This document shows, piece after piece, positions 1 through 64,000 of a DNA stretch of 64,000 bases. Location of the stretch: assembly GCA_003250475.1 (NCBI GenBank), contig QKGI01000016.1:1-64000 (forward strand), written 5' to 3'. The position numbers were made by a program, and so were the translations under genes. This stretch comes from Bacteroidota bacterium. Its GTDB lineage: Bacteria; Bacteroidota; Bacteroidia; Bacteroidales; VadinHA17. The notes beneath the pieces were generated by a model that saw nothing but the letters and a program-made list of their open reading frames with translations, searched no databases and had not been told where the DNA came from. How positions within the stretch are numbered: the stretch's first letter is position 1; each line of letters begins with the position of its first letter.

Positions 1-528
1 ATCGGGTGCCACTACTCAAGGATGTTCCCGAAGTACGGCGTCGGCGGTGCGGAGTTTCCTCATGTTCTTGTGGGGATGGTAGAATCCTGGGGAGGAGAGA
101 TAATCGATTACCCCGAGCGACGCCATTGCTGCGGCTTCGGCTTCAGGCAATATCTTGTTCAGGCCAACAGGGGTTATTCGCTTTTTGCATCACGCAAGAA
201 ATTTGAGTCCATGGAGCCTTATCAGCCGGATCTTATTATTGCCAACTGCCCGGGCTGCACCATGTTTATGGACCGCTGGCAATACACAATAAATGAAATA
301 GACGGCATAACCTATGGAGCTGACGGGCAGGGAATACCCGTCCTCACTTATGAGGAGGTGGCCGGCCTGGTGCTTGGTTATGATCCATGGGAGATAGGTC
401 TTCAGTACCATAACGTTCAGTCCTTTCCGCTATTCCATAAAATGGGCATCAAAGCTGATCCGGCCGGGAGATTCCTGGCGAAGGACGGGTCAAGGCTGCC
501 TGAACCAGCCAACCTTATAAACGGATGA
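1..528 (+). CDS. hdrB: Heterodisulfide reductase subunit B-like protein (CCG domain), 5' partial
   Basis: The reading frame is open from the first base, so the true start lies upstream and only the C-terminal 175 residues are present. The visible part is a complete CCG (cysteine-rich) domain: Cys at fragment residue 3, a CC pair at 43-44 and a CPGC at 83-86. This is the pattern that binds the noncubane 4Fe-4S cluster in HdrB, succinate dehydrogenase E and related proteins. The stop codon overlaps the next gene by ATGA, and an HdrA-like and an HdrC-like gene follow, which supports an HdrB role. In the family this subunit carries the thiol/disulfide or electron-exit site. The natural partner substrate in a Bacteroidota cell is not known; coenzyme M/B is unlikely. 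Confidence 0.85.
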   Translation: MGCHYSRMFPKYGVGGAEFPHVLVGMVESWGGEIIDYPERRHCCGFGFRQYLVQANRGYSLFASRKKFESMEPYQPDLIIANCPGCTMFMDRWQYTINEIDGITYGADGQGIPVLTYEEVAGLVLGYDPWEIGLQYHNVQSFPLFHKMGIKADPAGRFLAKDGSRLPEPANLING

Positions 529-1556
529 AAGAAGCATTGAAGCATATTGTTGTTGCCGGTGGCGGCGTAGCAGGGATGGAGGCCGCCGGAGCCCTGGCAG
601 AGATGGGATTCAGGGTGACCCTCGTGGAGAAGAATAATGATCCCGGCGGACACCTCGGACGGTGGCATGCCCTGTTCCCTGACCGGAGACCGGCAGATGA
701 GGTAAGACATTACCTCAGGAAAAGGATTGAACATCGGAACATAAATGTCATCACAGGGACAACAGTAGAAAAGATCAGGCATCATGGCCACGAAGTGGCA
801 GTCGATCTTTCCGGCGGAACAGAAGAGAGGGCAGATGCAGTGATCATGGCAACAGGGTTTGACCTGTTCGATGCAAGGCGAAAGGAAGAGTACGGTTACG
901 GGATATATGACAATGTAATAACCTCCGCAGAGCTTGAGGATCTGTTCAACAACGGCCGCATCGTCAAGGCTGACGGGAAGGAGCCGGCCCGTGTCGGGTT
1001 CATCCACTGTGTAGGCTCACGCGATGAAAAGGTAAACAATAACCACTGCTCCAAGGTTTGCTGTGTCACAGCAGTCAAGCAGGCGATAGAGGTAAGAAAA
1101 ATGATCCCGTCGTGTGAGGTCTTCTGTTTTTATATGGACATGAGGATGTATGGCCCTTACTATGAGGAGCTTTACCGTGAGTCACAGGAAGTTCATAACG
1201 TCAACTTTATCAGGGGCAAAGTATCGGAAGCATCTGTCAATATAAACAACAGGCTGGTCATCAAGGTTGAAGACACTCTTGCCGGCCGTCCGTTGAAGAT
1301 GGAGCTCGACCTGATGGTCCTTATGGTAGGAATGGAGATGTCAGCTCCGGGAGCAAAGTGTGCCGCAGCATCAGGATTACCAGCCGGAATCAACAGGTTC
1401 CTGGAGACTGCCGATCATCACTTCGGTAACAACCTGAGCAGTATGAAAGGTGTCTTTTATGCCGGCACATGCACTGCCCCGATGAATATTACAGATACGA
1501 TATCCCATGCCCGCGCAGCTGTGGAGGAGACTGTAAGATATCTTAACCGGAGGTGA
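525..1556 (+). CDS. hdrA: Short HdrA-like FAD/Fe-S protein
   Basis: 343 residues. A Rossmann FAD-binding loop with GGGVAG lies near residue 11. An HdrA-type iron-sulfur motif lies in the middle, with Cys 162, 175, 179 and 180 (C-x12-C-x3-CC), followed by the family's conserved stretch containing DMRMYGPYYEELY. The protein is much shorter than methanogen HdrA (about 650 residues). It lacks both the extra N-terminal Fe-S region and the C-terminal two-cluster ferredoxin domain, so it resembles QmoA-like or truncated HdrA proteins. It overlaps hdrB by 4 nt and its stop is 2 nt before the next ATG, so the genes are translationally coupled. Role inferred: flavin hub passing electrons between a soluble donor and HdrB/HdrC. 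Whether it bifurcates electrons cannot be told from sequence. Confidence 0.85.
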   Translation: MKEALKHIVVAGGGVAGMEAAGALAEMGFRVTLVEKNNDPGGHLGRWHALFPDRRPADEVRHYLRKRIEHRNINVITGTTVEKIRHHGHEVAVDLSGGTEERADAVIMATGFDLFDARRKEEYGYGIYDNVITSAELEDLFNNGRIVKADGKEPARVGFIHCVGSRDEKVNNNHCSKVCCVTAVKQAIEVRKMIPSCEVFCFYMDMRMYGPYYEELYRESQEVHNVNFIRGKVSEASVNINNRLVIKVEDTLAGRPLKMELDLMVLMVGMEMSAPGAKCAAASGLPAGINRFLETADHHFGNNLSSMKGVFYAGTCTAPMNITDTISHARAAVEETVRYLNRR

Positions 1557-1558
1557 GC

Positions 1559-1912
1559 ATGGATCAGGCAAATAAATTCGGTTTTACAATCAACCGCAGC
1601 AGGCTTATCGATTATGACAGATCGGACCGTAAGGTAAGAGATTATGTCACTCTTATGGAGCCGAGTTTCAGACTCTGCTTTGCCTGTGGGGGATGTGCCG
1701 CCACCTGTACGGCCGGGTATCATAAGTCATTTAACCTCAGGCGGATGAATACATTGATACGGCGTGGAGAGATTGAGCCTCTGCGCGAAGAGGTAACACG
1801 TTGTATGCTGTGCGGCAAATGCCTGCTGGTATGCCCGAGAGGTGTGAACACTAGAAATGTGGTTGCTGCCGCCGCCGCTGCAATAAGGAAACTTGACAGG
1901 AATGAACTCTGA
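1559..1912 (+). CDS. hdrC: HdrC-like 2x[4Fe-4S] ferredoxin subunit
   Basis: 117 residues from the ATG chosen here. A GTG six bases upstream is also possible, but the CCGGAGG purine-rich site at 1547-1553 is better spaced for the ATG. Two cysteine motifs are visible: C40-x2-C43-x2-C46-x3-C50 and C82-x2-C85-x2-C88-x3-C92-P, the classic paired 4Fe-4S pattern of HdrC. In the family this subunit wires HdrA to HdrB. It is sandwiched between hdrA and the membrane subunit with overlapping ends, so it should be part of the same complex. No signal peptide is present, so it is predicted cytoplasmic. Confidence 0.88.
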   Translation: MDQANKFGFTINRSRLIDYDRSDRKVRDYVTLMEPSFRLCFACGGCAATCTAGYHKSFNLRRMNTLIRRGEIEPLREEVTRCMLCGKCLLVCPRGVNTRNVVAAAAAAIRKLDRNEL

Positions 1913-3797
1913 ACTGTTTATCATACCGTTTAACCTGGGTTTGTATTTCATACTTATCTACAGCGTCGTACGAAGCACAGTCTGGTTCCGCGACCTGTCG
2001 CGCTCTGACAAGCTGCGACTGCAGAGAGGTTTTTTCGGCAGACCTTTTATGCAGAGCATCAGGGAGATATTCATGGAGAGCCTGCTCCACAGGAAAATTT
2101 TTCGCAAGAACCCTGTGCTGGGCTATATGCACATGAGCCTGGCGTTCGGATGGTTCCTGCTCATAGTATTCGGCACGATTGAAGCGGATTTCTTCGGGGA
2201 GAGACATCTCAACCCCCCTTCTCATGCCATATTCTTCCGTTGGTTCAACCCCGGTCACGGGGATACAGGTTTTGCCAGTGTCTATAATTTCTGGATGGAT
2301 CTGCTGCTGGCATTCATACTCTCGGGATTACTTCTTGCCATGATAAAGAGGTTCATCCCCGGCATGATGGGAATGAAGAAGACGACACGGCATACATGGG
2401 TTGACCGCCTTGCTCTGATAAGCCTGTGGCTCATCTTCCCTGCCAGGCTCTTTGCCGAGAGCTTCACATGCGGTGCCAACGGGAGTGGCAGCTTCCTTAC
2501 AGGTAATCTTGGAGCTACCCTGGCCTCTTTCCTTCCCGCTGCCCAGATAGCACCCTGGTTCTGGTGGCTCTATTCACTCGCACTGGGAACCTTCTTCTTC
2601 CTGCTGCCGGTTTCAAGATACTTTCATATACCTGTTGAATTGTTCCTGATATTCATGCGCAACTCCGGAATTACCACCGGTGACAGGTCATCCTCATATA
2701 CCGAAGTACAGACTCATGCCTGCTCTTCGTGCGGGGTGTGTATCAGCGTATGTCAGATGAGCTATGCTGCAGGGATACATAATATACAATCGGCTTACTT
2801 CATCAAAGGACTGAGGAATGACAGGGACATTTCTGCCATCACTGCAAACTGCCTTATGTGCGGCAGATGCGAGGAGGTCTGTCCGGTGGGTATTGAACTG
2901 GGACCCATGCGTCTTATTGAGAGAAGACAGGGTGAGAGACAGGATTCCATACCGGGTTTCCTTGAAAGGTACTCCCTGACAAGAAAGAGAAGCACGATAG
3001 AACGCCTGCCCACACAGTCATACAGTTACCTGGAAAGAGAGGATCCTGCCCGGGCTGACGTACTGTTCTTTGCCGGGTGCATGACACATCTCACTCCTTC
3101 AGTGATTGCTGCAATGAAAAAGATCATGGAGAGTGCAGGTGTCAGGTACCGCTTTATGGATGAGAAAGGAGGCGTTTGCTGCGGACGCCCCCTGATGCTT
3201 GCCGGAAGAGACAGGGAGGCACGGGAGCTGATCAACCACAACTCCGATATTATATGGAAGTCAGGTGCAAAGATACTCGTCACATCCTGCCCTATATGCT
3301 ACAAGGTCTTCAGGGAGAGCTATTACCTTGAAGCACAGGTGATGCATCATTCTGAATTCATGAAAAACCTTATCGAGGAGGGCTCTCTGCGCCTCGGATA
3401 CCTTCACAGGAAAGTGGTCTATCATGACCCCTGTGAGCTTGGACGCGGATCAGGAATATATGAAGATCCCAGGTCTGTGATAAGCTATGTCGCCGAACTG
3501 CAACAGGCTACGCAGGAAAAGAACATGTCACTCTGTTGCGGAGGGAGCCTTGGCAACCTCACGCTGGCATCAGGTAAACGTGCCCTGATAGCGGCTGACG
3601 CAGCAAAAATCCTGACTCAATCATCCCCCGACGAACTTATCACTGCCTGTCCGCTATGTAAGAAGACTTTCGTCCAGGCCACTGACACAAAGGTGAGCGA
3701 CATAGCCGAACTGGTGGCGGCAGCGCTTCCCGAACCGGCCAGGAAAGCCAGGAGCAGGATCAGAAGGATGACCGCCCGGACACTGGCTGACGGTTGA
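1902..3797 (+). CDS. Membrane-bound HdrE/HdrD-like (DsrMK-like) fusion protein
   Basis: 631 residues from ATG 1902; an upstream TTG at 1893 is less likely. Residues 1-260 hold about five hydrophobic helices with several histidines, resembling the cytochrome b (NarI/DsrM/HdrE) domain. Two 4Fe-4S motifs follow (C274/277/280/284 and C317/320/323/327). Then come two CCG domains (C393, C426-C427, C463/C466 and C511, C545-C546, C583/C586) as in HdrD/DsrK. One chain therefore combines a quinone-side membrane anchor with an HdrD-type catalytic half. It overlaps hdrC by 11 nt. Together the four genes suggest a soluble HdrABC-type module coupled to a membrane quinone module. The physiological acceptor is unknown. 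Confidence 0.85.
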   Translation: MNSELFIIPFNLGLYFILIYSVVRSTVWFRDLSRSDKLRLQRGFFGRPFMQSIREIFMESLLHRKIFRKNPVLGYMHMSLAFGWFLLIVFGTIEADFFGERHLNPPSHAIFFRWFNPGHGDTGFASVYNFWMDLLLAFILSGLLLAMIKRFIPGMMGMKKTTRHTWVDRLALISLWLIFPARLFAESFTCGANGSGSFLTGNLGATLASFLPAAQIAPWFWWLYSLALGTFFFLLPVSRYFHIPVELFLIFMRNSGITTGDRSSSYTEVQTHACSSCGVCISVCQMSYAAGIHNIQSAYFIKGLRNDRDISAITANCLMCGRCEEVCPVGIELGPMRLIERRQGERQDSIPGFLERYSLTRKRSTIERLPTQSYSYLEREDPARADVLFFAGCMTHLTPSVIAAMKKIMESAGVRYRFMDEKGGVCCGRPLMLAGRDREARELINHNSDIIWKSGAKILVTSCPICYKVFRESYYLEAQVMHHSEFMKNLIEEGSLRLGYLHRKVVYHDPCELGRGSGIYEDPRSVISYVAELQQATQEKNMSLCCGGSLGNLTLASGKRALIAADAAKILTQSSPDELITACPLCKKTFVQATDTKVSDIAELVAAALPEPARKARSRIRRMTARTLADG

Positions 3798-3940
3798 AAA
3801 CTTTTTCAGCGACTGTAAATATTTGATTTTTTGCTGTTTCATATGTCGCTAATTTGATTTTACTTTGGCGCCATAAAATTTCGGGTGAACTCTGGAATGG
3901 TTTTTGACGTTTTTTTCGATGTGTTAAACTTTCCCGTATT

Positions 3941-4495
3941 ATGAAGAAAATAATGAGAATATTGGGAGTCGTTGCCCTGGCAGGGGTTGCCGGCATCACT
4001 GCCTGCAACCATGAAGGCGCAACTGACGATAGTAAACTGCAGGGTAAAACTGACAAAGCAGCAGGACAGGAGATGGGGGTGGAGTTGCTCATTGCAGAGG
4101 CAGATCTCATTCAGGTTGATGATAATCCTCAGTATAATACAGCCGAATGGCTGTTCACGGTTAAGAAACCCGGGCGCTATGACGTGTGGCTTTCCAGCCT
4201 CACATGTGATACTCTCCAGCTTAGTTATGCTGAGAATGTTATTATAACTGCCGGAGACTCGCGTCTTACCAAAAGACCTGTCGGTGATGAGATAGTCACT
4301 GACGACAAGAGTGTAAAGGAGCCCTGGTACAGGGCGGATTCACATATGGGTTCAATTTTTTTCAGTAAGCCCGGCGAATACCAGATACAGGTTATAAGTG
4401 ACAAGGTGGAGCCCCATAGCTCTGACCTTTCTGATCTCAACATCAATAAGCATACGCTTATTAATTCGCTGATACTGAAACCTATGATCAACTAA
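3941..4495 (+). CDS. Small lipoprotein of unknown function
   Basis: 184 residues. The N terminus is a lipoprotein signal with a hydrophobic stretch and a lipobox ending at Cys22 (GITAC). The mature part is rich in beta-forming residues and contains segments such as KPGRYDVWLSS and KPGEYQIQVIS. The repeated 'KPG-Y' phrasing suggests a small beta-sandwich of the carbohydrate-binding or accessory type, but I do not recognise a family. It stands alone: 143 nt separate it from the Hdr-like operon and it converges on purL with a 23-nt gap. Likely envelope-located. No catalytic motif is visible. Confidence 0.6.
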   Translation: MKKIMRILGVVALAGVAGITACNHEGATDDSKLQGKTDKAAGQEMGVELLIAEADLIQVDDNPQYNTAEWLFTVKKPGRYDVWLSSLTCDTLQLSYAENVIITAGDSRLTKRPVGDEIVTDDKSVKEPWYRADSHMGSIFFSKPGEYQIQVISDKVEPHSSDLSDLNINKHTLINSLILKPMIN

Positions 4496-4518
4496 CCGTG
4501 ATTAGTTAAGTATTTCAG

Positions 4519-7500
4519 TTAACGCTTTGTTTCCACCCATTTCCTTGCATTGATAAACGCTGTTATCCACGGCGTTGTGTCATCGTTGCGCCTGTCAGCC
4601 GGATAATAGCCGCATTGCCACGGAAAGTATGCTCTTTCAAGATGCGGCATTATTGCAAGGTGTCTGCCATCAGCTGAACAAATCCCTGCTGTGTCATACA
4701 TTGATCCGTTGGGATTGGCAGGGTATTGGCTCTTGCTGTACTTTACGACAATATTATATCTCTCCTCCGGGTATGGCAGGACAAACCTCCCTTCCCCATG
4801 TGCTACCCAAATTCCCAGTTCCATTCCTTCAAGCCCTTCCAGCATAATGGAATTACCCGGATAGACCTTCACTCCCAGGAAATCAGATTCGAACTTGCCT
4901 GAAGCATTACGGTCAAGATGTGGCATCTCTTCATGTTCAGGAACAATGAGTCCAAGCTCAGCCATCAGCTGGCAGCCGTTGCAGACACCCAGGGAGAGGG
5001 TGTCTTCCCGTCCATAGAAATTCTCAAGAGCTATCCGTGCTTTTTCGTTGTACTTGAAGGCCCCGGCCCAACCCCTGGCAGAACCCAGTACATCCGAGTT
5101 GGAGAATCCCCCAACGAAGACTATCATGTTCATCTCTTCAAGTGTCTCCCGGCCTGAGATCAGGTCAGTCATATGCACATCTTTGACATCGAAGCCGGCG
5201 AGCCAGAGTGCGTATGCCATCTCCCTGTCGCCATTAACACCCTTTTCCCTGATGATGGCAGCCTTGATGCCCGATAAATTCTTCCGGTCAGGTGTTATCC
5301 CCAGCGCAGCAAAACTGCCATCATAGTTATTAAGATGAAACTCAAGCGCCTTGCTGCCATGGTTGTCATATCGTTCTCTTGCCAGTTCCGGTCTGCATTG
5401 CCGGCTGTCGAGCAGGTAGGAACTATGGTACCACAATGACCGGTATTCGTCAATGTCAAACTCAAAACTCCGGCTGCCGTTTGTTAAGAATATCTTCCTT
5501 TCACCGGCCGGTTGCCCGATATTGCAGAACCGGATGCCTCTTTCCAGCAGGAACTCTTCTGCCTCTGCTTCGTCGGTTACCTGTATGATCACACCGGGGT
5601 TCTGGCTGTAGAGAAGCTTCACGGTGTCGTCTTCGCCAATTTCGGTGAGGTTCACCACCATGCCGCCATCACGGTTTGAGAAGCACATCTCAAGCAGGGT
5701 CGTTATCATACCTCCGGCAGAGATATCATGCCCCGCCAGGATCATATCATTTTCTATCATCTCCTGCAGGGTCTGAAACACCTCCTTAAAATAACCGGCA
5801 TCAGCCACGGCAGGTGCCTCAGTCCCAAGGCTGCCAAGAGTCTGGCCCAGGGTGCTGCCGCCGAGCGAGAATGGCATTGAGCTCATATCGATATAGAATA
5901 TGGCTGTGGCAGGATCATTTTTCAGTACCGGTTCCACTATAGAGCGTACATCTTTCACCTCACCGGCGGCGGTTATGATCACTGTACCGGGACTGTACAC
6001 CACACCCTCCGGGTATTTCTGTGTCATTGAGAGGCTGTCTTTTCCCGTCGGTATATTTATCCCAAGCTCCAGGGCGAAGTCGGAGGCAGCCCTGACAGCT
6101 TCATACAGCCTTGCATCTTCACCCGGGTTTTTACAGGGCCACATCCAGTTGGCAGAGAGTGAGACACTCTTCAGTCCGTCGGCCAGCGGTGCCCAGACGA
6201 TGTTGGTAAGAGCCTCGGCAATGGAAAGCACCGATCCGGATGCAGCATCAATCAATCCTGCAGCAGGGGCATGCCCGAGGGCTGTTGCCATGCCTCTCTT
6301 TCCGCGGTAGTCGAGTGTTATGGCTCCGAGATTGTTGAGCGGCAGCTGAAGTTCACCGGCGCATTGCTGCTTTGCCAGTCTCCCGGTCACCGAGCGGTCT
6401 ACTTTATTGGTAAGCCAGTCCTTGCACGCCACCTCTTCAAGCTGCAGGACGGCAGGCAGGTATCTTACCGGGTCATTGTTGTCATATTTTATATCCCTGA
6501 ACTGTGCCGCCAGGGTTATGTCATTCATCACCGTACGGGGTGGCTTGCCGAAGAAATCGCTCAGCTGCAGGTCAATAGGTTTCTCGCCGGTGACTGTGTT
6601 ATAAAAGGTGAACTGGTTGTCGCCGGTCACCTCACCGATAATATATATAGGGGCGCGTTCACGATCGGCAACGGCAGTCAGCGTGCCTACATCCTTCCTG
6701 TTCATGACCAGTCCCATCCGTTCCTGGGATTCGTTGCCTATTATCTCCCTGGCTGACAGGGTAGGATCGCCAAGAGGCAGCTTGCTGATGTCAATAATGC
6801 CGCCGGTAGCCTCTACCAGCTCTGAGAGGCAGTTGAGATGGCCCCCGGCACCATGATCATGCAGGGAGATGACCGGATTGAGGTCACTCTCTGCCATAGC
6901 CCGGAGAGCATTGTAAACCCTCTTCTGCATTTCAGGGTTGGCTCTCTGGACAGCATTGAGCTCGATAGCACTGTCATAAGCACCGGTGTCGACAGAGGAA
7001 ACAGCTCCGCCACCCATGCCTATCCTGTAGTTGTCGCCGCCGAGAAGCACGATAACATCACCCTTCTCAGGAGTATCCTTGGTGCTGTCTTCACGCTTGC
7101 CCAGGCCGATACCGCCGGCAAGCATAATCACCTTGTCAAATCCGTATCGTCTGGCTCCTTCATCGTGTTCAAAAGTCAGTACCGACCCGCAGATAAGCGG
7201 CTGGCCAAATTTATTTCCGAAGTCACTGGCACCATTTGAAGCTTTGATAAGTATCTCCTCCGGAGTCTGGTAAAGCCATTGCCGGGGCTGTGTGTTTTTC
7301 TCCCATTCGCGGGGGCCATCGGGTCTGGGATAAGATGTCATGTAAACTGCTGTACCGGCAACCGGGAGAGACCCTTTGCCTCCGGCAATGCGGTCACGTA
7401 TCTCACCACCTGTCCCTGTTGATGCACCATTGAAGGGCTCAACGGTGGTAGGGAAGTTATGCGTCTCAGCCTTCAGAGTCAGAACCGAGTTGATCTTCCT

Positions 7501-8217
7501 GGTGTAAAAGAAATCAGGGATATCCTGCCGGGCCGGTGCAAACTGCTCCACCTCCGGACCCTCAAGGAAGGCACAGTTATCCTTGTATGCCGATATCACA
7601 TGGTTGGGGTTGGTCTCAGTGGTCAGACGTATCATCCTGAAAAGTGAGTTATCGTGTTCTTTGCCGTCGATGACAAAGGTGCCGTTGAATATCTTGTGAC
7701 GGCAATGTTCAGAGTTGACCTGTGAGAATCCGAAGACCTCACTGTCGGTCAGTTTTCTGCCCAGGTTGCGACTCAGGCCTTCAAGATATGCTATCTCCCC
7801 GTCGCTGAGAGCAAGCCCCTCAAGGATGTTGTAAGCTGCTATATCATCTATCTCCCTCACGGGTTCAGGGTCATGGTGAATGGTAAAGATATCCTGGTCG
7901 AGTCCATGATAAACACGTTGTAACATAGGGTCATGCAGAGGCTCTTCCTCTTCGGAGCGGAGATATTCTTCAATCCGCACAATACCGGTGACAGCCATGT
8001 TCTGGGTTATCTCCATGGCGTTGGTGCTCCAGGGAGTGATCATCTCACGCCTGGGGCCAACGAATGTGCCTGTGACCGATGTGCTTTCCAGCAGGCGGGC
8101 ATTACCGAAAAGCCAGGATAACCTGTCGCACTCTTCAGGTGTAAGCTGCCGGTTCAGTCCTGCAGCAATGATCTTTACCGGAGAGGCTTCAAAGAATAGG
8201 ATGTTATTGGTGGTCAT
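4519..8217 (-). CDS. purL: Phosphoribosylformylglycinamidine synthase (FGAM synthase), single-chain
   Basis: 1232 residues, the large single-chain form (E. coli PurL is about 1295). It converts FGAR, ATP and glutamine to FGAM in purine synthesis. Domain order: N-terminal FGAR-AT domain and linker, two AIRS-type ATP-binding halves (glycine-rich segments, for example around GAGGHLN and AGHDISAGG), then a class I glutamine amidotransferase domain. In the last domain the nucleophile is Cys1079 (GVCNGC) and the triad His1192/Glu1194 lies in PHLER. A Bacteroidota -7 box lies at 8273-8280 upstream. The gene runs in the same direction as the photolyase behind it, but 111 nt separate them, so it probably has its own promoter. 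Confidence 0.97.
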   Translation of the reverse strand: MTTNNILFFEASPVKIIAAGLNRQLTPEECDRLSWLFGNARLLESTSVTGTFVGPRREMITPWSTNAMEITQNMAVTGIVRIEEYLRSEEEEPLHDPMLQRVYHGLDQDIFTIHHDPEPVREIDDIAAYNILEGLALSDGEIAYLEGLSRNLGRKLTDSEVFGFSQVNSEHCRHKIFNGTFVIDGKEHDNSLFRMIRLTTETNPNHVISAYKDNCAFLEGPEVEQFAPARQDIPDFFYTRKINSVLTLKAETHNFPTTVEPFNGASTGTGGEIRDRIAGGKGSLPVAGTAVYMTSYPRPDGPREWEKNTQPRQWLYQTPEEILIKASNGASDFGNKFGQPLICGSVLTFEHDEGARRYGFDKVIMLAGGIGLGKREDSTKDTPEKGDVIVLLGGDNYRIGMGGGAVSSVDTGAYDSAIELNAVQRANPEMQKRVYNALRAMAESDLNPVISLHDHGAGGHLNCLSELVEATGGIIDISKLPLGDPTLSAREIIGNESQERMGLVMNRKDVGTLTAVADRERAPIYIIGEVTGDNQFTFYNTVTGEKPIDLQLSDFFGKPPRTVMNDITLAAQFRDIKYDNNDPVRYLPAVLQLEEVACKDWLTNKVDRSVTGRLAKQQCAGELQLPLNNLGAITLDYRGKRGMATALGHAPAAGLIDAASGSVLSIAEALTNIVWAPLADGLKSVSLSANWMWPCKNPGEDARLYEAVRAASDFALELGINIPTGKDSLSMTQKYPEGVVYSPGTVIITAAGEVKDVRSIVEPVLKNDPATAIFYIDMSSMPFSLGGSTLGQTLGSLGTEAPAVADAGYFKEVFQTLQEMIENDMILAGHDISAGGMITTLLEMCFSNRDGGMVVNLTEIGEDDTVKLLYSQNPGVIIQVTDEAEAEEFLLERGIRFCNIGQPAGERKIFLTNGSRSFEFDIDEYRSLWYHSSYLLDSRQCRPELARERYDNHGSKALEFHLNNYDGSFAALGITPDRKNLSGIKAAIIREKGVNGDREMAYALWLAGFDVKDVHMTDLISGRETLEEMNMIVFVGGFSNSDVLGSARGWAGAFKYNEKARIALENFYGREDTLSLGVCNGCQLMAELGLIVPEHEEMPHLDRNASGKFESDFLGVKVYPGNSIMLEGLEGMELGIWVAHGEGRFVLPYPEERYNIVVKYSKSQYPANPNGSMYDTAGICSADGRHLAIMPHLERAYFPWQCGYYPADRRNDDTTPWITAFINARKWVETKR

Positions 8218-8272
8218 AAGATACTTATAAGTAGCAAGTTACGGACAAAGGCCCTTTCTGGAAAGGCCCTTC

Positions 8273-8280
8273 CAAAGATA
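8273..8280 (-). promoter_or_regulatory. Candidate -7 promoter box for purL
   Basis: On the minus strand the bases read TATCTTTG, an exact match to the Bacteroidota -7 consensus TAnnTTTG, 55 nt upstream of the purL start. A weak TTTC stands in for the -33 TTTG about 20 nt further up. The leader downstream holds a 10-bp direct repeat, AAAGGCCCTT, at 8247-8256 and 8262-8271. Confidence 0.5.
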
Positions 8281-8328
8281 ATAAAACAACTTTATGCGTT
8301 GAAAGAAACTATGCACGTGGGTGATAAC

Positions 8329-9639
8329 TCACCTGCCGATGCCTTCAGAATATGTTTCCAAGGCCCTCTTCCTTGCCGGGTCATGGTCAATGATCCGCCC
8401 AGGATACCGGGGAGTATCCACTTCGGGGACCCACATTTTTATGTATGTCATATCCGGGTCATACTTCCTTGTTTGCTCTTCAGGATTAAAGATCCTGAAG
8501 TAGGGTGCGGCATCACATCCTGATCCTGCTGCCCACTGCCAGTTACCGTTATTTGATGACAGCTCGTAATCGAGCAGCTTTTCGGCAAAGTAAGCCTCTC
8601 CCCAACGCCAGTCTGTAAGGAGATGTCTGGTCAGGAAGCTGGCAGTAATCATCCTCACCCTGTTGTGCATAATACCGGTGGCATTCAGCTCGCGCATGCC
8701 GGCATCCACAATAGGATATCCGGTCATGCCGCGGCACCATCTGTCAAACTCCTCCTCGTTATTACGCCAGGTGATATTGTCGTACCTGCTCCTGAAGGAA
8801 TTGTCAACCACCTTCGGGAAATGCCACAGGATACTCATAAAAAACTCGCGCCAGATAAGTTCATTAAGCCATACCTCATTCAGCATACGGCCAATGTTGA
8901 CGAGGTGCCTGATGCTGATGGTGCCGAACCGAAGATGGACACTCAGCCTGCTGGTTCCTTTCAGGGAGGGAATATCCCTTGTCAGGTGATAATGCCGGAT
9001 AATACTGTCGTCAACAACGGGGGCAGAATAACGAAAACCTGTGTCATGAAACCCAAGCTCCGGCAGGGTGGGGACATGCTGAGGATTGGTGTGCATGAAG
9101 TTACCGGTCAGCCTGTGTGAAGGCACTTCGTCAACGGAAATCGTACCAAGTTCTCTTTTCCAGCTCCTGGAATAGGGCGTGAAGACAGTATAAGGCTTTC
9201 TGTCAGGTTTCAGAACATCGTCTTTTTCAAAGATCACCTGGTCTTTGAAGGTGTGGAAAGGTATTCCTGAGGCACTCAGTAATTTACCGATCATTTCATC
9301 ACGACCGACTGCATAGGGTTCATAATCATGATTTACATATACTGCTTTCACGTTGAATTCTGTCAGCATGTGTTCAAAAACCTTCTCAACCGTATCATGG
9401 AACACGAGCAGTGATGATTGCGCAGCGGTGATCGTTGCCTGGAGCTGCCGGAGGGCTCCGAGAATAAACTCTATACGACGGTCATAACGGTTGTCGAGCC
9501 TGGAAAGGATCTCCCTGTCAAAAATAAACAAAGGGATGACCCGGTACCCGGACTTCAGTGCCTGGAAAAGCCCGGTATTGTCTTCGATGCGCAGGTCGCG
9601 CCTGAACCAGAAGAGGACTATGGGTTCCCTGCTGTTCAT
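8329..9639 (-). CDS. phr: Class I cryptochrome/DNA photolyase
   Basis: 436 residues. It repairs UV-induced cyclobutane pyrimidine dimers using FADH- and blue light. The N-terminal alpha/beta antenna domain begins with LFWFRRDLRIEDN. The C-terminal FAD-binding domain shows the family signatures ELIWREFF, GYPIVDAGMREL, HNRVRM and NNGNWQW, with the tryptophans of the electron chain. Length matches class I CPD photolyases; a (6-4) photolyase or DASH cryptochrome is less likely from these motifs. It follows the MEMO1-like gene by 12 nt, suggesting shared transcription. A photolyase in an otherwise anaerobic-looking genome suggests exposure to light, for example in surface water or a mat. Confidence 0.95.
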   Translation of the reverse strand: MNSREPIVLFWFRRDLRIEDNTGLFQALKSGYRVIPLFIFDREILSRLDNRYDRRIEFILGALRQLQATITAAQSSLLVFHDTVEKVFEHMLTEFNVKAVYVNHDYEPYAVGRDEMIGKLLSASGIPFHTFKDQVIFEKDDVLKPDRKPYTVFTPYSRSWKRELGTISVDEVPSHRLTGNFMHTNPQHVPTLPELGFHDTGFRYSAPVVDDSIIRHYHLTRDIPSLKGTSRLSVHLRFGTISIRHLVNIGRMLNEVWLNELIWREFFMSILWHFPKVVDNSFRSRYDNITWRNNEEEFDRWCRGMTGYPIVDAGMRELNATGIMHNRVRMITASFLTRHLLTDWRWGEAYFAEKLLDYELSSNNGNWQWAAGSGCDAAPYFRIFNPEEQTRKYDPDMTYIKMWVPEVDTPRYPGRIIDHDPARKRALETYSEGIGR

Positions 9640-9651
9640 TGCCCGGGAGCT

Positions 9652-10743
9652 TTACCTGTAACCTACAGCTGCATATCCCACCCAGTGAGTCAGCTTTGCA
9701 GGGGCGGTGACGCCCATGCCGATATCGCTTACAGGTATGGGAGCCGATGCAATACTTGTCGAATATCCTGCAGGTATGCCTGTCAGTTGTATCCCTTCAA
9801 GGCCTGAGATCCTGTATGCTGTCAGTAATCCGAGCGGGACGGCATACCTTCCGCACCATGTCCATTTATATTCACGGAAGTCGGTCTCCTGGACGGTGCA
9901 TTCACTGAATTCCTTTATCTTATCACCCGTGAGGTTTCCGGCCAGCATCGTATTCATGATGTTGTTTTCATACTCCACAGCCTTGAGGTAACCTGCCGTG
10001 TCGACCCCGAAACGGTCATAGTTTTTCCCGCCCCAGTCCTCATTTCCATAGTGGACGGCATCGGTTGAGATCAGGACAGACCACCCCGGCCCCCAGGCAA
10101 GGCCTGCCTCTGACATGGTTGATATGATCGCTTCAGAAAGTGATGAGGCAATCTCCTCCATCCTCTGGAATGACATTGCAGGTACGATTATCGGAATGAT
10201 CTGAACACTTTTGTTGTAATGTTCAAGGAAGGGCACCAGGGCCTCCAGGGAGTGCTCCACCGCCTGGAGGCTGTCATGCACAATGAACTGGTCTTCCGGG
10301 AGTCTGCTCATTATCGAATTCTGAAGACCGGAAACAGGGATTGTTCCTCCGGGACTCTTCCAGTAAGCGTATGAGCCAAAGACAATTTTTCCTTCCAGGC
10401 CAAAGTTCCTGGCTTTATGACCCACTCCGAACATTATCACTATATCAGACTTTACGTGCTGAAGCAGGGCAGGGTAGAGATACCCCACGTACGAGTAATC
10501 ATCATGCGGCGATATTGCCACCCTGAACAGGTCATCCGGGCCAAACCGGGCTGATGCTTCCGCAAGTTTTTCTGTCTGCAGCCTCTCAATCCTTGACAGG
10601 ATACTGTCTGTCTGCCGGCTTTGGGTTGCGAAGCCGACTGTGTCGACTGGCGGTCTGACAGATGAAACGTTGATTTTGTGTCTGCAGCCAGTCATCATAA
10701 TGATGCCTGACATAAGGAGTATTATTATCCTTTGAGCTTTCAT
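9652..10743 (-). CDS. Lipoprotein with MEMO1 domain (AmmeMemoRadiSam system protein B-like)
   Basis: 363 residues. A lipoprotein signal ends at Cys20 (MMTGC), followed by a linker, then a MEMO1-like alpha/beta domain. Recognisable family pieces are the SPHDDYSYVGYLYP segment (equivalent to the MEMO 'PHAGYxYSG' motif), the GVGHKARNFG strand and ISTDAVHYG. MEMO proteins are related to class III extradiol dioxygenases and lack a settled function. In many bacteria they accompany AMMECR1 and a radical SAM protein, but neither partner is in this window. Export as a lipoprotein is unusual for the family, which is normally cytosolic. The first histidine is kept, while the Ala-Gly of the motif is Asp-Asp here. 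Confidence 0.75.
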   Translation of the reverse strand: MKAQRIIILLMSGIIMMTGCRHKINVSSVRPPVDTVGFATQSRQTDSILSRIERLQTEKLAEASARFGPDDLFRVAISPHDDYSYVGYLYPALLQHVKSDIVIMFGVGHKARNFGLEGKIVFGSYAYWKSPGGTIPVSGLQNSIMSRLPEDQFIVHDSLQAVEHSLEALVPFLEHYNKSVQIIPIIVPAMSFQRMEEIASSLSEAIISTMSEAGLAWGPGWSVLISTDAVHYGNEDWGGKNYDRFGVDTAGYLKAVEYENNIMNTMLAGNLTGDKIKEFSECTVQETDFREYKWTWCGRYAVPLGLLTAYRISGLEGIQLTGIPAGYSTSIASAPIPVSDIGMGVTAPAKLTHWVGYAAVGYR

Positions 10744-10795
10744 TATAAAATTGTTTGATTAAAAAGTCCTTTTGTCAAAGATCCGTATACTAAAG

Positions 10796-11383
10796 TCAGT
10801 CGCTCTGACGAGTATCAGCATGCCTGTTTCCGCGTTTCCTGCCTGTTCGTGTAAAGATAAATATTATCAGCAACAGGAAAACCGCTACTATGAAGAATGG
10901 AATGACCAGGGAGAGGAGCGAGGTGCCTGCCGCCGCTGCGTTTTCAACGGTACTGACCACAGGGTTCCCGATACCGGCTGTGAACTTTGTTGATGCCAGG
11001 CGCGTGATGGCGCTGCCGCTCTGGATCACTGCTGCGCTGCCTCCACCCAGGGCAGCGCCTGCAAGCCATCTGATGATTCCGTTGTCAACAGGCAGTACCG
11101 AGGTAAGCAGCAGGGTACCAGCAACAACAGCCATAGGTGTGGCTATGGTGTCAAGCAGGTTATCAACCAGCGGGATGTAGTATGCCACAATCTCTACTAT
11201 CGTCGCGGTCCCCAGCAATACTATAGCGGTCCATGAAGAGAGCCACTGGAAACTCTCATTCAGCGGCAATATGCCGCTTTTTGCTGCGATGGCAGCCACG
11301 AGCATGGGCACAAAAACCCGGAAACCCGTGCTGGCAGCAAGGCCGATACCTATGGCAACTGCAGAGATAAGCTCAGTATTCAT
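10796..11383 (-). CDS. DUF4126 family membrane protein
   Basis: 195 residues with about five strongly hydrophobic segments and glycine-rich turns (GIGLAASTGFRVF at the start, LAGAALGGGSAA in the middle), a hydrophobic final helix and a basic cytoplasmic tail rich in Arg/Lys. This layout and the N-terminal motif are those of the DUF4126 family of inner-membrane proteins, whose function is unknown. It lies 44 nt after the serine hydrolase gene and 52 nt before the MEMO1-like gene on the same strand, so co-transcription is possible. No catalytic residues are evident. Confidence 0.75.
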   Translation of the reverse strand: MNTELISAVAIGIGLAASTGFRVFVPMLVAAIAAKSGILPLNESFQWLSSWTAIVLLGTATIVEIVAYYIPLVDNLLDTIATPMAVVAGTLLLTSVLPVDNGIIRWLAGAALGGGSAAVIQSGSAITRLASTKFTAGIGNPVVSTVENAAAAGTSLLSLVIPFFIVAVFLLLIIFIFTRTGRKRGNRHADTRQSD

Positions 11384-11427
11384 GCAGTCAGCTTTAATGA
11401 GTGTTTACTGTTGACTATCCTGACCTG

Positions 11428-12675
11428 TCATCTGCATGGCAGGAGGGAATTTTCACGTAAAGCTTTAATAAGTGCTTCTTCAAAGGTATAGAATGTTCCG
11501 GATTTACCCTTCCGGGGTCCGTCGAATATGCCGTTTGTGATAAAGATAAAACCGTACCTGCCATCAGGTTCGAAGAAGAAGTCAGACACCAGTCCGTAAG
11601 CGGAACCGGTATGCCCCATCATGTGAGCCTCCGGTGGCAGTGCATCGCCAGCCTCCGGAACAGGGAGAATGTGAACGCTCAACCCCCGGCTACCGGGCCT
11701 GCTGTCCTCAACGTCGCCGTTGGATCCGTTGTAAACCCACTGCTGCTTATGCATCAGCTTAATACTTTTTTTAGAGACTATTGTTTTGCCGTCGAACTTG
11801 CCCTTGTTGATATGCAGAACCATGATCCTGGCAAGCTCCCCGGCAGAGATTCTCAGACCTCCCTGCGGTGAGAAGACGGCGGCATTGGTGCCGGTTATAT
11901 AACCCGAGAAGTCACGTGGTGACGCCATGACACCCTTGAAATCGTCGGTCTGGGGAACCCACCTGCCATCCTCGTTCCGGTATATAACTGCAAGATTGTT
12001 AATATCTTTCAACCCTTCCGGGATGTATGAGCCTGTAATCCCAAGAGGTATGAACAGATTCTGCTGTATGAAATCCTCGAATCTCTGACCTGTTATATTC
12101 TCTATGACCGTACCGGCCAGGCCGAAGTTGGCATTGCAGTAGGTGTAGTACTCTCCCGGGGCCTCCTGACGCCACATATCTTCGGTATAATACTTTCCTC
12201 CGGGAACAAGCAGCTCTGAGAATGAAGGGGGATTGCTTACATTATTATATGAGGCCATCAGGAACCCGTCATATCCGCTTCCTTCGTTGACGGAACCGGT
12301 ATGCAGAAGAAGCATCCTGACCGTGATGGGCTCATCAGGATGAAAAGGATTTCTGAGGGTGAAACCGAGGTATGAGCTGACGTCTCTGTCCAGATCCAGC
12401 TCCCCGCTGTCGACAAGCTTCATCATAGCCGTGGTCATGACGAATTTTGAGATGGATGCGATGCGGTATTTGGTATCTTCTGTCACGGGGAGGTTACGTT
12501 CGATGTCGCGTAACCCGGCATGATAGGTGCCGGTGATCTTGCCGTCGCAGACTGTGGCAACGGATAATCCGGCCAGGTTAAAGTCATTTCTGATTTTTTC
12601 AACTGCCTGTTGCATCTGCCCCCTGGCAGGAAGCAGTGTACCAATAAGAATCATTACCAATAATGTTTTTTTCAT
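11428..12675 (-). CDS. Secreted serine beta-lactamase-like hydrolase (class C / D,D-peptidase fold)
   Basis: 415 residues with a cleavable signal peptide (first 20 residues, ending ARGQ). The penicillin-recognising fold is indicated by the S74-x-x-K77 motif (SISK), the Y179-C-N181 motif and a C-terminal HTG box (GHTGSAYG) in place of KTG. These are the signatures of the Pfam beta-lactamase family, which includes D,D-carboxypeptidases, D-aminopeptidases and esterases. It acts in the periplasm or outside. It sits 17 nt after the GH18 gene and downstream of the MurQ/kinase/GntR genes, so a role in trimming peptidoglycan peptides is plausible. An esterase is equally possible on sequence alone. 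Confidence 0.85.
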   Translation of the reverse strand: MKKTLLVMILIGTLLPARGQMQQAVEKIRNDFNLAGLSVATVCDGKITGTYHAGLRDIERNLPVTEDTKYRIASISKFVMTTAMMKLVDSGELDLDRDVSSYLGFTLRNPFHPDEPITVRMLLLHTGSVNEGSGYDGFLMASYNNVSNPPSFSELLVPGGKYYTEDMWRQEAPGEYYTYCNANFGLAGTVIENITGQRFEDFIQQNLFIPLGITGSYIPEGLKDINNLAVIYRNEDGRWVPQTDDFKGVMASPRDFSGYITGTNAAVFSPQGGLRISAGELARIMVLHINKGKFDGKTIVSKKSIKLMHKQQWVYNGSNGDVEDSRPGSRGLSVHILPVPEAGDALPPEAHMMGHTGSAYGLVSDFFFEPDGRYGFIFITNGIFDGPRKGKSGTFYTFEEALIKALRENSLLPCR

Positions 12676-12692
12676 TTCTGCTACGGTGTTAT

Positions 12693-14171
12693 TTATTTTT
12701 TTACAATGGCCAGGGTGGCAGCGGAGCTCCCGGCCGGAGTCCTGAGGACACAGATATAAAGCCCCGGCGAAAAGCTATAAGCATCCAGTGAAACCTGTAA
12801 GGTGCCCGGGTCGGCCATTCCCGCAGCCAGTGTTTTTACGGCCCTTCCTTCCATGTCATAAAGAGTCAGTGTATAACCGCCATAACCGGTGATGTGGCAG
12901 GTTATCAATGATCTCTCTGACACCGGGTTTGGGGCAATACTTAATATTTTAACCCGGGAGAGATCCTCGGCAATACCCGCGTCATCTGATGATGTTGTTC
13001 CTGAGACGGCCTCCTTTATGCCGCTCCAGAGTTCAGGTCTGCCTGCTTCATAGCTCAGCGCCCAGATACCTATTCCTGCCAGCTGCCTGGTAAGGGCAAA
13101 GCCTGTCTTCAGCCTGAGGCTGAGGCTGTCTTCGAACCACATCTGTCTCCATCCGGAAGTGTTCTGATAGCTCAGCCAGGGGACCGAGGTTGCATTATCA
13201 AAGGTCTTCCCATAACTGGCTACAAGAGGCAGGGTGGAGTAGTAGACTCTTGAGGTCCCTGAACCTGTCGTTGCGGATTTTCGCTCGCTGCTTGTTACCG
13301 GCCAGTCGTAACCGTACCACGGTACGCCCAGCAGCAGTTTACCCTGCGGTACCCCGGCATCAAGATAATCCTCGTCAATGCTCCTTGTAATATTGTAATT
13401 CTCACCTGCCAGTGGTGCAACAGGGCCTGCGGTGGCTGATCCGCTCCAGTAATAGTTATACCCCATCATAATAACATAATCACATATCTCTGCCAGAGCC
13501 TGCAGATCCCATCCGTCAGACCAGTTGACAGCCGGTGTTGCCAGGGAGATCTCTGCCTGGGGCAGTTCGGCTTTTATACCCCTGACTGCACGCCTGCAGA
13601 ATTTGACCATCTCTGATTTCATGGCGGACGGAACACTCTCAAAGTCGAAGTTTACCCCGTCACCATTGCGTGACTTGAGCTGGTAAACAAGAGCATTGAT
13701 CAGGGTCCATTGCTTGACAGTATCTGTCAGCAGCTCAGTGTTGCGTGCCTGGCCGAAGTTTGTGACCGTAAGCATCACTTTAACGCCTCTCTGGTGTGCG
13801 TAACTGATCAGGGGGGTTGTGTCCCATCCTCTCAGGTTGCTGTAGGCGCCGGTTGCCGTGTCTACCTCAAAGCTGAAATAGGCTATATGAGTTAGTGCGT
13901 CATAGTCATACGAAAGGTAAGCAGAGGAATTGGCCCAGTATGGATGCCAGCCATATACCATAAATGACGGGTCTCCGGCAGCCCTGCTCTTAAGTGTGAC
14001 TGGAGTCTCATATGAGACATCACCGGGTAGGGGTATCGTATCAAAAACACCTGAATAGTATTCACTCTCGGCCTGGTGAATCCCCACAAATGAGGTATCA
14101 TTTTCCTGGCCTGCAGCCCCGATAAGGACTATGGCAGACAGGATCACGGCAAATATTAACCTAAGATGCAT
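12693..14171 (-). CDS. Secreted GH18 glycosidase with T9SS sorting domain
   Basis: 492 residues. A signal peptide covers about residues 1-22. The glycoside hydrolase 18 barrel covers about 70-390, with the catalytic motif DGVNFDFE at 171-178 (acid Glu178) and the usual MMGYNYYWSG strand. The C-terminal 85 residues form a type IX secretion sorting domain (APNPVSERS start, GGYTLTLYDMEGR, FSPGLYICVL end), so the protein is exported to the cell surface or medium. GH18 covers chitinases, endo-N-acetylglucosaminidases and spore cortex-type (YaaH/SleL) muramyl-bond enzymes. The lack of chitin-binding modules and the neighbourhood favour a GlcNAc-containing glycan or peptidoglycan target. It lies 23 nt after the GntR gene on the same strand. 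Confidence 0.88.
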   Translation of the reverse strand: MHLRLIFAVILSAIVLIGAAGQENDTSFVGIHQAESEYYSGVFDTIPLPGDVSYETPVTLKSRAAGDPSFMVYGWHPYWANSSAYLSYDYDALTHIAYFSFEVDTATGAYSNLRGWDTTPLISYAHQRGVKVMLTVTNFGQARNTELLTDTVKQWTLINALVYQLKSRNGDGVNFDFESVPSAMKSEMVKFCRRAVRGIKAELPQAEISLATPAVNWSDGWDLQALAEICDYVIMMGYNYYWSGSATAGPVAPLAGENYNITRSIDEDYLDAGVPQGKLLLGVPWYGYDWPVTSSERKSATTGSGTSRVYYSTLPLVASYGKTFDNATSVPWLSYQNTSGWRQMWFEDSLSLRLKTGFALTRQLAGIGIWALSYEAGRPELWSGIKEAVSGTTSSDDAGIAEDLSRVKILSIAPNPVSERSLITCHITGYGGYTLTLYDMEGRAVKTLAAGMADPGTLQVSLDAYSFSPGLYICVLRTPAGSSAATLAIVKK

Positions 14172-14194
14172 GCATGTCAGGACTAAGGTTTGTC

Positions 14195-14920
14195 TCAGGT
14201 AGTCTTGAAATACTTTTTATAAATCTCCATGTTGCGTTCCAGCAGTGTCACTGAAACCTCATAGGCTTTCTGGCTGTCTTTGTCTCTCAATGCTTCAAGG
14301 AGTTCACTCTGGTATTTCATGGTGTAATCCTTTTCGCCCTCTATATTCCCGTAAATAAGGTTTCTCATTCTCGGCAGCAGCGAATAGACCGGTTCAAGGC
14401 TGATGATGACTATCGGGTTACCTGTTGCCTTTGAGAGGTTCATATGAAAGCGGTTGATGAGGTCAACCTCCAGCTGGGTATTGTCAGGGTTACATTTCTC
14501 CAGTTCATGCTGGTTTTTCTGCAGGGTCCTTATGTCCTCCTCGGTACGGTTTCTTGAGGCAAGACGTGCAACCTCCGGTTCAAACAGGCGGCGCACTTCA
14601 ATGATCTGTAAGATAAGGTCGGAGTTAAACCTGAGGTCGTAAAAGAGGTGCAGCGAATTAATAGCATCTTCTATTTTCAGTTCAGATATATACATCCCGC
14701 TCCCTTTCCGGATATCGATGAGTCCACGAGCACTGAGACGTCTGAGAGCCTCCCTGAGGGCAGTACGGCTGACGGCAAATTGGGTGCACAGTTCTTTCTC
14801 CGTGGGCAGCTTGGATCCCGGCAGAAGCTTCTTCTGTCTTATGGCCTCCTCAATTCTCCTCTCAATTTTCTGGCTGAGAGTGAGGCCTGAACCGATTTTA
14901 CTGAAGACATCGTTTGTCAT
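14195..14920 (-). CDS. GntR/FadR-family transcriptional regulator (FCD domain)
   Basis: 241 residues. An N-terminal winged helix-turn-helix covers about residues 10-80 and includes the signature LCTQFAVSRTALREALRRL and a wing with RKGSGMYIS. An all-helical FCD ligand domain follows at about 95-230 (FEPEVARLASRN). FCD regulators usually sense small carboxylates such as lactate, pyruvate, gluconate or uronates, and usually repress. The gene follows murQ and the amino-sugar kinase, so a ligand such as D-lactate or a MurNAc-derived intermediate is a reasonable guess. A 7-bp inverted repeat lies in its own 51-nt upstream gap. GntR-type half-site palindromes are also present at three promoters of the neighbouring peptidoglycan genes. 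Confidence 0.9.
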   Translation of the reverse strand: MTNDVFSKIGSGLTLSQKIERRIEEAIRQKKLLPGSKLPTEKELCTQFAVSRTALREALRRLSARGLIDIRKGSGMYISELKIEDAINSLHLFYDLRFNSDLILQIIEVRRLFEPEVARLASRNRTEEDIRTLQKNQHELEKCNPDNTQLEVDLINRFHMNLSKATGNPIVIISLEPVYSLLPRMRNLIYGNIEGEKDYTMKYQSELLEALRDKDSQKAYEVSVTLLERNMEIYKKYFKTT

Positions 14921-14942
14921 TATCAGTTTTTTTGCCAGAGCA

Positions 14943-14960
14943 GTATCACAACAGTGATAC
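14943..14960. promoter_or_regulatory. Candidate operator: perfect inverted repeat upstream of the GntR gene
   Basis: GTATCAC-AACA-GTGATAC, two perfect 7-bp arms with a 4-bp spacer, in the gap between murQ and the GntR-family regulator and 23 nt before the regulator's start. Position and symmetry suit an autoregulatory operator. A small hairpin attenuator is an alternative. Confidence 0.45.
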
Positions 14961-14971
14961 CATCTGTAAGT

Positions 14972-15814
14972 TTATTTATAGTTTTCCCTGTAAAATTCCA
15001 GGGCTTTTTTTACTGATCCCTGCTCCATAAGCAAAATCCGGGCAGCCTCTCTCTGGATATTAAGCTCCTCAACGATCATCCTTGTGCCTCTTTCAATAAG
15101 CTTTTTGTTTGTAAGCTGCATGTTAACCATCTTGTTGCCTTTAACCCTTCCCAGCTTTATCATGAGGGTGGTGGTTATCATGTTGAGAACCATCTTCTGG
15201 GCTGTGCCTGCCTTGAGCCTGGTACTGCCGGTGACGAACTCGGGACCAACGACGACCACGACAGGAAATTCAGCTGCCTCCACAACAGGTCCTTTGGGAT
15301 TACAGGTGATACACCCTGTAAGAATACCATTCTCCCTGGCTTTCTGCACACCGCCGATAACGTAAGGGGTGGTGCCCGATGCAGCAATGCCGATGACGGA
15401 GTCTTTTGTGTTTATGTTGAAAATCTCAAGCTCACTCCAGGCTTTCGACATGTCATCTTCAGCCGACTCCACTGCTTTACGCAGGGCTGTCTCTCCTCCG
15501 GCAATAAGACCTATGACAACAGTGTCAGGCACACCGAATGTGGGAGGTATTTCAGATGCATCCAGAACACCCAGCCTGCCACTGGTGCCTGCTCCAAGAT
15601 AAAAGAGCCTGCCACCCTTCTGCATCCTGACCAGTATCTGGTTGATCAGTTTCTCAATTTCAGGGATAGCTTTTCTTACTGCAGTATGGACTTTGGCATC
15701 CTCATGATTAATGTTTGTAAGCAATTCCTGTACGGTCATCTTATCAAGGTCCTCGAAATTGGAGGGTGACTCGGTAATACTCAGGTCCTGCTTAATATAA
15801 GACTGTTTACTCAT
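14972..15814 (-). CDS. murQ: N-acetylmuramic acid 6-phosphate etherase
   Basis: 280 residues (E. coli MurQ is 298). It cleaves the lactyl ether of MurNAc-6-phosphate to give GlcNAc-6-phosphate and D-lactate in the cytoplasm. The SIS fold is shown by LGAGTSGRLGVLDASE and IGIAASGTTPYVIGG. The etherase-specific segments GGETALRKAVESAEDD and KAGTAQKMVLN (with the GSTRLKAGT strand) are present, and the C-terminal helical tail is intact. It starts 4 nt after the kinase stop codon, so the two are surely co-expressed, consistent with the kinase making its substrate. The D-lactate it releases could be handled by the FAD/Fe-S dehydrogenase at 28005-30935. Confidence 0.97.
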   Translation of the reverse strand: MSKQSYIKQDLSITESPSNFEDLDKMTVQELLTNINHEDAKVHTAVRKAIPEIEKLINQILVRMQKGGRLFYLGAGTSGRLGVLDASEIPPTFGVPDTVVIGLIAGGETALRKAVESAEDDMSKAWSELEIFNINTKDSVIGIAASGTTPYVIGGVQKARENGILTGCITCNPKGPVVEAAEFPVVVVVGPEFVTGSTRLKAGTAQKMVLNMITTTLMIKLGRVKGNKMVNMQLTNKKLIERGTRMIVEELNIQREAARILLMEQGSVKKALEFYRENYK

Positions 15815-15818
15815 AATG

Positions 15819-16667
15819 TCAAATGTGTGGATTCTGAATGTGAAACTTAACCAGGTTCTCCATGGGTGTCTCCGTGAATATTCCCGGCTGTAGCCGGTGC
15901 TTCAGGAGCAGCTCCTCAAGAAACGGCCTGAAATGAAACGCTATGCTTCCCGTAAAATGAACAGGGTACTTCCTTGCCTCCGGATAGGAGAGTACATTAC
16001 GCACGATAAACTCGTCAAAACTTGATGTAATCATCTCCTGCAACTCCTGCACATGGATGTTGTCGGAGATAAACCGGGTGAACTGCCCCAGGAACCTGTT
16101 GGGGAACGGCATGTTGTAAACATGGTCAAGGATCTCTGCCGGGGTGAAGGGAAAAGCCTTGAAGAAATTCTCGATAACAATGCCGGGCAACTGTTTCTTC
16201 AGCACACCTGCCACAAGCTTTCTTCCTAATACAGCGCCACCGCCTTCGTCACCGAGGATGTATCCCAGTGGTGAAACATTCGAGACGATTTTTTTCCCGT
16301 CATAATAGCAGGAGTTGGATCCTGTGCCAATGATACAGGCTATCCCGGGCTCAGTCATACAAAGAGACCTGGCTGCACCTATAAGGTCACTCCCGATAAA
16401 CAACTGGTCCGTACCGAAAAACTCTGCCAGGGCACTCCTCACTATCTCTGCTTTCGAGGCATTGCTTACGCCGGTACCATAAAAATATATATGTGTTACT
16501 CCGGCCCCTTTCATCCCAGGCATCTCCTCTCCAAGGAGACGAATGATCTCCCCGGCAGTAACGAAGAAAGGATTTATGCCGGAAGAGATGTATGACTTCC
16601 CTGGATTACCACCGCTGATCTCCTTCCATTCAGTCTTGGTGGAACCACTGTCCGCGATCAGTATCAT
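15819..16667 (-). CDS. MurNAc/GlcNAc kinase (BadF/BadG/BcrA/BcrD ATPase family, MurK-like)
   Basis: 282 residues of the ASKHA sugar-kinase fold. The phosphate-1 motif is LIADSGSTKTEW, the phosphate-2 region IIGTGSNSCYYDG, and the family's GYILGDEGGGAVLG follows. In Bacteroidota, relatives beside murQ phosphorylate MurNAc (the MurK of Tannerella) or GlcNAc, giving the 6-phosphates. No anhydro-MurNAc kinase (AnmK) type domain is seen. Being first in a kinase-murQ pair with a 4-nt gap, and divergent from the amidase operon, it is most likely MurNAc-specific. Sequence alone does not exclude a general N-acetylhexosamine kinase. A -7-like box lies upstream at 16756-16763. Confidence 0.85.
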   Translation of the reverse strand: MILIADSGSTKTEWKEISGGNPGKSYISSGINPFFVTAGEIIRLLGEEMPGMKGAGVTHIYFYGTGVSNASKAEIVRSALAEFFGTDQLFIGSDLIGAARSLCMTEPGIACIIGTGSNSCYYDGKKIVSNVSPLGYILGDEGGGAVLGRKLVAGVLKKQLPGIVIENFFKAFPFTPAEILDHVYNMPFPNRFLGQFTRFISDNIHVQELQEMITSSFDEFIVRNVLSYPEARKYPVHFTGSIAFHFRPFLEELLLKHRLQPGIFTETPMENLVKFHIQNPHI

Positions 16668-16755
16668 CTGTATCTTTAACGACTTATTTATTATTACTCA
16701 GCTAATTATGAGAAAAAAACACCAACATCAATTTCCTCGTACTCGCTAAGAATAA

Positions 16756-16763
16756 CAAATGTA
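16756..16763 (-). promoter_or_regulatory. Candidate -7 box for the kinase-murQ operon
   Basis: Minus strand TACATTTG fits TAnnTTTG exactly, 88 nt upstream of the kinase start in the divergent intergenic region. No good -33 element was found. Confidence 0.35.
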
Positions 16764-16797
16764 AATAATTATATTGAATTAATCAGTTTTTTGTCAG

Positions 16798-16808
16798 ATG
16801 TATGACAT
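16798..16808. promoter_or_regulatory. Candidate GntR-type operator in the divergent kinase/amidase promoter region
   Basis: ATGT-ATG-ACAT is an 11-bp palindrome with perfect 4-bp arms, close to the GntR-family TNGT-N3-ACNA pattern. It lies inside a wider TGTCA-N6-TGACA repeat (16792-16807). It sits where the -33 region of the amidase promoter would be. Related 11-mers occur at 34738-34748 and 37163-37173. Confidence 0.4.
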
Positions 16809-16824
16809 ATTTTAAAAAACTTCC

Positions 16825-16832
16825 TACTTTTG
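16825..16832 (+). promoter_or_regulatory. Candidate -7 promoter box for the 16869-33288 operon
   Basis: TACTTTTG is an exact TAnnTTTG match, 36 nt upstream of the amidase ATG at 16869. An alternative in-frame TTG start at 16830 would lie inside this box, which is one reason to prefer the ATG. The -33 element is poor. Confidence 0.5.
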
Positions 16833-16868
16833 AATCTGATTTATTATGTTCAGAAAAATCATTTCATA

Positions 16869-19800
16869 ATGCGAGTATCACATCCTCTTCATCTGATTCT
16901 GCTTATATTAGTGCTGACCTTAACGCAAACCGTGTCAGGCCAGAAAGCCGGACGGGCAGAGCGTGTTGCGGCTTCAAAACTGAAGGGCTGGGTAAGCCCG
17001 GTCCCGGAATGGTATTTATCAGGAGATCTGAAGATAGATTCCATCAAAGTCGATGAGAAAAACAGGACGCTGGATATCTGGTTCCCGCCGACACTACTGT
17101 TCAACCCTGTCAGGGAAGATACATACGGGAAGCTGATTAATTCTGTGAAGAAAGATCTAGGGAAGAAATTTACAGGTTACGCAGTCACGATGTATACCGG
17201 CGGGTTCAATCTTGAAAATCTTATACCAAACTATTTCAGGCATATTCTGCCTCCCGACGAATCGCGCATCCCTAAGACCGGTGATGTCAGGCCGGTACTG
17301 GTGACCAGGTCGGGTAAACCGGCGGCAGGGAAAGGTCTTGACGGTAGATATGTCGCTCTGTGGCACAGTCATGGATATTACTTCGACATGCCGCTTGACA
17401 GGTGGGAATGGCAGCGTGCAAAGCTATTCGGGAGCGTTGAAGACCTCTCTGTGATGGCCTATACAATTCCCTATCTGGCTCCTATGCTTGAAAACGCAGG
17501 AGCTACGGTCTTCCTGCCCCGGGAGAGGGATATACAGGTAAATGAGGTAATAGTGGATAATGACCTCTCGACAGGTAATTCATTATTTGTGTTAAGTGAT
17601 TCAACTGAGGCTGCGGGTGCCGGCAAAGGCTTCCTTATTAAAGATACGCTTTTCACCGGGGAGAATCCTTTTCAGATGGGGACATCGATAAGGATAGACA
17701 AAGGTTCTGCCCTTTATGTGCCTGACATCCCGGAGAGGGGCTACTACGGTGTTACCGTCTCCTATCCCCGCATGGCAGATGATGCTGGCAGGGTGAATGT
17801 CAGGGTTACTCACACGGGAGGGTTCACTGACTTCATTGTTGACCAGTCTGTAGGAGGCGGTACCTGGTTGTGGCTTGGTTCCTTCCTTTTTGACGCAGGT
17901 GCCGACCCTCAAAGAGGGTCAGTCACCGTAACCGGGTATGACGGCTCACCTGCATATCTTGACGCAATCCGCTTTGGCGGTGGCATGGGCAATGTTGCAC
18001 GCCGGCCAGCAGGCCAGGTGATCAACAACCAGCGGTCTGTCGATGCCGGCAGCCAGGCACAGTCGCACGACACACTGCAGCCGGACTTCAGCTTCCGTTG
18101 GAAGCTAAGCGGCAAACCGAGGTTCGAGGAGGGCGCCAGGTACTGGCTGCAGTATGCCGGCATGCCGGATACACTTGTTTACAGTCCCAATCGCGGGAGA
18201 AACGATTACAACGATGATTATATGTCACGGTCGGAATGGGTCAATTACCTGGCTCATAAACCCGACTCTGTGCTTCAGGCAGGACTGGGGATCCCTGTTG
18301 ACCTCTCCCTGGCATTTCATACCGATGCCGGTATCACTCCCAATGATTCAATCATCGGGACTCTCGGCATTTACTCAACGCTCTCAAACGGAGGGAGATT
18401 CCCTGACGGCACCAGCCGGCTTGCCAGTCGCGATCTCACTGACATCATCCAGACCCAGATTGTTGAGGATGTTCGGGTGTTATTCAACCCTGAGTGGACG
18501 AGACGTGGACTGTGGGACAGATCTTACTATGAGGCAAGGAAGCCTGATGTTCCTGCCATGTTGCTTGAGCTCCTTTCGCATCAGAACAAGGCAGACCAGA
18601 GCTACGGCTTTGATCCCCGTTTCAGATTCCATGTCAGCCGCGCAATCTATAAGGGTATCCTGAGGTACCTGGCCACTGCGACAGGTACCGATTATGTTGT
18701 TCAGCCTCTTCCTGTATCACACCTGGCTATCACCCCTCTGGGCGGTAAGAAGGTGAGGATCAGCTGGGAGCCGGTTAATGACCCGCTTGAATCTACAGCA
18801 GCTCCCTCATCCTACAGGCTTTACATGCACAGCGGTAATAACGGCTTCGATAATGGCGTGCCATTGAATAACAACTATACAGATATAGAGCTTCCTTCAT
18901 ATGACACTGTTTACAGTTTCAGAGTCACTGCCGTAAATGAAGGGGGGGAGAGTTTCCCTTCAGAAACGCTCTCTGCAGGGATGAGCTCCGGCTCAGGAGA
19001 CATAGTCCTTGTGGTCAACGGGTTTGATCGTGTCTGCGGTCCGGTCTGGTTTGACCGTGACGGTATGGCAGGAGTGGCATGGTGGAATGACCGCGGCGTA
19101 GCCGACAGGTATAATTTCGTAAGCTCCGGCGACCAGTATGATTTTGACCGTAAGTCTCCATGGACTGATGACGATAACCCCGGCTGGGGCGCTTCTTACT
19201 CTGACCAGGAGGGAAAGATCATACCGGGCAATACATTTGATTTCACATACCTTCATGGAAAATCAATTATGGCTGCAGGCTTGTCCTTCGTCTCGGTCAG
19301 TGACGAGGTGTTTACCGGTGAAGACTTCAACCTGGAACCATGGTGTGCCGTCGACCTCCTTTTTGGTGAGGAGAAGACTACACCATCAGTCCATGACCCG
19401 GCAAAGAAGGAATTCCAGATTTACACCCCGGAGTTCCTCAGTACCCTTGACAGGCTAAACGAGGCGTCACTGCCTCTGTTCATGTCAGGGTCGTACCCGG
19501 GCACTGACCTGAAGATGAAAGCAGATACCTCAGTAGTGGCAAAAATAAGGAAGACGCTTCACTTCGTTCCCCGTACAGATCATGCAGTACGTTCAGGTAA
19601 GGTTTATGCCACCGATATGGCTTCAAGAGTTTTCAAGGGAAGTTACGGTTTCAATACCGGTGAATCGGACGGGATTTATGCCGCTGAGGCTCCTGATGCC
19701 ATAGAACCGGGCGACAAGCAGTCTGTGACCGCATTCAGGTATTCGGAAAACAATACATCTGCGGCAATAATGCATGACGGCACGGTGAGAACCTTTGTCA

Positions 19801-19886
19801 TGGGTTTCCCCTTTGAGACCCTGGACTCACAGGATCAACGCGATGCCCTGATGAAACAGATCCTTGATTTCTTACTGAAAAGATAA
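16869..19886 (+). CDS. Exported N-acetylmuramoyl-L-alanine amidase-like protein with golvesin-like insertion and FN3 domain
   Basis: 1005 residues from ATG 16869, which gives a clean signal peptide ending SGQ. Proteins like this are often labelled 'xanthan lyase', but the zinc-amidase (Amidase_3) pattern is readable: H166 in WHSHGYYFD, an Arg-Glu-Arg-Asp segment near 218, H484 in AFHTDAG and E567 in LLELLSHQN. The catalytic domain is split by an insertion of roughly 250 residues. The insertion contains a golvesin C-terminal-like beta-sandwich (YYGVTVSYPRM, GTWLWLGSF, GSVTVTGY). A fibronectin type III domain follows at about 610-720, then a C-terminal alpha/beta domain. Predicted to cut the MurNAc-L-Ala bond in the periplasm. 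It is first in an eight-gene operon and its TAA overlaps the next ATG. Confidence 0.75.
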   Translation: MRVSHPLHLILLILVLTLTQTVSGQKAGRAERVAASKLKGWVSPVPEWYLSGDLKIDSIKVDEKNRTLDIWFPPTLLFNPVREDTYGKLINSVKKDLGKKFTGYAVTMYTGGFNLENLIPNYFRHILPPDESRIPKTGDVRPVLVTRSGKPAAGKGLDGRYVALWHSHGYYFDMPLDRWEWQRAKLFGSVEDLSVMAYTIPYLAPMLENAGATVFLPRERDIQVNEVIVDNDLSTGNSLFVLSDSTEAAGAGKGFLIKDTLFTGENPFQMGTSIRIDKGSALYVPDIPERGYYGVTVSYPRMADDAGRVNVRVTHTGGFTDFIVDQSVGGGTWLWLGSFLFDAGADPQRGSVTVTGYDGSPAYLDAIRFGGGMGNVARRPAGQVINNQRSVDAGSQAQSHDTLQPDFSFRWKLSGKPRFEEGARYWLQYAGMPDTLVYSPNRGRNDYNDDYMSRSEWVNYLAHKPDSVLQAGLGIPVDLSLAFHTDAGITPNDSIIGTLGIYSTLSNGGRFPDGTSRLASRDLTDIIQTQIVEDVRVLFNPEWTRRGLWDRSYYEARKPDVPAMLLELLSHQNKADQSYGFDPRFRFHVSRAIYKGILRYLATATGTDYVVQPLPVSHLAITPLGGKKVRISWEPVNDPLESTAAPSSYRLYMHSGNNGFDNGVPLNNNYTDIELPSYDTVYSFRVTAVNEGGESFPSETLSAGMSSGSGDIVLVVNGFDRVCGPVWFDRDGMAGVAWWNDRGVADRYNFVSSGDQYDFDRKSPWTDDDNPGWGASYSDQEGKIIPGNTFDFTYLHGKSIMAAGLSFVSVSDEVFTGEDFNLEPWCAVDLLFGEEKTTPSVHDPAKKEFQIYTPEFLSTLDRLNEASLPLFMSGSYPGTDLKMKADTSVVAKIRKTLHFVPRTDHAVRSGKVYATDMASRVFKGSYGFNTGESDGIYAAEAPDAIEPGDKQSVTAFRYSENNTSAAIMHDGTVRTFVMGFPFETLDSQDQRDALMKQILDFLLKR

Positions 19887-21385
19887 TGACGATGATGGAT
19901 AAGAAGGTAACATGTTTCCTGCCTTTCTCCGATGCGGCTTCAATGGCTGCCACGGTAAGGTCGATGAGGGAGTCGGGAGTAGCAGATAAAGTATTTGTAG
20001 TCGGGCCGGCAGGGGACAGTACCAGCCTCACGGATATGGAGGCTGCTTACCTGGAGTCGGAAGGATTTGCATCAACCGGTGCGCTGAAGAAGATGGCGGC
20101 AGCGACAGGCAGCAGGTATGTTCTGACCTACAGCAAGGGTTTCCCTCTCGATCTGGGTAAGTTCGCCCTGGCAAGGATGATACAGATATGTGATGACACG
20201 GGCGCTGGGATGGTATATTCAGATTATTTTGAGAAGAAGCAGGGTGTTATGTCACCTCATCCTGTCATCGACTACCAGGAGGGAAGCCTGAGAGATGACT
20301 TTAACTTTGGCTCGGTTATTCTTTATGATGCCCTGGCTTTCAAAGATGCCTGCAGCCGTATGGATGTTGACTACAGCTTCGCCGGCCTGTATGATCTGAG
20401 ACTGAAGATATCCCGGACCCATCCGATTGTGCATATACAGGAGTTGCTTTACACTGAGGTGGAGTCAGATATCCGCAAGACAGGAGAGAAGCAGTTTGAT
20501 TATGTTGACCCGCGCAACAGGGCAGTGCAGGTTGAGATGGAAAAATCCTGCACCAATCATCTCAAGTGTATCAATGCATGGCTTGAACCGCAATTCAGGG
20601 AGATTAAGTTTGAGGATCAAAGCTTTGACTATGATGCCTCTGTCATAATACCGGTAAGGAACAGGGTAAAGACTATCGGCGATGCAATAAAGTCGGTGCT
20701 GAGTCAGAAGACCAGCTACAGGTTTAACCTGATTATTGTTGATAACTACTCAACCGATGGTACTACTGATGTAATCCGGTCATTTACCTCCGACAGCAGG
20801 GTGGTGCACCTCATCCCTGGGAGGAAAGACCTGGGCATTGGAGGTTGCTGGAATGAGGCTATCTTCAGTGACAGGTGCGGCAGGTTTGCCATACAGCTTG
20901 ACAGTGATGACCTCTATATCGACGATGGTGTCATCACAAGGATCGTTGATGCCTTCCATGAACAGCAATGCGCCATGGTTGTCGGATCTTACAGAATGGT
21001 GAATTTCGATCTTGAGGAGATCCCTCCCGGCCTTATCGATCACAGGGAATGGACTCCTGATAATGGACGCAATAATGCCCTCAGGATAAATGGCCTGGGT
21101 GCTCCGAGGGCATTCTACACGCCGGTCCTTAGAGATATCAGGATCCCCAATGTGAGCTACGGTGAGGATTATGCGGTTGGACTGGCAATAAGTCGTCACT
21201 ACCAGATTGGAAGGATCTATGATCCGCTGTACCTGTGCCGGAGATGGGACGAGAATTCGGATGCCGTACTGGATGTCCCGAGAGCGAATGCTCATAATTT
21301 GTACAAGGACAGGATTAGGACAATAGAGCTGCTTGCGAGGAAGCGGATGATGGGCGGCAGCAAAAAACAGGGTTTAAATGACTGA
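19886..21385 (+). CDS. Family 2 glycosyltransferase, two GT-A-like halves
   Basis: 499 residues, no signal peptide or membrane helix. The C-terminal half (about 235-440) is a canonical GT2 domain: ASVIIPVRNRVKTIGDAI, the IIVDNYSTDGT strand and a DxD-type metal motif in QLDSDDLYIDD. The N-terminal half (about 8-220) resembles a degenerate GT-A fold, with a YSDYFEKK segment. Likely cytoplasmic and using a nucleotide sugar. Its start codon overlaps the amidase stop (TAATG) and its end overlaps the DUF4922 gene by 8 nt, so it is bound into the peptidoglycan operon. Its acceptor and reason for being there are unknown. Confidence 0.85.
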   Translation: MTMMDKKVTCFLPFSDAASMAATVRSMRESGVADKVFVVGPAGDSTSLTDMEAAYLESEGFASTGALKKMAAATGSRYVLTYSKGFPLDLGKFALARMIQICDDTGAGMVYSDYFEKKQGVMSPHPVIDYQEGSLRDDFNFGSVILYDALAFKDACSRMDVDYSFAGLYDLRLKISRTHPIVHIQELLYTEVESDIRKTGEKQFDYVDPRNRAVQVEMEKSCTNHLKCINAWLEPQFREIKFEDQSFDYDASVIIPVRNRVKTIGDAIKSVLSQKTSYRFNLIIVDNYSTDGTTDVIRSFTSDSRVVHLIPGRKDLGIGGCWNEAIFSDRCGRFAIQLDSDDLYIDDGVITRIVDAFHEQQCAMVVGSYRMVNFDLEEIPPGLIDHREWTPDNGRNNALRINGLGAPRAFYTPVLRDIRIPNVSYGEDYAVGLAISRHYQIGRIYDPLYLCRRWDENSDAVLDVPRANAHNLYKDRIRTIELLARKRMMGGSKKQGLND

Positions 21386-22316
21386 CTATTCCCGGAAAGT
21401 AAAGAATCTTTTTGACAACCAGTTAACAGGGTGGAGCCTGGCCCGTGACAACTATAAACAGCTTGACAATGTCAGGGTCAGGAAGATCAGATTTGATGGT
21501 TATGAAACGGATATTCAATTTAACCCCGGCCGTATTACCTCCTCGGCAGCCAGGGTTGATGCGAAGTCGATCGAAGCCAGACCATGCTTCCTGTGTGAAA
21601 AGAACCGTCCACCGGAACAGCAGGGTGTACAATACAATGAAGATTACCTGATCCTTATCAACCCTTTCCCTATCTTTCGCAGACATCTCACCATCGTTTC
21701 TGAGAAGCACACACCACAACGTATTGCAGGAAACTTCACAACTATGCTCAACCTGGCAAAATCCCTGCCGGAGTATGTCATTTTCTATAACGGTCCGCAG
21801 TGTGGAGCATCAGCTCCCGATCACCTTCACTTCCAGGCAGGAAACAGGGGGTTTCTCCCTGTGGAGAGGGATAGTGACAACATTCTCCTCTGTAAACGGG
21901 CTGAGGAGGTAAATGGAACGGAACTGTGGCTCTGGAGCGGATACGGAAGAGGGATGATGACGATCAAAGGTCATGATAGCGACCATCTGGCATCTGTTTT
22001 TCAGAGATTCTATGACAGGTTTTCCGCTGTTCAGCCCGACAGGCCGGAGCCGATGCTTAATATTCTTGCTTATCATAACGGGGACATATGGACAGTACAC
22101 ATTATACCTCGCAGGGTACACAGGCCGGCATGCTATTTTGCAGAGGGCGATGCCAGGATACTGTTGAGTCCTGCGTCAGTGGATATTGGCGGGGTATTTA
22201 TTACTCCTCGTGAAGAGGACTTCCTGAAGATGACTGCCGGAGATATCACAGCCATTCTGAAAGAGGTCTGCCTCAGCGAGGAAGAGGTCTTAAAACTAAC
22301 ATCCGGATTACTATGA
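21378..22316 (+). CDS. DUF4922 protein, HIT/GalT-like nucleotidyltransferase or phosphorylase
   Basis: 312 residues, cytoplasmic. Residues around 155 contain APDHLHFQ, the H-x-H-x-Q motif of the GalT/ADP-glucose phosphorylase branch of the HIT superfamily. Upstream are the family-typical RPCFLCEKNRPPEQQ (possible zinc-binding CxxC) and NPFPIFRRHLTIVSE. The layout matches DUF4922, which is uncharacterised. The fold predicts transfer or phosphorolysis of a nucleotide sugar, which would fit the glycosyltransferase just upstream (8-nt overlap). The SpoIID-like gene downstream overlaps by 4 nt. The substrate cannot be named from sequence. Confidence 0.8.
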   Translation: MTDYSRKVKNLFDNQLTGWSLARDNYKQLDNVRVRKIRFDGYETDIQFNPGRITSSAARVDAKSIEARPCFLCEKNRPPEQQGVQYNEDYLILINPFPIFRRHLTIVSEKHTPQRIAGNFTTMLNLAKSLPEYVIFYNGPQCGASAPDHLHFQAGNRGFLPVERDSDNILLCKRAEEVNGTELWLWSGYGRGMMTIKGHDSDHLASVFQRFYDRFSAVQPDRPEPMLNILAYHNGDIWTVHIIPRRVHRPACYFAEGDARILLSPASVDIGGVFITPREEDFLKMTAGDITAILKEVCLSEEEVLKLTSGLL

Positions 22317-23656
22317 CAGAAATGAAAGCACCGGAGATCAGTGTCGGAATCATCACCGGGGAAGAACTCACAGTGACACTTCATGGTACCTTTGGTTTTG
22401 GTGAATGCAACGATCAGTTGACCGGGAGTGTAAAAGTGAAACATGCGAATGAGAAAATCATTCTGCAGGGCGATGATATAAAAATTGAGGCAGGCAGGGA
22501 GATCACCCTGAAGCCATCCGGTAATGAGAAATGCAGCTTTACGCTGCATGCAGTTACTATCGGTGTTGATTTTCACTGGCAGAGAGACGAGGACCAGACA
22601 TTCACGGGCATGCTCCGGTTTATACTCCGGGGAGGAAAGATAACAGCAGTGAACATACTGCCTGTGGAGGATTACCTTGTGAGCGTCATCTCATCGGAGA
22701 TGAGCGCCACATCGTCAGGACAGCTGCTGAGGGCGCATGCTGTCATCTCCCGGAGCTGGCTGCTGGCACAGATTGACAAGACGTTGCGTCTTGTCACCGA
22801 TGGTGAGAAATACCGGACAAGCTTTGTCACCGAATCAGAGATTACCAGGTGGTATGACAGGGAGGACCATAAAGACTTTGACGTATGTGCCGATGATCAC
22901 TGTCAACGCTACCAGGGCATAACCAGGGCATCGGTGCCCGAGGTGGAAAAGGCTGTGAGAGAGACATGCGGCGAGGTTCTTATGTCGGGTGACTTTATCT
23001 GTGATGCCCGTTATTCAAAGAGCTGTGGCGGAGTCACAGAGCTCTTTGAGAACGTCTGGGAGCCTGTGAGCCATCCCTATCTGCAAAAGATCACTGACAA
23101 ACCTGCCGGGGCAGGCGACCTGACACCCGACCTTACATGTGAGGAAAATGCAGTTGAATGGATTAACGGCAATCCTGATGCTTTCTGCAACACAACCGAC
23201 AGTGCCATCCTTTCCCAGGTACTCAATAATTATGACCAGGAGACAACTGACTTTTACAGATGGAAAGTTGTTTACTCACAGCAGGAACTGAGTGATCTCG
23301 TCAGGGAGAAGACCGGCATTGACTTTGGTCTTATTAACGGACTTGAACCGCTCTCCAGGGGTACCTCGGGTAGAATTATAAGGCTGAAGATCATAGGAGA
23401 GAAGAAGACAATGATTATCGGGAAAGAGCTGGAAATAAGAAAGGCATTGTCAAAATCGCATCTTTACAGTTCTGCCTTCGTAGCAGAGAAGCAGTCCGGC
23501 CCGGAGGGAGTGACTTTCATGTTAAGGGGTGCCGGATGGGGACACGGCGTGGGATTCTGCCAGATAGGAGCTGCGGTTATGGGTGCCTCGGGATATAACT
23601 ACAGGGAGATACTGTCACACTACTTCGTTAGCTCTGTGATCAAAAAGCTTTACTGA
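22313..23656 (+). CDS. SpoIID/LytB-family protein (putative lytic transglycosylase), no signal peptide
   Basis: 447 residues. Family signatures: LPVEDYLVSVISSEM with putative catalytic Glu129, the AHAVISRSWLLA helix, SKSCGGVTELFENVW with the conserved Cys, and the C-terminal GWGHGVGFCQIGAAVMG. SpoIID of Bacillus cleaves glycan strands stripped of stem peptides. Unlike SpoIID, this protein begins directly with soluble sequence (EISVGIITGEELTV) and shows no signal peptide or membrane anchor, so as annotated it would be cytosolic. It overlaps the DUF4922 gene (ATGA) and ends 1 nt before the GH9 gene. Product and location both need testing, but family membership is clear. Confidence 0.85.
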   Translation: MTEMKAPEISVGIITGEELTVTLHGTFGFGECNDQLTGSVKVKHANEKIILQGDDIKIEAGREITLKPSGNEKCSFTLHAVTIGVDFHWQRDEDQTFTGMLRFILRGGKITAVNILPVEDYLVSVISSEMSATSSGQLLRAHAVISRSWLLAQIDKTLRLVTDGEKYRTSFVTESEITRWYDREDHKDFDVCADDHCQRYQGITRASVPEVEKAVRETCGEVLMSGDFICDARYSKSCGGVTELFENVWEPVSHPYLQKITDKPAGAGDLTPDLTCEENAVEWINGNPDAFCNTTDSAILSQVLNNYDQETTDFYRWKVVYSQQELSDLVREKTGIDFGLINGLEPLSRGTSGRIIRLKIIGEKKTMIIGKELEIRKALSKSHLYSSAFVAEKQSGPEGVTFMLRGAGWGHGVGFCQIGAAVMGASGYNYREILSHYFVSSVIKKLY

Positions 23657-23657
23657 G

Positions 23658-26129
23658 ATGAAAAAAACAGCACTCACTCTGCTTATTGCCGGTATTACTC
23701 TTCTCAGCTCAGGGGCCGGCTCGTGGATAAGGATCAACCAGCTTGGCTACCTGCCGGGTTCCGTGAAGGTAGCCGTATTTATGTCACAGGACCAGGAGGC
23801 GGGGCCCTCATTCAGCGTCTGTGAAGCACTAACGGGTAAGGTTGTATTTGATGGTGCCGCCACGTTATATGACGGATCGGTGTGGGGAATGGCATCGGCT
23901 GCCCGTCTCGATTTCTCGGAACTGAAAGAGCCGGGTGGATATTATATATCATACGGAAACACAAGGTCAGAGACTTTCCGTATCGGTTCCGGCGTATATG
24001 CCGGTACGGCCGATTTTCTGCTTAATTACGTGAGGCAGCAGCGCTGCGGCTATAATCCCTTCCTGGCTGATTCATGCCATACGCATGACGGGATGATCGT
24101 TGACCACCCCACCCTTACAGGTACCGTCATCGACGTGAGGGGAGGATACCATGATGCCAGCGATCACCTGAGGTACACAGCAACCACATCGACATCCGTA
24201 TACCAGATGATGTTTGCCTGGCTGAAGGCGCCGGAGGTATATGGCGACACTCATGACGCTGCCGGATCTCCGGGAAGCAACGGTATACCGGATATCCTTG
24301 ACGAGGCACGATGGGGACTGGAATGGCTGCTGAAGATGAATCCTGACAGCGGCGTGATGTATAACCAGGTAGCCGATGACCGTGACCACCGTGGCTTCCG
24401 GCTGCCTAACCTTGATGAGGCCGACTACGGCCTGGGGCCATACAGGCCTGTCTATTATGTGACGGGTAAACCTCAGGGGCTGGCAAAATACAGGAACCGC
24501 ACCGAAGGGGTAGCCTCCACAGCCGGCAAATTCGCTTCGGCATTTGCCATGGGAGCAAGAGTCTTTAAAGTGAGAGACCCGGAGTTCGCTAAGATAATGG
24601 CTGACAAGGCTGCCGATGCCTTTGAGTTTGCCACAACAGACCCCGGTGCTACCCAGACAGCCTGTAATGTATCTCCATACTTCTATGAGGAAGATAATTA
24701 TGTTGATGATATGGAGCTTGCCGCCTGGGAGTTGTATTCTCTGACAGGCGACAGCTACTACCTGGCCCAGGCTGATTACTGGGGTACCCTTGAACCCGTT
24801 ACCCCGTGGATCCTGGAAGATACTGCAAGGCATTACCAGTACTACCCCTTTGTAAACCTGGGCCATGCAAACATTGGTATGTCAGCGACAGACTATTCCG
24901 GGAAGTATACCGGGTTCCTGAGAAAAGGCCTTGAACTGATCAATAGCCGTGACCAGGATGATGTATTCCAGGTTAAAATACCATTTATATGGTGCTCCAA
25001 TAATTACGTCTCGGCGGCACTGACCCAGTGCAGGTTATATCGTGAGGCCACCGGTGACACCAGGTTTGACCGGATGGAAGCGGCACTGAGGGACTGGCTT
25101 TTCGGATGTAATCCCTGGGGCACATCGATGATATGCGGATTGCCTGCCGGCGGGGATTATCCGTTATACCCGCACTCTGCCGTAACCCTCTATCTTGGAG
25201 TGACCACCACCGGCGGACTGGTCGACGGACCTGTATATAAACGGATAAATAATAGCCTGAGCGGCCTGGCACTGCTTAGACCGGACACATACGCGGCATT
25301 CCAGAACGGGAACGTAGTCTATCATGACGACATAGGCGATTACAGCACCAATGAGCCTACACTCGATGGCACAGCAGGACTCAGTTACTACCTCTCAGCC
25401 CTGGAGAAGGAGGGAAGGGCTGAGGCTGCCGGTTCACCGAAAGACTTTTATGACACACAGGGAGCCGTGATCAGGAGAGGTGCTGATGAAAAGAGTATCT
25501 ACCTTCTCTTTTCTGCCGATGAGTTTGGTGAAGGATTTGATCATATCCTCAATGTCCTTGATAACAAGGGAATAAAGGGGTCTTTCTTTCTTACCGGTAA
25601 TTTCCTGAGAAATAAGAAATTTAAGGGAGTAACGAGGAGGATCATCTCCGGTGGCCACTATGTCGGTCCCCATTCAGATGGACACCTGCTATATGTCCCG
25701 TGGGAGAACCGTGATACCCTCCTTGTTACAAAAGAGCAATTCAATAAGGACTTAACAGACAATTATGCAGAACTGGTAAATGCCGGTCTGAAAAATACAA
25801 AGCCTGACTATTTTCTTGCCCCTTACGAGTGGTACAACAGGGCCATCACCCGCTGGAGTGAAGAAATGGGTATGACGCTTGTCAATTTTACTCCGGGTAC
25901 AGGCACCAATGCCGATTATACTACCCCGGACATGAAAAACTACAGGTCGTCTGAGCAGCTCGTTAAACGACTTGTGAGCTATGAGGAGAGTTCGCCTGAC
26001 GGACTGAACGGTGCAATGATACTGATTCACCCCGGCACCGCGCCGGAGCGTACAGACAAGCTCTATCTGAGGCTTGAAGAGATTATTGATTATTATATGG
26101 CAAAAGGTTACAATTTTAACAGGTTATAA
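23658..26129 (+). CDS. Exported GH9 glycosidase fused to a NodB-type polysaccharide deacetylase
   Basis: 823 residues. Signal peptide about 1-20. An N-terminal Ig-like domain (RINQLGYLPG) leads into the GH9 (alpha/alpha)6 domain at about 115-585, with the base/nucleophile pair D166/D169 in GGYHDASDH and acid E566 in TNEPTLDG. A C-terminal carbohydrate esterase 4-like domain occupies about 605-823: metal ligands D621, H672 and H676 (HSDGH) and the APYEWYN loop. The first Asp of the usual 'DD' is Ala here. GH9 includes cellulases and exo-beta-glucosaminidases. With a deacetylase attached and muropeptide genes all around, a GlcN/GlcNAc-containing glycan is more likely than cellulose. Confidence 0.85.
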   Translation: MKKTALTLLIAGITLLSSGAGSWIRINQLGYLPGSVKVAVFMSQDQEAGPSFSVCEALTGKVVFDGAATLYDGSVWGMASAARLDFSELKEPGGYYISYGNTRSETFRIGSGVYAGTADFLLNYVRQQRCGYNPFLADSCHTHDGMIVDHPTLTGTVIDVRGGYHDASDHLRYTATTSTSVYQMMFAWLKAPEVYGDTHDAAGSPGSNGIPDILDEARWGLEWLLKMNPDSGVMYNQVADDRDHRGFRLPNLDEADYGLGPYRPVYYVTGKPQGLAKYRNRTEGVASTAGKFASAFAMGARVFKVRDPEFAKIMADKAADAFEFATTDPGATQTACNVSPYFYEEDNYVDDMELAAWELYSLTGDSYYLAQADYWGTLEPVTPWILEDTARHYQYYPFVNLGHANIGMSATDYSGKYTGFLRKGLELINSRDQDDVFQVKIPFIWCSNNYVSAALTQCRLYREATGDTRFDRMEAALRDWLFGCNPWGTSMICGLPAGGDYPLYPHSAVTLYLGVTTTGGLVDGPVYKRINNSLSGLALLRPDTYAAFQNGNVVYHDDIGDYSTNEPTLDGTAGLSYYLSALEKEGRAEAAGSPKDFYDTQGAVIRRGADEKSIYLLFSADEFGEGFDHILNVLDNKGIKGSFFLTGNFLRNKKFKGVTRRIISGGHYVGPHSDGHLLYVPWENRDTLLVTKEQFNKDLTDNYAELVNAGLKNTKPDYFLAPYEWYNRAITRWSEEMGMTLVNFTPGTGTNADYTTPDMKNYRSSEQLVKRLVSYEESSPDGLNGAMILIHPGTAPERTDKLYLRLEEIIDYYMAKGYNFNRL

Positions 26130-26135
26130 TCCGGC

Positions 26136-27983
26136 ATGGCAACACAAAGAAAGAACCCTTCACCCTGGGCATGGATCCCTTCGCTTTATCTGGCTGAAGG
26201 ATTACCCTATGTAGCTGTAAACATCGTTTCGGTTATTATGTATAAGCGCATGGGAATCTCCAATGCCGACATAGCATTGTACACCAGCCTGCTTTACCTG
26301 CCATGGGTCATCAAACCTATATGGAGTCCGCTGGTGGATATGCTCAAAACAAAAAGATGGTGGATAGTCATAACGCAGCTTGTCCTGGGACTGGGTTTTG
26401 CGAGTATAGCCCTTTCCATTCCGGCATCGCTCTTTTTCAAGATCACACTGGCTTTCTTCTGGCTGCTGGCATTCGGCTCAGCGACGCACGATATTGCAGC
26501 AGATGGTTTCTATATGCTTGGCCTTGACACAAACAAACAGGCCAAGTATGTTGGCATAAGAAGCACTTTCTACAGGATTGCCACAATAACAGGCCAGGGG
26601 CTTCTTGTTATTCTTGCCGGGTTTCTTGAGAGCTCGTCGGGCAGGGAACCCGTGTCACTCTTCATAGAGGCATCCCCGCAATACAATAAAACCGTCCTGG
26701 AAATGCCGGTGGCTCGGGATTATGAAGGTAGCGGGGGAGAAGGAATGTATTTTTACCTCGACAACGACTCACTGCAGGTAAGCACACAGACTGTCGACAA
26801 GGATAGCCTGAACATGCTTCTCGATTCAGTGAAGGTCTCTAATTACAGAAACGGGTTTGTGCCGGAGGAAGAGAGGAAGGTGAAGACCGAAGGATGGTGG
26901 TCAAGCCGGGTATCGGGCCCACTGGGACAATGGATAAGGGATAACTTCGGCGAAGAGAGAAGCGCTGTGGCAGAGGTCTCCGGGAGCGTCTCGGTGGTAC
27001 CTGTCAGGCTTTCCCAGAAGCCTGACGCCGGTAAAAAGGTGGTCCTGAATACCGCCCTGAAAAAGGGAGACAAGAGCATTGCCCTCGTCCAGGGTGAACA
27101 TCTGGTCTTCACTGAAGCAAACTGGGACAAACCTGCCTATATGGTGTTTCAGGCAGATTCAAAGCTGGATAAATATACCTCGGTCAATTATGTCGGGCTG
27201 TCCGGAAACATACCGATGGCGTGGGCAGTCACATTCTTTGTTCTGGCAGGCCTTTTCCTCCTCCTTAGCTTTTATCACAGGATAGTGCTTCCAAAACCAG
27301 ATTCAGATATACCGCATGAAAATCTGAAAGCCTCAACTGTTCTGAAGGAGTTCGGTGAGACATTTGTGTCGTTCTTCAGTAAGCCGCAGGTAGGGATAGC
27401 ACTGTTTTTCATGCTGACATTCCGCTTTGCAGAGGCACAGTTACTGAAGCTGATCAATCCTTTCCTGCTCGACCCGATAGACAAGGGAGGACTGGGACTG
27501 ACAACAGGAGAGGTGGGCTTTGTCTATGGAACGGTTGGTATCATAGGACTCACTCTGGGAGGTATTATCGGAGGCATTGCCGCTGCCTACGGCGGACTGA
27601 AGAAGTGGGTGTGGCCCATGACCCTGAGTATGCTGCTTACAGCTGCAACATTCCTGTACCTTAGTTTTTCACAGACGGATAACCTGCTGATCATAAACAT
27701 CTGTGTTTTTATCGAGCAGTTCGGTTACGGGTTCGGTTTTACGGCATACATGCTCTATCTCATTTACTTTTCAGAGGGGAAATACAAAACGGCTCATTAT
27801 GCTATCAGCACCGGGTTTATGGCCTTGGGTATGATGCTGCCCGGAATGTTTGCAGGATGGCTCCAGGAACAACTTGGGTACAACCATTTTTTCCTGTGGG
27901 TGATGATGTGCAGTATAATACCGCTAATCGCTGTGGCCCTGCTTAAGATTGACCCAGAATTCGGAAAGAAGAGTACGAAGTAG
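26136..27983 (+). CDS. AmpG-like MFS muropeptide permease with a large hydrophilic insertion
   Basis: 615 residues against about 430-490 for typical AmpG. The N-terminal half has the AmpG-type start (SLYLAEGLPYVAVNIVSVI) and DxADGFYMLGL loop. The C-terminal half has six further helices and a FGYGFGFTAYMLYLIYFS segment typical of the family. Between them, residues about 167-357 form a hydrophilic, beta-rich insertion of roughly 190 residues that should lie outside the membrane. AmpG proteins import GlcNAc-anhydroMurNAc peptides or MurNAc into the cytoplasm by proton symport. The gene is 6 nt after the GH9 gene and 21 nt before the dehydrogenase, which fits an import step inside a recycling operon. 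Confidence 0.85.
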   Translation: MATQRKNPSPWAWIPSLYLAEGLPYVAVNIVSVIMYKRMGISNADIALYTSLLYLPWVIKPIWSPLVDMLKTKRWWIVITQLVLGLGFASIALSIPASLFFKITLAFFWLLAFGSATHDIAADGFYMLGLDTNKQAKYVGIRSTFYRIATITGQGLLVILAGFLESSSGREPVSLFIEASPQYNKTVLEMPVARDYEGSGGEGMYFYLDNDSLQVSTQTVDKDSLNMLLDSVKVSNYRNGFVPEEERKVKTEGWWSSRVSGPLGQWIRDNFGEERSAVAEVSGSVSVVPVRLSQKPDAGKKVVLNTALKKGDKSIALVQGEHLVFTEANWDKPAYMVFQADSKLDKYTSVNYVGLSGNIPMAWAVTFFVLAGLFLLLSFYHRIVLPKPDSDIPHENLKASTVLKEFGETFVSFFSKPQVGIALFFMLTFRFAEAQLLKLINPFLLDPIDKGGLGLTTGEVGFVYGTVGIIGLTLGGIIGGIAAAYGGLKKWVWPMTLSMLLTAATFLYLSFSQTDNLLIINICVFIEQFGYGFGFTAYMLYLIYFSEGKYKTAHYAISTGFMALGMMLPGMFAGWLQEQLGYNHFFLWVMMCSIIPLIAVALLKIDPEFGKKSTK

Positions 27984-28004
27984 TTTAATAAATGATCACA
28001 TTCC

Positions 28005-30935
28005 ATGAAAGAGGATCTAAGGTTCGAAAAGTTAAGGAAAGAGCTGGATGGTGATCTATACACCGACACCACCCAGCGTATCTTGTATGCCACCGATGCT
28101 TCTGCGTATCGCGAGGTGCCGGTTGCCGTTACGAGACCTGCAGGCAACGATGATATAAAGAAGATCATTGCCTTTGCACGCAACGAGGGGCTGAGCGTGA
28201 TACCACGCGGTGCCGGCACATCCCTTGCTGGCCAGGTGGTTGGCCCGGGCATTGTTGTTGACATTTCGAAATACCTTAACAGGATACTGGAATTCAACCG
28301 GGATGAACACTGGGTAAAGGTCGAACCCGGGGTTGTTCTTGCAGAGCTCAACAGGTATCTTGCTCCCTACCGGCTGCAGTTCGGGCCGGAGACCTCCACC
28401 GCAAACAGGTGCTGCATGGGAGGCATGCTTGGTAACAACTCATGCGGGGCTCACTCGCTCATACACGGTAGTGTCAGGGATCATATCCTTGAGGTCGATG
28501 CCATCCTCTCCGACGGATCGGAGGCCCACTTCAGCGCCCTGGATAGCAGGGAATTCAACGAAAGATGTGATGATGATCCCGCGCTGCTGCAGACAAGGAT
28601 TTACCGTAATCTCCGTGACACCCTCTCTGACCCTGTCAATGCCGGGGAGATAAAAAAAGAATTTCCCCACCCGGAACTGCCACGCCGGAACAACGGTTAT
28701 GCCCTTGACTCATTGCTGATGACAGACCCCTTCACCGGCAACGGTGAAAAGATAAATATATGTAAGCTGCTTGCCGGGTCCGAAGGCACGCTGGCCTTTA
28801 CCACGGCGATGAAGCTGAACCTGGTCCCGGTGACAGATCAGAAGACAGGGTTGCTGTGCGCTCACTTCGACAGCCTGCAGGACGCTGTCAGGGCGAATAT
28901 TATTGCCCTTAAACATCACCCTGCTGCCATTGAGCTTATTGATGACTACATTCTAAACTGTACAAAAGATAATATTGAGCAAAGCCATAACCGTTTCTTC
29001 GTAAAAGGAGACCCGAAGACTATACTCATTATTGAGATAACGAGACCCACCATCCTTGAGATAGAGCAGGCTGCCGCTGCCATGGAAAAGGATATGGTCA
29101 GCGCAGGCTTTGGCTACCATTTCCCTCTTTACACCGACCCCGGGGAGATGGCAAAGGTATGGGAACTGCGCAAGGCGGGCCTTGGTGTACTGCTTAACAT
29201 CCCCGGCAGGAGAAAGAGCGTACAGGTCATCGAAGATACTGCCGTTCTGCCTGAGCTCTTCCCCGGCTATATAGAGGAGGTGCAGCAGGTTCTTGACAAG
29301 TATGGACTGAGCTGTGCTTATTATGCACATATTGCTACGGGTGAGCTGCATCTCAGCCCCCTCCTGGATCTTAAGGATCCTGAGGATATTCGTACTTTCC
29401 ACGGGCTGGCTGAAGATATTGCACACCTGGTGAAGAAGTACCGGGGGTCACTAAGCGGTGAGCACGGAGACGGGAGACTGAGGGGTGAATTTATCCCCCT
29501 GATGCTCGGAGATCATAACTACGCTCTCCTCAAGGCGTTGAAAAAGACATGGGATCCTGCCGGGGTCTTCAACCCGGGGAAGATCACCGACACGCCGCCT
29601 ATAACAGATAACCTGAGATACCCGGCAGGGGCCAGAACACATGTGCCAGGGATCGTCTTCGGGTTCCCCGGCGAAGAGGGACTGCTCTATGCCACCGAGA
29701 AATGCAGCGGCTCGGCCGACTGCCGCAAAAGCGCCCTGATGGGGGGAACCATGTGCCCGACATTCATGGCTACCGGCGACGAAGACAAATCAACACGCGC
29801 CAGGGCAAATATCCTGAGGGAATTCCTGACGAGGTCGGAGAAAAAGGATCGTTTTGACCATGAGGAGATATACCGTGTGATGGACCTCTGCCTATCGTGT
29901 AAGGCATGCAAGTCGGAGTGCCCTTCGAATGTCGATGTCGCCAAATTCAAGGCCGAATTCATGCAGCACTATTATGATATCCACCATGTGCCTTTCCGCT
30001 CATGGCTGATAGCATGGCTGCCCAGGCTCTACAAGCCAGGCATGATGATCCGTCCGTTGACAAACCTGATTACAGGTACTGCCCTGTTCAAGCGGATTAT
30101 CGGCTTCTCGGTAAAGAGACCGATACCTGCACTGTCTCCTGTTACCCTCAGGTCATGGCGCCGCAGTCACAGGGACAACGGAACAGCAGGAAGAGGCAGC
30201 AAAGGTACTGTCTGCCTTTTTGCCGATGAGTTCACCAATTATAATGAAAGTGATATTGGTATCAAGGCTGTGATCCTGCTTGAGAAGCTTGGCTACGAGG
30301 TCATTATTCCCAGGCACAGGGAGAGCGGACGTACCTTTTTGTCAAAAGGTTTGTTGAGGTCGGCACGAAAACTGGCAGTCAAGAACATTTTGATGCTTCG
30401 CGATGTTGTAACGGACGAAAGTCCCCTTGTAGGAATTGAGCCCTCAGCGTTGCTGACCTTCCGCGATGAGTATCCGGAAATTGCCGGTAAAACCCTGGAA
30501 GGTGATGCGCGTAAGATAGCCGGCAATGCCTTACTCTTTGAGGAGTTCGTATGCAGGGAGATCGGGAGGGGTAACATAACCGCCGGGCAGTTCACCGACA
30601 GAGAAGCGAAGATACTGTTACACGGCCACTGCCAGCAAAAGGCAGTCGCCTCCACTGCGCCTACGATAACGATGCTCTCACTGCCGGTAAATTATTCGGT
30701 GGAAGAGATAAATGACGGCTGCTGTGGTATGGCCGGGGCTTTCGGTTACGAAAAGGAACATTATGATCTCAGCATGAAGATAGGAGAGATGGTGTTGTTC
30801 CCGGCTGTACGCGAAGCCTTACCGGAGACAATTGTCACGGCCCCGGGGACATCGTGCCGCCACCATATAGCGGACGGCACCGGCAGACATGCAGTACATC
30901 CCTTGGAGGTATTGTATGATGCGCTGATAAAATAA
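28005..30935 (+). CDS. FAD/Fe-S D-2-hydroxyacid dehydrogenase, probable D-lactate dehydrogenase
   Basis: 976 residues, no signal peptide. Order of domains: PCMH-type FAD-binding domain (about 35-260, with PRGAGTSLAGQ and the GGMLGNNSCGAHS loop), FAD-oxidase C-terminal domain (about 270-530, ending GEHGDGR and FNPGKI), a 4Fe-4S ferredoxin segment (C629/632/635/639, CLSCKACKSECP), and a CCG domain with C906-C907. This is the GlcD-GlcF-type fusion seen in D-lactate dehydrogenases and in YdiJ, an E. coli relative that acts on D-2-hydroxyglutarate. In an operon with AmpG and amino-sugar genes, D-lactate released by MurQ is the most economical substrate. D-2-hydroxyglutarate or glycolate remain alternatives. 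Confidence 0.8.
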   Translation: MKEDLRFEKLRKELDGDLYTDTTQRILYATDASAYREVPVAVTRPAGNDDIKKIIAFARNEGLSVIPRGAGTSLAGQVVGPGIVVDISKYLNRILEFNRDEHWVKVEPGVVLAELNRYLAPYRLQFGPETSTANRCCMGGMLGNNSCGAHSLIHGSVRDHILEVDAILSDGSEAHFSALDSREFNERCDDDPALLQTRIYRNLRDTLSDPVNAGEIKKEFPHPELPRRNNGYALDSLLMTDPFTGNGEKINICKLLAGSEGTLAFTTAMKLNLVPVTDQKTGLLCAHFDSLQDAVRANIIALKHHPAAIELIDDYILNCTKDNIEQSHNRFFVKGDPKTILIIEITRPTILEIEQAAAAMEKDMVSAGFGYHFPLYTDPGEMAKVWELRKAGLGVLLNIPGRRKSVQVIEDTAVLPELFPGYIEEVQQVLDKYGLSCAYYAHIATGELHLSPLLDLKDPEDIRTFHGLAEDIAHLVKKYRGSLSGEHGDGRLRGEFIPLMLGDHNYALLKALKKTWDPAGVFNPGKITDTPPITDNLRYPAGARTHVPGIVFGFPGEEGLLYATEKCSGSADCRKSALMGGTMCPTFMATGDEDKSTRARANILREFLTRSEKKDRFDHEEIYRVMDLCLSCKACKSECPSNVDVAKFKAEFMQHYYDIHHVPFRSWLIAWLPRLYKPGMMIRPLTNLITGTALFKRIIGFSVKRPIPALSPVTLRSWRRSHRDNGTAGRGSKGTVCLFADEFTNYNESDIGIKAVILLEKLGYEVIIPRHRESGRTFLSKGLLRSARKLAVKNILMLRDVVTDESPLVGIEPSALLTFRDEYPEIAGKTLEGDARKIAGNALLFEEFVCREIGRGNITAGQFTDREAKILLHGHCQQKAVASTAPTITMLSLPVNYSVEEINDGCCGMAGAFGYEKEHYDLSMKIGEMVLFPAVREALPETIVTAPGTSCRHHIADGTGRHAVHPLEVLYDALIK

Positions 30936-30957
30936 CATCGGATTAAATGGACACATT

Positions 30958-33288
30958 ATGAATACAAATGGATTTAGCAAGGTTGAACAGGCATTCTTCC
31001 TCCGTTCAGGCAGGAAAAGCATATCTGCAAAGATGCCTTATGTGGTGGTGAGCAATTTCCCGGGGCTGGGACTCCTGACTGCACTGCGGTTTCTTGAATG
31101 GGTCTCGCAAAACCCCGATGGCGTCATCAGCCTCCCGACAGGTAAAACGCCGGAATATTTTATCAAATGGACCCAATATCTTCTTAAGAACTGGGACAAG
31201 CCGGAAGCCAAAAAGATTCGTGAGGAGAACGGCCTCTTTCTCAATGAGAAACCTTCTCTCAGGGGTCTGCATTTTGTGCAGATAGATGAATTCTACCCTA
31301 TCGATCCGCGGCAGCACAACAGCTTCTTCGATTATGTGAGCAAGTATTATATTGCCGGGTTTGATCTTGATCCTTCAAAAGCTCTTCTTATCAATTCTGA
31401 TGAGATAACACTTGCCGAAGGGAAGCGTTACACAGAGGTCTTCCCCGATGACCTCATCGATCTGTCGCTGAGGAACAGGGAGGCACTGAACCCACTCGAG
31501 AAGCTCCAGCAGGAGTCGATATTCAGGATAGACAACTGGTGCACGAATTACGAGAAAAAGATAAGGGCACTCGGCGGTATAGGTTTCTTCCTGGGAGGTA
31601 TCGGTCCTGACGGCCATATCGCCTTCAATACCAGGGGGAGTGACCATAATTCGGCCACGAGGCTTACTGCAACAAACTTCGAGACACAGGCTGCCTCTGC
31701 CGGTGACCTGGGAGGGATAGAGGTGTCAAGAACAAGACTTGTCATTACAATAGGCCTTGGCACAATAACCTATAACCGTGATGCCGTATCGATAATCTTT
31801 GCCGCCGGTGATGCAAAGGCCCAGGTAGTAAGGGATGCCCTTGAAAACAATCCTGATAACCTCTATCCGGCAACGGTTCTGCAGAACCAGAAAAATGCGC
31901 GTTTTTATCTTACGGAGGGAGCATCGGTACAGCTGCACGATACAGTTGAGAGATATTATAAGGAGGGTAAATGGACTTTCGAGAAGACGGAGAGGGCGGT
32001 CTATGACCTGTGTCAGAAGATTGACAAATATGCCCATAAGCTTGTCCTGGATGACCTGAAGAATGACGAGTACTGCTCGCTGATCCCCGATCTGAGCCTG
32101 AAAACAGTGGGTGATGTGATTGAATCTACAAAGAGAAAGATCGAAGCCGGACTGAAGAGGGAGAGAAACACTACATTCTTTCATACCGGGCCTCACCATG
32201 ACGATATCATGCTGGGCATTTTCCCGGCAATAATTCCACAGCTGAGAGAGATCACCAATAAGTTTCATTTTTCAGTACTGACATCTGGCTTTACCGCTGT
32301 GACCAACTCAATGCTTCTCGGGCTGCTTGAGGAGACACAACGCCTTATTGCCCTCGAAAAGATACAGATGCTGAAATACCCTGACTTCTTCGAGTCAGGT
32401 TTTAAGTTCAAGTGGGATAAGGATGTAAGTCATTACCTTGACAAAGTGGCCGATAAGGATGATGCAGGAAAGCTACGGGGTATTTGCCACCGGATTGTCA
32501 GAGCGATGGTGGACATATATAACCTGAGGTCGCTGGAAGAGCTTACCGGACAGATCAATAAAAACATCGAGCTTATAAGGTCAAGCTACAGCGGGGAGAA
32601 GAATCCCCCTGACATACAGAAACTGAAGGGTATGCTCAGGGAGTATGAGGAGGAGCTTGTCTGGGCACATTACGGTGTTCCGGTAAGGAATATTGAACAT
32701 CTCAGGCTGGGATTCTACACGGGTGACATTTTCACCCAGCAGCCGGACCGTCACCGTGATGTGGAGCCGATCCTCGAGTGCCTGAGACGTATCAATCCCG
32801 GGTTCATAAGTCTTGCATTCGATCCCGAAGGATCAGGTCCGGATACACATTACAAGGTTCTTCAGGCCATTGCCGAAGCCCTGAGACAGTGGAGTACGGA
32901 GAAGGATCTGTCACATGTGAAGGTAATCGGATACCGTAATGTGTGGTTCAGGTTCCGTCCTTCGGAATCCAATGTTTTTGTGCCTGTTTCACTTAACTCC
33001 ATGGCTGTCCTGAACCAGTCATTCCGTGACTGTTATGTAAGCCAGGTGAACGCCTCATTCCCGAGCCCTGCTTATGACGGGCCGTTCAGTGACCTGTCGC
33101 AACAGGTCTGGGTGGAGCAATTCAAACAGGTGCAGTTGATCCTGGGCAAAGACTTTTTCTACGAGAATGAGAGTCCCAAGATACGGGGAACCCATGGCAT
33201 GATCTATTACAAGGAGATGCCCGTTGAGGAGTTCCTGCAGCATGCCCGTGAGCTGGAGAAGAGTGTAGAGGGGGAGATGCTTCACTGA
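30958..33288 (+). CDS. nagB: Glucosamine-6-phosphate deaminase fused to a PIG-L/LmbE-like domain
   Basis: 776 residues; stand-alone NagB is about 260. Residues about 25-355 are a NagB/6-phosphogluconolactonase-type domain: LPTGKTPEYF, the VQIDEFYPI acidic motif and GGIGPDGHIAFN with the catalytic histidine. Residues about 400-770 carry a PIG-L deacetylase-like domain starting at P412-H413-H414-D415-D416 and ending with a GPDTHYK segment that could supply the third metal ligand. NagB turns GlcN-6-P into fructose-6-P and ammonia. The attached domain may remove the acetyl group from GlcNAc-6-P, which would explain why no nagA is present here, but that is inference. Last gene of the operon, 9 nt from the convergent NamZ gene. 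Confidence 0.85.
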   Translation: MNTNGFSKVEQAFFLRSGRKSISAKMPYVVVSNFPGLGLLTALRFLEWVSQNPDGVISLPTGKTPEYFIKWTQYLLKNWDKPEAKKIREENGLFLNEKPSLRGLHFVQIDEFYPIDPRQHNSFFDYVSKYYIAGFDLDPSKALLINSDEITLAEGKRYTEVFPDDLIDLSLRNREALNPLEKLQQESIFRIDNWCTNYEKKIRALGGIGFFLGGIGPDGHIAFNTRGSDHNSATRLTATNFETQAASAGDLGGIEVSRTRLVITIGLGTITYNRDAVSIIFAAGDAKAQVVRDALENNPDNLYPATVLQNQKNARFYLTEGASVQLHDTVERYYKEGKWTFEKTERAVYDLCQKIDKYAHKLVLDDLKNDEYCSLIPDLSLKTVGDVIESTKRKIEAGLKRERNTTFFHTGPHHDDIMLGIFPAIIPQLREITNKFHFSVLTSGFTAVTNSMLLGLLEETQRLIALEKIQMLKYPDFFESGFKFKWDKDVSHYLDKVADKDDAGKLRGICHRIVRAMVDIYNLRSLEELTGQINKNIELIRSSYSGEKNPPDIQKLKGMLREYEEELVWAHYGVPVRNIEHLRLGFYTGDIFTQQPDRHRDVEPILECLRRINPGFISLAFDPEGSGPDTHYKVLQAIAEALRQWSTEKDLSHVKVIGYRNVWFRFRPSESNVFVPVSLNSMAVLNQSFRDCYVSQVNASFPSPAYDGPFSDLSQQVWVEQFKQVQLILGKDFFYENESPKIRGTHGMIYYKEMPVEEFLQHARELEKSVEGEMLH

Positions 33289-33293
33289 AGCAT
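33277..33293. terminator. Short hairpin between convergent nagB and DUF1343 genes
   Basis: ATGCTTC-ACT-GAAGCAT, perfect 7-bp arms with a 3-nt loop, spanning the nagB stop codon in a 9-nt convergent gap. It could end transcription from either side, but no T-run follows on the plus strand, so this is a weak call. Confidence 0.3.
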
Positions 33294-33297
33294 CCGT

Positions 33298-34554
33298 TCA
33301 CTCGTACAGGAAATACTTTGAGGCTTTTTCCCTGAAGGCCGGTATGTCAGCATACCACAACCCCTTTATGTCACTCACGAGGAACGATGAGGTGAATCTC
33401 TCTCTTACCTTATCGGTGCCACAGACATTGTCAAACATTGATAATCTTGACGGATCACACATCCTGAACAGGTCTTTGTCAGGCCACAGTCTATGCGCCT
33501 CCTGCATGATGTAAAACTGGAGGAGAGTGAGTGGAGCTTTTGCCGGGTCGGTCAGATGAATCTGCACACCGTGCACCATCTTTCCCTGAAGGGTACTATA
33601 ATAGGGTTTGTAGTGAATGGGTCTGAATATCACACCCGGGAGTCCCAGGTTGTTAAGACCGGCAGCCAGTGAATCAGCATTGATCCATTCAGCGGCAAAT
33701 GTCTGGAAGGGCAGCGTAAAGCCAACACCTATGCTTACTGCGTACAACTCTCCGGCAATCCCGGTGGCAGGGTAAAAGAGCGGAGTGTCTTTGTGGGGCA
33801 CATGAGGAGAAGACATTACCCATGGCAGACCAGTCTCTTCGAAATACATTTCCCGTGACCACCCGCTCATTTTCACTACATGAAGATCGCACCTGATGCC
33901 ATTGGCAAGCATGCCCTCGCCATTTAAAAACATAGCCAGTTCCCCCACAGTGAGTCCATGGATATAAGGTATGGCAAACTGACTGACAAAAGAGTAGAAG
34001 CCCGGGCGCGTAACCACACCCTCCATACGTATTCCCCCCAGAGGATTTGGCCTGTCAAGCACAACAACCGGTATGCCGTTCTCCGCGGCCGCTTCCATCA
34101 ACAGACCGAGAGTACTTATAAAGGTGTATGACCTGGAACCGATATCCTGGACATCATAGACAAGAACATCGATATCCCTGAGCATTTCTGCCGAAGGCTT
34201 GCGTGTCCTTCCATAAAGACTGTAAACGGGCAGCCCTGTCACCGGGTCTTTTTCAGAGTTAACATATTCACCCGCAGTGAACTCACCCCTGACCCCGTGC
34301 TCCGGACCATAAAGAGCCACAAGCCTCACCTCCGGGGCATTAAAAAAGATGTCAACTGTCGATCTCAGATAGCGGTCGACACCCGTAGGGTTAGTCACCA
34401 GACCAACTCTTTTTCCCTTGAGAATATCGAATTTATTCCCTACAAGGTTCTCCAGGCCTGTCTCAACCCTCTGGCCCTGCATAATTCCCGTGACCGTGAA
34501 TGTCAGTATGAACGTTATGAGAATGCCGGCGGTTGATTTGCTTAATGTTTTCAT
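33298..34554 (-). CDS. namZ: NamZ-like exo-beta-N-acetylmuramidase (DUF1343 family)
   Basis: 418 residues with a signal peptide (about 1-28). DUF1343 hallmarks are all visible: GLVTNPTGVDRYLRST, the acidic GPEHGVRGEF near residue 85, PVYSLYGRTRKPS, VYDVQDIGSRSYT and LDRPNPLGG. Members from Bacillus and Tannerella remove terminal MurNAc from the non-reducing end of peptidoglycan glycans (NamZ). An exported MurNAc-releasing enzyme feeds the kinase and MurQ encoded 17 kb away, linking both halves of the island. It is divergent from the NlpC/P60 gene across a 199-nt region with strong palindromes. Catalytic residues are assigned by family resemblance only. Confidence 0.88.
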   Translation of the reverse strand: MKTLSKSTAGILITFILTFTVTGIMQGQRVETGLENLVGNKFDILKGKRVGLVTNPTGVDRYLRSTVDIFFNAPEVRLVALYGPEHGVRGEFTAGEYVNSEKDPVTGLPVYSLYGRTRKPSAEMLRDIDVLVYDVQDIGSRSYTFISTLGLLMEAAAENGIPVVVLDRPNPLGGIRMEGVVTRPGFYSFVSQFAIPYIHGLTVGELAMFLNGEGMLANGIRCDLHVVKMSGWSREMYFEETGLPWVMSSPHVPHKDTPLFYPATGIAGELYAVSIGVGFTLPFQTFAAEWINADSLAAGLNNLGLPGVIFRPIHYKPYYSTLQGKMVHGVQIHLTDPAKAPLTLLQFYIMQEAHRLWPDKDLFRMCDPSRLSMFDNVCGTDKVRERFTSSFLVSDIKGLWYADIPAFREKASKYFLYE

Positions 34555-34637
34555 AGTTAAATCTTTATGGTTAATATTGGGACTTGAGGATGATAATATT
34601 TAATGATTTTTCAGCTTAACCGATTCAATTGGCTGGC

Positions 34638-34652
34638 GGATAGAATCTATCC
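34638..34652. promoter_or_regulatory. Perfect 15-bp palindrome between namZ and nlpC/P60
   Basis: GGATAGA-A-TCTATCC has perfect 7-bp arms around one central base. It lies in the divergent promoter region, where a dimeric regulator could act on both genes. It does not resemble the GntR half-site pattern, so another protein may bind it. Confidence 0.45.
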
Positions 34653-34670
34653 TGCAAAATTTTCTTGCAG
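34652..34670. promoter_or_regulatory. Second inverted repeat between namZ and nlpC/P60
   Basis: CTGCAA-N7-TTGCAG, perfect 6-bp arms, directly abutting the 15-bp palindrome. The pair looks like a composite control region for the divergent genes. Confidence 0.4.
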
Positions 34671-34696
34671 ACAAAATAAATAAATTCCCTTGTCTA

Positions 34697-34727
34697 TTGA
34701 CTTGAATATTATAAATATTTAATTTTG
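34697..34727 (+). promoter_or_regulatory. Candidate promoter of nlpC/P60-epimerase
   Basis: A TTG at 34697-34699 in the -33 position and an exact -7 box TAATTTTG at 34720-34727 with a 20-nt spacer. The box ends 26 nt before the gene's ATG. Confidence 0.55.
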
Positions 34728-34737
34728 GATTTGTAAG

Positions 34738-34748
34738 ATGTAATACAA
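34738..34748. promoter_or_regulatory. Candidate GntR-type operator upstream of nlpC/P60
   Basis: ATGT-AAT-ACAA is one base from the perfect palindrome TTGTAATACAA found before susC1. It lies just downstream of the -7 box, where a bound repressor would block initiation. Confidence 0.4.
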
Positions 34749-34753
34749 CTTTT

Positions 34754-35926
34754 ATGAAACTCTTCAATTACCTAATTATCTTTTTCTGTGTGATTCAGCT
34801 ATCGGGTTGTCAGAAAAAGGAGGTTCCGGCAGAATTGCAGGAACAGCTTGATTCCATTGCCTCCGTCATGGTGCCGCAGCACGGAGAAGCGCTATGTGAC
34901 ATCTCGATGGTTATGTCAGACAGCAGAAGCATCACCGTTAAGGGTGAGACCAACCTGCCTGAAGCCAGGGATGCAGTCATTGCAATGCTGGACGGATCCG
35001 GATACAGTTACACGGACAGCATCACCGTTCTGCCTGATCCGGCGGTGGTTGAAAATCCCTGGGGACTGGTGAGTGTAAGTGTATGTAACATAAGGACCAA
35101 ACCGTCACATGCAGCGGAGATGGCGACACAGGCTCTTATGGGCACACCGGTAAAAATACTCAACAAGCGTGGCGGCTGGCTGTTGGTTCAGACACCCGAT
35201 TCCTATCTGGGATGGACTGATGATCCCGTGACCGGGATGAGCGATAGTGCGCTTGACGCCTGGAAAAAAGGTGACAGACTCATATATATGAAATATACCG
35301 GGGTTATTACTGACAAAGACAACCAGACGGTTTCGGACATTGTCTTCGGTGTCATTGTGGAAAAAACCGGTGAGCTTAAAGGTAATTACAGCGTAAGACT
35401 GCCTGACGGCAGAGAAGGATTTATCGGCAAAGGTGACGCTGTGGATTTCACGGCCTGGGCAGAGAAAACCGAACCCGATGCCGACAGGATGATAAAATTT
35501 GCCCGTACATTTCTTGGCACTCCATATCTCTGGGGCGGTACATCCACCAAAGCTATCGACTGCAGCGGGTTGACCAAGACAATTTATTATTCTGCCGGAT
35601 TGATACTTACACGTGATGCTTCCGGACAGTTCCGTTATGGAGAGAAAAGAAATATTGAGAATGTTTGTGACTCCCTGGTGCCGGGTGACCTGCTCTTTTT
35701 CGGCAGGGTCAGGGATGGTAAGACAAGGATTACCCATACCGGGATGTATATTGGTGACACAGAGTTCATCCACTCATCCAGCCTGGTGAAGATCAACAGT
35801 TTTGATTCCACCAGGACCAATTACAGTAAATATCTTCTCGAAATCCTTCAGGGAGCAAGAGGAATCATCGGTCTGACGCCGGGTGAGGGATTCGTTCGCG
35901 TAGCCATGCACCCATGGTATTTCTGA
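34754..35926 (+). CDS. NlpC/P60 gamma-D-glutamyl-peptidase lipoprotein
   Basis: 390 residues. Lipoprotein signal ends at Cys19 (QLSGC). Two bacterial SH3-type domains fill about 95-230 (for example LVSVSVCNIRTKPSHAAE), followed by the NlpC/P60 papain-like domain at about 240-385. Catalytic Cys270 is in DCSGLTK, His328 in THTGMYIG and the third residue is His340 in FIHSS. Such enzymes cut the D-Glu-meso-DAP bond of peptidoglycan stem peptides and release L-Ala-D-Glu. The next gene is an L-Ala-D/L-Glu epimerase, which uses exactly that dipeptide, so the functional pairing is strong. Predicted at the outer or inner membrane facing the periplasm. Confidence 0.93.
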   Translation: MKLFNYLIIFFCVIQLSGCQKKEVPAELQEQLDSIASVMVPQHGEALCDISMVMSDSRSITVKGETNLPEARDAVIAMLDGSGYSYTDSITVLPDPAVVENPWGLVSVSVCNIRTKPSHAAEMATQALMGTPVKILNKRGGWLLVQTPDSYLGWTDDPVTGMSDSALDAWKKGDRLIYMKYTGVITDKDNQTVSDIVFGVIVEKTGELKGNYSVRLPDGREGFIGKGDAVDFTAWAEKTEPDADRMIKFARTFLGTPYLWGGTSTKAIDCSGLTKTIYYSAGLILTRDASGQFRYGEKRNIENVCDSLVPGDLLFFGRVRDGKTRITHTGMYIGDTEFIHSSSLVKINSFDSTRTNYSKYLLEILQGARGIIGLTPGEGFVRVAMHPWYF

Positions 35927-36010
35927 CATTGTTTTCTTTCTTTTTACCATACTAATTATTATAGAGTAACCCATAGGGTCAACCAAACACCAGAAGCTAA
36001 TTTTTAACTG

Positions 36011-37159
36011 ATGAAAAAAAGAGAATTTATTAAGTACAGTGGACTGGCAGCAGGTGCGCTGATAGCTGCAGGATGCACAGGATCTGCAGGTGCAGGTCCG
36101 GCTGTGAAAACCCAGCCACGCAGGAAAGGCAGCGGCGTATTAAAACTCACATACTGGCCCTATGAACTTCAGCTGAGACATGTCTTTACCGTGGCGACGA
36201 ACTCCAGGACCACCACGCCGGTGGTGCTCACCACTATAGAGTATGACGGAGTCACGGGTTATGGTGAGGCCTCCATGCCACCGTACCTTGGGGAGAGCCA
36301 CGAATCAGTGCTTAACTTTCTTTCAAAAGTTGATCTGGGACAGTTCAGCGATCCCTTCCTGATGGAGGATATCCTGGCCTATATTGACGGTATCATGCCT
36401 GGTAACCATGCGGCAAAGGCATCGGTTGACATTGCCCTGCATGACCTCGTGGGCAAGCTTATCGGTCAGCCATGGTTCAGGATATGGGGACTTGATCCTC
36501 AGAAAGCGCCGGTGACAAGCTTTACAATAGGCATTGACACTGCTGACGTGGTCAGGGAAAAGACCCTTGAGGCAAGCGCTTTCAGGCAGTTGAAGATCAA
36601 ACTGGGCAGAGATAATGACAGGGAGATGGTAGAGACAGTAAGATCTGTCACCGATGTGCCTGTTTTTGTTGATGTTAACCAGGGATGGAAAGACAGGAAC
36701 TATGCACTGGAGATGGCCCACTTCCTTGCTGAAAACAAAGCACTCTTCATTGAACAGCCTATGCCCAAGGAGCAGGTTGATGACATTGCGTGGCTGACGG
36801 AGAGAAGCCCGTTACCAATTATAGCTGACGAGGCGCTGCAGACAGTCAGTGACCTGCTTCCCATGAAAGGGATTTATTCTGGTATAAACATAAAACTCAT
36901 GAAATGCGGGGGAATGGATGCCGCATATAAGATGATTACCATGGCCAGACAGATGGATATGAAGATTTTGATAGGATGTATGACCGAAACTTCTTGCGCT
37001 GTCACGGCTGCTGCTCAGCTTTCTCCCCTGGTAGACTGGGCCGATCTCGACGGCAACCTTCTGATAAGCAATGATGTATATGAGGGCATGATTGTTACTG
37101 ATGGGAAGATTGTCCTTCCTGACAGGCCCGGTATAGGAATAATAGAGAAAAAAAGTTGA
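36011..37159 (+). CDS. L-Ala-D/L-Glu (dipeptide) epimerase, enolase superfamily
   Basis: 382 residues. The muconate-lactonizing subgroup residues are in place: K195-I-K197 (the two-base lysines), metal ligands D221 (VDVNQGW), E248 (IEQPM) and D273 (ADEAL), and the opposite-face K295 (INIKLMKCGG). This set is typical of dipeptide epimerases that convert L-Ala-D-Glu to L-Ala-L-Glu, so the dipeptide can be degraded normally. An unusual point is the N terminus: a signal-like segment with a lipobox-type cysteine (LIAAGC at about 22-27) and a KKREF start resembling a Tat or lipoprotein leader. The enzyme may therefore be periplasmic. It lies 84 nt after nlpC/P60. Confidence 0.9.
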   Translation: MKKREFIKYSGLAAGALIAAGCTGSAGAGPAVKTQPRRKGSGVLKLTYWPYELQLRHVFTVATNSRTTTPVVLTTIEYDGVTGYGEASMPPYLGESHESVLNFLSKVDLGQFSDPFLMEDILAYIDGIMPGNHAAKASVDIALHDLVGKLIGQPWFRIWGLDPQKAPVTSFTIGIDTADVVREKTLEASAFRQLKIKLGRDNDREMVETVRSVTDVPVFVDVNQGWKDRNYALEMAHFLAENKALFIEQPMPKEQVDDIAWLTERSPLPIIADEALQTVSDLLPMKGIYSGINIKLMKCGGMDAAYKMITMARQMDMKILIGCMTETSCAVTAAAQLSPLVDWADLDGNLLISNDVYEGMIVTDGKIVLPDRPGIGIIEKKS

Positions 37160-37162
37160 AAC

Positions 37163-37173
37163 TTGTAATACAA
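37163..37173. promoter_or_regulatory. Candidate GntR-type operator upstream of susC1
   Basis: TTGTA-A-TACAA is a perfect palindrome and an exact fit to the GntR consensus TNGT-N3-ACNA. It begins 4 nt after the epimerase stop codon and overlaps the expected -33 position for the TATCTTGC element at 37190. Confidence 0.45.
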
Positions 37174-37189
37174 CGTACATAAAAACTAG

Positions 37190-37202
37190 TATCTTGCTTT
37201 TG
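37190..37202 (+). promoter_or_regulatory. Conserved element upstream of susC1 (possible -7 region)
   Basis: TATCTTGCTTTTG, about 67 nt before the susC1 ATG. The same 11 bases TATCTTGCTTT occur at the same distance before susC2 (43402). It resembles a degenerate TAnnTTTG promoter box. Confidence 0.4.
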
Positions 37203-37268
37203 GAATAGTAAAAACTCCTTGTTTTATATATAACCTAATCAATACTATTTAACCCTAAATCCAATCAC

Positions 37269-40200
37269 ATGAGAACAAAACTATTAATGTTGTTTGCGGT
37301 TTTGGGACTGATGCTTTCTCAAAGCATTTATGCTCAGCCTAAGATCGTGACAGGGACTGTCACTGACGCCACAACGAATGAAACGTTGCCGGGCGTCAAC
37401 GTGATAATCAAGAACACTACCACCGGGACAAGTACCGACCCGAACGGCAACTATTCAATCAACGTTGCTCCGGGGCAGGTACTGATATTCAGCTCTCTGG
37501 GGTATGCTGCCCGCGAGATCACCGTGGGTGCCGGGAACAGGATAAGCGTTGGCCTCTCCCCCGATGTTCAGATGATAGAGGATGTGGTTATCACATCAGA
37601 GTTCGGAATGAAACGTGTATCCCGCGCAGTGGGATCATCGGTTCAGAACGTCAAGGCATCTGATATTGTTGAATCAGGTCGTGATAACTTCATCACAGCA
37701 CTGCAGGGCCGTGTTGCCGGTATGAACGTGGGAACAACCAGTGGTGCCCCGGGTGCTTCAACAAACGTAATCCTGAGAAGCATAACATCTATCTCAGGTA
37801 ATAACCAGCCTCTCTATGTTGTGGATGGGATACCCATGAACAACTCAACATTTGACCCGTTGAGCATGGCTGATGCAGGAGCGAACTTCTCGGTGCGTAA
37901 CCTTGACTTCTCCTCACGAGGTAATGACTTTAACATGCAGGATATTGAGTCGGTCACCGTGCTTAAGGGTGCCGCCGCCGCTGCACTGTACGGGTCGGAT
38001 GCCTCAAACGGTGCCATCATCATCACGACCAAAAAAGGACAACCGGGCAGGGGCAAGGTTTCATACAGCAACTCGTTCCGCTGGGATAAGGCATACGGGT
38101 ACCCTGAGCTCCAGGATAAGTATACCCATGGTTACTACGGCTCTAACAACTATTACTATACGTACCGTTTCGGAGGCGAATATGTTGAGGGGATGACCCT
38201 TTATGACAATATTTCCGCTATTCTGCAGCCGGGTTTTACAAACACCCACAACTTATCGGTTGAAGGCGGATCTGACAAGGTCACTCTTCGTGCCTCTGCT
38301 TCGGTGCTTGATCAGCAGGGTGTTATCAAGACTTCAGCATATAACAGGTTCAACCTTTCCCTTTCAGGCAGGGCTGAAGTGACAAAATGGCTTACCGTCG
38401 AGTCTTCAATGCAGTATGCTACAACAGACAACAATAAAGTACCTCTCGGTCTTGACTCACCTCTCAGGTATGCAATGTTCTGGCCTTTGGTCTCTGACAT
38501 GTCGATCTGGCTTGATCCTGACGGTTCTCACATGGCCAAGCCCGAGTATTACCTTGATGCAGACATGCTGAACCCGCTCTTCGGTCTTTACAGGAACAAA
38601 CTGAATGATAATTCCGACAGGTTCATCTCCAACGTCTCCGCCACACTGGTGCCGATAGAGCACACATTCATCCGCGCACAGGTAGGCTGGGATGTCGGTA
38701 TGCAGACCTACATCGCAACAAGACACCCCTATTATGATACATACCAGGACGGAACGGGTATATACAACATTACCAAAAGGAACTTCTCCGATCCGACCCT
38801 CAACGTCTTAGCTGGATATACAAATGAATTCCTCAATGACAAACTGTCGGTTTCGGCTCAGTTCGGATACCACCAGTTAGAAAACGGAGTCACCCAGCTT
38901 GGTACATACGGCACCAAGTTTGCCGTTATTGATTTTCTGTCGATCGAAAACTGCGATCCTCTTTCAATAAGTTCATCGCAGACAACCACCAAAAGAAGGG
39001 TCCAGGCACTTTCCGGACAACTTGAGTTAGGCTACAACAAGATGGCTTACCTGACTCTCCGTGGAAGGAATGACTGGTCGTCAACACTGCCTGTAGCTAA
39101 CAACCGTTATTTCTACCCGGCTGTTGAAGCATCCTTCATTGCAACCGAGCTGCCCTTCCTTGCAGACAACGGCATTATCAATTACCTTAAGCTCCGTGGG
39201 TCGATAGCACAGGTAGGTAAGGATTCTGCACCACTTCGAATCCTGGTGCAGCTTGAACCTACCAATCTGACAGGTGGAGGTTACAAACTCGGGTTTACGG
39301 GTCCGAACCCCAAACTGAGGCCTGAGATCACCACATCGAAGGAGATCGGTTTTGAAACCCGTCTGGTTGATGACAGGATCAATGCTGACTTCACCTATTA
39401 CTGGACACGTTGCGACGACCAGATAGTAAATGGTTTCCGCCTGAGCTACGGCACCGGGTTCGTTCTTAACACCCTTAACGTAGGTGCCTTTGAGACACAG
39501 GGATGGGAGCTACATATTGACGGCGATATCCTGCGTATGGGCAACGGCCTGAGATGGAATGTCGGGGTGAATGCTTCGCACAGTCAATCGGAAGTGGTTT
39601 ATCTTCCTGAGAACGTATCAGAATATTATAACGCCTACACATGGAACACCGGTAACATTCGTAACGGTATCATGGTCGGCTACCCTGTATCAACTATCAC
39701 AGGAAGGGCATTCCTCCGTAATGATGCGGGTGATGTCCTGATCAGTCCTACTTCCGGTCTCCCGGTAGTCAGCGGCTCATGGAGCATACTCGGCGACCGC
39801 GAACCGAAACTCCGTTTCGGTATCACCTCAAGCCTGAGCTATAAGGGACTGCGCCTGTCTGCGATGTTCGCCGGAAGATACAAGGCTACTGTTGTCAACG
39901 GAACCAAGAGAGACATGATGCTCAGAGGATACAGTATCGAATCTGTCGACCTGAGAGAAAGTCCCCCGGTAGTATTTGAAGGAGTCCTCCAGGATGGCAA
40001 TGAAAACACTGCAAATCCGACCCCGAACAACATCGCTGTTGATTTTAACCTCTACTCAACCACATATAGTGGAAACGATGAGGACTGGATCCAGGAAGAT
40101 GTACATTATCTGAGGCTGCAGGAGATGCGTCTTGCCTATAACCTGCCGTCCAAGTGGCTTGCCAAGACGGGGATCCTTTCCCAGGCCAACATATTTGTGG

Positions 40201-40361
40201 CCGGAAACGACCTGTTTGTTCTGACAAACTATTCAGGTATTGATGCAGTGGGTAATACGATGTCTGCAGCCGGAGGTGGTACCGGCGGTGAAGGAATAGA
40301 TGTATGGGCCCTGCCTAACCCGAGAGGTTACTCTATCGGCTTAAGTGTGACTTTCAAATAA
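37269..40361 (+). CDS. SusC/RagA-type TonB-dependent outer-membrane receptor 1
   Basis: 1030 residues. Signal peptide about 1-22 (ending IYAQ). A carboxypeptidase-regulatory-like domain (VTGTVTDATTNETLPGVNV) covers about 25-105. The plug domain at about 115-235 has the SusC signatures LQGRVAGMNV, LYVVDGIPMNN and LKGAAAAALYGSDASNGAI. The rest is the 22-strand barrel, ending GLSVTFK with a terminal aromatic. It pairs with the SusD-like lipoprotein 25 nt downstream to form a 'pedal-bin' importer. No glycan-degrading gene is attached, while peptidoglycan-peptide genes lie immediately upstream, so muropeptides or peptides are more likely cargo than a plant or host glycan. Confidence 0.95.
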   Translation: MRTKLLMLFAVLGLMLSQSIYAQPKIVTGTVTDATTNETLPGVNVIIKNTTTGTSTDPNGNYSINVAPGQVLIFSSLGYAAREITVGAGNRISVGLSPDVQMIEDVVITSEFGMKRVSRAVGSSVQNVKASDIVESGRDNFITALQGRVAGMNVGTTSGAPGASTNVILRSITSISGNNQPLYVVDGIPMNNSTFDPLSMADAGANFSVRNLDFSSRGNDFNMQDIESVTVLKGAAAAALYGSDASNGAIIITTKKGQPGRGKVSYSNSFRWDKAYGYPELQDKYTHGYYGSNNYYYTYRFGGEYVEGMTLYDNISAILQPGFTNTHNLSVEGGSDKVTLRASASVLDQQGVIKTSAYNRFNLSLSGRAEVTKWLTVESSMQYATTDNNKVPLGLDSPLRYAMFWPLVSDMSIWLDPDGSHMAKPEYYLDADMLNPLFGLYRNKLNDNSDRFISNVSATLVPIEHTFIRAQVGWDVGMQTYIATRHPYYDTYQDGTGIYNITKRNFSDPTLNVLAGYTNEFLNDKLSVSAQFGYHQLENGVTQLGTYGTKFAVIDFLSIENCDPLSISSSQTTTKRRVQALSGQLELGYNKMAYLTLRGRNDWSSTLPVANNRYFYPAVEASFIATELPFLADNGIINYLKLRGSIAQVGKDSAPLRILVQLEPTNLTGGGYKLGFTGPNPKLRPEITTSKEIGFETRLVDDRINADFTYYWTRCDDQIVNGFRLSYGTGFVLNTLNVGAFETQGWELHIDGDILRMGNGLRWNVGVNASHSQSEVVYLPENVSEYYNAYTWNTGNIRNGIMVGYPVSTITGRAFLRNDAGDVLISPTSGLPVVSGSWSILGDREPKLRFGITSSLSYKGLRLSAMFAGRYKATVVNGTKRDMMLRGYSIESVDLRESPPVVFEGVLQDGNENTANPTPNNIAVDFNLYSTTYSGNDEDWIQEDVHYLRLQEMRLAYNLPSKWLAKTGILSQANIFVAGNDLFVLTNYSGIDAVGNTMSAAGGGTGGEGIDVWALPNPRGYSIGLSVTFK

Positions 40362-40386
40362 TTGACAACCAGAAAAAACCGAAACA

Positions 40387-42258
40387 ATGATAAAAAAGAT
40401 ATCAATTTCCGTTCTTTTGCTGGCGTCGTTTATGTTCATAACCACGAGTTGTGAAGATTGGCTCGATGTCAACAAAAACGTGGATGCCCCAGATTATGTT
40501 GAAGGTTATCTATACCTTGCCGGGATCATCCAGCAATACCAGAGCATGTACTGGGACGTACGTGCCACAGGCCCGCTGACCCAGATGATGGGTACCACAT
40601 CATATACCAACTTTGCCAATAACTACTACACTGCAGGAAGTGATGCAGGAGGAGAACTGTGGCGTATGGTTTACTGGAACCAGGGAGTGAACCTTGAGCG
40701 ACTCATAAATCAGTCCATAGAGGCAGAGAACTGGACGCTGGCAGGAATGGGCTATGCTATCAAAGCCTATTCATGGGACCAGCTGACAAAATATCATGGT
40801 GAGCTTATCCTGAAAGATGCCTTTGTGCCGGGTCTTCTCTCGCACAGGTACGATTACCAGGACACAATCTATACAGCCGTACGTAACTGGGCTTACCAGG
40901 CTATCGAATATCTTGAGATGCCTGACGAGACCAACTACGGTACGAAGATCACTGACAACGACTATATTTATGGCGGTGATACATCCAAGTGGATCAAGTT
41001 CGCATATGGTGTGATAGTACGGAACCTCTCCTCGCTTTCCAATAAGGCAGACTTTACAACTGCATATGCGCAGGAGCTTATAACCGCAGCCGGGAAATCA
41101 TTCACATCATCAGCAGATGATGCTACCGTTTCCGTTGCAGGCGGAGGAGCAGCAGCAGCACAGTCAGGCTACAACAACTTCTGGGGGACCTCAAGGGTCA
41201 ACCTCTCACGTTCTTACTTCCAGCATGAGTATGCTGTCCAGGTGTTCACCGGTACAGTACCCGAATATGATGAGACCACGGGGAACAAGATACCTACCGC
41301 TACCGGAAGTGATACACCGTATGAGCTTGCAACGACGCAGATCATCTGTGATACCAATGTTATGGCTACCGGTCACTTTGACCCGCGTGTGGCTGTAAAA
41401 CTTGCAACCGCTGATGACCCGACCTATGATGATATAGATGTCATCGACAACATCAAGAGACGCAACTACTACGGCGGAAGCTTTACCAGCCTGTCAGGCC
41501 CCATAGGGTCGGCGCCTTCATTCTATGGAAGGAATGCCGTCTCATCAACCAGTCTTGACGGGTCAGGCCGCTGGCTTTTCAGGGACGATGCACCTTACAT
41601 TCTTATGACATGTGCCGAACTCAAATTCTGCCTTGCCGAAGCATACTGGAAGATGAACATGAAACCTGAGGCTCTGCAGGCATTCAAGGAAGGTGTAGCT
41701 GCTGATATGGACTTTACTGCGAAATACATTACTCCCGGAACCAAGGGAAAAGCAGAAGGTGGTGACAAGATCACAAAATCAATATTTACTACAGCTGCCA
41801 ATGAATACCTGGCAGGTCCTTACGTAAACGGACTGGCTCTTGGCGATTTCACCCTTTCTCACATTATGATGCAGAAGTGGGTTGCCATGTACCCCTGGGG
41901 AGCTTCTGAAGCATGGGTGGATATGAGGAAGTACCACTATGATATTGACTTCACAGGTGATTACCCCTCAAGTGGTAACGGCTGGGATCTTTCGACCCTC
42001 GATCAGAAATGGGACAGTAACCCCACAAAGGTGTACAAAGGCCTCTACCTTGCACCGGCACAGGTTACAAATCGAAGAGGTACATACAACACCTTCAATG
42101 AGGGATCACCGTGTTACAGGATTCGTCCTCGTTACAACTCCGAATATATGTGGAACAAGCCTTCACTGGAGACTCTGAGACCGATATCCGGTATGGCTGC
42201 AAATTATCAGTGTTCAATCCCCTGGTTTGCCTATCCGGGTGATATGCCAACTAAGTAA
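40387..42258 (+). CDS. SusD/RagB-like nutrient-binding lipoprotein 1
   Basis: 623 residues, at the long end for the family. Lipoprotein signal ends at Cys22 (TTSC), followed by the EDWLDVNKN start common to this SusD subgroup. Helical TPR-like regions (RMVYWNQGVNLERLINQ, AELKFCLAEAYWKM) and the late helix with IMMQKWVAMYPWG are typical. It is a surface-exposed lid for the SusC receptor and binds cargo outside. The subgroup is the 'nutrient-binding outer membrane lipoprotein' branch, which is not restricted to glycans. The second pair in this window belongs to the same branch. Confidence 0.92.
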   Translation: MIKKISISVLLLASFMFITTSCEDWLDVNKNVDAPDYVEGYLYLAGIIQQYQSMYWDVRATGPLTQMMGTTSYTNFANNYYTAGSDAGGELWRMVYWNQGVNLERLINQSIEAENWTLAGMGYAIKAYSWDQLTKYHGELILKDAFVPGLLSHRYDYQDTIYTAVRNWAYQAIEYLEMPDETNYGTKITDNDYIYGGDTSKWIKFAYGVIVRNLSSLSNKADFTTAYAQELITAAGKSFTSSADDATVSVAGGGAAAAQSGYNNFWGTSRVNLSRSYFQHEYAVQVFTGTVPEYDETTGNKIPTATGSDTPYELATTQIICDTNVMATGHFDPRVAVKLATADDPTYDDIDVIDNIKRRNYYGGSFTSLSGPIGSAPSFYGRNAVSSTSLDGSGRWLFRDDAPYILMTCAELKFCLAEAYWKMNMKPEALQAFKEGVAADMDFTAKYITPGTKGKAEGGDKITKSIFTTAANEYLAGPYVNGLALGDFTLSHIMMQKWVAMYPWGASEAWVDMRKYHYDIDFTGDYPSSGNGWDLSTLDQKWDSNPTKVYKGLYLAPAQVTNRRGTYNTFNEGSPCYRIRPRYNSEYMWNKPSLETLRPISGMAANYQCSIPWFAYPGDMPTK

Positions 42259-42283
42259 TTGACAAACTTAAAAATCAACGAAA

Positions 42284-43120
42284 ATGAAAATAATAAAATA
42301 TTTAAGTCTGATACTGGCAGTGACTCTGATGGCATCGTGCGAGAAAGAGCCGATTGAATATGATGCCAATCCTATCGGAGAAAAGGCTGAGTTTCAGTTG
42401 CACTATGTAGTGCCGGTTACTACAGCGTCTGCCAACAACATCACCAAGGTGGAGATTAACAATCAGCTTTATTCAAACATCAAAGCTCCGCTAAACACAT
42501 ATAATGCAATACCCAACGGTGCAGCAGGTCGCTTCTTTATAGCCAACCCCGGAACAATAAACATAAAGATGTACCAGGGAACGAACATGGACCAGCTGGT
42601 TTATGACCAGAACACAACACTGACCCTCGGTAAGCAGAACGTGTTCGTACACGACTTCAACCAGCCTCCGGTGGTTATTGACAATGGCTATCCATATATA
42701 CGCAGGGAGGTCGTTGAAACTGACTCAACCACCTGGGTGAAGTTTTATAACTTCCTGTATGAAACAGCCGGGGTGCCGACAACACTTAGGTTACAGTATC
42801 AGTACATCAGCCACCGTACCGGTGAACTGGTGAACATTGGAGATCCGGTTGCCTTCGGGGAATCCACAGGATGGGAGCAGGTACTGTTGCTCAAGACTGA
42901 TCTTGTCTCTTCGGGTTCACGCCGCATTGACTACCGTATAAAGGTTATTGATGATAACGGTGCGGTTGTCGGCGACCTGCAGGTGATGAAATCGAATGGC
43001 TCATATGCAAGCTATTCAGATTACTGGACAGGTTACCTGGGCAGAAGGGTTCATCACATCTTCTGCGGATACAGGGCCGCCTCTCCAACAAGTGCAGTGA
43101 GATTATTTTATGCTTTATAG
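42284..43120 (+). CDS. Lipoprotein of the susCD1 operon, unknown function
   Basis: 278 residues. Lipoprotein signal with Cys19 (LMASC). The remainder is beta-rich, with segments such as FIANPGTINIKMY and TLTLGKQNVFVHDF suggesting one or two immunoglobulin-like or DUF4397-like sandwiches. There is no catalytic motif. It is 25 nt after susD1 and followed by a strong terminator, so it closes the first transcription unit. By position it is probably a surface accessory that helps capture the same cargo as SusCD1. I do not recognise a definite family. Confidence 0.7.
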   Translation: MKIIKYLSLILAVTLMASCEKEPIEYDANPIGEKAEFQLHYVVPVTTASANNITKVEINNQLYSNIKAPLNTYNAIPNGAAGRFFIANPGTINIKMYQGTNMDQLVYDQNTTLTLGKQNVFVHDFNQPPVVIDNGYPYIRREVVETDSTTWVKFYNFLYETAGVPTTLRLQYQYISHRTGELVNIGDPVAFGESTGWEQVLLLKTDLVSSGSRRIDYRIKVIDDNGAVVGDLQVMKSNGSYASYSDYWTGYLGRRVHHIFCGYRAASPTSAVRLFYAL

Positions 43121-43170
43121 ATTACTTTTTAAGGTTATGCCCTTCAAACGGTAGAATCTGGCTTGGTAAA

Positions 43171-43207
43171 TGCAGGGACACTGTTTCCGGTGTCCCTGCA
43201 ATTTTTT
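43171..43207 (+). terminator. Intrinsic terminator after the susCD1 unit
   Basis: A perfect 11-bp stem, TGCAGGGACAC / GTGTCCCTGCA type (arms 43171-43181 and 43190-43200) with an 8-nt loop, followed by AATTTTTTT. Classic rho-independent form. Confidence 0.9.
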
Positions 43208-43401
43208 TGACTTTTTGATCAGATTTGTTGACATATTTTTTTTTGCTTTTTGAAATCGTATGATAATGCCCTTTTGCGGGAAGATGTTGAGTGAAGGAGA
43301 ATGGTTAAGTTTCTAAGTAGGAGTTATCAATATTCTGCCGGCATTTACGGCATTTGGGATTATAAATGGCAGGTTTTTATAAAAAATATAGCTAAAATGG
43401 C

Positions 43402-43413
43402 TATCTTGCTTTG
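43402..43413 (+). promoter_or_regulatory. Conserved element upstream of susC2 (possible -7 region)
   Basis: TATCTTGCTTTG, 72 nt before the susC2 start, matching the element at 37190 before susC1. It overlaps an ATAGC/GCTAT inverted repeat. Confidence 0.4.
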
Positions 43414-43484
43414 ATGAATTTGACAATGAACCAGTAATAAAATTATATTACCTGATTAATTAAAACAACTCTAAAATCAATCGC

Positions 43485-46400
43485 ATGAAAACAAAGCTCT
43501 TAATGTTGGTTTCATTAAAAATGACCGGATGGTATAAGAAAATTATACTTTCGGCATTTGCCCTGATTCTTGTCTCCGGGAGTCTTAGTGCCCAGAGAAT
43601 AAGAGTTGCTGGCAGGGTTACAGACAATGCAGGTCTGCCTGTCCCGGGGGTGACGGTACTGATTGAAGGTACTACCACCGGAGTGGCGACAGATATTGAT
43701 GGTACGTACACCATCGAGACTCCTGCCGATGCAGTACTACTATTCTCGGCTATTGGTATGGAAAGCCAGAGAATTCCTGTAAATAACCGTACAGTCATTA
43801 ATGTTACAATGGCTGAATCATCCGTTTTGGTTGAGGAGGTTGTGGTTACAGCTCTGGGTATAGAGAAAGAGAAAAAAGCTCTTGGCTATGCCGTACAGGA
43901 CCTGAAAAGCGATGAGATCCTCAAGAACAAACAGACTAACGTCATCAACTCCCTCGCAGGTAAAGTGGCCGGGGTGAACGTCACCCAATCCAGTGGTTCT
44001 GCCGGTTCCGGTTCTACCATAATAATCCGTGGAGGTAACTCCGCCAGTGAATCACGTGACAACCAGCCCCTGTTTGTTGTTGACGGCATCATTTATGACA
44101 ACTCCACTGTGAACGGCGGTAACTCAGGTACTGACGGTGTTACAAAGGTCAATACGTCATTCAGCAACCGTGTGATGGACATCAACCCTGATGACATCGA
44201 AAGCATGTCTATCCTTAAGGGTGCGGCAGCTTCTGCTCTTTACGGTTCACGTGCTGCAGACGGTGTGGTAATTATCACAACAAAGAAAGGGAGTGAAGGC
44301 CCCGTTAAGGTTAACTTCAACTCAAAATACTCCTATTCATGGACAGGCATTCTGCCGGAACAACAGGGTGTCTATGGAAGAGGTTTTTATAACGAGGCCG
44401 GCGTATTCAGCGATTATACAACACAGTCGTGGGGTAATCCGATTACCGGCACCGTTTACGACAATGTCGGGTCCTTCTTCCAGGGAGGAAACGTATTTGA
44501 TAACAACCTTAGCATCTCCGGCGGTAGCAAGAATAGCAGCTTTTACCTGTCAGCCTCCAACTTCAACCAGACCGGTGTCGTCCCCTCAACAGGGTATGAT
44601 AAAAACACTTTCAGGTTTAACGGTGAACAGAAGTATGGCAAACTGACAGTGGGAGCAAATGCTGCCTATTCGATATCAAAAACCCTTAAGACACTGACAA
44701 CCGCAGGTCTGTATAATGGTGGAGGTAACGGAACAATGACAGCCACATACGGATGGGCCCGCAGTGATGACATGACGTATTACCTTAACGAGGACGGCTC
44801 CAAATACAGGATGTTCGAAGGTCTTCAGGAGCTTGCCAATGATGTTGAGAACCCCTACTGGATTATAAATAAGAATGAGCTGACTGACAACGTCAACCGC
44901 TTCACGGGGGGGATAAATGCATCTATTGATGTGACAGACTGGTTTAATATTCTCTACAGGGTGGGTTATGACACCTATAACAGCGGTGCCTACACCTATA
45001 TAGGCCCTGGCGGCGCTGTCCTTGAAAAATACCAGGACGGACGTCTCAGCAAGAGCAGTTCGGATTATGGGTTTGTCACTTCAAACCTGATGATGAATTT
45101 TAACAAGAAGATACACGACTTTGACTTAAACCTGTTGCTGGGTCATACCGCTGAGAGTACAAGCAGGACCAGGCGGACCTTCTGGGGTTATGGTTTCTCA
45201 ACTGCCGGGACTATCAGTTTCGCAAACATCGTTGATGACCAGAAGTTCTTCACAGAAAGCAATGTCAAGAAACGCCTTGTGGGTGTGTTTGGTGAGTTCC
45301 GTGCATCATACAAGAGCATAGCCTATCTCACAGTGACCGGCAGAAATGACTGGTCATCAACCCTGCCCATAGAGAACAGGTCCTACTTCTATCCGTCAGT
45401 ATCCGGTAGCCTGGTATTCACAGAGCTATTGCCGAAGAATGACATTCTTTCATTCGGAAAAATCCGCGTATCCTGGGCACAGGTAGGTAAGGATGCCGGT
45501 GCTTATGCTACCAATACCTATCTGTGGGCTCCACAGGTGGTCAGTGAAGGGCTTATAGGTACAGGAAACAGCTGGACAGGCGGAAGCCCGAACCTGGTTC
45601 CCGAAATTCAGACCTCAACAGAGTTCGGTACCGAGCTTCAGTTCCTCAAAGGACGCCTGGGTCTTGACTTTACCTATTACAGCAGTGTTACTGAGAACCA
45701 GCTGGCAAGCCCGCGTCTTGCACAGTCAACAGGCTTCATTTTCCTGACTCTTAACAGCGGCTCGGTGAAAAACAAAGGTATGGAACTTTCCATCAATGCA
45801 ACCCCGATCAGGAACAAGGACTTTTCATGGGATTTAACACTTAACCTCTCAGGCAACCGTGGCACACTGGGTGATTTCCTTCCCGGAGTCGGATTATTCT
45901 ATGTAACGGATGTGCAGATCGGTGGTGTTAAGGCTGCCTCTGTTCCTAATGGCGGTTACTTCCTCGGACTTACCGGTGACTACTGGCTGAGAGAGACCGA
46001 TGAAGAGGGAAATGAGATACCTGATGGAAGATATCAGGTTGATGAAACAACCGGACTATATGCCAACACAAAGGTTACGACAAATGTTATAGGTAACCGT
46101 GAGCCTGTTTTCATCGGTGGATTGAACAACAACCTCAGTTACAAGAACCTTAACCTGTCATTCCTGTTTGACATCAGGAAGGGTGGTGACATCTATAACG
46201 GTACCGAGTATTATCTGACCGTGATGGGACTGAGCATGAGGACACTCGATCGTGAATCCGTTACTGTATCCGGTGTTTCAAAGACCACCGGTGAGGAGGT
46301 TTCTTACACATACCAGGCTGGTCAGACCTATACTATTAACGGAGCATCCCGTTCCGGCGAGTACATGATACAGGAATACTGGTCGAACTATGCCGCCAAC

Positions 46401-46676
46401 GCCTATAACTTCATGACCAGCACTAACTGGCTGAGACTTCGTTCATTGTCACTCTCATATGATTTCACCGACCTTCTCGGGAACAAGAGTTTCATAAAAG
46501 GCCTGTCTGCATCTGTAGCCGGTTATAACCTCTGGTTATGGACCAATTACAAGGGCATGGATCCTGAAGTAAGTGTATCTGGCTCAGGCACCGGAGGCTC
46601 CGGCTCAATGGGTATCGATTATTGCGGTGTACCTGCTACCAGGAGTATTACTTTTGGTCTTAATGCAACATTTTAA
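43485..46676 (+). CDS. SusC/RagA-type TonB-dependent outer-membrane receptor 2
   Basis: 1063 residues. The start chosen gives an unusually long leader (about 37 residues to LSAQ). Met13 at 43521 would give a more typical signal peptide and may be the real start. A carboxypeptidase-regulatory-like domain (VAGRVTDNAGLPVPGVTVL) is followed by the plug with LAGKVAGVNVTQ, LFVVDGIIYDN and LKGAAASALYGSRAADGV, then the barrel ending in phenylalanine. It is clearly a paralogue class of SusC1 but not a recent duplicate. It forms its own unit with SusD2 behind a terminator and a separate promoter region. Confidence 0.95.
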   Translation: MKTKLLMLVSLKMTGWYKKIILSAFALILVSGSLSAQRIRVAGRVTDNAGLPVPGVTVLIEGTTTGVATDIDGTYTIETPADAVLLFSAIGMESQRIPVNNRTVINVTMAESSVLVEEVVVTALGIEKEKKALGYAVQDLKSDEILKNKQTNVINSLAGKVAGVNVTQSSGSAGSGSTIIIRGGNSASESRDNQPLFVVDGIIYDNSTVNGGNSGTDGVTKVNTSFSNRVMDINPDDIESMSILKGAAASALYGSRAADGVVIITTKKGSEGPVKVNFNSKYSYSWTGILPEQQGVYGRGFYNEAGVFSDYTTQSWGNPITGTVYDNVGSFFQGGNVFDNNLSISGGSKNSSFYLSASNFNQTGVVPSTGYDKNTFRFNGEQKYGKLTVGANAAYSISKTLKTLTTAGLYNGGGNGTMTATYGWARSDDMTYYLNEDGSKYRMFEGLQELANDVENPYWIINKNELTDNVNRFTGGINASIDVTDWFNILYRVGYDTYNSGAYTYIGPGGAVLEKYQDGRLSKSSSDYGFVTSNLMMNFNKKIHDFDLNLLLGHTAESTSRTRRTFWGYGFSTAGTISFANIVDDQKFFTESNVKKRLVGVFGEFRASYKSIAYLTVTGRNDWSSTLPIENRSYFYPSVSGSLVFTELLPKNDILSFGKIRVSWAQVGKDAGAYATNTYLWAPQVVSEGLIGTGNSWTGGSPNLVPEIQTSTEFGTELQFLKGRLGLDFTYYSSVTENQLASPRLAQSTGFIFLTLNSGSVKNKGMELSINATPIRNKDFSWDLTLNLSGNRGTLGDFLPGVGLFYVTDVQIGGVKAASVPNGGYFLGLTGDYWLRETDEEGNEIPDGRYQVDETTGLYANTKVTTNVIGNREPVFIGGLNNNLSYKNLNLSFLFDIRKGGDIYNGTEYYLTVMGLSMRTLDRESVTVSGVSKTTGEEVSYTYQAGQTYTINGASRSGEYMIQEYWSNYAANAYNFMTSTNWLRLRSLSLSYDFTDLLGNKSFIKGLSASVAGYNLWLWTNYKGMDPEVSVSGSGTGGSGSMGIDYCGVPATRSITFGLNATF

Positions 46677-46700
46677 TAACAGATTTAACAACATACGACT

Positions 46701-48626
46701 ATGAAAAAGATATTGTATATCACTTTAAGTCTGATATTTCTTCTGGGCTCGTCCTCTTGTGAGAAGTGGCTTGATGTAAATGTCGACCCCGATAGTCCGA
46801 ACGATGCGAGCGCAACTCCTGAGATCAGACTGCCATGGATACAGCATTATTACCTGTACGCATGGGGAGTAGCAAATGTACGTTCCAGTTTTGCGAATGG
46901 AACACTCGGCTATGTTGCCTCAACATCTTCCAATAGCTTGCTCTGTGCCTGGAAACCGTCGCAAAGCAGTTGTACCACAATATATCAGAACTGGTTCCTC
47001 GGTGCAGCCGTCAACCTGAATCCTCTGATTGATAAAGCTGAAGCAGCGGGTGCCTATCACTACCTGGGTGCTGCTTACTGTATCAAGGCCATGGGTTTTC
47101 TTCTTATGCTTGATATTTACGGGGAGATGCCGTATACCGAAGCCCTTACCGGTAAATACAATCCTGTTTATGACCAGGGTGATGTTATTTACGCAGGCTG
47201 CATGGCTGACCTGGACAAAGCTATCGAATACTTCGGCATGACACAGGAAGCTGGCGCTCCGGCCCTTGCAACAGGTGATAACTGGAACGGTGGCGATGTG
47301 AACAAGTGGATCAAGCTTTGCTATGGTCTCAAAGCCCGTTATCTTCTCCAGATATCGAAGAAAGCCTCCTACGATCCCACTGCTGTGCTTGCTGCTCTCC
47401 AGAGCGCACCACAGTCAAACAGCGACAACATAAGTGTGAGGCATTATAACGTTGAAGGTGATGCCACCATGTTCACCACCGGTGACCCCTACCAGGCTAA
47501 TGTCACATGGGACTACGCAGCTTACGGTACATCACAGCGTGCCACAAGGTGGTATGCCAACCTGCTGACAAACAACTTTACCGGCGGCTCAGGTGTGATT
47601 GACCCGCGTATGTCAAAGATGCTTCCTGCCACAATGACCAATATTGAACTGAACAGTTCTGGCGACATTGTCAGCTACGAGTGGCTGAGGGATGTCGGGA
47701 TTGATATGATGGAATCGGATGTACGTGTTAACGGTGGTCCTCTGAATGCTACATATGCTACTGCAGACAAGACTATAGTATACACTATCTCTGATGCTAC
47801 CGCACTGGCAGACTTTGTAGCAAGTGTACCGCATTCATTCACTGTTGACGGGAATGACGTTTCGGTAACCTATCCTGCAGGCTCTTTCTATATCAACAGT
47901 ACAAACTACAGAAGAGCCGGCGACACAATCTATGTGAACATGAGAGCTAACAGCCTCTCAACGAGCGGCAGGTCTGTGACTGATATGTACTACTATCCGA
48001 CCACTGCAGCCAACGCTGTTGCAGGAACAGGTACCTTCTTTGCAAGGCCTGACTCAGACTCTGATATACTGACATACGCTGAGATGTGTTTTATCAAAGC
48101 TGAGGTTTACCTCAGGCAGGGTAATGCACCGGATGCCTATACCGCCTACAAGGCTGGTATCCAGGCAGCCTTTGACCGTATGCAGATCAAGCTGAATGAA
48201 TGGAAAGCAGCCGGTACAGTTAATCCTGACCAGATGCCTATGGATGAAGCAGAAATTGCTGCCTATATGGCAAGCCCCGCTGTTGTTCAGACTTCCGGAG
48301 CCCTCACGATGGCTGACATCATGCAGCAGAAGCTGCTTGCAATGGGTTTCAGCTTGCAGAACTGGAACGATATGAGACGTTTCAACTACAGCGCAGGCAA
48401 TATAGGAAGCTTTGGGGTGGTCTACAGGGATTACAAGAGACCTTATGAGTTCACGGCTACTAATGTCATGACAGGGTCAAGTCCCACCGACCTTACTTAC
48501 TGGTTCCGCCGCTTCAATCAGAGCGCCCACGAGAGCAATTATAACAATACACAGCTGATGGCTTCCAATCCGCTTGCAATGCAGGATGCCATCTGGAGCG
48601 ATCCCGTATGGTGGGATAAAGAATAG
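46701..48626 (+). CDS. SusD/RagB-like nutrient-binding lipoprotein 2
   Basis: 641 residues. Lipoprotein signal ends at Cys20 (GSSSC), followed by EKWLDVNVDPDSPN, the same SusD subgroup as the first pair. Typical segments are the GAAYCIKAMGFLLMLDIYGEMPY helix pair region, FIKAEVYLRQG and IMQQKLLAMGFS. It is 24 nt after susC2 and closed by a terminator. It should act as the outer lid of the second importer. Ligand unknown. Being longer than SusD1 and distinct in sequence, it probably binds a different cargo fragment. Confidence 0.92.
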   Translation: MKKILYITLSLIFLLGSSSCEKWLDVNVDPDSPNDASATPEIRLPWIQHYYLYAWGVANVRSSFANGTLGYVASTSSNSLLCAWKPSQSSCTTIYQNWFLGAAVNLNPLIDKAEAAGAYHYLGAAYCIKAMGFLLMLDIYGEMPYTEALTGKYNPVYDQGDVIYAGCMADLDKAIEYFGMTQEAGAPALATGDNWNGGDVNKWIKLCYGLKARYLLQISKKASYDPTAVLAALQSAPQSNSDNISVRHYNVEGDATMFTTGDPYQANVTWDYAAYGTSQRATRWYANLLTNNFTGGSGVIDPRMSKMLPATMTNIELNSSGDIVSYEWLRDVGIDMMESDVRVNGGPLNATYATADKTIVYTISDATALADFVASVPHSFTVDGNDVSVTYPAGSFYINSTNYRRAGDTIYVNMRANSLSTSGRSVTDMYYYPTTAANAVAGTGTFFARPDSDSDILTYAEMCFIKAEVYLRQGNAPDAYTAYKAGIQAAFDRMQIKLNEWKAAGTVNPDQMPMDEAEIAAYMASPAVVQTSGALTMADIMQQKLLAMGFSLQNWNDMRRFNYSAGNIGSFGVVYRDYKRPYEFTATNVMTGSSPTDLTYWFRRFNQSAHESNYNNTQLMASNPLAMQDAIWSDPVWWDKE

Positions 48627-48654
48627 CATTGATATAATTGTCAAAACAGAGAAA

Positions 48655-48690
48655 AGAGGGGTGTCAATGAGTTGCACCCCTCTTTTTTTA
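48655..48690 (+). terminator. Intrinsic terminator after susD2
   Basis: AGAGGGGTG (48655-48663) pairs perfectly with CACCCCTCT (48675-48683), followed by a run of T. A-rich sequence on the other side (GAAAAG) may make it partly bidirectional for the convergent M3 peptidase gene. Confidence 0.9.
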
Positions 48691-48691
48691 T

Positions 48692-50746
48692 TCATAGCCT
48701 GTTGAAGCCGCTTCTCTCTATCAGGGCGTCGGCTGACGGTTCCCGCCCCCGGAATGCCCTGAACAGTTCGTCCGGCTCTCTGCTGCCGCCTTTCTCCAGT
48801 ATGTTGTGCCGGAATGACAGTGCGGTCCCGGAATCGAAGATACCCTTTTCCCTGAAGAGGCTGAAGGCATCGGCATCAAGCACCTCTGCCCACTTATAGC
48901 CATAATAGCCTGCAGCATAGCCGCCGGAGAACAGGTGGGCAAATGAGACACTCATGCAAGCCCCGTCAACATATGGGAGCAGCTCTGCCGATGCCATGGC
49001 ATTACGCTCAAAGGCAACAATATAACCATCGAATGGTTCCTGCAGAGTATGCCAGGCCATATCAAGAAGGCCGAAGCTAAGCTGTCTCATGCATGCATAG
49101 CCCTCGTTATAGGTGAGTGATTCCTTAAGCCTGTTGAGAATATTTTCCGGTACTTTTTCCCCGGTCTCGTAGTGCATTGCCCAGAGGTCGAGCCACTCTT
49201 TTTCCCACGACCAGTTCTCCATCAGCTGTGAAGGCAGTTCCACAAAGTCGCGTTTCACATTTGTGCCGGAAAGGCTCTCGTATGTGCAGTCTGAAAGCAT
49301 TCCATGGAGAGCGTGACCGAATTCATGGAGAAAGGTGTTCATCTCACTGTGAGAGAGCAGGGAGGGTCTTGCCTGTGTGGGACGTGTGAAATTCATGACC
49401 AGGGAGATGACCGGGATAACCCTCTGTCCATCCGCCCTGCTCTGTTCGCGGAAGCCTGTCATCCATGCCCCGCCACTCTTACCCTTACGGGGATGGAAAT
49501 CGAGCATGAGTATTGCAATAACTCCCTTATCGCCATCGTGAACCTCCCATGCTGTAACCTCACTGTTATATATAGGAATATTGCTGTTTTCAGTGAACCT
49601 TAGGCCATATAATTTTGTAGCAAGCCCCAGCACAGCCTCCGTCACCTTCCCAAGGGGCATGTAAGGACGCAGGGCCTCATCGTCGATTTTGAACCGCTCC
49701 AATCTCAGTTTCTCAGAGTAGTAGGCCCAGTCCCAGCGCTCAAGCCTGCCTGTGTGACCCAGATCACGGGCGTACTGTTCCATGTCATGGAGGTCGCGCC
49801 TGCCGGCAGGAGATGAGGCCTCCAACAAGCGTGCAAGAAAGCTGTTTACCTCTCCTGGTGTTGAGGCCATACGTTCTTCGAGGGCATATGATGCATAATC
49901 ATTGTACCCGAGCAGCCTGGCAAGCTGCAGACGCAGGTCTGAAAGCCTGGTCACCAGTGTCGTGTTGTCGTGTTCGTTTCCACGGAATGAACGTTGTACA
50001 TAGGCCCTGTACATTTGCTCCCTGAGGTCACGACGGTCAGAGTATTGCATGAAAGGGACATAACTGGGAGCGTGCAGGGTGAAGACCCATCCCTTAACGT
50101 CTCTTTCCTTTGCCAGTCCTGCAGCCGCTTCCCTGACACCCTCAGGCAAACCGGCAAGGTCATCTTCTGATGTAAGATGAAGGGTAAAATCATTGGTCTC
50201 AGCCAGCAGGTTCTCCTCGAACTTCAGCGACAGAGTCGACATCTCCAGGGTAATAGCCCTGAACTGCTCCTTTTCGGCTTCATGCAGAGCAGCCCCGCCC
50301 CTGATGAAACTCCTGTACCTGCGGTCAAGAAGGATAAGTTGTTCGGCATCGAGATCCAGGTTATCTTTCTTTTCATATATGGCCCTGACCTTCTTAAAGA
50401 GGTCGGGATTGAGGGTGATGTCGTTGGCAAAAGCGGTGAGAAGAGGGGAGACCTCTCTTGCGGCTGTCTGGAGCTGAGGCGTGGTGTCAGAACTGTTAAG
50501 GTTAAAGAGGATGGGAGTGATGCGGTTCAGGAGTGACCCGGCTCTCTCAAGGGCCTCAACAGTGTTGTGAAAGCCAGGCTCTTCACCTGAGTTAATTATC
50601 TCGTCTATCTCCTTTCTCGCCTCTTCAATGGCATACTCTACAGCCGGTTTGAAGTGCCCGGGCTTTATCAGGTCAAAGGGCGGGATGTTGAATGGGGTCT
50701 TCCACTCCTGTAGCAGTGGATTTTCAGGTTGTGTGTCGGTCTTCAT
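48692..50746 (-). CDS. M3 family zinc oligopeptidase (Dcp/OpdA-like)
   Basis: 684 residues, as expected for dipeptidyl carboxypeptidase or oligopeptidase A. The zinc motif HEFGHALHG sits in the last third, with the third ligand region VELPSQLMENW shortly after. The N-terminal helical lid begins NPLLQEWKTPFNIPPFD. There is no signal peptide, so it is cytoplasmic. It cleaves short peptides and could finish off peptides brought in by the neighbouring SusCD systems, but such enzymes are general housekeeping. A -7-like box lies 20 nt upstream. Convergent with susD2 across a shared terminator. Confidence 0.93.
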   Translation of the reverse strand: MKTDTQPENPLLQEWKTPFNIPPFDLIKPGHFKPAVEYAIEEARKEIDEIINSGEEPGFHNTVEALERAGSLLNRITPILFNLNSSDTTPQLQTAAREVSPLLTAFANDITLNPDLFKKVRAIYEKKDNLDLDAEQLILLDRRYRSFIRGGAALHEAEKEQFRAITLEMSTLSLKFEENLLAETNDFTLHLTSEDDLAGLPEGVREAAAGLAKERDVKGWVFTLHAPSYVPFMQYSDRRDLREQMYRAYVQRSFRGNEHDNTTLVTRLSDLRLQLARLLGYNDYASYALEERMASTPGEVNSFLARLLEASSPAGRRDLHDMEQYARDLGHTGRLERWDWAYYSEKLRLERFKIDDEALRPYMPLGKVTEAVLGLATKLYGLRFTENSNIPIYNSEVTAWEVHDGDKGVIAILMLDFHPRKGKSGGAWMTGFREQSRADGQRVIPVISLVMNFTRPTQARPSLLSHSEMNTFLHEFGHALHGMLSDCTYESLSGTNVKRDFVELPSQLMENWSWEKEWLDLWAMHYETGEKVPENILNRLKESLTYNEGYACMRQLSFGLLDMAWHTLQEPFDGYIVAFERNAMASAELLPYVDGACMSVSFAHLFSGGYAAGYYGYKWAEVLDADAFSLFREKGIFDSGTALSFRHNILEKGGSREPDELFRAFRGREPSADALIERSGFNRL

Positions 50747-50765
50747 CTCTCAAATGATCATTGGA

Positions 50766-50773
50766 CAAAATTA
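50766..50773 (-). promoter_or_regulatory. Candidate -7 box for the M3 peptidase gene
   Basis: Minus strand TAATTTTG, an exact TAnnTTTG match 19 nt before the start codon. The -33 element is weak. Confidence 0.4.
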
Positions 50774-50821
50774 TACTTCTTTTTATCTGTTGAAGATCGT
50801 TTATCATAAACATACTGACAG

Positions 50822-50854
50822 AAAAATGCCATACCCACCAGGGATATGGCATTT
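50822..50854 (-). terminator. Intrinsic terminator of the FKBP-cyclophilin-DUF3127 unit
   Basis: Perfect 10-bp stem AAATGCCATA / TATGGCATTT (50824-50833 and 50845-50854) with an 11-nt loop. On the minus strand it ends in a T-run (CATTTTTC). It lies 21 nt after the DUF3127 stop. Confidence 0.8.
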
Positions 50855-50874
50855 ATATATTCTGCAGATTTATC

Positions 50875-51258
50875 TCAGAACGGCAGATCGTCTATCTCCG
50901 GGCTCGGCGGGGGAGAGTCTTCAAGCTCAGGGCTCCTTATAGCCTGCTGGCCGTTGTCGGCCACCTCTATACCCCGGGTAACGGAGAGAGCGTTAAGGTT
51001 GGTGATGTAATTGACCATCCCGTTCTTCTCCCAGCGGTTACCCTTGATGTTGAAGGTGACTGTCACATCCTGCCTGAGCCATGACTCATCAATGATCTCA
51101 CATTTATCCTGTGTGAGCTGGAATTTGATGAAGTCGATATAGGCCTGCCCGCTGCTGCTGTCTTTGTGTTCGATAACGAACTCGCGTTTGCGGAAGCGTT
51201 CATTTATCCGGTTGACCGGATAGACCTCGGTAACCCTGCCGGTGATCTGATAATCCAT
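50875..51258 (-). CDS. DUF3127 protein, OB-fold-like with an SSB-like acidic tail
   Basis: 127 residues. The N-terminal 95 residues ([38 protein letters not shown]) match DUF3127, a small family widespread in Bacteroidota and predicted to have an OB fold. The last part is proline- and acid-rich and ends in EIDDLPF, very like the DDDIPF tip by which SSB proteins recruit DNA-repair partners. Cytoplasmic. It overlaps the stop of the cyclophilin gene, so the two are co-transcribed. A single-stranded DNA or RNA role is an inference from the fold and tail. Confidence 0.85.
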   Translation of the reverse strand: MDYQITGRVTEVYPVNRINERFRKREFVIEHKDSSSGQAYIDFIKFQLTQDKCEIIDESWLRQDVTVTFNIKGNRWEKNGMVNYITNLNALSVTRGIEVADNGQQAIRSPELEDSPPPSPEIDDLPF

Positions 51259-51719
51259 TACTCTGACTCAGTTATGACTATCTTGTCAATACTGTCACCT
51301 GCCCTGATCAGATCAATCACCTCGAGTCCTTCAAAGACCTTTCCGAAACAGGTATGTTGCCTGTCAAGGTGTTTGGTGTTTGACCTGCTGTGGCATATAA
51401 AAAACTGTGAGCCTCCTGTATCTCTTCCCGCATGTGCCATGGAGAGCACTCCTCGATCATGATACTGTTTCGTACCGGTAAGTTCGCATTTGATCTTATA
51501 ACCCGGTCCTCCGGTACCCACGCGGGGGTCACTCATATCTTTTGAGAATGGACATCCGCCCTGTATCACGAAGTCAGGAATGACTCTGTGAAATGCCAGT
51601 CCGTCGTAAAATCCTTTTCCGGCAAGTGTCACAAAGTTCTCAACCGTTCCCGGGGCATCATCGTCGTACAGTTCAGCCTTCATAACCCCCTTTGGGGTAT
51701 ATATCTCAGCTATTCTCAT
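51258..51719 (-). CDS. Cyclophilin-type peptidyl-prolyl isomerase
   Basis: 153 residues, no signal peptide. The cyclophilin core is clear: [13 protein letters not shown] with the catalytic Arg, GVLSMAH, and GSQFFICHS. Length and motifs match bacterial PpiB-type enzymes, which speed proline isomerisation in folding proteins. It overlaps the FKBP lipoprotein gene by 4 nt and the DUF3127 gene by 1 nt, making a compact folding-factor operon. No missing catalytic residues noted. Confidence 0.95.
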
Positions 51720-52411
51720 TCTTTGACTATGTCAAGCAGCTCAACTTCGAAAATAAGAGTTGAGTATGGAGGAATAGGGCCGGTACCGCTTTCGCCGTAA
51801 CCCAGTTCATAAGGGATATAAAACTTGAATTTTGATCCTTTTGGCATAAGCTGAATGCCTTCCTGCCATCCCTGTATCACCTGGTTGACACCGAACTGTG
51901 CCGGTTCACCACGGTCAAGGGATGAATCGAACTTGGTGCTGTCAAGGAGCATTCCGGTATAATGAACCTTTACCACATCCTGAGGACCCGGTTTTTCGCC
52001 TGTGCCCATTGTAATGACCTCATACTGAAGGCCGCTTGATGTTTCCTGGACCCCTTCACGTTTCTTGTTCTCAGCCAGGAATTTTTCACCGTCATCAATA
52101 TTCTTGCCGTATACTTTCTTCATCTGGTCAGCCTGTCTTTTCTGCATATATGTCATAACATAACCCTGTGCACCCTGTTCATCAAGGGTATTCTTGCCGG
52201 ATTTGGCATCAAGCATGCCTTTTGCCAGAAGAACCGGGTCAATGTCAATGCTGTCTGTCATGTAGTAGAAGTAGTTCGCAATACCTAATGCGTACGCGAG
52301 CGAGTCTTCCGGGCTTTTTACTTTTGTGCCTGTAACACTTGACCTGGTATTGCATGAAGATGCGATCACGGCTGCTGTCACAGCGAGGATAACTAAACCT
52401 TTGATTTTCAT
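51716..52411 (-). CDS. FKBP-type peptidyl-prolyl isomerase lipoprotein
   Basis: 231 residues. Lipoprotein signal ending at Cys20 (ASSC). An N-terminal helical dimerisation region (about 30-110, [16 protein letters not shown]) is followed by the FKBP domain at about 125-230 ([42 protein letters not shown]). This is the FkpA/Mip layout of periplasmic folding helpers. It is a paralogue of the next gene upstream, sharing the [11 protein letters not shown] and DRGEPAxF segments. A perfect -7 box (TATCTTTG) lies in the 50-nt gap, so it can be expressed separately. Confidence 0.95.
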
Positions 52412-52436
52412 TGTTTATGTTTTATTTAAATTTTGG

Positions 52437-52444
52437 CAAAGATA
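52437..52444 (-). promoter_or_regulatory. Candidate -7 box for the FKBP lipoprotein operon
   Basis: Minus strand TATCTTTG, identical to the box before purL and an exact TAnnTTTG match, 25 nt upstream of the FKBP start. Confidence 0.5.
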
Positions 52445-52461
52445 ATACTTTGGAATACAAG

Positions 52462-53160
52462 TTATGGCTTTTGCTGCTCTTTTATTACCTCCAGCAGCTC
52501 GACTTCAAAGATTAGGTTTTCAAACGGTTTGATAATATTACCGGCGCCTCTCTCTCCATAGGCTAGGCTATACGGAATATAGAGCATCATTTTGGTACCT
52601 TCCTGCATGAGCTGTAATCCTTCGACCCACCCCCGGATGACGTTGCTTACCCTGAACCGGGCAGGCTCACCACGGTCATATGACGAGTCAAACCTGGTCC
52701 CGCCGGTTGTTGTTCCGATGTAGTGGACCCTCACAATATCCTCGGGTCCGGGCGTGGCACCTGTCCCCTGCCTGATGATCTTATACTGTAACCCGCTCGG
52801 GGTGGTCACCACGCTGTCTTTGGCCGCGTTTGCTTTAAGCCATGAATTACCGGCTTCGATCTGTTCACTGTATTCTGCTTCACGGCGGGCCTTCTCGCGT
52901 CTCTGCATATAGCTGACAATAAATGCGCTGGCTGTGGTGTCATTCATGAGTGGCCTGTCCTTTGATGCATCAGTCATTCCCTTGCTGAAGATTTTTGTGT
53001 TGATCGTGATGCTGTCTGAAATGTAGTATTTATAATTTGCCACCCCGAGAGCATAGGAGAGCGAGTCTTCAGGTGTGGTTAACTTTGCCTTCTGCCCTGC
53101 TGCAGTAAGAGCAGTCATGGCGGAAACTGCAATAATGAGTGCTGGTGTGAAAGTCTTCAT
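52462..53160 (-). CDS. Exported FKBP-type peptidyl-prolyl isomerase, paralogue
   Basis: 232 residues with a cleavable signal peptide (about 1-22, ending TAAGQ) instead of a lipobox, so it is probably free in the periplasm. Same architecture as its neighbour: helical N-terminal part (TPEDSLSYALGVANYKYY), then an FKBP domain (VRVHYIGTTTGGTRFDSSYDRGEPARF, here given in shortened sense; key IRGWVEGLQ and IPYSLAYGERGAG). The tandem pair looks like an old duplication in which one copy became lipid-anchored. It acts in folding of envelope proteins. Confidence 0.93.
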   Translation of the reverse strand: MKTFTPALIIAVSAMTALTAAGQKAKLTTPEDSLSYALGVANYKYYISDSITINTKIFSKGMTDASKDRPLMNDTTASAFIVSYMQRREKARREAEYSEQIEAGNSWLKANAAKDSVVTTPSGLQYKIIRQGTGATPGPEDIVRVHYIGTTTGGTRFDSSYDRGEPARFRVSNVIRGWVEGLQLMQEGTKMMLYIPYSLAYGERGAGNIIKPFENLIFEVELLEVIKEQQKP

Positions 53161-53366
53161 ATTATCAGAGATTTATTTTCCAGGTATGAGAATCTGTTTC
53201 GCAAACCGGAATGGCGTTAATGTTACTGTACAGTTTAATATACCCGGGCCCGATCATTAGTTTCATCCTGTCTTCAAAACAATGCCACTCCTGTTTTAAC
53301 TCTCTTCCCCCAGGCATGCTAGCGAGACCGGAGGATATAAGACAGGACAGGCAAATATACCACAAT

Positions 53367-54047
53367 TCATCTCTTTACAGCCCTTGTTATAACCCTTTTC
53401 CCCGGAGGCCCAGGCAGATGTGCAACATCAAACCCCATTGCCTTCAGCATCCGTTTCAGGTCGCCTTTAGCCGAATAGGTTACGAAGACTGACCCGGTAT
53501 GGGTAACAGTAGCAATTCTGCGGAACACCTCTTCACTCCACATCTCAGGCTGCTTGTCAGGCCCGAAAGCATCAAAATATACAAGGTCGAAGAGACCCTC
53601 AGGACCTTCCTTCGTGAGATCCGCCTGTAACTTGACCAGTGTGAGCCACTCTGATATAGGGACTGGAATGCCCCAGGGTGCTGTATGGAGCTCTTCAAGT
53701 ATCAGCGTGCCGCGATTGCCTGTCAGTGACCCGTAATTTAGCTGCCGGACCAGGCTTGTCTCAAGAGGGTATTTTTCAATGGCTGTATACCTGATGCTTA
53801 TATGATGTTCCTCAGCGTACAGTGCTGTGAGAAGGGCATTCAGCCCTGTGCCGAATCCTGCCTCCAGGATCGATGCACTGTCAGTGTCAAGCATGGCCAG
53901 GCCGGCATTAATGAATATATGCCTTGATTCCGTGATGGCACCGAAATGTGAATGGTAATGTTCATTCATGCCCGGCACAAAGAGAGTGTGTGAGCCGTCA
54001 GATGTTAAGACGAGTTCGGGATTAAACGGATTTGCCATCATATGCAA
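53367..54047 (-). CDS. mnmD: tRNA (5-methylaminomethyl-2-thiouridine)(34)-methyltransferase
   Basis: 226 residues. A class I SAM-dependent methyltransferase with the motif I loop ILEAGFGTGLNALL, the substrate-pocket segment VYFDAFGPDKQPEMW and C-terminal FVTYSAKGDLKRML. These are the marks of the MnmC methyltransferase half. Here it stands alone without the FAD oxidase half of E. coli MnmC, which is the MnmD form known in many bacteria. It completes the mnm5s2U modification at the wobble position of tRNAs. Its start is separated from the HAD gene by a tandem-repeat tract. Confidence 0.93.
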   Translation of the reverse strand: MHMMANPFNPELVLTSDGSHTLFVPGMNEHYHSHFGAITESRHIFINAGLAMLDTDSASILEAGFGTGLNALLTALYAEEHHISIRYTAIEKYPLETSLVRQLNYGSLTGNRGTLILEELHTAPWGIPVPISEWLTLVKLQADLTKEGPEGLFDLVYFDAFGPDKQPEMWSEEVFRRIATVTHTGSVFVTYSAKGDLKRMLKAMGFDVAHLPGPPGKRVITRAVKR

Positions 54048-54089
54048 ATTTCAGTTACCTATATTAAAGCTGTCACTCTGCCGCCGGAC

Positions 54090-54218
54090 CTTCCGACCTC
54101 AGATCTTCCGACCTGAGATCTTCCGACCTGAGACCTTCCGGCTTCAGACCTTCCGGCTTCAGACCTTCCGGCTTCAGACCTTCCGACCTCAGACCTTCAG
54201 ACCTTCAGACCTTCAGAC
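54090..54218. repeat. Tandem repeat: seven 15-bp units then three 8-bp units
   Basis: Seven head-to-tail copies of CTTCCGRCYTSAGAY (54090-54194), the middle three identical, followed by three exact copies of CTTCAGAC (54195-54218), which looks like a shortened form of the same unit. The tract fills most of the 176-nt gap between mnmD and the HAD gene. Copy number is likely to vary by slippage. No unique spacers, so it is not CRISPR. Confidence 0.95.
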
Positions 54219-54223
54219 CCTCC

Positions 54224-54826
54224 TTACCGCCAGTCTGAATCATACCAGGCACGAACGTCAGTGGCAATCATTCCAGCCCTTGTTGCCGCCTCGATCCCCA
54301 GGTCACCGTCTTCGAAAACCTCGCACATTTCCGGAGGCACATTCATCAGCTCAGCACACTTCAGGAATGTTTCCGGGTGGGGCTTGTGCTGCTTTACATC
54401 ATTGGCGGTGACTATAATGTCAAAGTACTGCCTGATACCTATTATCTCGAGCGTTTTCTCCACTGCTTCACGGTGACCACCGGTCCCCACCGACATCGGC
54501 ATCCTGCCGTAATATTTATGAACCAGAGCTGTTACCGGTTCGATGGGGGTTACATTATGCTGGATGGAAAAGAACTCTTCAAGCTTGACCTGCATGATAT
54601 CGTCGACTGAGACCTTACCCTTCATTCCGCTCTTGTCAATGATATCTTCGGCTATTTTCCAGCCGGGGGCCCCGGTATGTGCCTGAAGGAATGCGGAATC
54701 CATGACTATGCCAAACCTGAGGCAGGCTTTTTTCCAGGCCTGGTAATGCCATGGCATGGTGTTGGCCAGTGTGCCGTCAAGATCAAATATGAGGCCTTTT
54801 ACCCCAGTTGAGATGTCGTAATTCAT
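54224..54826 (-). CDS. HAD phosphatase, beta-phosphoglucomutase-like
   Basis: 200 residues from ATG 54826. An upstream in-frame ATG at 54889 would add 21 residues that look untranslated. Motif I is FDLDGTLANTM, the cap domain lies at about 20-85, motif II Thr is in GTGGHREAV, the lysine is in KPHPETF and motif IV is EDGDLGIEAA. This is the HAD-IA layout of sugar-phosphate phosphatases and beta-phosphoglucomutases. The substrate is not readable, though a sugar phosphate is likely. It sits downstream of transketolase with a 176-nt gap. A TACCTTTG box (minus strand, 54832-54839) directly before the ATG would imply a leaderless transcript. Confidence 0.88.
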   Translation of the reverse strand: MNYDISTGVKGLIFDLDGTLANTMPWHYQAWKKACLRFGIVMDSAFLQAHTGAPGWKIAEDIIDKSGMKGKVSVDDIMQVKLEEFFSIQHNVTPIEPVTALVHKYYGRMPMSVGTGGHREAVEKTLEIIGIRQYFDIIVTANDVKQHKPHPETFLKCAELMNVPPEMCEVFEDGDLGIEAATRAGMIATDVRAWYDSDWR

Positions 54827-55002
54827 GACCGCAAAGGTAATATTATTCAGGTAACAGCCGGCAGGAAACCCTGGCAGGCGGAGCATCAACGGATTACCGT
54901 TAATCAGGCTGCTTTCCGTATTGTTAAAGGATAACTTAATCCACCCGGATGACCAGCAAGTTGATGATCATATCCGGCAAAGGCGGCAGATATCTTTTCA
55001 GA

Positions 55003-57036
55003 TCAGCCTTGCAGGAATTTCTTTACCTCTTTTGCGATATTTTCACCGGTGAAGCCCAGCTTCTTGTCCAGGACGCCATAGGCTGCTGAGTATCCGAAGC
55101 TCTCCAGCCCCCATACTTTACCTTGCGGTCCGGCAAGCCCAAGCATGGTCACCGGCAATCCGGCCGTAAGGCAGAAGACCGGTATCCCGCTGGTGATGAC
55201 ACTCTGCCTGTATTTCTCGTCCTGCATCCTGAACAATCCTTCTGAGGGTGCTGAGACGATCCTTGTTCTTATTCCTTCTGACGCCAGTATCCCGGAGGCT
55301 TCAACCAGTGTTGCAACTTCGGATCCGCTTGCAACGAGTATCACATCCGGTGTGTCAGCCGCACCGGCAACAACATATGCACCCCTGGCTGCCATGGCGG
55401 CTGCCTCGATGCGGGTTTTTCCCTCAGAAGGTAACGTTTTGATATTTTGTCTGGAGAGGATGAGAGCGGTAGGTGTCGAAGTGTTCTCCAGCGCCAGTTT
55501 CCATGCTATGGTAGTCTCCGGAGCATCGGCAGGGCGCAGGACCAGCATACTGTTCTCGCCGTGGTGATTCTTCAGGTGCTCCATCAGTCTTATCTGGGCC
55601 TCCTGCTCAACCGGCTGGTGCGTGGGTCCGTCCTCGCCGACACGGAATGCATCATGTGTCCAGACATATTTCACAGGCAGTCTCATCAGTGCAGCCAGCC
55701 TGACAGCAGGCTTCATGTAGTCGGAGAAGACAAAGAATGTGCCGCATACCGGGATAACACCCTTGTGCAGGGCCATGCCGTTCATCACTGAGGCCATGGT
55801 CAGCTCGGAGACCCCGGCATGAAGAAAAGCACCTGAGAAGTCGCCTTTTACGAACGGCTTGCTCTTCTTCAGGAAACCGTCGGTCTTATCTGAGTTTGCC
55901 AGGTCAGCCGACGCTACTATCATATTCGGGATCTGCTGTGCGAAGTGGGAGAGGAGCAGGGCAGAGGCGTTACGGGTGGCATCGTTTTCTTTCTGTACTA
56001 TGCCATTGAAGTCTATCCCGGGGATAGTCCCTGAATAGAAGTCATCAAGCTGTTTTGAGGCGGCAGGATCACTGTCTGCCCACACTTTCATCTTCTTTTG
56101 CCATTCCTCTGCATCGGCCGATTTCATTGACAGCACATTTCTGTACAGCTCCTGTACATCGGCAAAAATCTCAAAGGGATTATCAGGATTACCACCCAGG
56201 TTTGCCACCGACTTCCTGAATGAGGCACCGGCGTGTGACACCGGCTGCCCGTGTGTTGAGGTTTTCCTTTCGAAGCTGTTTCCCTCTTCATCCACAAGGC
56301 CTTTCCCCATAACTGTCCTGCCGATTATAAGCACCGGTTTTTCATTCTCATCGGAGGCAAGACGTAAGGCACCACGAATCTGGTCATGGTTATGACCGTC
56401 GATCTCCATCACCCGCCAGCCCCATGCCTTATATTTGGCAGCCGTGTCTTCCGATGTTACTGCCGAGGTTTCGGTGGAAAGCTGAATGTCATTGGAGTCA
56501 AAGAATATTATCAGGTTACTCAGTCCAAGGTGCCCTGCCAGGCGGCCTGCTCCCTGTGATATCTCCTCCTGTATCCCGCCATCGGAGATGTAACTATAGA
56601 TCTTGTGGTCAAACAACCTTCCGAACCTTGTTGCAAGGAAGCGCTCGGCTATTGCTGCACCAACAGCCATGGTGTGTCCCTGGCCCAGCGGGCCCGAAGT
56701 ATTTTCTATGCCGCGTTTCACATCTAGTTCGGGGTGACCGGGAGTCACACTGCCCCATTGACGGAACTGCATTATATCGTCAACAGTAAAATGCCCTGTC
56801 AGTGTCAGTACGGAGTAGAGCATGGGAGACATATGCCCGGGATCAAGGAAGAAGCGATCTCTGTTTATCCAGCCGGGGTTTGACGGATCAAACCTGAGGA
56901 ACTCAGAGAAGAGTATGTGAATGAAGTCTGCCCCGCCCATGGCACCGCCCGGGTGCCCGGAATTGGCCTTCTCGACCATTGCCATTGAGAGAATCCTGAT
57001 ATTGTCTGCTGCGCGTTCGTTTACGTTTCTGGTCAT
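55003..57036 (-). CDS. tkt: Transketolase
   Basis: 677 residues, full length. Thiamine diphosphate-binding N-terminal domain: SGHPGGAMGGADF, GPLGQGHTMAVGAA and the cofactor motif region SDGGIQEEISQGA ending in the conserved Asn of FFDSND. The pyrimidine-binding domain has WTHDAFRVGEDGPTHQPVEQ and the C-terminal domain has VASGSEVATLVEA. It moves two-carbon units in the non-oxidative pentose phosphate pathway. It is 58 nt after the 6-phosphogluconate dehydrogenase gene, so the ribulose-5-P made there can flow straight into this step. The first motif carries SDGG where many enzymes have GDG. Confidence 0.96.
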   Translation of the reverse strand: MTRNVNERAADNIRILSMAMVEKANSGHPGGAMGGADFIHILFSEFLRFDPSNPGWINRDRFFLDPGHMSPMLYSVLTLTGHFTVDDIMQFRQWGSVTPGHPELDVKRGIENTSGPLGQGHTMAVGAAIAERFLATRFGRLFDHKIYSYISDGGIQEEISQGAGRLAGHLGLSNLIIFFDSNDIQLSTETSAVTSEDTAAKYKAWGWRVMEIDGHNHDQIRGALRLASDENEKPVLIIGRTVMGKGLVDEEGNSFERKTSTHGQPVSHAGASFRKSVANLGGNPDNPFEIFADVQELYRNVLSMKSADAEEWQKKMKVWADSDPAASKQLDDFYSGTIPGIDFNGIVQKENDATRNASALLLSHFAQQIPNMIVASADLANSDKTDGFLKKSKPFVKGDFSGAFLHAGVSELTMASVMNGMALHKGVIPVCGTFFVFSDYMKPAVRLAALMRLPVKYVWTHDAFRVGEDGPTHQPVEQEAQIRLMEHLKNHHGENSMLVLRPADAPETTIAWKLALENTSTPTALILSRQNIKTLPSEGKTRIEAAAMAARGAYVVAGAADTPDVILVASGSEVATLVEASGILASEGIRTRIVSAPSEGLFRMQDEKYRQSVITSGIPVFCLTAGLPVTMLGLAGPQGKVWGLESFGYSAAYGVLDKKLGFTGENIAKEVKKFLQG

Positions 57037-57094
57037 GATGATTTAAGCCTTATTGTTTAAGGTAAAATTAAAAAAAAATCCTTTGGGCAGGGTG

Positions 57095-58543
57095 TCAGGC
57101 GTTATAGGTTGATGAGGCAGTATCGCCGCCACGTCCGGTCCAGTTGGTGTGAAAATGTTCTCCTTCCTGTTTATCGACCCTCTGGTAGGTGTGCGCACCG
57201 AAGTAGTCGCGCTGTGCCTGCAGCAGGTTGGCAGGCAGCCAGGCGGACCGGTAACTGTCAAACCATGAGAGTGCTGCACTCATTGCCGGCACCGGCACAC
57301 CGTCTCTCACGGCCCCGGCGATCACCCTTCTCCAGCTCTCACTGTTCTCCCTGAGAATGGCAGAGAAATAATCGTCCATTATGAGGTTGGGAAGCTTCGG
57401 GTCACGTTTGAATGCTTCAAATATCTTATTAAGGAATGCAGATCTGATAATACAGCCTCCCCTCCAGATCATGGCTATCTCACCGTAGTTGAGATCCCAT
57501 TTGTATTCAACGGCAGCATTCTTCAGGAGATTGAATCCCTGTGCATAGGATATGATCTTGGATGCGTACAGGGCTTTGCGTATATCGTCCACAAACTTCT
57601 TCTTGTCGGCCGGGATGTTTTTTGCCGGGCTGCTAAAGAGCGGTGAGGCATTAATCCTCTCCTTCTTCATGGAGGATATAAACCTGGCAAAGACCGACTC
57701 GCCGATAAGGCTGAGCGGCACACCGTGATCAAGAGCGCTGACAACAGTCCACTTCCCTGTACCCTTCTGACCTGCCGAGTCAAGTATCTTTGTCACCATA
57801 GGCTGGCCGTCATCGTCCCTGAATCTCATTATCTCACCGGTTATCTGTATGAGATAGGAGTCAAGCTCGGCTCTGTTCCAGTCCTCAAAGATATCAGCCA
57901 TCTCGTCATATGTGAATGCACCCGAGTTGACCATCAGATGGTATGCTTCACAGATCAGCTGCATGTCTCCGTACTCGATGCCGTTATGTGCCATTTTTAC
58001 AAAATGACCTGCGCCGTTATCACCTATCCATGTGCAGCATGGGGCGCCATCGTCTGCTCTTGCAGCGATGGCATAAAAGATATCTTTTACATGAGGCCAC
58101 GCTTCCTTTGATCCGCCGGGCATCAGCGATGGTCCGAGCAGGGCCCCTTCCTCACCTCCGGATACACCGGTACCTATGTAAAGCAATCCTTTGCTCTCAA
58201 CATACCCGGTTCTTCTTATGGTATCCGGAAAATGCGAGTTGCCTCCCTCGATTATTATATCTCCTTTGTCAAGAAGCGGAATGATCATCTCAATAAAATC
58301 GTCAACAGGCTTCCCGGCCTTCACCATCAGCATGATCTTTCTAGGCCTCTCAAGGCTTGATATCAGCTCTTCAAGTGAATATGCCGGAATGATCTTTTTC
58401 CCCTTGCCACGGCCGTTGACAAACCCTGTAACCTTATCTGTTGTACGGTTGAATACTGCAACGGTATAGCCCCTGCTCTCGATATTGAGTACGAGGTTTT
58501 CTCCCATCACTGCCAGTCCGATCAGTCCTATATCTGCTTTCAT
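57095..58543 (-). CDS. gnd: 6-phosphogluconate dehydrogenase (decarboxylating)
   Basis: 482 residues, the long dimeric form. The N-terminal Rossmann domain has GLAVMGENLVLNI and FNRTTDKV (Arg-Thr after the beta2 strand suggests NADP). The catalytic part has GGNSHFPDTIRR, GTGVSGGEEGALLGPSLMPGG and the KMAHNGIEYGDMQ helix with the active lysine and asparagine. The C-terminal helical domain ends GVPVPAMSAALSWFDSYRS. It converts 6-phosphogluconate to ribulose-5-P and CO2. Neighbours (transketolase, pdxB, LarA-like, SDR, MFS) suggest it may receive 6-phosphogluconate from imported sugar acids as well as from glucose-6-P. No glucose-6-P dehydrogenase lies in this window. Confidence 0.97.
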   Translation of the reverse strand: MKADIGLIGLAVMGENLVLNIESRGYTVAVFNRTTDKVTGFVNGRGKGKKIIPAYSLEELISSLERPRKIMLMVKAGKPVDDFIEMIIPLLDKGDIIIEGGNSHFPDTIRRTGYVESKGLLYIGTGVSGGEEGALLGPSLMPGGSKEAWPHVKDIFYAIAARADDGAPCCTWIGDNGAGHFVKMAHNGIEYGDMQLICEAYHLMVNSGAFTYDEMADIFEDWNRAELDSYLIQITGEIMRFRDDDGQPMVTKILDSAGQKGTGKWTVVSALDHGVPLSLIGESVFARFISSMKKERINASPLFSSPAKNIPADKKKFVDDIRKALYASKIISYAQGFNLLKNAAVEYKWDLNYGEIAMIWRGGCIIRSAFLNKIFEAFKRDPKLPNLIMDDYFSAILRENSESWRRVIAGAVRDGVPVPAMSAALSWFDSYRSAWLPANLLQAQRDYFGAHTYQRVDKQEGEHFHTNWTGRGGDTASSTYNA

Positions 58544-58576
58544 CTTGTGTTTTGGAGTTATTGATTATGTTATTAT

Positions 58577-59704
58577 TTAATTATCTATCTGGAAACCAAG
58601 TTCAGAGAGAATGTGCTCCGCTTTCCTGTCAATGGTTCTGACAGAGTAAGAGCTGAATTCACGCCTTATCCTGTAGTTATCGCGAAGGTACTCGAATTTC
58701 CCGGGATTTGAACGAAAGAGCATATCATCCTCTTCAGGTGCATAGGTATGCCTGACGGCACTGCCCACAACATCAAGGATATCTGATTCATTCCCATACC
58801 CTGTGAGGTCAATGACCGGAGTCTGCGGTAGGGGCAGGGCAGACGGCGTCCAGTCGGTCAGAGGTATGTCAAGTGCAGCCGCTACCTTTCTGACCGAGTT
58901 GATGGTGGCATTGGCCTTTCCGTCGACGGAGTAGCCTGCTATATGCGGAGTGGCAATGTCAACAAGCTCTACCAGCCTGTTATCTGCATGAGGTTCGCCT
59001 TCCCAGACGTCAAGCACCGCTCCGGGCAGCGACCTGTCATCCAGTGCATCCCGTAACGCATCGTTTTCGACTACCTCTCCGCGGGATGAGTTAATGATAA
59101 GACAACTCTTTTTCAGGCGTGACAGGTTTGACCTGTTAATCAGGTAACGGGTGCGATCTTCACCCTCCAGAGTCAGGGGTACGTGCAGTGTCAGGATATC
59201 GGATTCTTCAAACAGTTTTTCCAGGGGATGAAACATTCCTGTGCCTTCAAGCCTCTGTCTCGGTGGATCGTTCAGGAGAACCCTCATGCCGATGGCACCG
59301 GCAGCATGGGCTACCTTTGATCCGACGTTACCCACCCCAATAATACCCAGCGTAAGATTGCGGAGGTCAAGTGAGTGCTTGCGGGCCAGGTAAAAAAGCG
59401 TACCGGTGATGTACTGCATCACTGAACCGGAGTTGCATCCGGGTGCGTTTACCCATTTAATATTGTTTTTCTCCAGCCAGGATGTGTCAATGTGATCAAA
59501 CCCTATTGTAGCCGAAGCCACTATCTTAACCCTGCTGTCCTTCAGGAGACTGCTGTCGCACCTGGTGCGTGTCCGTACAATGAGTGCTTCGGCATCCTTA
59601 ACCATGGCTGCATCAATATCACGTCCGGGGCTGTATGTCACATCTGCCCAGGGCTCAAAAACACCCCTGATAAACGGTATCTTTTCGTCGATAACGATCT
59701 TCAT
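58577..59704 (-). CDS. pdxB: 4-phosphoerythronate dehydrogenase
   Basis: 375 residues from ATG 59704 (MKIVIDEKIPF). The reading frame extends 56 residues further up, into the LarA-like gene, and that part is not PdxB-like. The D-2-hydroxyacid dehydrogenase fold is shown by GIIGVGNVGSKVA, the catalytic Arg in NSSRGEVVEND, Glu in DVWEGEPH and His in TPHIAGYS. A C-terminal extra domain typical of PdxB follows. It oxidises 4-phosphoerythronate in pyridoxal phosphate synthesis. The gene begins 4 nt after the LarA-like stop, so it is co-expressed with a sugar-acid-type operon. A different hydroxyacid substrate is therefore worth keeping in mind. Confidence 0.88.
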   Translation of the reverse strand: MKIVIDEKIPFIRGVFEPWADVTYSPGRDIDAAMVKDAEALIVRTRTRCDSSLLKDSRVKIVASATIGFDHIDTSWLEKNNIKWVNAPGCNSGSVMQYITGTLFYLARKHSLDLRNLTLGIIGVGNVGSKVAHAAGAIGMRVLLNDPPRQRLEGTGMFHPLEKLFEESDILTLHVPLTLEGEDRTRYLINRSNLSRLKKSCLIINSSRGEVVENDALRDALDDRSLPGAVLDVWEGEPHADNRLVELVDIATPHIAGYSVDGKANATINSVRKVAAALDIPLTDWTPSALPLPQTPVIDLTGYGNESDILDVVGSAVRHTYAPEEDDMLFRSNPGKFEYLRDNYRIRREFSSYSVRTIDRKAEHILSELGFQIDN

Positions 59705-59708
59705 TGTA

Positions 59709-60971
59709 TTAGCTCGATGCTTTCCAGAGGCCGGTTGCCGGATTGGAGATGAAGTAAAAATCTTCACCGTCAGTTGATGTCTGAAATCCCGTTGTGAGTT
59801 TTTGGGGATTGTACTTTTGCATAAGCTCATCAAGGATGCCGTAGCTGTATCCAACAGATTCCACCTCCTCACGCGTAAGCTGGCCGGCAGCGTAGGTTAC
59901 TCTGAACCTGCCTTCCGGGGATCCGTGGATGAGGTGTGCGGCTGCGCTGAGATTATCCTTCAGGTCGTCATTATCTGTCACGTATGAGAGTATTTCCGGT
60001 GTAGTCCTGTATCCGTATTTTCTGATGAGCCTGTCTATGGCGGGGTCTTCGCCGAAGGTCCTGACACCAGGAGCAAGCACCACCAGTTCACCTTCATCAG
60101 CTATAGCCATACGGGTGCGGTATATGCTTTTATTTCCCAGCCAGGTGCTCTTGAACTCTCCAGGGTCAAGCCAGACTACTACCTTTTGCAGTCTTTCGGG
60201 CAGGATAGTGAAATTGACCTCCCGGGAGAGGGATGCTGCCTGGCTGAAGCAGCCGATATCATCACCGGCAAAGAGCCCTCTGATCTTAAGATGGCCGTCG
60301 CTGTCAGGTGCCACAACGGTCAGGATATAGAGCAACGGCAGCCTTGGTGCTGCTATTTCAGAGGCTTTGTTAAGCACAGCCCTGACCGGGTTGTCAGTAG
60401 TCCCGAGAATATTCTCTATGCCATGCACGGCTCCAATGAAATGGCTTTTATTGATTGCTTCGCTGCCGCCGCACCCTACGAAGACGTTCTTGTTATAGTT
60501 AGCCATGCCTGTCACCTCATGAGGCACTACCTGGCCTACCGAGATGATAAGGTCATGTACGCCGGAGGCCAGCAGGCTGTTCACCTGCACCGGGTAGTCA
60601 AAGCCGAGCCTTCCTCCTGTAACCTCCCTGATGAACTCTGAAGGCACCCTCCCAAGCTCATCGATATCTGTTCGCCAGCGGTGCTCTCTGAAGAGCGAGT
60701 GGGGTACCCTGCCGTACATAGCCGATATTTCACTCTCCTCCATAGGCACATGGGTGCCCAGTGCCGGGAGAATATTTAATATCCTCTCTCCAAGCTGCTC
60801 CCATAATAGCCCGGTTATCATGCCGGCACCGGAGTGTGCCCTGGTTATATCGGGCGGGAGTATCAATACCTTTTTCCGGTCGCCAAAGCTGTCAAGGATA
60901 CTTTTCAGAGCATTCTTTATCTCCTCTTTTGTCAGGTCCCTGTCGGGTCCCCCGTCTGAATAGTATATCAT
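59709..60971 (-). CDS. LarA-like nickel-pincer racemase/epimerase (DUF2088)
   Basis: 420 residues from ATG 60971; a GTG at 60977 is less likely because it overlaps the previous stop codon. Family features: PPDITRAHSG, ALGTHVPM with His74, VVPHEVTGMAN with His151, and NKSHFIGA with His177 following a lysine, matching the histidine/lysine set that holds the nickel-pincer cofactor in lactate racemase. The superfamily now includes racemases of lactate, malate and other 2-hydroxyacids and a D-gluconate 2-epimerase. With Gnd, transketolase, an SDR and a hexuronate-type transporter around it, a hexonate 2-epimerase is the better guess. No larB, larC or larE for cofactor making is in the window. Confidence 0.85.
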   Translation of the reverse strand: MIYYSDGGPDRDLTKEEIKNALKSILDSFGDRKKVLILPPDITRAHSGAGMITGLLWEQLGERILNILPALGTHVPMEESEISAMYGRVPHSLFREHRWRTDIDELGRVPSEFIREVTGGRLGFDYPVQVNSLLASGVHDLIISVGQVVPHEVTGMANYNKNVFVGCGGSEAINKSHFIGAVHGIENILGTTDNPVRAVLNKASEIAAPRLPLLYILTVVAPDSDGHLKIRGLFAGDDIGCFSQAASLSREVNFTILPERLQKVVVWLDPGEFKSTWLGNKSIYRTRMAIADEGELVVLAPGVRTFGEDPAIDRLIRKYGYRTTPEILSYVTDNDDLKDNLSAAAHLIHGSPEGRFRVTYAAGQLTREEVESVGYSYGILDELMQKYNPQKLTTGFQTSTDGEDFYFISNPATGLWKASS

Positions 60972-60976
60972 ATTCA

Positions 60977-61852
60977 CTACTTTTCCCAGGGCGGTTTCAC
61001 GGGTAATGATCTCCGGAACTCGCTGATCAGTTTTTCCTGGTACCCGCCCTTGTATTTTCCTGCGATAAACATTTCGAGTGCCTCATCAAAGAATCGTTTC
61101 CATGATCTGTCCTCGTCTCCCGGGATCACCGGGAAGAAGAGTGCCCCGTTGTCGGTTGCTGCCTTAAGGTCGCCAGGGGCATCTCCTATCATCAAAATTC
61201 GGTCAATATCGTATTTCCCTTTGGCAGCCATTGATATATGCTCAGTTTTTGTTCCCTGCTCCTGGCCCGCTATTGCTCTTACATATCTGTTTATCGAGTG
61301 TTCCTCCCACTCTCTTACCAGTGCCTCCCGGGGGGTCTGTGATACAACCACAGCATCAGCCATAGTGCTTAGCTTTTCTATTGACCTGCGGGCCCAGGGG
61401 AACGGTGGTACATCACGCAACCATTTTGCTATATCTTCATTCACGGCAAGAGTCCATAAAAGGACCTGATTAAGGGCAGGGCTGGGGTTGTTACCGGCAT
61501 ATTCTCTAAAGGCCTGGTTTCCAAGCCTGCTCTCTATGCTGATCCATTCCCTGAGAGGATCCATGTCGGGGAGTTTAAAATCAAGTTCCCTTACCTCTTT
61601 TCTTGCAGCCAGCATTTCCATCACCTTCACCAATGCCGGGAAACGGTTCATTCCCCTGGTTACCGAATAGAGGTTAACAAACTCCCATGTCTCCCTGACA
61701 TACTTTGATATGGCAAAAAGCCCGAAATATTTGACAGTATCTGGACAGAAAAACTCTTTGTGTTTCACCTCCATTGTGTTGAAAACACAACCGTCAGAAT
61801 CAATACCGATGAAGTATTCTTTCTCCGGTTTCAGATCCTCAAGAATGTTCAT
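60977..61852 (-). CDS. HAD-family hydrolase in the sugar-acid operon
   Basis: 291 residues. Motif I reads IDSDGCVFNTM (DxD followed by Gly-Cys rather than Gly-Thr). A large cap of about 130 residues follows, then VVVSQTPREALV (motif II), a lysine in EQGTKTEHI and motif IV LMIGDAPGDLKAA. This is a phosphatase-type HAD protein with an enlarged, unusual cap, so the substrate is probably larger or specific. It lies between the SDR (59-nt gap) and the LarA-like gene (5-nt gap). A sugar- or sugar-acid-phosphate is a reasonable guess; I cannot name it. Confidence 0.82.
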   Translation of the reverse strand: MNILEDLKPEKEYFIGIDSDGCVFNTMEVKHKEFFCPDTVKYFGLFAISKYVRETWEFVNLYSVTRGMNRFPALVKVMEMLAARKEVRELDFKLPDMDPLREWISIESRLGNQAFREYAGNNPSPALNQVLLWTLAVNEDIAKWLRDVPPFPWARRSIEKLSTMADAVVVSQTPREALVREWEEHSINRYVRAIAGQEQGTKTEHISMAAKGKYDIDRILMIGDAPGDLKAATDNGALFFPVIPGDEDRSWKRFFDEALEMFIAGKYKGGYQEKLISEFRRSLPVKPPWEK

Positions 61853-61911
61853 TATGTTAGCTTCCGATCGTTATCTGTGTTATTACAATAAAAAGGCAAT
61901 ATTGTTCCCAT

Positions 61912-62757
61912 CTATACTCCGCTGTAGGCACTGAAGCCACCGTCAACAGGTATCACAACGCCAGTAACGAATGATGATGTGTCTGACAGCAGGTATAGCA
62001 TTGTGCCTACCAGCTCTTCGGGTTCAGCATACCGCCCCATAGGTGTGGCTGAAATAATCTTCTTTCCTCTCGGGGTCATGTCTCCGGTCTTCTCGTCAGT
62101 AAGCAGGAACCGGTTCTGGTTTGTCAGCAGGAATCCCGGCGCTATGGCATTCACCCTGACCCCTGAGGGAGCAAAATGAACAGCCAGCCATTGTGTGAAG
62201 TTGTTGATGGCTGCCTTTGCGGCTGAGTAAGCGGGGATCTTTGTCAGAGGCCTGTAGGCATTCATCGACGATATATTCAGAATGACACCGCTGCCTTTCA
62301 TAATCATATCCTCTGCAAGGATCATAGTGGGCAGCACAGTGCCTTTAAAATTAAGATCGAATACCCCGTCAAAGCCTGCTATGTCAAGGTCAAAGAATGT
62401 TCCATCCAGGTCGTTGTCATCCCTTTTGATAAACTCTTTCGCTGTTGTTGCAGTAGCCTTGTTGCCGCCTGCACAGTTTATCAGGATGTCCAGTTTTCCG
62501 AATGCTGACCTTATCTCATCACGCGCTTTAAGGAGCGATTCCCTGTCGGTCACGCTTGCACCAATGGTGGCCGCAAGTGATGTGTCATCACTCTTTGCCA
62601 GCTCTGATGCGGTTATTGCATCACTAGCAGGTTTCAGATCCAGTATTATTACTTTCACTCCGGCATCACAGAGTCCCCTGACGAGAGTCTGTCCAATCAC
62701 ACCGCTACCACCGGTAATGGCAGCAACTTTTCCATTCAGGTCATTAAAGTCAGTCAT
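61912..62757 (-). CDS. SDR oxidoreductase, probable D-mannonate/gluconate dehydrogenase type
   Basis: 281 residues from ATG 62757; the frame runs 16 codons further up without support. Classical SDR: cofactor loop ITGGSGVIGQTL, NCAGG, Ser of NISSMN, and the catalytic Y-x-x-x-K in PAYSAAKAAINNF, then VNAIAPGFLLT. The insertion around NKATATTAKEFIKRDD is typical of the Bacteroidota and Firmicutes SDRs annotated as D-mannonate oxidoreductase (UxuB function, unrelated to the E. coli enzyme). It lies 16 nt downstream of a hexuronate-type transporter, which supports a role in uronate or aldonate oxidation-reduction. Exact substrate not provable here. Confidence 0.82.
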   Translation of the reverse strand: MTDFNDLNGKVAAITGGSGVIGQTLVRGLCDAGVKVIILDLKPASDAITASELAKSDDTSLAATIGASVTDRESLLKARDEIRSAFGKLDILINCAGGNKATATTAKEFIKRDDNDLDGTFFDLDIAGFDGVFDLNFKGTVLPTMILAEDMIMKGSGVILNISSMNAYRPLTKIPAYSAAKAAINNFTQWLAVHFAPSGVRVNAIAPGFLLTNQNRFLLTDEKTGDMTPRGKKIISATPMGRYAEPEELVGTMLYLLSDTSSFVTGVVIPVDGGFSAYSGV

Positions 62758-62773
62758 ATGAAACAGGTTTCTA

Positions 62774-64000
62774 TTATAATTCAATGGGTTTATATTTTGG
62801 AACAAGCATCTTCATTACCACCCATCCGATAAGGTAAGCTACTGCGCATATGCAGAAGATGATAAAGTAGCCGGCCCTTATCCCTTCGAATCCGAAGAAC
62901 TTCATTGGCTGGGTAACATACTGGGCGCCGTTTGCCAGCAGTTCTTTTGTCATAACTGTCACGGAGCCGTCTGTCATCGTGCTTCCTGAAGCGAAGTCAA
63001 AGAGAGCTCCTGAGCCTTTATTTATTATAAACGATCCGATACCTCCGGCCATCCCGCCTATGCCCGTGATGGTAGCGACAGCCGATTTAGGGAACATGTC
63101 GCCGATGGTTGAAAAGAGGTTAGCAGACCAGGCCTGGTGTGCAGCGGCGGCAATTCCGATGATAATAACCGGGAACCAGTAGGAGAGATGCCCCAGCGGT
63201 TGAGCCAGCAGTGCCAGGAGGGGGAAGAATGCAAAGATCAGCATGGCACGCATGCGTCCGGCATAAGGATTCAGCCCTAGTTTGTCGACGAAATATTTTG
63301 GAAGCCAGCCTCCTATTATGGAGAGCATAACCACAGCATAAAGGACAAATATAAGGAGCTTTGCCATGGAGGTGTCAGAGGTCAGACCGTACACATCACT
63401 CAGGTAGGCCGGTGTCCAGAAGAGGTAAAACCACCATACGCCGTCTGTCATGAATTTCCCAAATGCGAATGCCCAGGTTTGTTTATATCTGAAGCATTGT
63501 TTGAAAGACATCTTTTTCTCTGTCTTTTCAACGTTGTTATTTGCTATGGTCTCTGCAATGGTGTCCTGGTTGATGTAATCCAGTTCTGCCTTATTTACCC
63601 TCGGGTGAACATCCGGCTTCTTATACATGAACACCCAGAATCCCATCCAGATAAATCCAATGGCGCCAATGGCTATGAAGGCCATTTCCCATCCGTAACT
63701 GGCCGCTATCACCGGTATGGTAAGCGGGGCGGCAAGAGCTCCGATCTGTGCTCCGGAATTGAATATGCTGGTTGAAAATGCCCTGTCTTTCTTCGGGAAA
63801 AACTCGGCAGTGGTTTTAATGGCTGCCGGGAAGTTGCCCGCCTCCCCCAGTGCCAGAACAAACCGGGAGAATATGAATAGCGTAACACTGACAGTTGCCA
63901 CCATACCGACATTATCTACAGTACCGATGAGGTTACGGGCTTCCTGAAACCCGACAAGCCATCTCCCTGTGGTAATACCCGATGTAGCTATGCCGCAGAA
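62774..64000 (-). CDS. MFS transporter, hexuronate (ExuT)-like, 5' partial
   Basis: The frame stays open to the window edge, so the N terminus is missing; 408 residues are visible. Anion:cation symporter-family segments are present: GEAGNFPAAIKTTAEFFPKKDRA (shortened: GEAGNFPAAIKTTAEF), SGAQIGALAAPL, and LNPYAGRMRAML. At least nine membrane helices remain. The closest types are hexuronate or aldonate symporters. Located at the head of an operon with an SDR, HAD and LarA-like gene, it likely imports the sugar acid they process. No other transporter of this kind is in the window. Confidence 0.85.
   Translation of the reverse strand, partial: FCGIATSGITTGRWLVGFQEARNLIGTVDNVGMVATVSVTLFIFSRFVLALGEAGNFPAAIKTTAEFFPKKDRAFSTSIFNSGAQIGALAAPLTIPVIAASYGWEMAFIAIGAIGFIWMGFWVFMYKKPDVHPRVNKAELDYINQDTIAETIANNNVEKTEKKMSFKQCFRYKQTWAFAFGKFMTDGVWWFYLFWTPAYLSDVYGLTSDTSMAKLLIFVLYAVVMLSIIGGWLPKYFVDKLGLNPYAGRMRAMLIFAFFPLLALLAQPLGHLSYWFPVIIIGIAAAAHQAWSANLFSTIGDMFPKSAVATITGIGGMAGGIGSFIINKGSGALFDFASGSTMTDGSVTVMTKELLANGAQYVTQPMKFFGFEGIRAGYFIIFCICAVAYLIGWVVMKMLVPKYKPIEL

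Follow-up and report, generated by a model that had tools for sequence, protein, structure and literature searches.

In the MurQ route of muropeptide recycling, one D-lactate is freed for every MurNAc, and most recycling schemes omit its fate. The locus described here raises the question of whether this lactate is oxidized by an enzyme encoded among the muropeptide genes themselves. The window, a 64,000-nucleotide stretch of DNA that forms part of contig C127 of a 3.47-Mb Bacteroidota genome (G000), carries a gene, here called copy A, that the first-pass annotation read as an apparent D-lactate dehydrogenase situated within the muropeptide operon, where it could oxidize the lactate that MurQ releases. 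Taking its sequence and setting together, we consider it quite probable that the product of copy A is a cytosolic FAD/[4Fe-4S] D-2-hydroxyacid dehydrogenase that descends from YdiJ-type enzymes and whose substrate has shifted to D-lactate. The gene set on which this reading turns is as follows, with the basis for each assignment in parentheses.

14972..15814, minus strand: MurQ, MurNAc-6-P etherase, the source of D-lactate (TIGR00274, 306.6 bits versus a cut-off of 302)
15819..16667, minus strand: MurK-like sugar kinase of the divergent unit (no Pfam match; 39 to 58% identical to the MurQ-adjoining kinase of other Bacteroidales loci)
16830..19886, plus strand: Golvesin/Amidase_3/fn3 protein, operon gene 1 (the Tannerella forsythia gene at the same position is annotated as xanthan lyase; PMC5388701)
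19886..21385, plus strand: glycosyltransferase-like gene, a conserved operon member (synteny)
21378..22316, plus strand: DUF4922 (Ap4A-phosphorylase-like) operon member (Pfam)
22313..23656, plus strand: SpoIID/LytB protein (PF08486; TIGR02669 above cut-off)
23658..26129, plus strand: CelD_N-GH9-polysaccharide deacetylase fusion (domain matches)
26136..27983, plus strand: AmpG-family muropeptide permease, 615 aa (MFS_1/BT1; TIGR00901 at 144 bits, below its cut-off)
28005..30935, plus strand: copy A, FAD/[4Fe-4S] D-2-hydroxyacid dehydrogenase, putative D-lactate dehydrogenase (976 aa, ATG start)
30958..33288, plus strand: NagB-like protein, 776 aa, of the PRK02122 kind (below curated cut-offs for true NagB)
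33298..34554, minus strand: NamZ exo-N-acetylmuramidase (PF07075 / PF20732)
34754..35926, plus strand: SH3-NlpC/P60 peptidase, for the muropeptide stem (Pfam)
36011..37159, plus strand: probable dipeptide epimerase (reading of the translation; synteny)

Copy A is the seventh of eight genes in an operon that runs from 16830 to 33288 and whose neighbouring genes overlap or lie at most 22 nt apart. The gap from AmpG to copy A is 21 nt and that from copy A to the NagB-like gene is 22 nt, exactly the tight spacing that had been claimed. The order Amidase-GT-DUF4922-SpoIID-AmpG, with NamZ, MurK, and MurQ nearby, identifies the locus as a Bacteroidales muropeptide operon. Two details of the first-pass annotation need amending. 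The gene labelled NagB is where it was said to be, but its product is a NagB-like protein of the PRK02122 kind that scores under the curated cut-offs for true NagB. Likewise, the operon itself stands, but a transcript shared with MurQ does not: murK-murQ is transcribed divergently as a unit of its own, with 162 bp between it and the first operon gene, and some 12 kb separate MurQ from copy A.

Several members of this gene set have features of their own. The GH9-deacetylase fusion is conserved across the genus, in an odd setting for a GH9 enzyme, and it may act on peptidoglycan. The AmpG of the window has about 190 extra residues (roughly 170 to 355) relative to the shorter AmpG of many relatives. 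Genome G000 encodes four NamZ homologues (on C127, C125, C164, and C3), of which only the window copy is of the operon-associated type.

The open reading frame of copy A is intact. Pfam places FAD_binding_4 at residues 40 to 175, FAD-oxidase_C at 283 to 527, and a 4Fe-4S dicluster domain at 565 to 644, and residues 618 to 974 match GlpC (PRK11168) and, more weakly, GlcF. The proposal of a GlcD/GlcF-type FAD and Fe-S dehydrogenase is therefore borne out, here as a fusion on a single chain. Alignment reveals that the Arg/His/His/Glu/His substrate and metal site of D-lactate dehydrogenases is present, with R389, H442, H449, E486, and H487 of copy A equivalent to R347, H398, H405, E442, and H443 of mouse LDHD (mLDHD). 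Among proteins of solved structure, glycolate oxidase and mLDHD come closest in sequence, and matches to solved structures cover the FAD and substrate domains alone; no fused YdiJ-type structure was found among them. An AlphaFold2 model, whose alignment held distant homologues only, had a mean pLDDT of 58.6, too weak for use. Mammalian LDHD (PDB 8jdb/8jdc) shares with copy A the FAD and substrate domains and the catalytic residues, but it has no Fe-S module.

Homology does not confer the name D-lactate dehydrogenase, because copy A sits in the YdiJ branch. Its best curated match is NF049975 (YdiJ, D-2-hydroxyglutarate dehydrogenase), at 557.7 bits versus a cut-off of 1350, and the GlcD model TIGR00387 gives 196.3 bits versus 567.9. 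Moreover, FAD_binding_4, FAD-oxidase_C, 4Fe-4S, and a GlcF/GlpC-like C-terminus on one chain are the domain set of YdiJ. Naming copy A by its best family match was considered and rejected, as the YdiJ, GlcD, GlpC, and LdhH equivalogs all score under their cut-offs. Compared with E. coli YdiJ, copy A is alike in domain order, length, family branch, and catalytic residues; it is unlike it in sequence (28% identity), in having Ser451 for a pocket Arg, and in its muropeptide-operon setting.

At three loci (L051, L054, and L097), a YdiJ-type dehydrogenase gene adjoins an HGLS-like (2-oxoadipate dioxygenase/decarboxylase) gene, assigned by PF07063 in the first and by BLAST similarity in the other two. 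HGLS yields D-2-hydroxyglutarate. This adjacency is in line with D-2-hydroxyglutarate as the ancestral YdiJ-type substrate, and it suggests that these Bacteroidota break down 2-oxoadipate via D-2-hydroxyglutarate.

The YdiJ enzymes of E. coli and Pantoea ananatis are strict for D-2-hydroxyglutarate and have no D-lactate activity (PMC9504171), and so homology alone would lead to a different reading. Copy A could still be a D-2-hydroxyglutarate (or D-malate) dehydrogenase, placed in the operon by general carbon metabolism or by chance co-regulation. The curated match, the branching of copy A within the YdiJ-type tree, and the HGLS-adjoining relatives all favour this alternative, and SerA could provide the substrate (PMC9504171). 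We nevertheless hold it to be unlikely, on the evidence of the substrate pocket, of a second YdiJ-type gene, and of gene order.

First, in human D2HGDH, Thr390, Lys401, Tyr432, and Asn443 bind the distal carboxylate of the substrate (PMC7801405). The corresponding subsite B of mouse LDHD is instead hydrophobic, lined by Val101, Trp351, Ser365, and Ile407, and the enzyme accepts many hydrophobic 2-hydroxyacids (PMC10589216). Direct alignment to LDHD puts residue 451 of copy A, two residues past the second metal-binding His, at the position of D2HGDH Asn443 and mLDHD Ile407. This residue is Ser in 17/17 copies of A; in the other 53 YdiJ-type sequences compared, among them that of E. coli, it is Arg (51) or Lys (2). 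We infer that the YdiJ-type Arg would hold the distal carboxylate of D-2-hydroxyglutarate, and copy A has lost the basic residue that typifies YdiJ at the subsite-B position. Its subsite B is uncharged at 451, but with Ser rather than a hydrophobic Ile or Val, and overall it reads Leu/Ile/Ser, versus Trp/Ser/Ile in mammalian LDHD. Only 14 of the 976 positions split copy A cleanly from other Bacteroidota YdiJ-type sequences, and three of these (405, 438, and 451) are near active-site residues in sequence. Leu393 (R+4) and the K401 equivalent are the same as in YdiJ-type enzymes.

Second, the genus already has another YdiJ-type paralogue, copy B (C152:9212-12220 in genome G000, L073), which is about 51% identical to copy A and keeps the pocket Arg. 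Copy B is divergent from pta, ackA, and phosphate butyryltransferase (ptb)-like genes and has a carbon-nitrogen hydrolase gene downstream, a neighbourhood common to the single YdiJ-type copies of several other genera in the same family. In a quickly built maximum-likelihood tree, copy A forms one clade (support 100) that is sister to L094/L095 of another family, and copy B groups with its own family. The idea that copy A is a local duplicate of copy B was rejected, as these placements, by a quick method, disagree with it. Because the two copies branch apart in this way, copy A appears to be an extra gene, either acquired or anciently diverged, and not a recent copy of B. Copy B holds both the ancestral neighbourhood and the ancestral tree position, and therefore the ancestral function would be covered elsewhere than by copy A.

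Third, copy A is present in 20 of 22 congeneric genomes, the two that lack it being drafts that are 61% and 89% complete, and all 13 high-quality genomes of the genus encode MurQ. In each of the 16 congeneric loci fetched, copy A is flanked by AmpG and the NagB-like gene, which makes chance an inadequate explanation of the arrangement. Four of the congeneric loci (L037, L038, L039, and L044) have an AmpG that is only 41% identical, with synteny unchanged. Across the order, where the sampled genomes include drafts, a YdiJ-type match occurs in 130 of 198 genomes; outside the genus, none of the other 129 genomes that carry YdiJ-type genes has one beside an AmpG or NagB-like gene. The nearest relative of copy A outside the genus is 62% identical among the 198 order genomes, and no match beyond the genus exceeds 57% in 296 genomes of the phylum, so that in these samples copy A occurs in this genus only. 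Such strict synteny speaks against a role in general carbon metabolism.

Additional evidence comes from a second FAD/Fe-S subfamily, a GlcD-GlcF fusion of about 943 aa that occupies equivalent operons in other Bacteroidales. At 24 to 29% identity, copy A falls outside this subfamily, which is absent from all genomes of the window's genus and present in 19 of 198 order genomes. Eleven of these 19 also carry the operon-type NamZ, and in five of the eleven (G042, G159, G144, G076, and G199, from four families) the ~943-aa gene lies less than 500 bp from it; the probability of this by chance is, by a rough estimate that ignores kinship between genomes, 3e-14. A scan of named genomes found a muropeptide gene within 6 kb in 37 of the 80 best loci and at least two such genes nearby in 29 of the 80, although the figure of 37 overstates the general frequency because the scan was seeded with operon members. 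The typical order is Amidase-GT-DUF4922-SpoIID-AmpG-NamZ-dehydrogenase-X-MurK-MurQ, and it is found in Bacteroides cellulosilyticus DSM 14838, B. reticulotermitis, B. muris, Odoribacter, and Muribaculaceae. Among the few non-operon loci examined, the ~943-aa gene is directly 3' of an LctP lactate permease gene in Marinifilum flexuosum and directly 3' of an acetate kinase gene at L207.

The ~943-aa fusion resembles copy A in overall architecture, in the kind of operon it occupies, and in having a neutral substrate pocket. It differs in that its pocket is hydrophobic, the second His being followed by F[I/V] in each of the 72 sequences whose motif could be located, and in its place between NamZ and the murT-position gene. 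Context and pocket residues make it a probable D-lactate dehydrogenase. Because distinct subfamilies fill equivalent operons in different lineages, two unrelated FAD/Fe-S dehydrogenases appear to have been recruited to MurNAc-catabolic operons. The product common to the two gene sets is D-lactate, from MurQ, and this parallel is the strongest argument for the lactate idea. The claim that copy A oxidizes MurQ-derived D-lactate thus gains from context, namely genus-wide synteny, the parallel subfamily, and the loss of Arg, but not from homology, which leads to YdiJ.

The murT-position gene of Bacteroides-type operons (L115:16212-17360 and L134:13018-14205) matches HGSNAT_cat / NagX (glucosamine N-acetyltransferase). 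T. forsythia MurT is reportedly a sodium-symporter-type MurNAc transporter.

A further alternative is that copy A oxidizes another small D-2-hydroxyacid, such as glycolate, D-glycerate, or a wide range of short 2-hydroxyacids, with D-lactate as one of several substrates. A subsite that is neutral yet polar at Ser451 would suit this, as would the two top solved relatives, one of them the broadly acting mLDHD (PMC10589216). We regard it as quite improbable, since D-lactate from MurQ is the only obvious 2-hydroxyacid of the gene set and no glycolate or glycerate pathway gene was seen in the neighbourhood. Finally, there is very little chance that copy A is a co-transcribed passenger unrelated to MurNAc use: operons can hold unrelated genes, and many Bacteroidales muropeptide operons have no dehydrogenase (T. 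forsythia, PMC5388701; L130, L132, and L133), but the position of copy A is kept genus-wide even where AmpG has diverged as described, and a different FAD/Fe-S dehydrogenase has entered the equivalent operon.

Under the preferred reading of copy A as a D-lactate dehydrogenase, MurNAc would enter via AmpG or be freed by NamZ, MurK would phosphorylate it, and MurQ would then cleave the product to GlcNAc-6-P and D-lactate. Copy A would bind D-lactate through the five catalytic residues aligned with those of mLDHD, and hydride would pass from D-lactate to FAD, leaving pyruvate. The fused GlcF/GlpC-like Fe-S module would then carry the electrons away, with menaquinone as their most likely acceptor. 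Ser451, in place of the YdiJ-type Arg, would remove the positive charge expected to grip the distal carboxylate of D-2-hydroxyglutarate.

Comparison with known systems indicates which parts of this proposal are new. The muropeptide operon of T. forsythia (Tanf_08345-08385) has no dehydrogenase (PMC5388701). It matches the window in its amidase/xanthan-lyase position, GT, second GT-annotated gene (at the DUF4922 position), LytB, AmpG, NamZ, MurK, and MurQ; in the window, NamZ and MurK-MurQ are encoded on the strand opposite to the operon. What becomes of the lactate is not followed in the T. forsythia papers that were searched. For engineered Corynebacterium glutamicum, the build-up of D-lactate from MurNAc is discussed in PMC6165865. 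Fidelibacter multiformis, a member of another phylum, reportedly uses D-lactate and oxidizes MurQ-derived D-lactate to pyruvate by a D-lactate dehydrogenase (PMC11652737); its likeness to the window is one of reaction. The step was fairly described at the outset as rarely discussed, but given Fidelibacter, the biochemistry as such had been put forward before. Searches of the open-access literature, whose coverage is incomplete, found no paper on dehydrogenases within the muropeptide operons of Bacteroidales, and against that literature the recurrent operon placement by two subfamilies and the YdiJ-type pocket switch seem to be new.

More broadly, we lean, if only just, toward the view that, in Bacteroidota, oxidizing the lactyl group of MurNAc has become an integral part of muropeptide catabolism at least twice, by way of two unrelated FAD/Fe-S dehydrogenases, and that in the present lineage a D-2-hydroxyglutarate enzyme became a D-lactate enzyme largely through loss of the pocket Arg. 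The Arg-to-Ser change offers a one-residue handle on what makes a YdiJ-type enzyme select 2-hydroxyglutarate or lactate. Also, because cultured gut Bacteroides carry a dehydrogenase within the same operon, species already kept in laboratories are suited to testing the lactate idea. If the proposal is true, an operon-encoded dehydrogenase would turn the lactyl group into pyruvate and a reduced carrier, and the peptidoglycan of foreign bacteria would be an energy source for these organisms besides a source of sugar.
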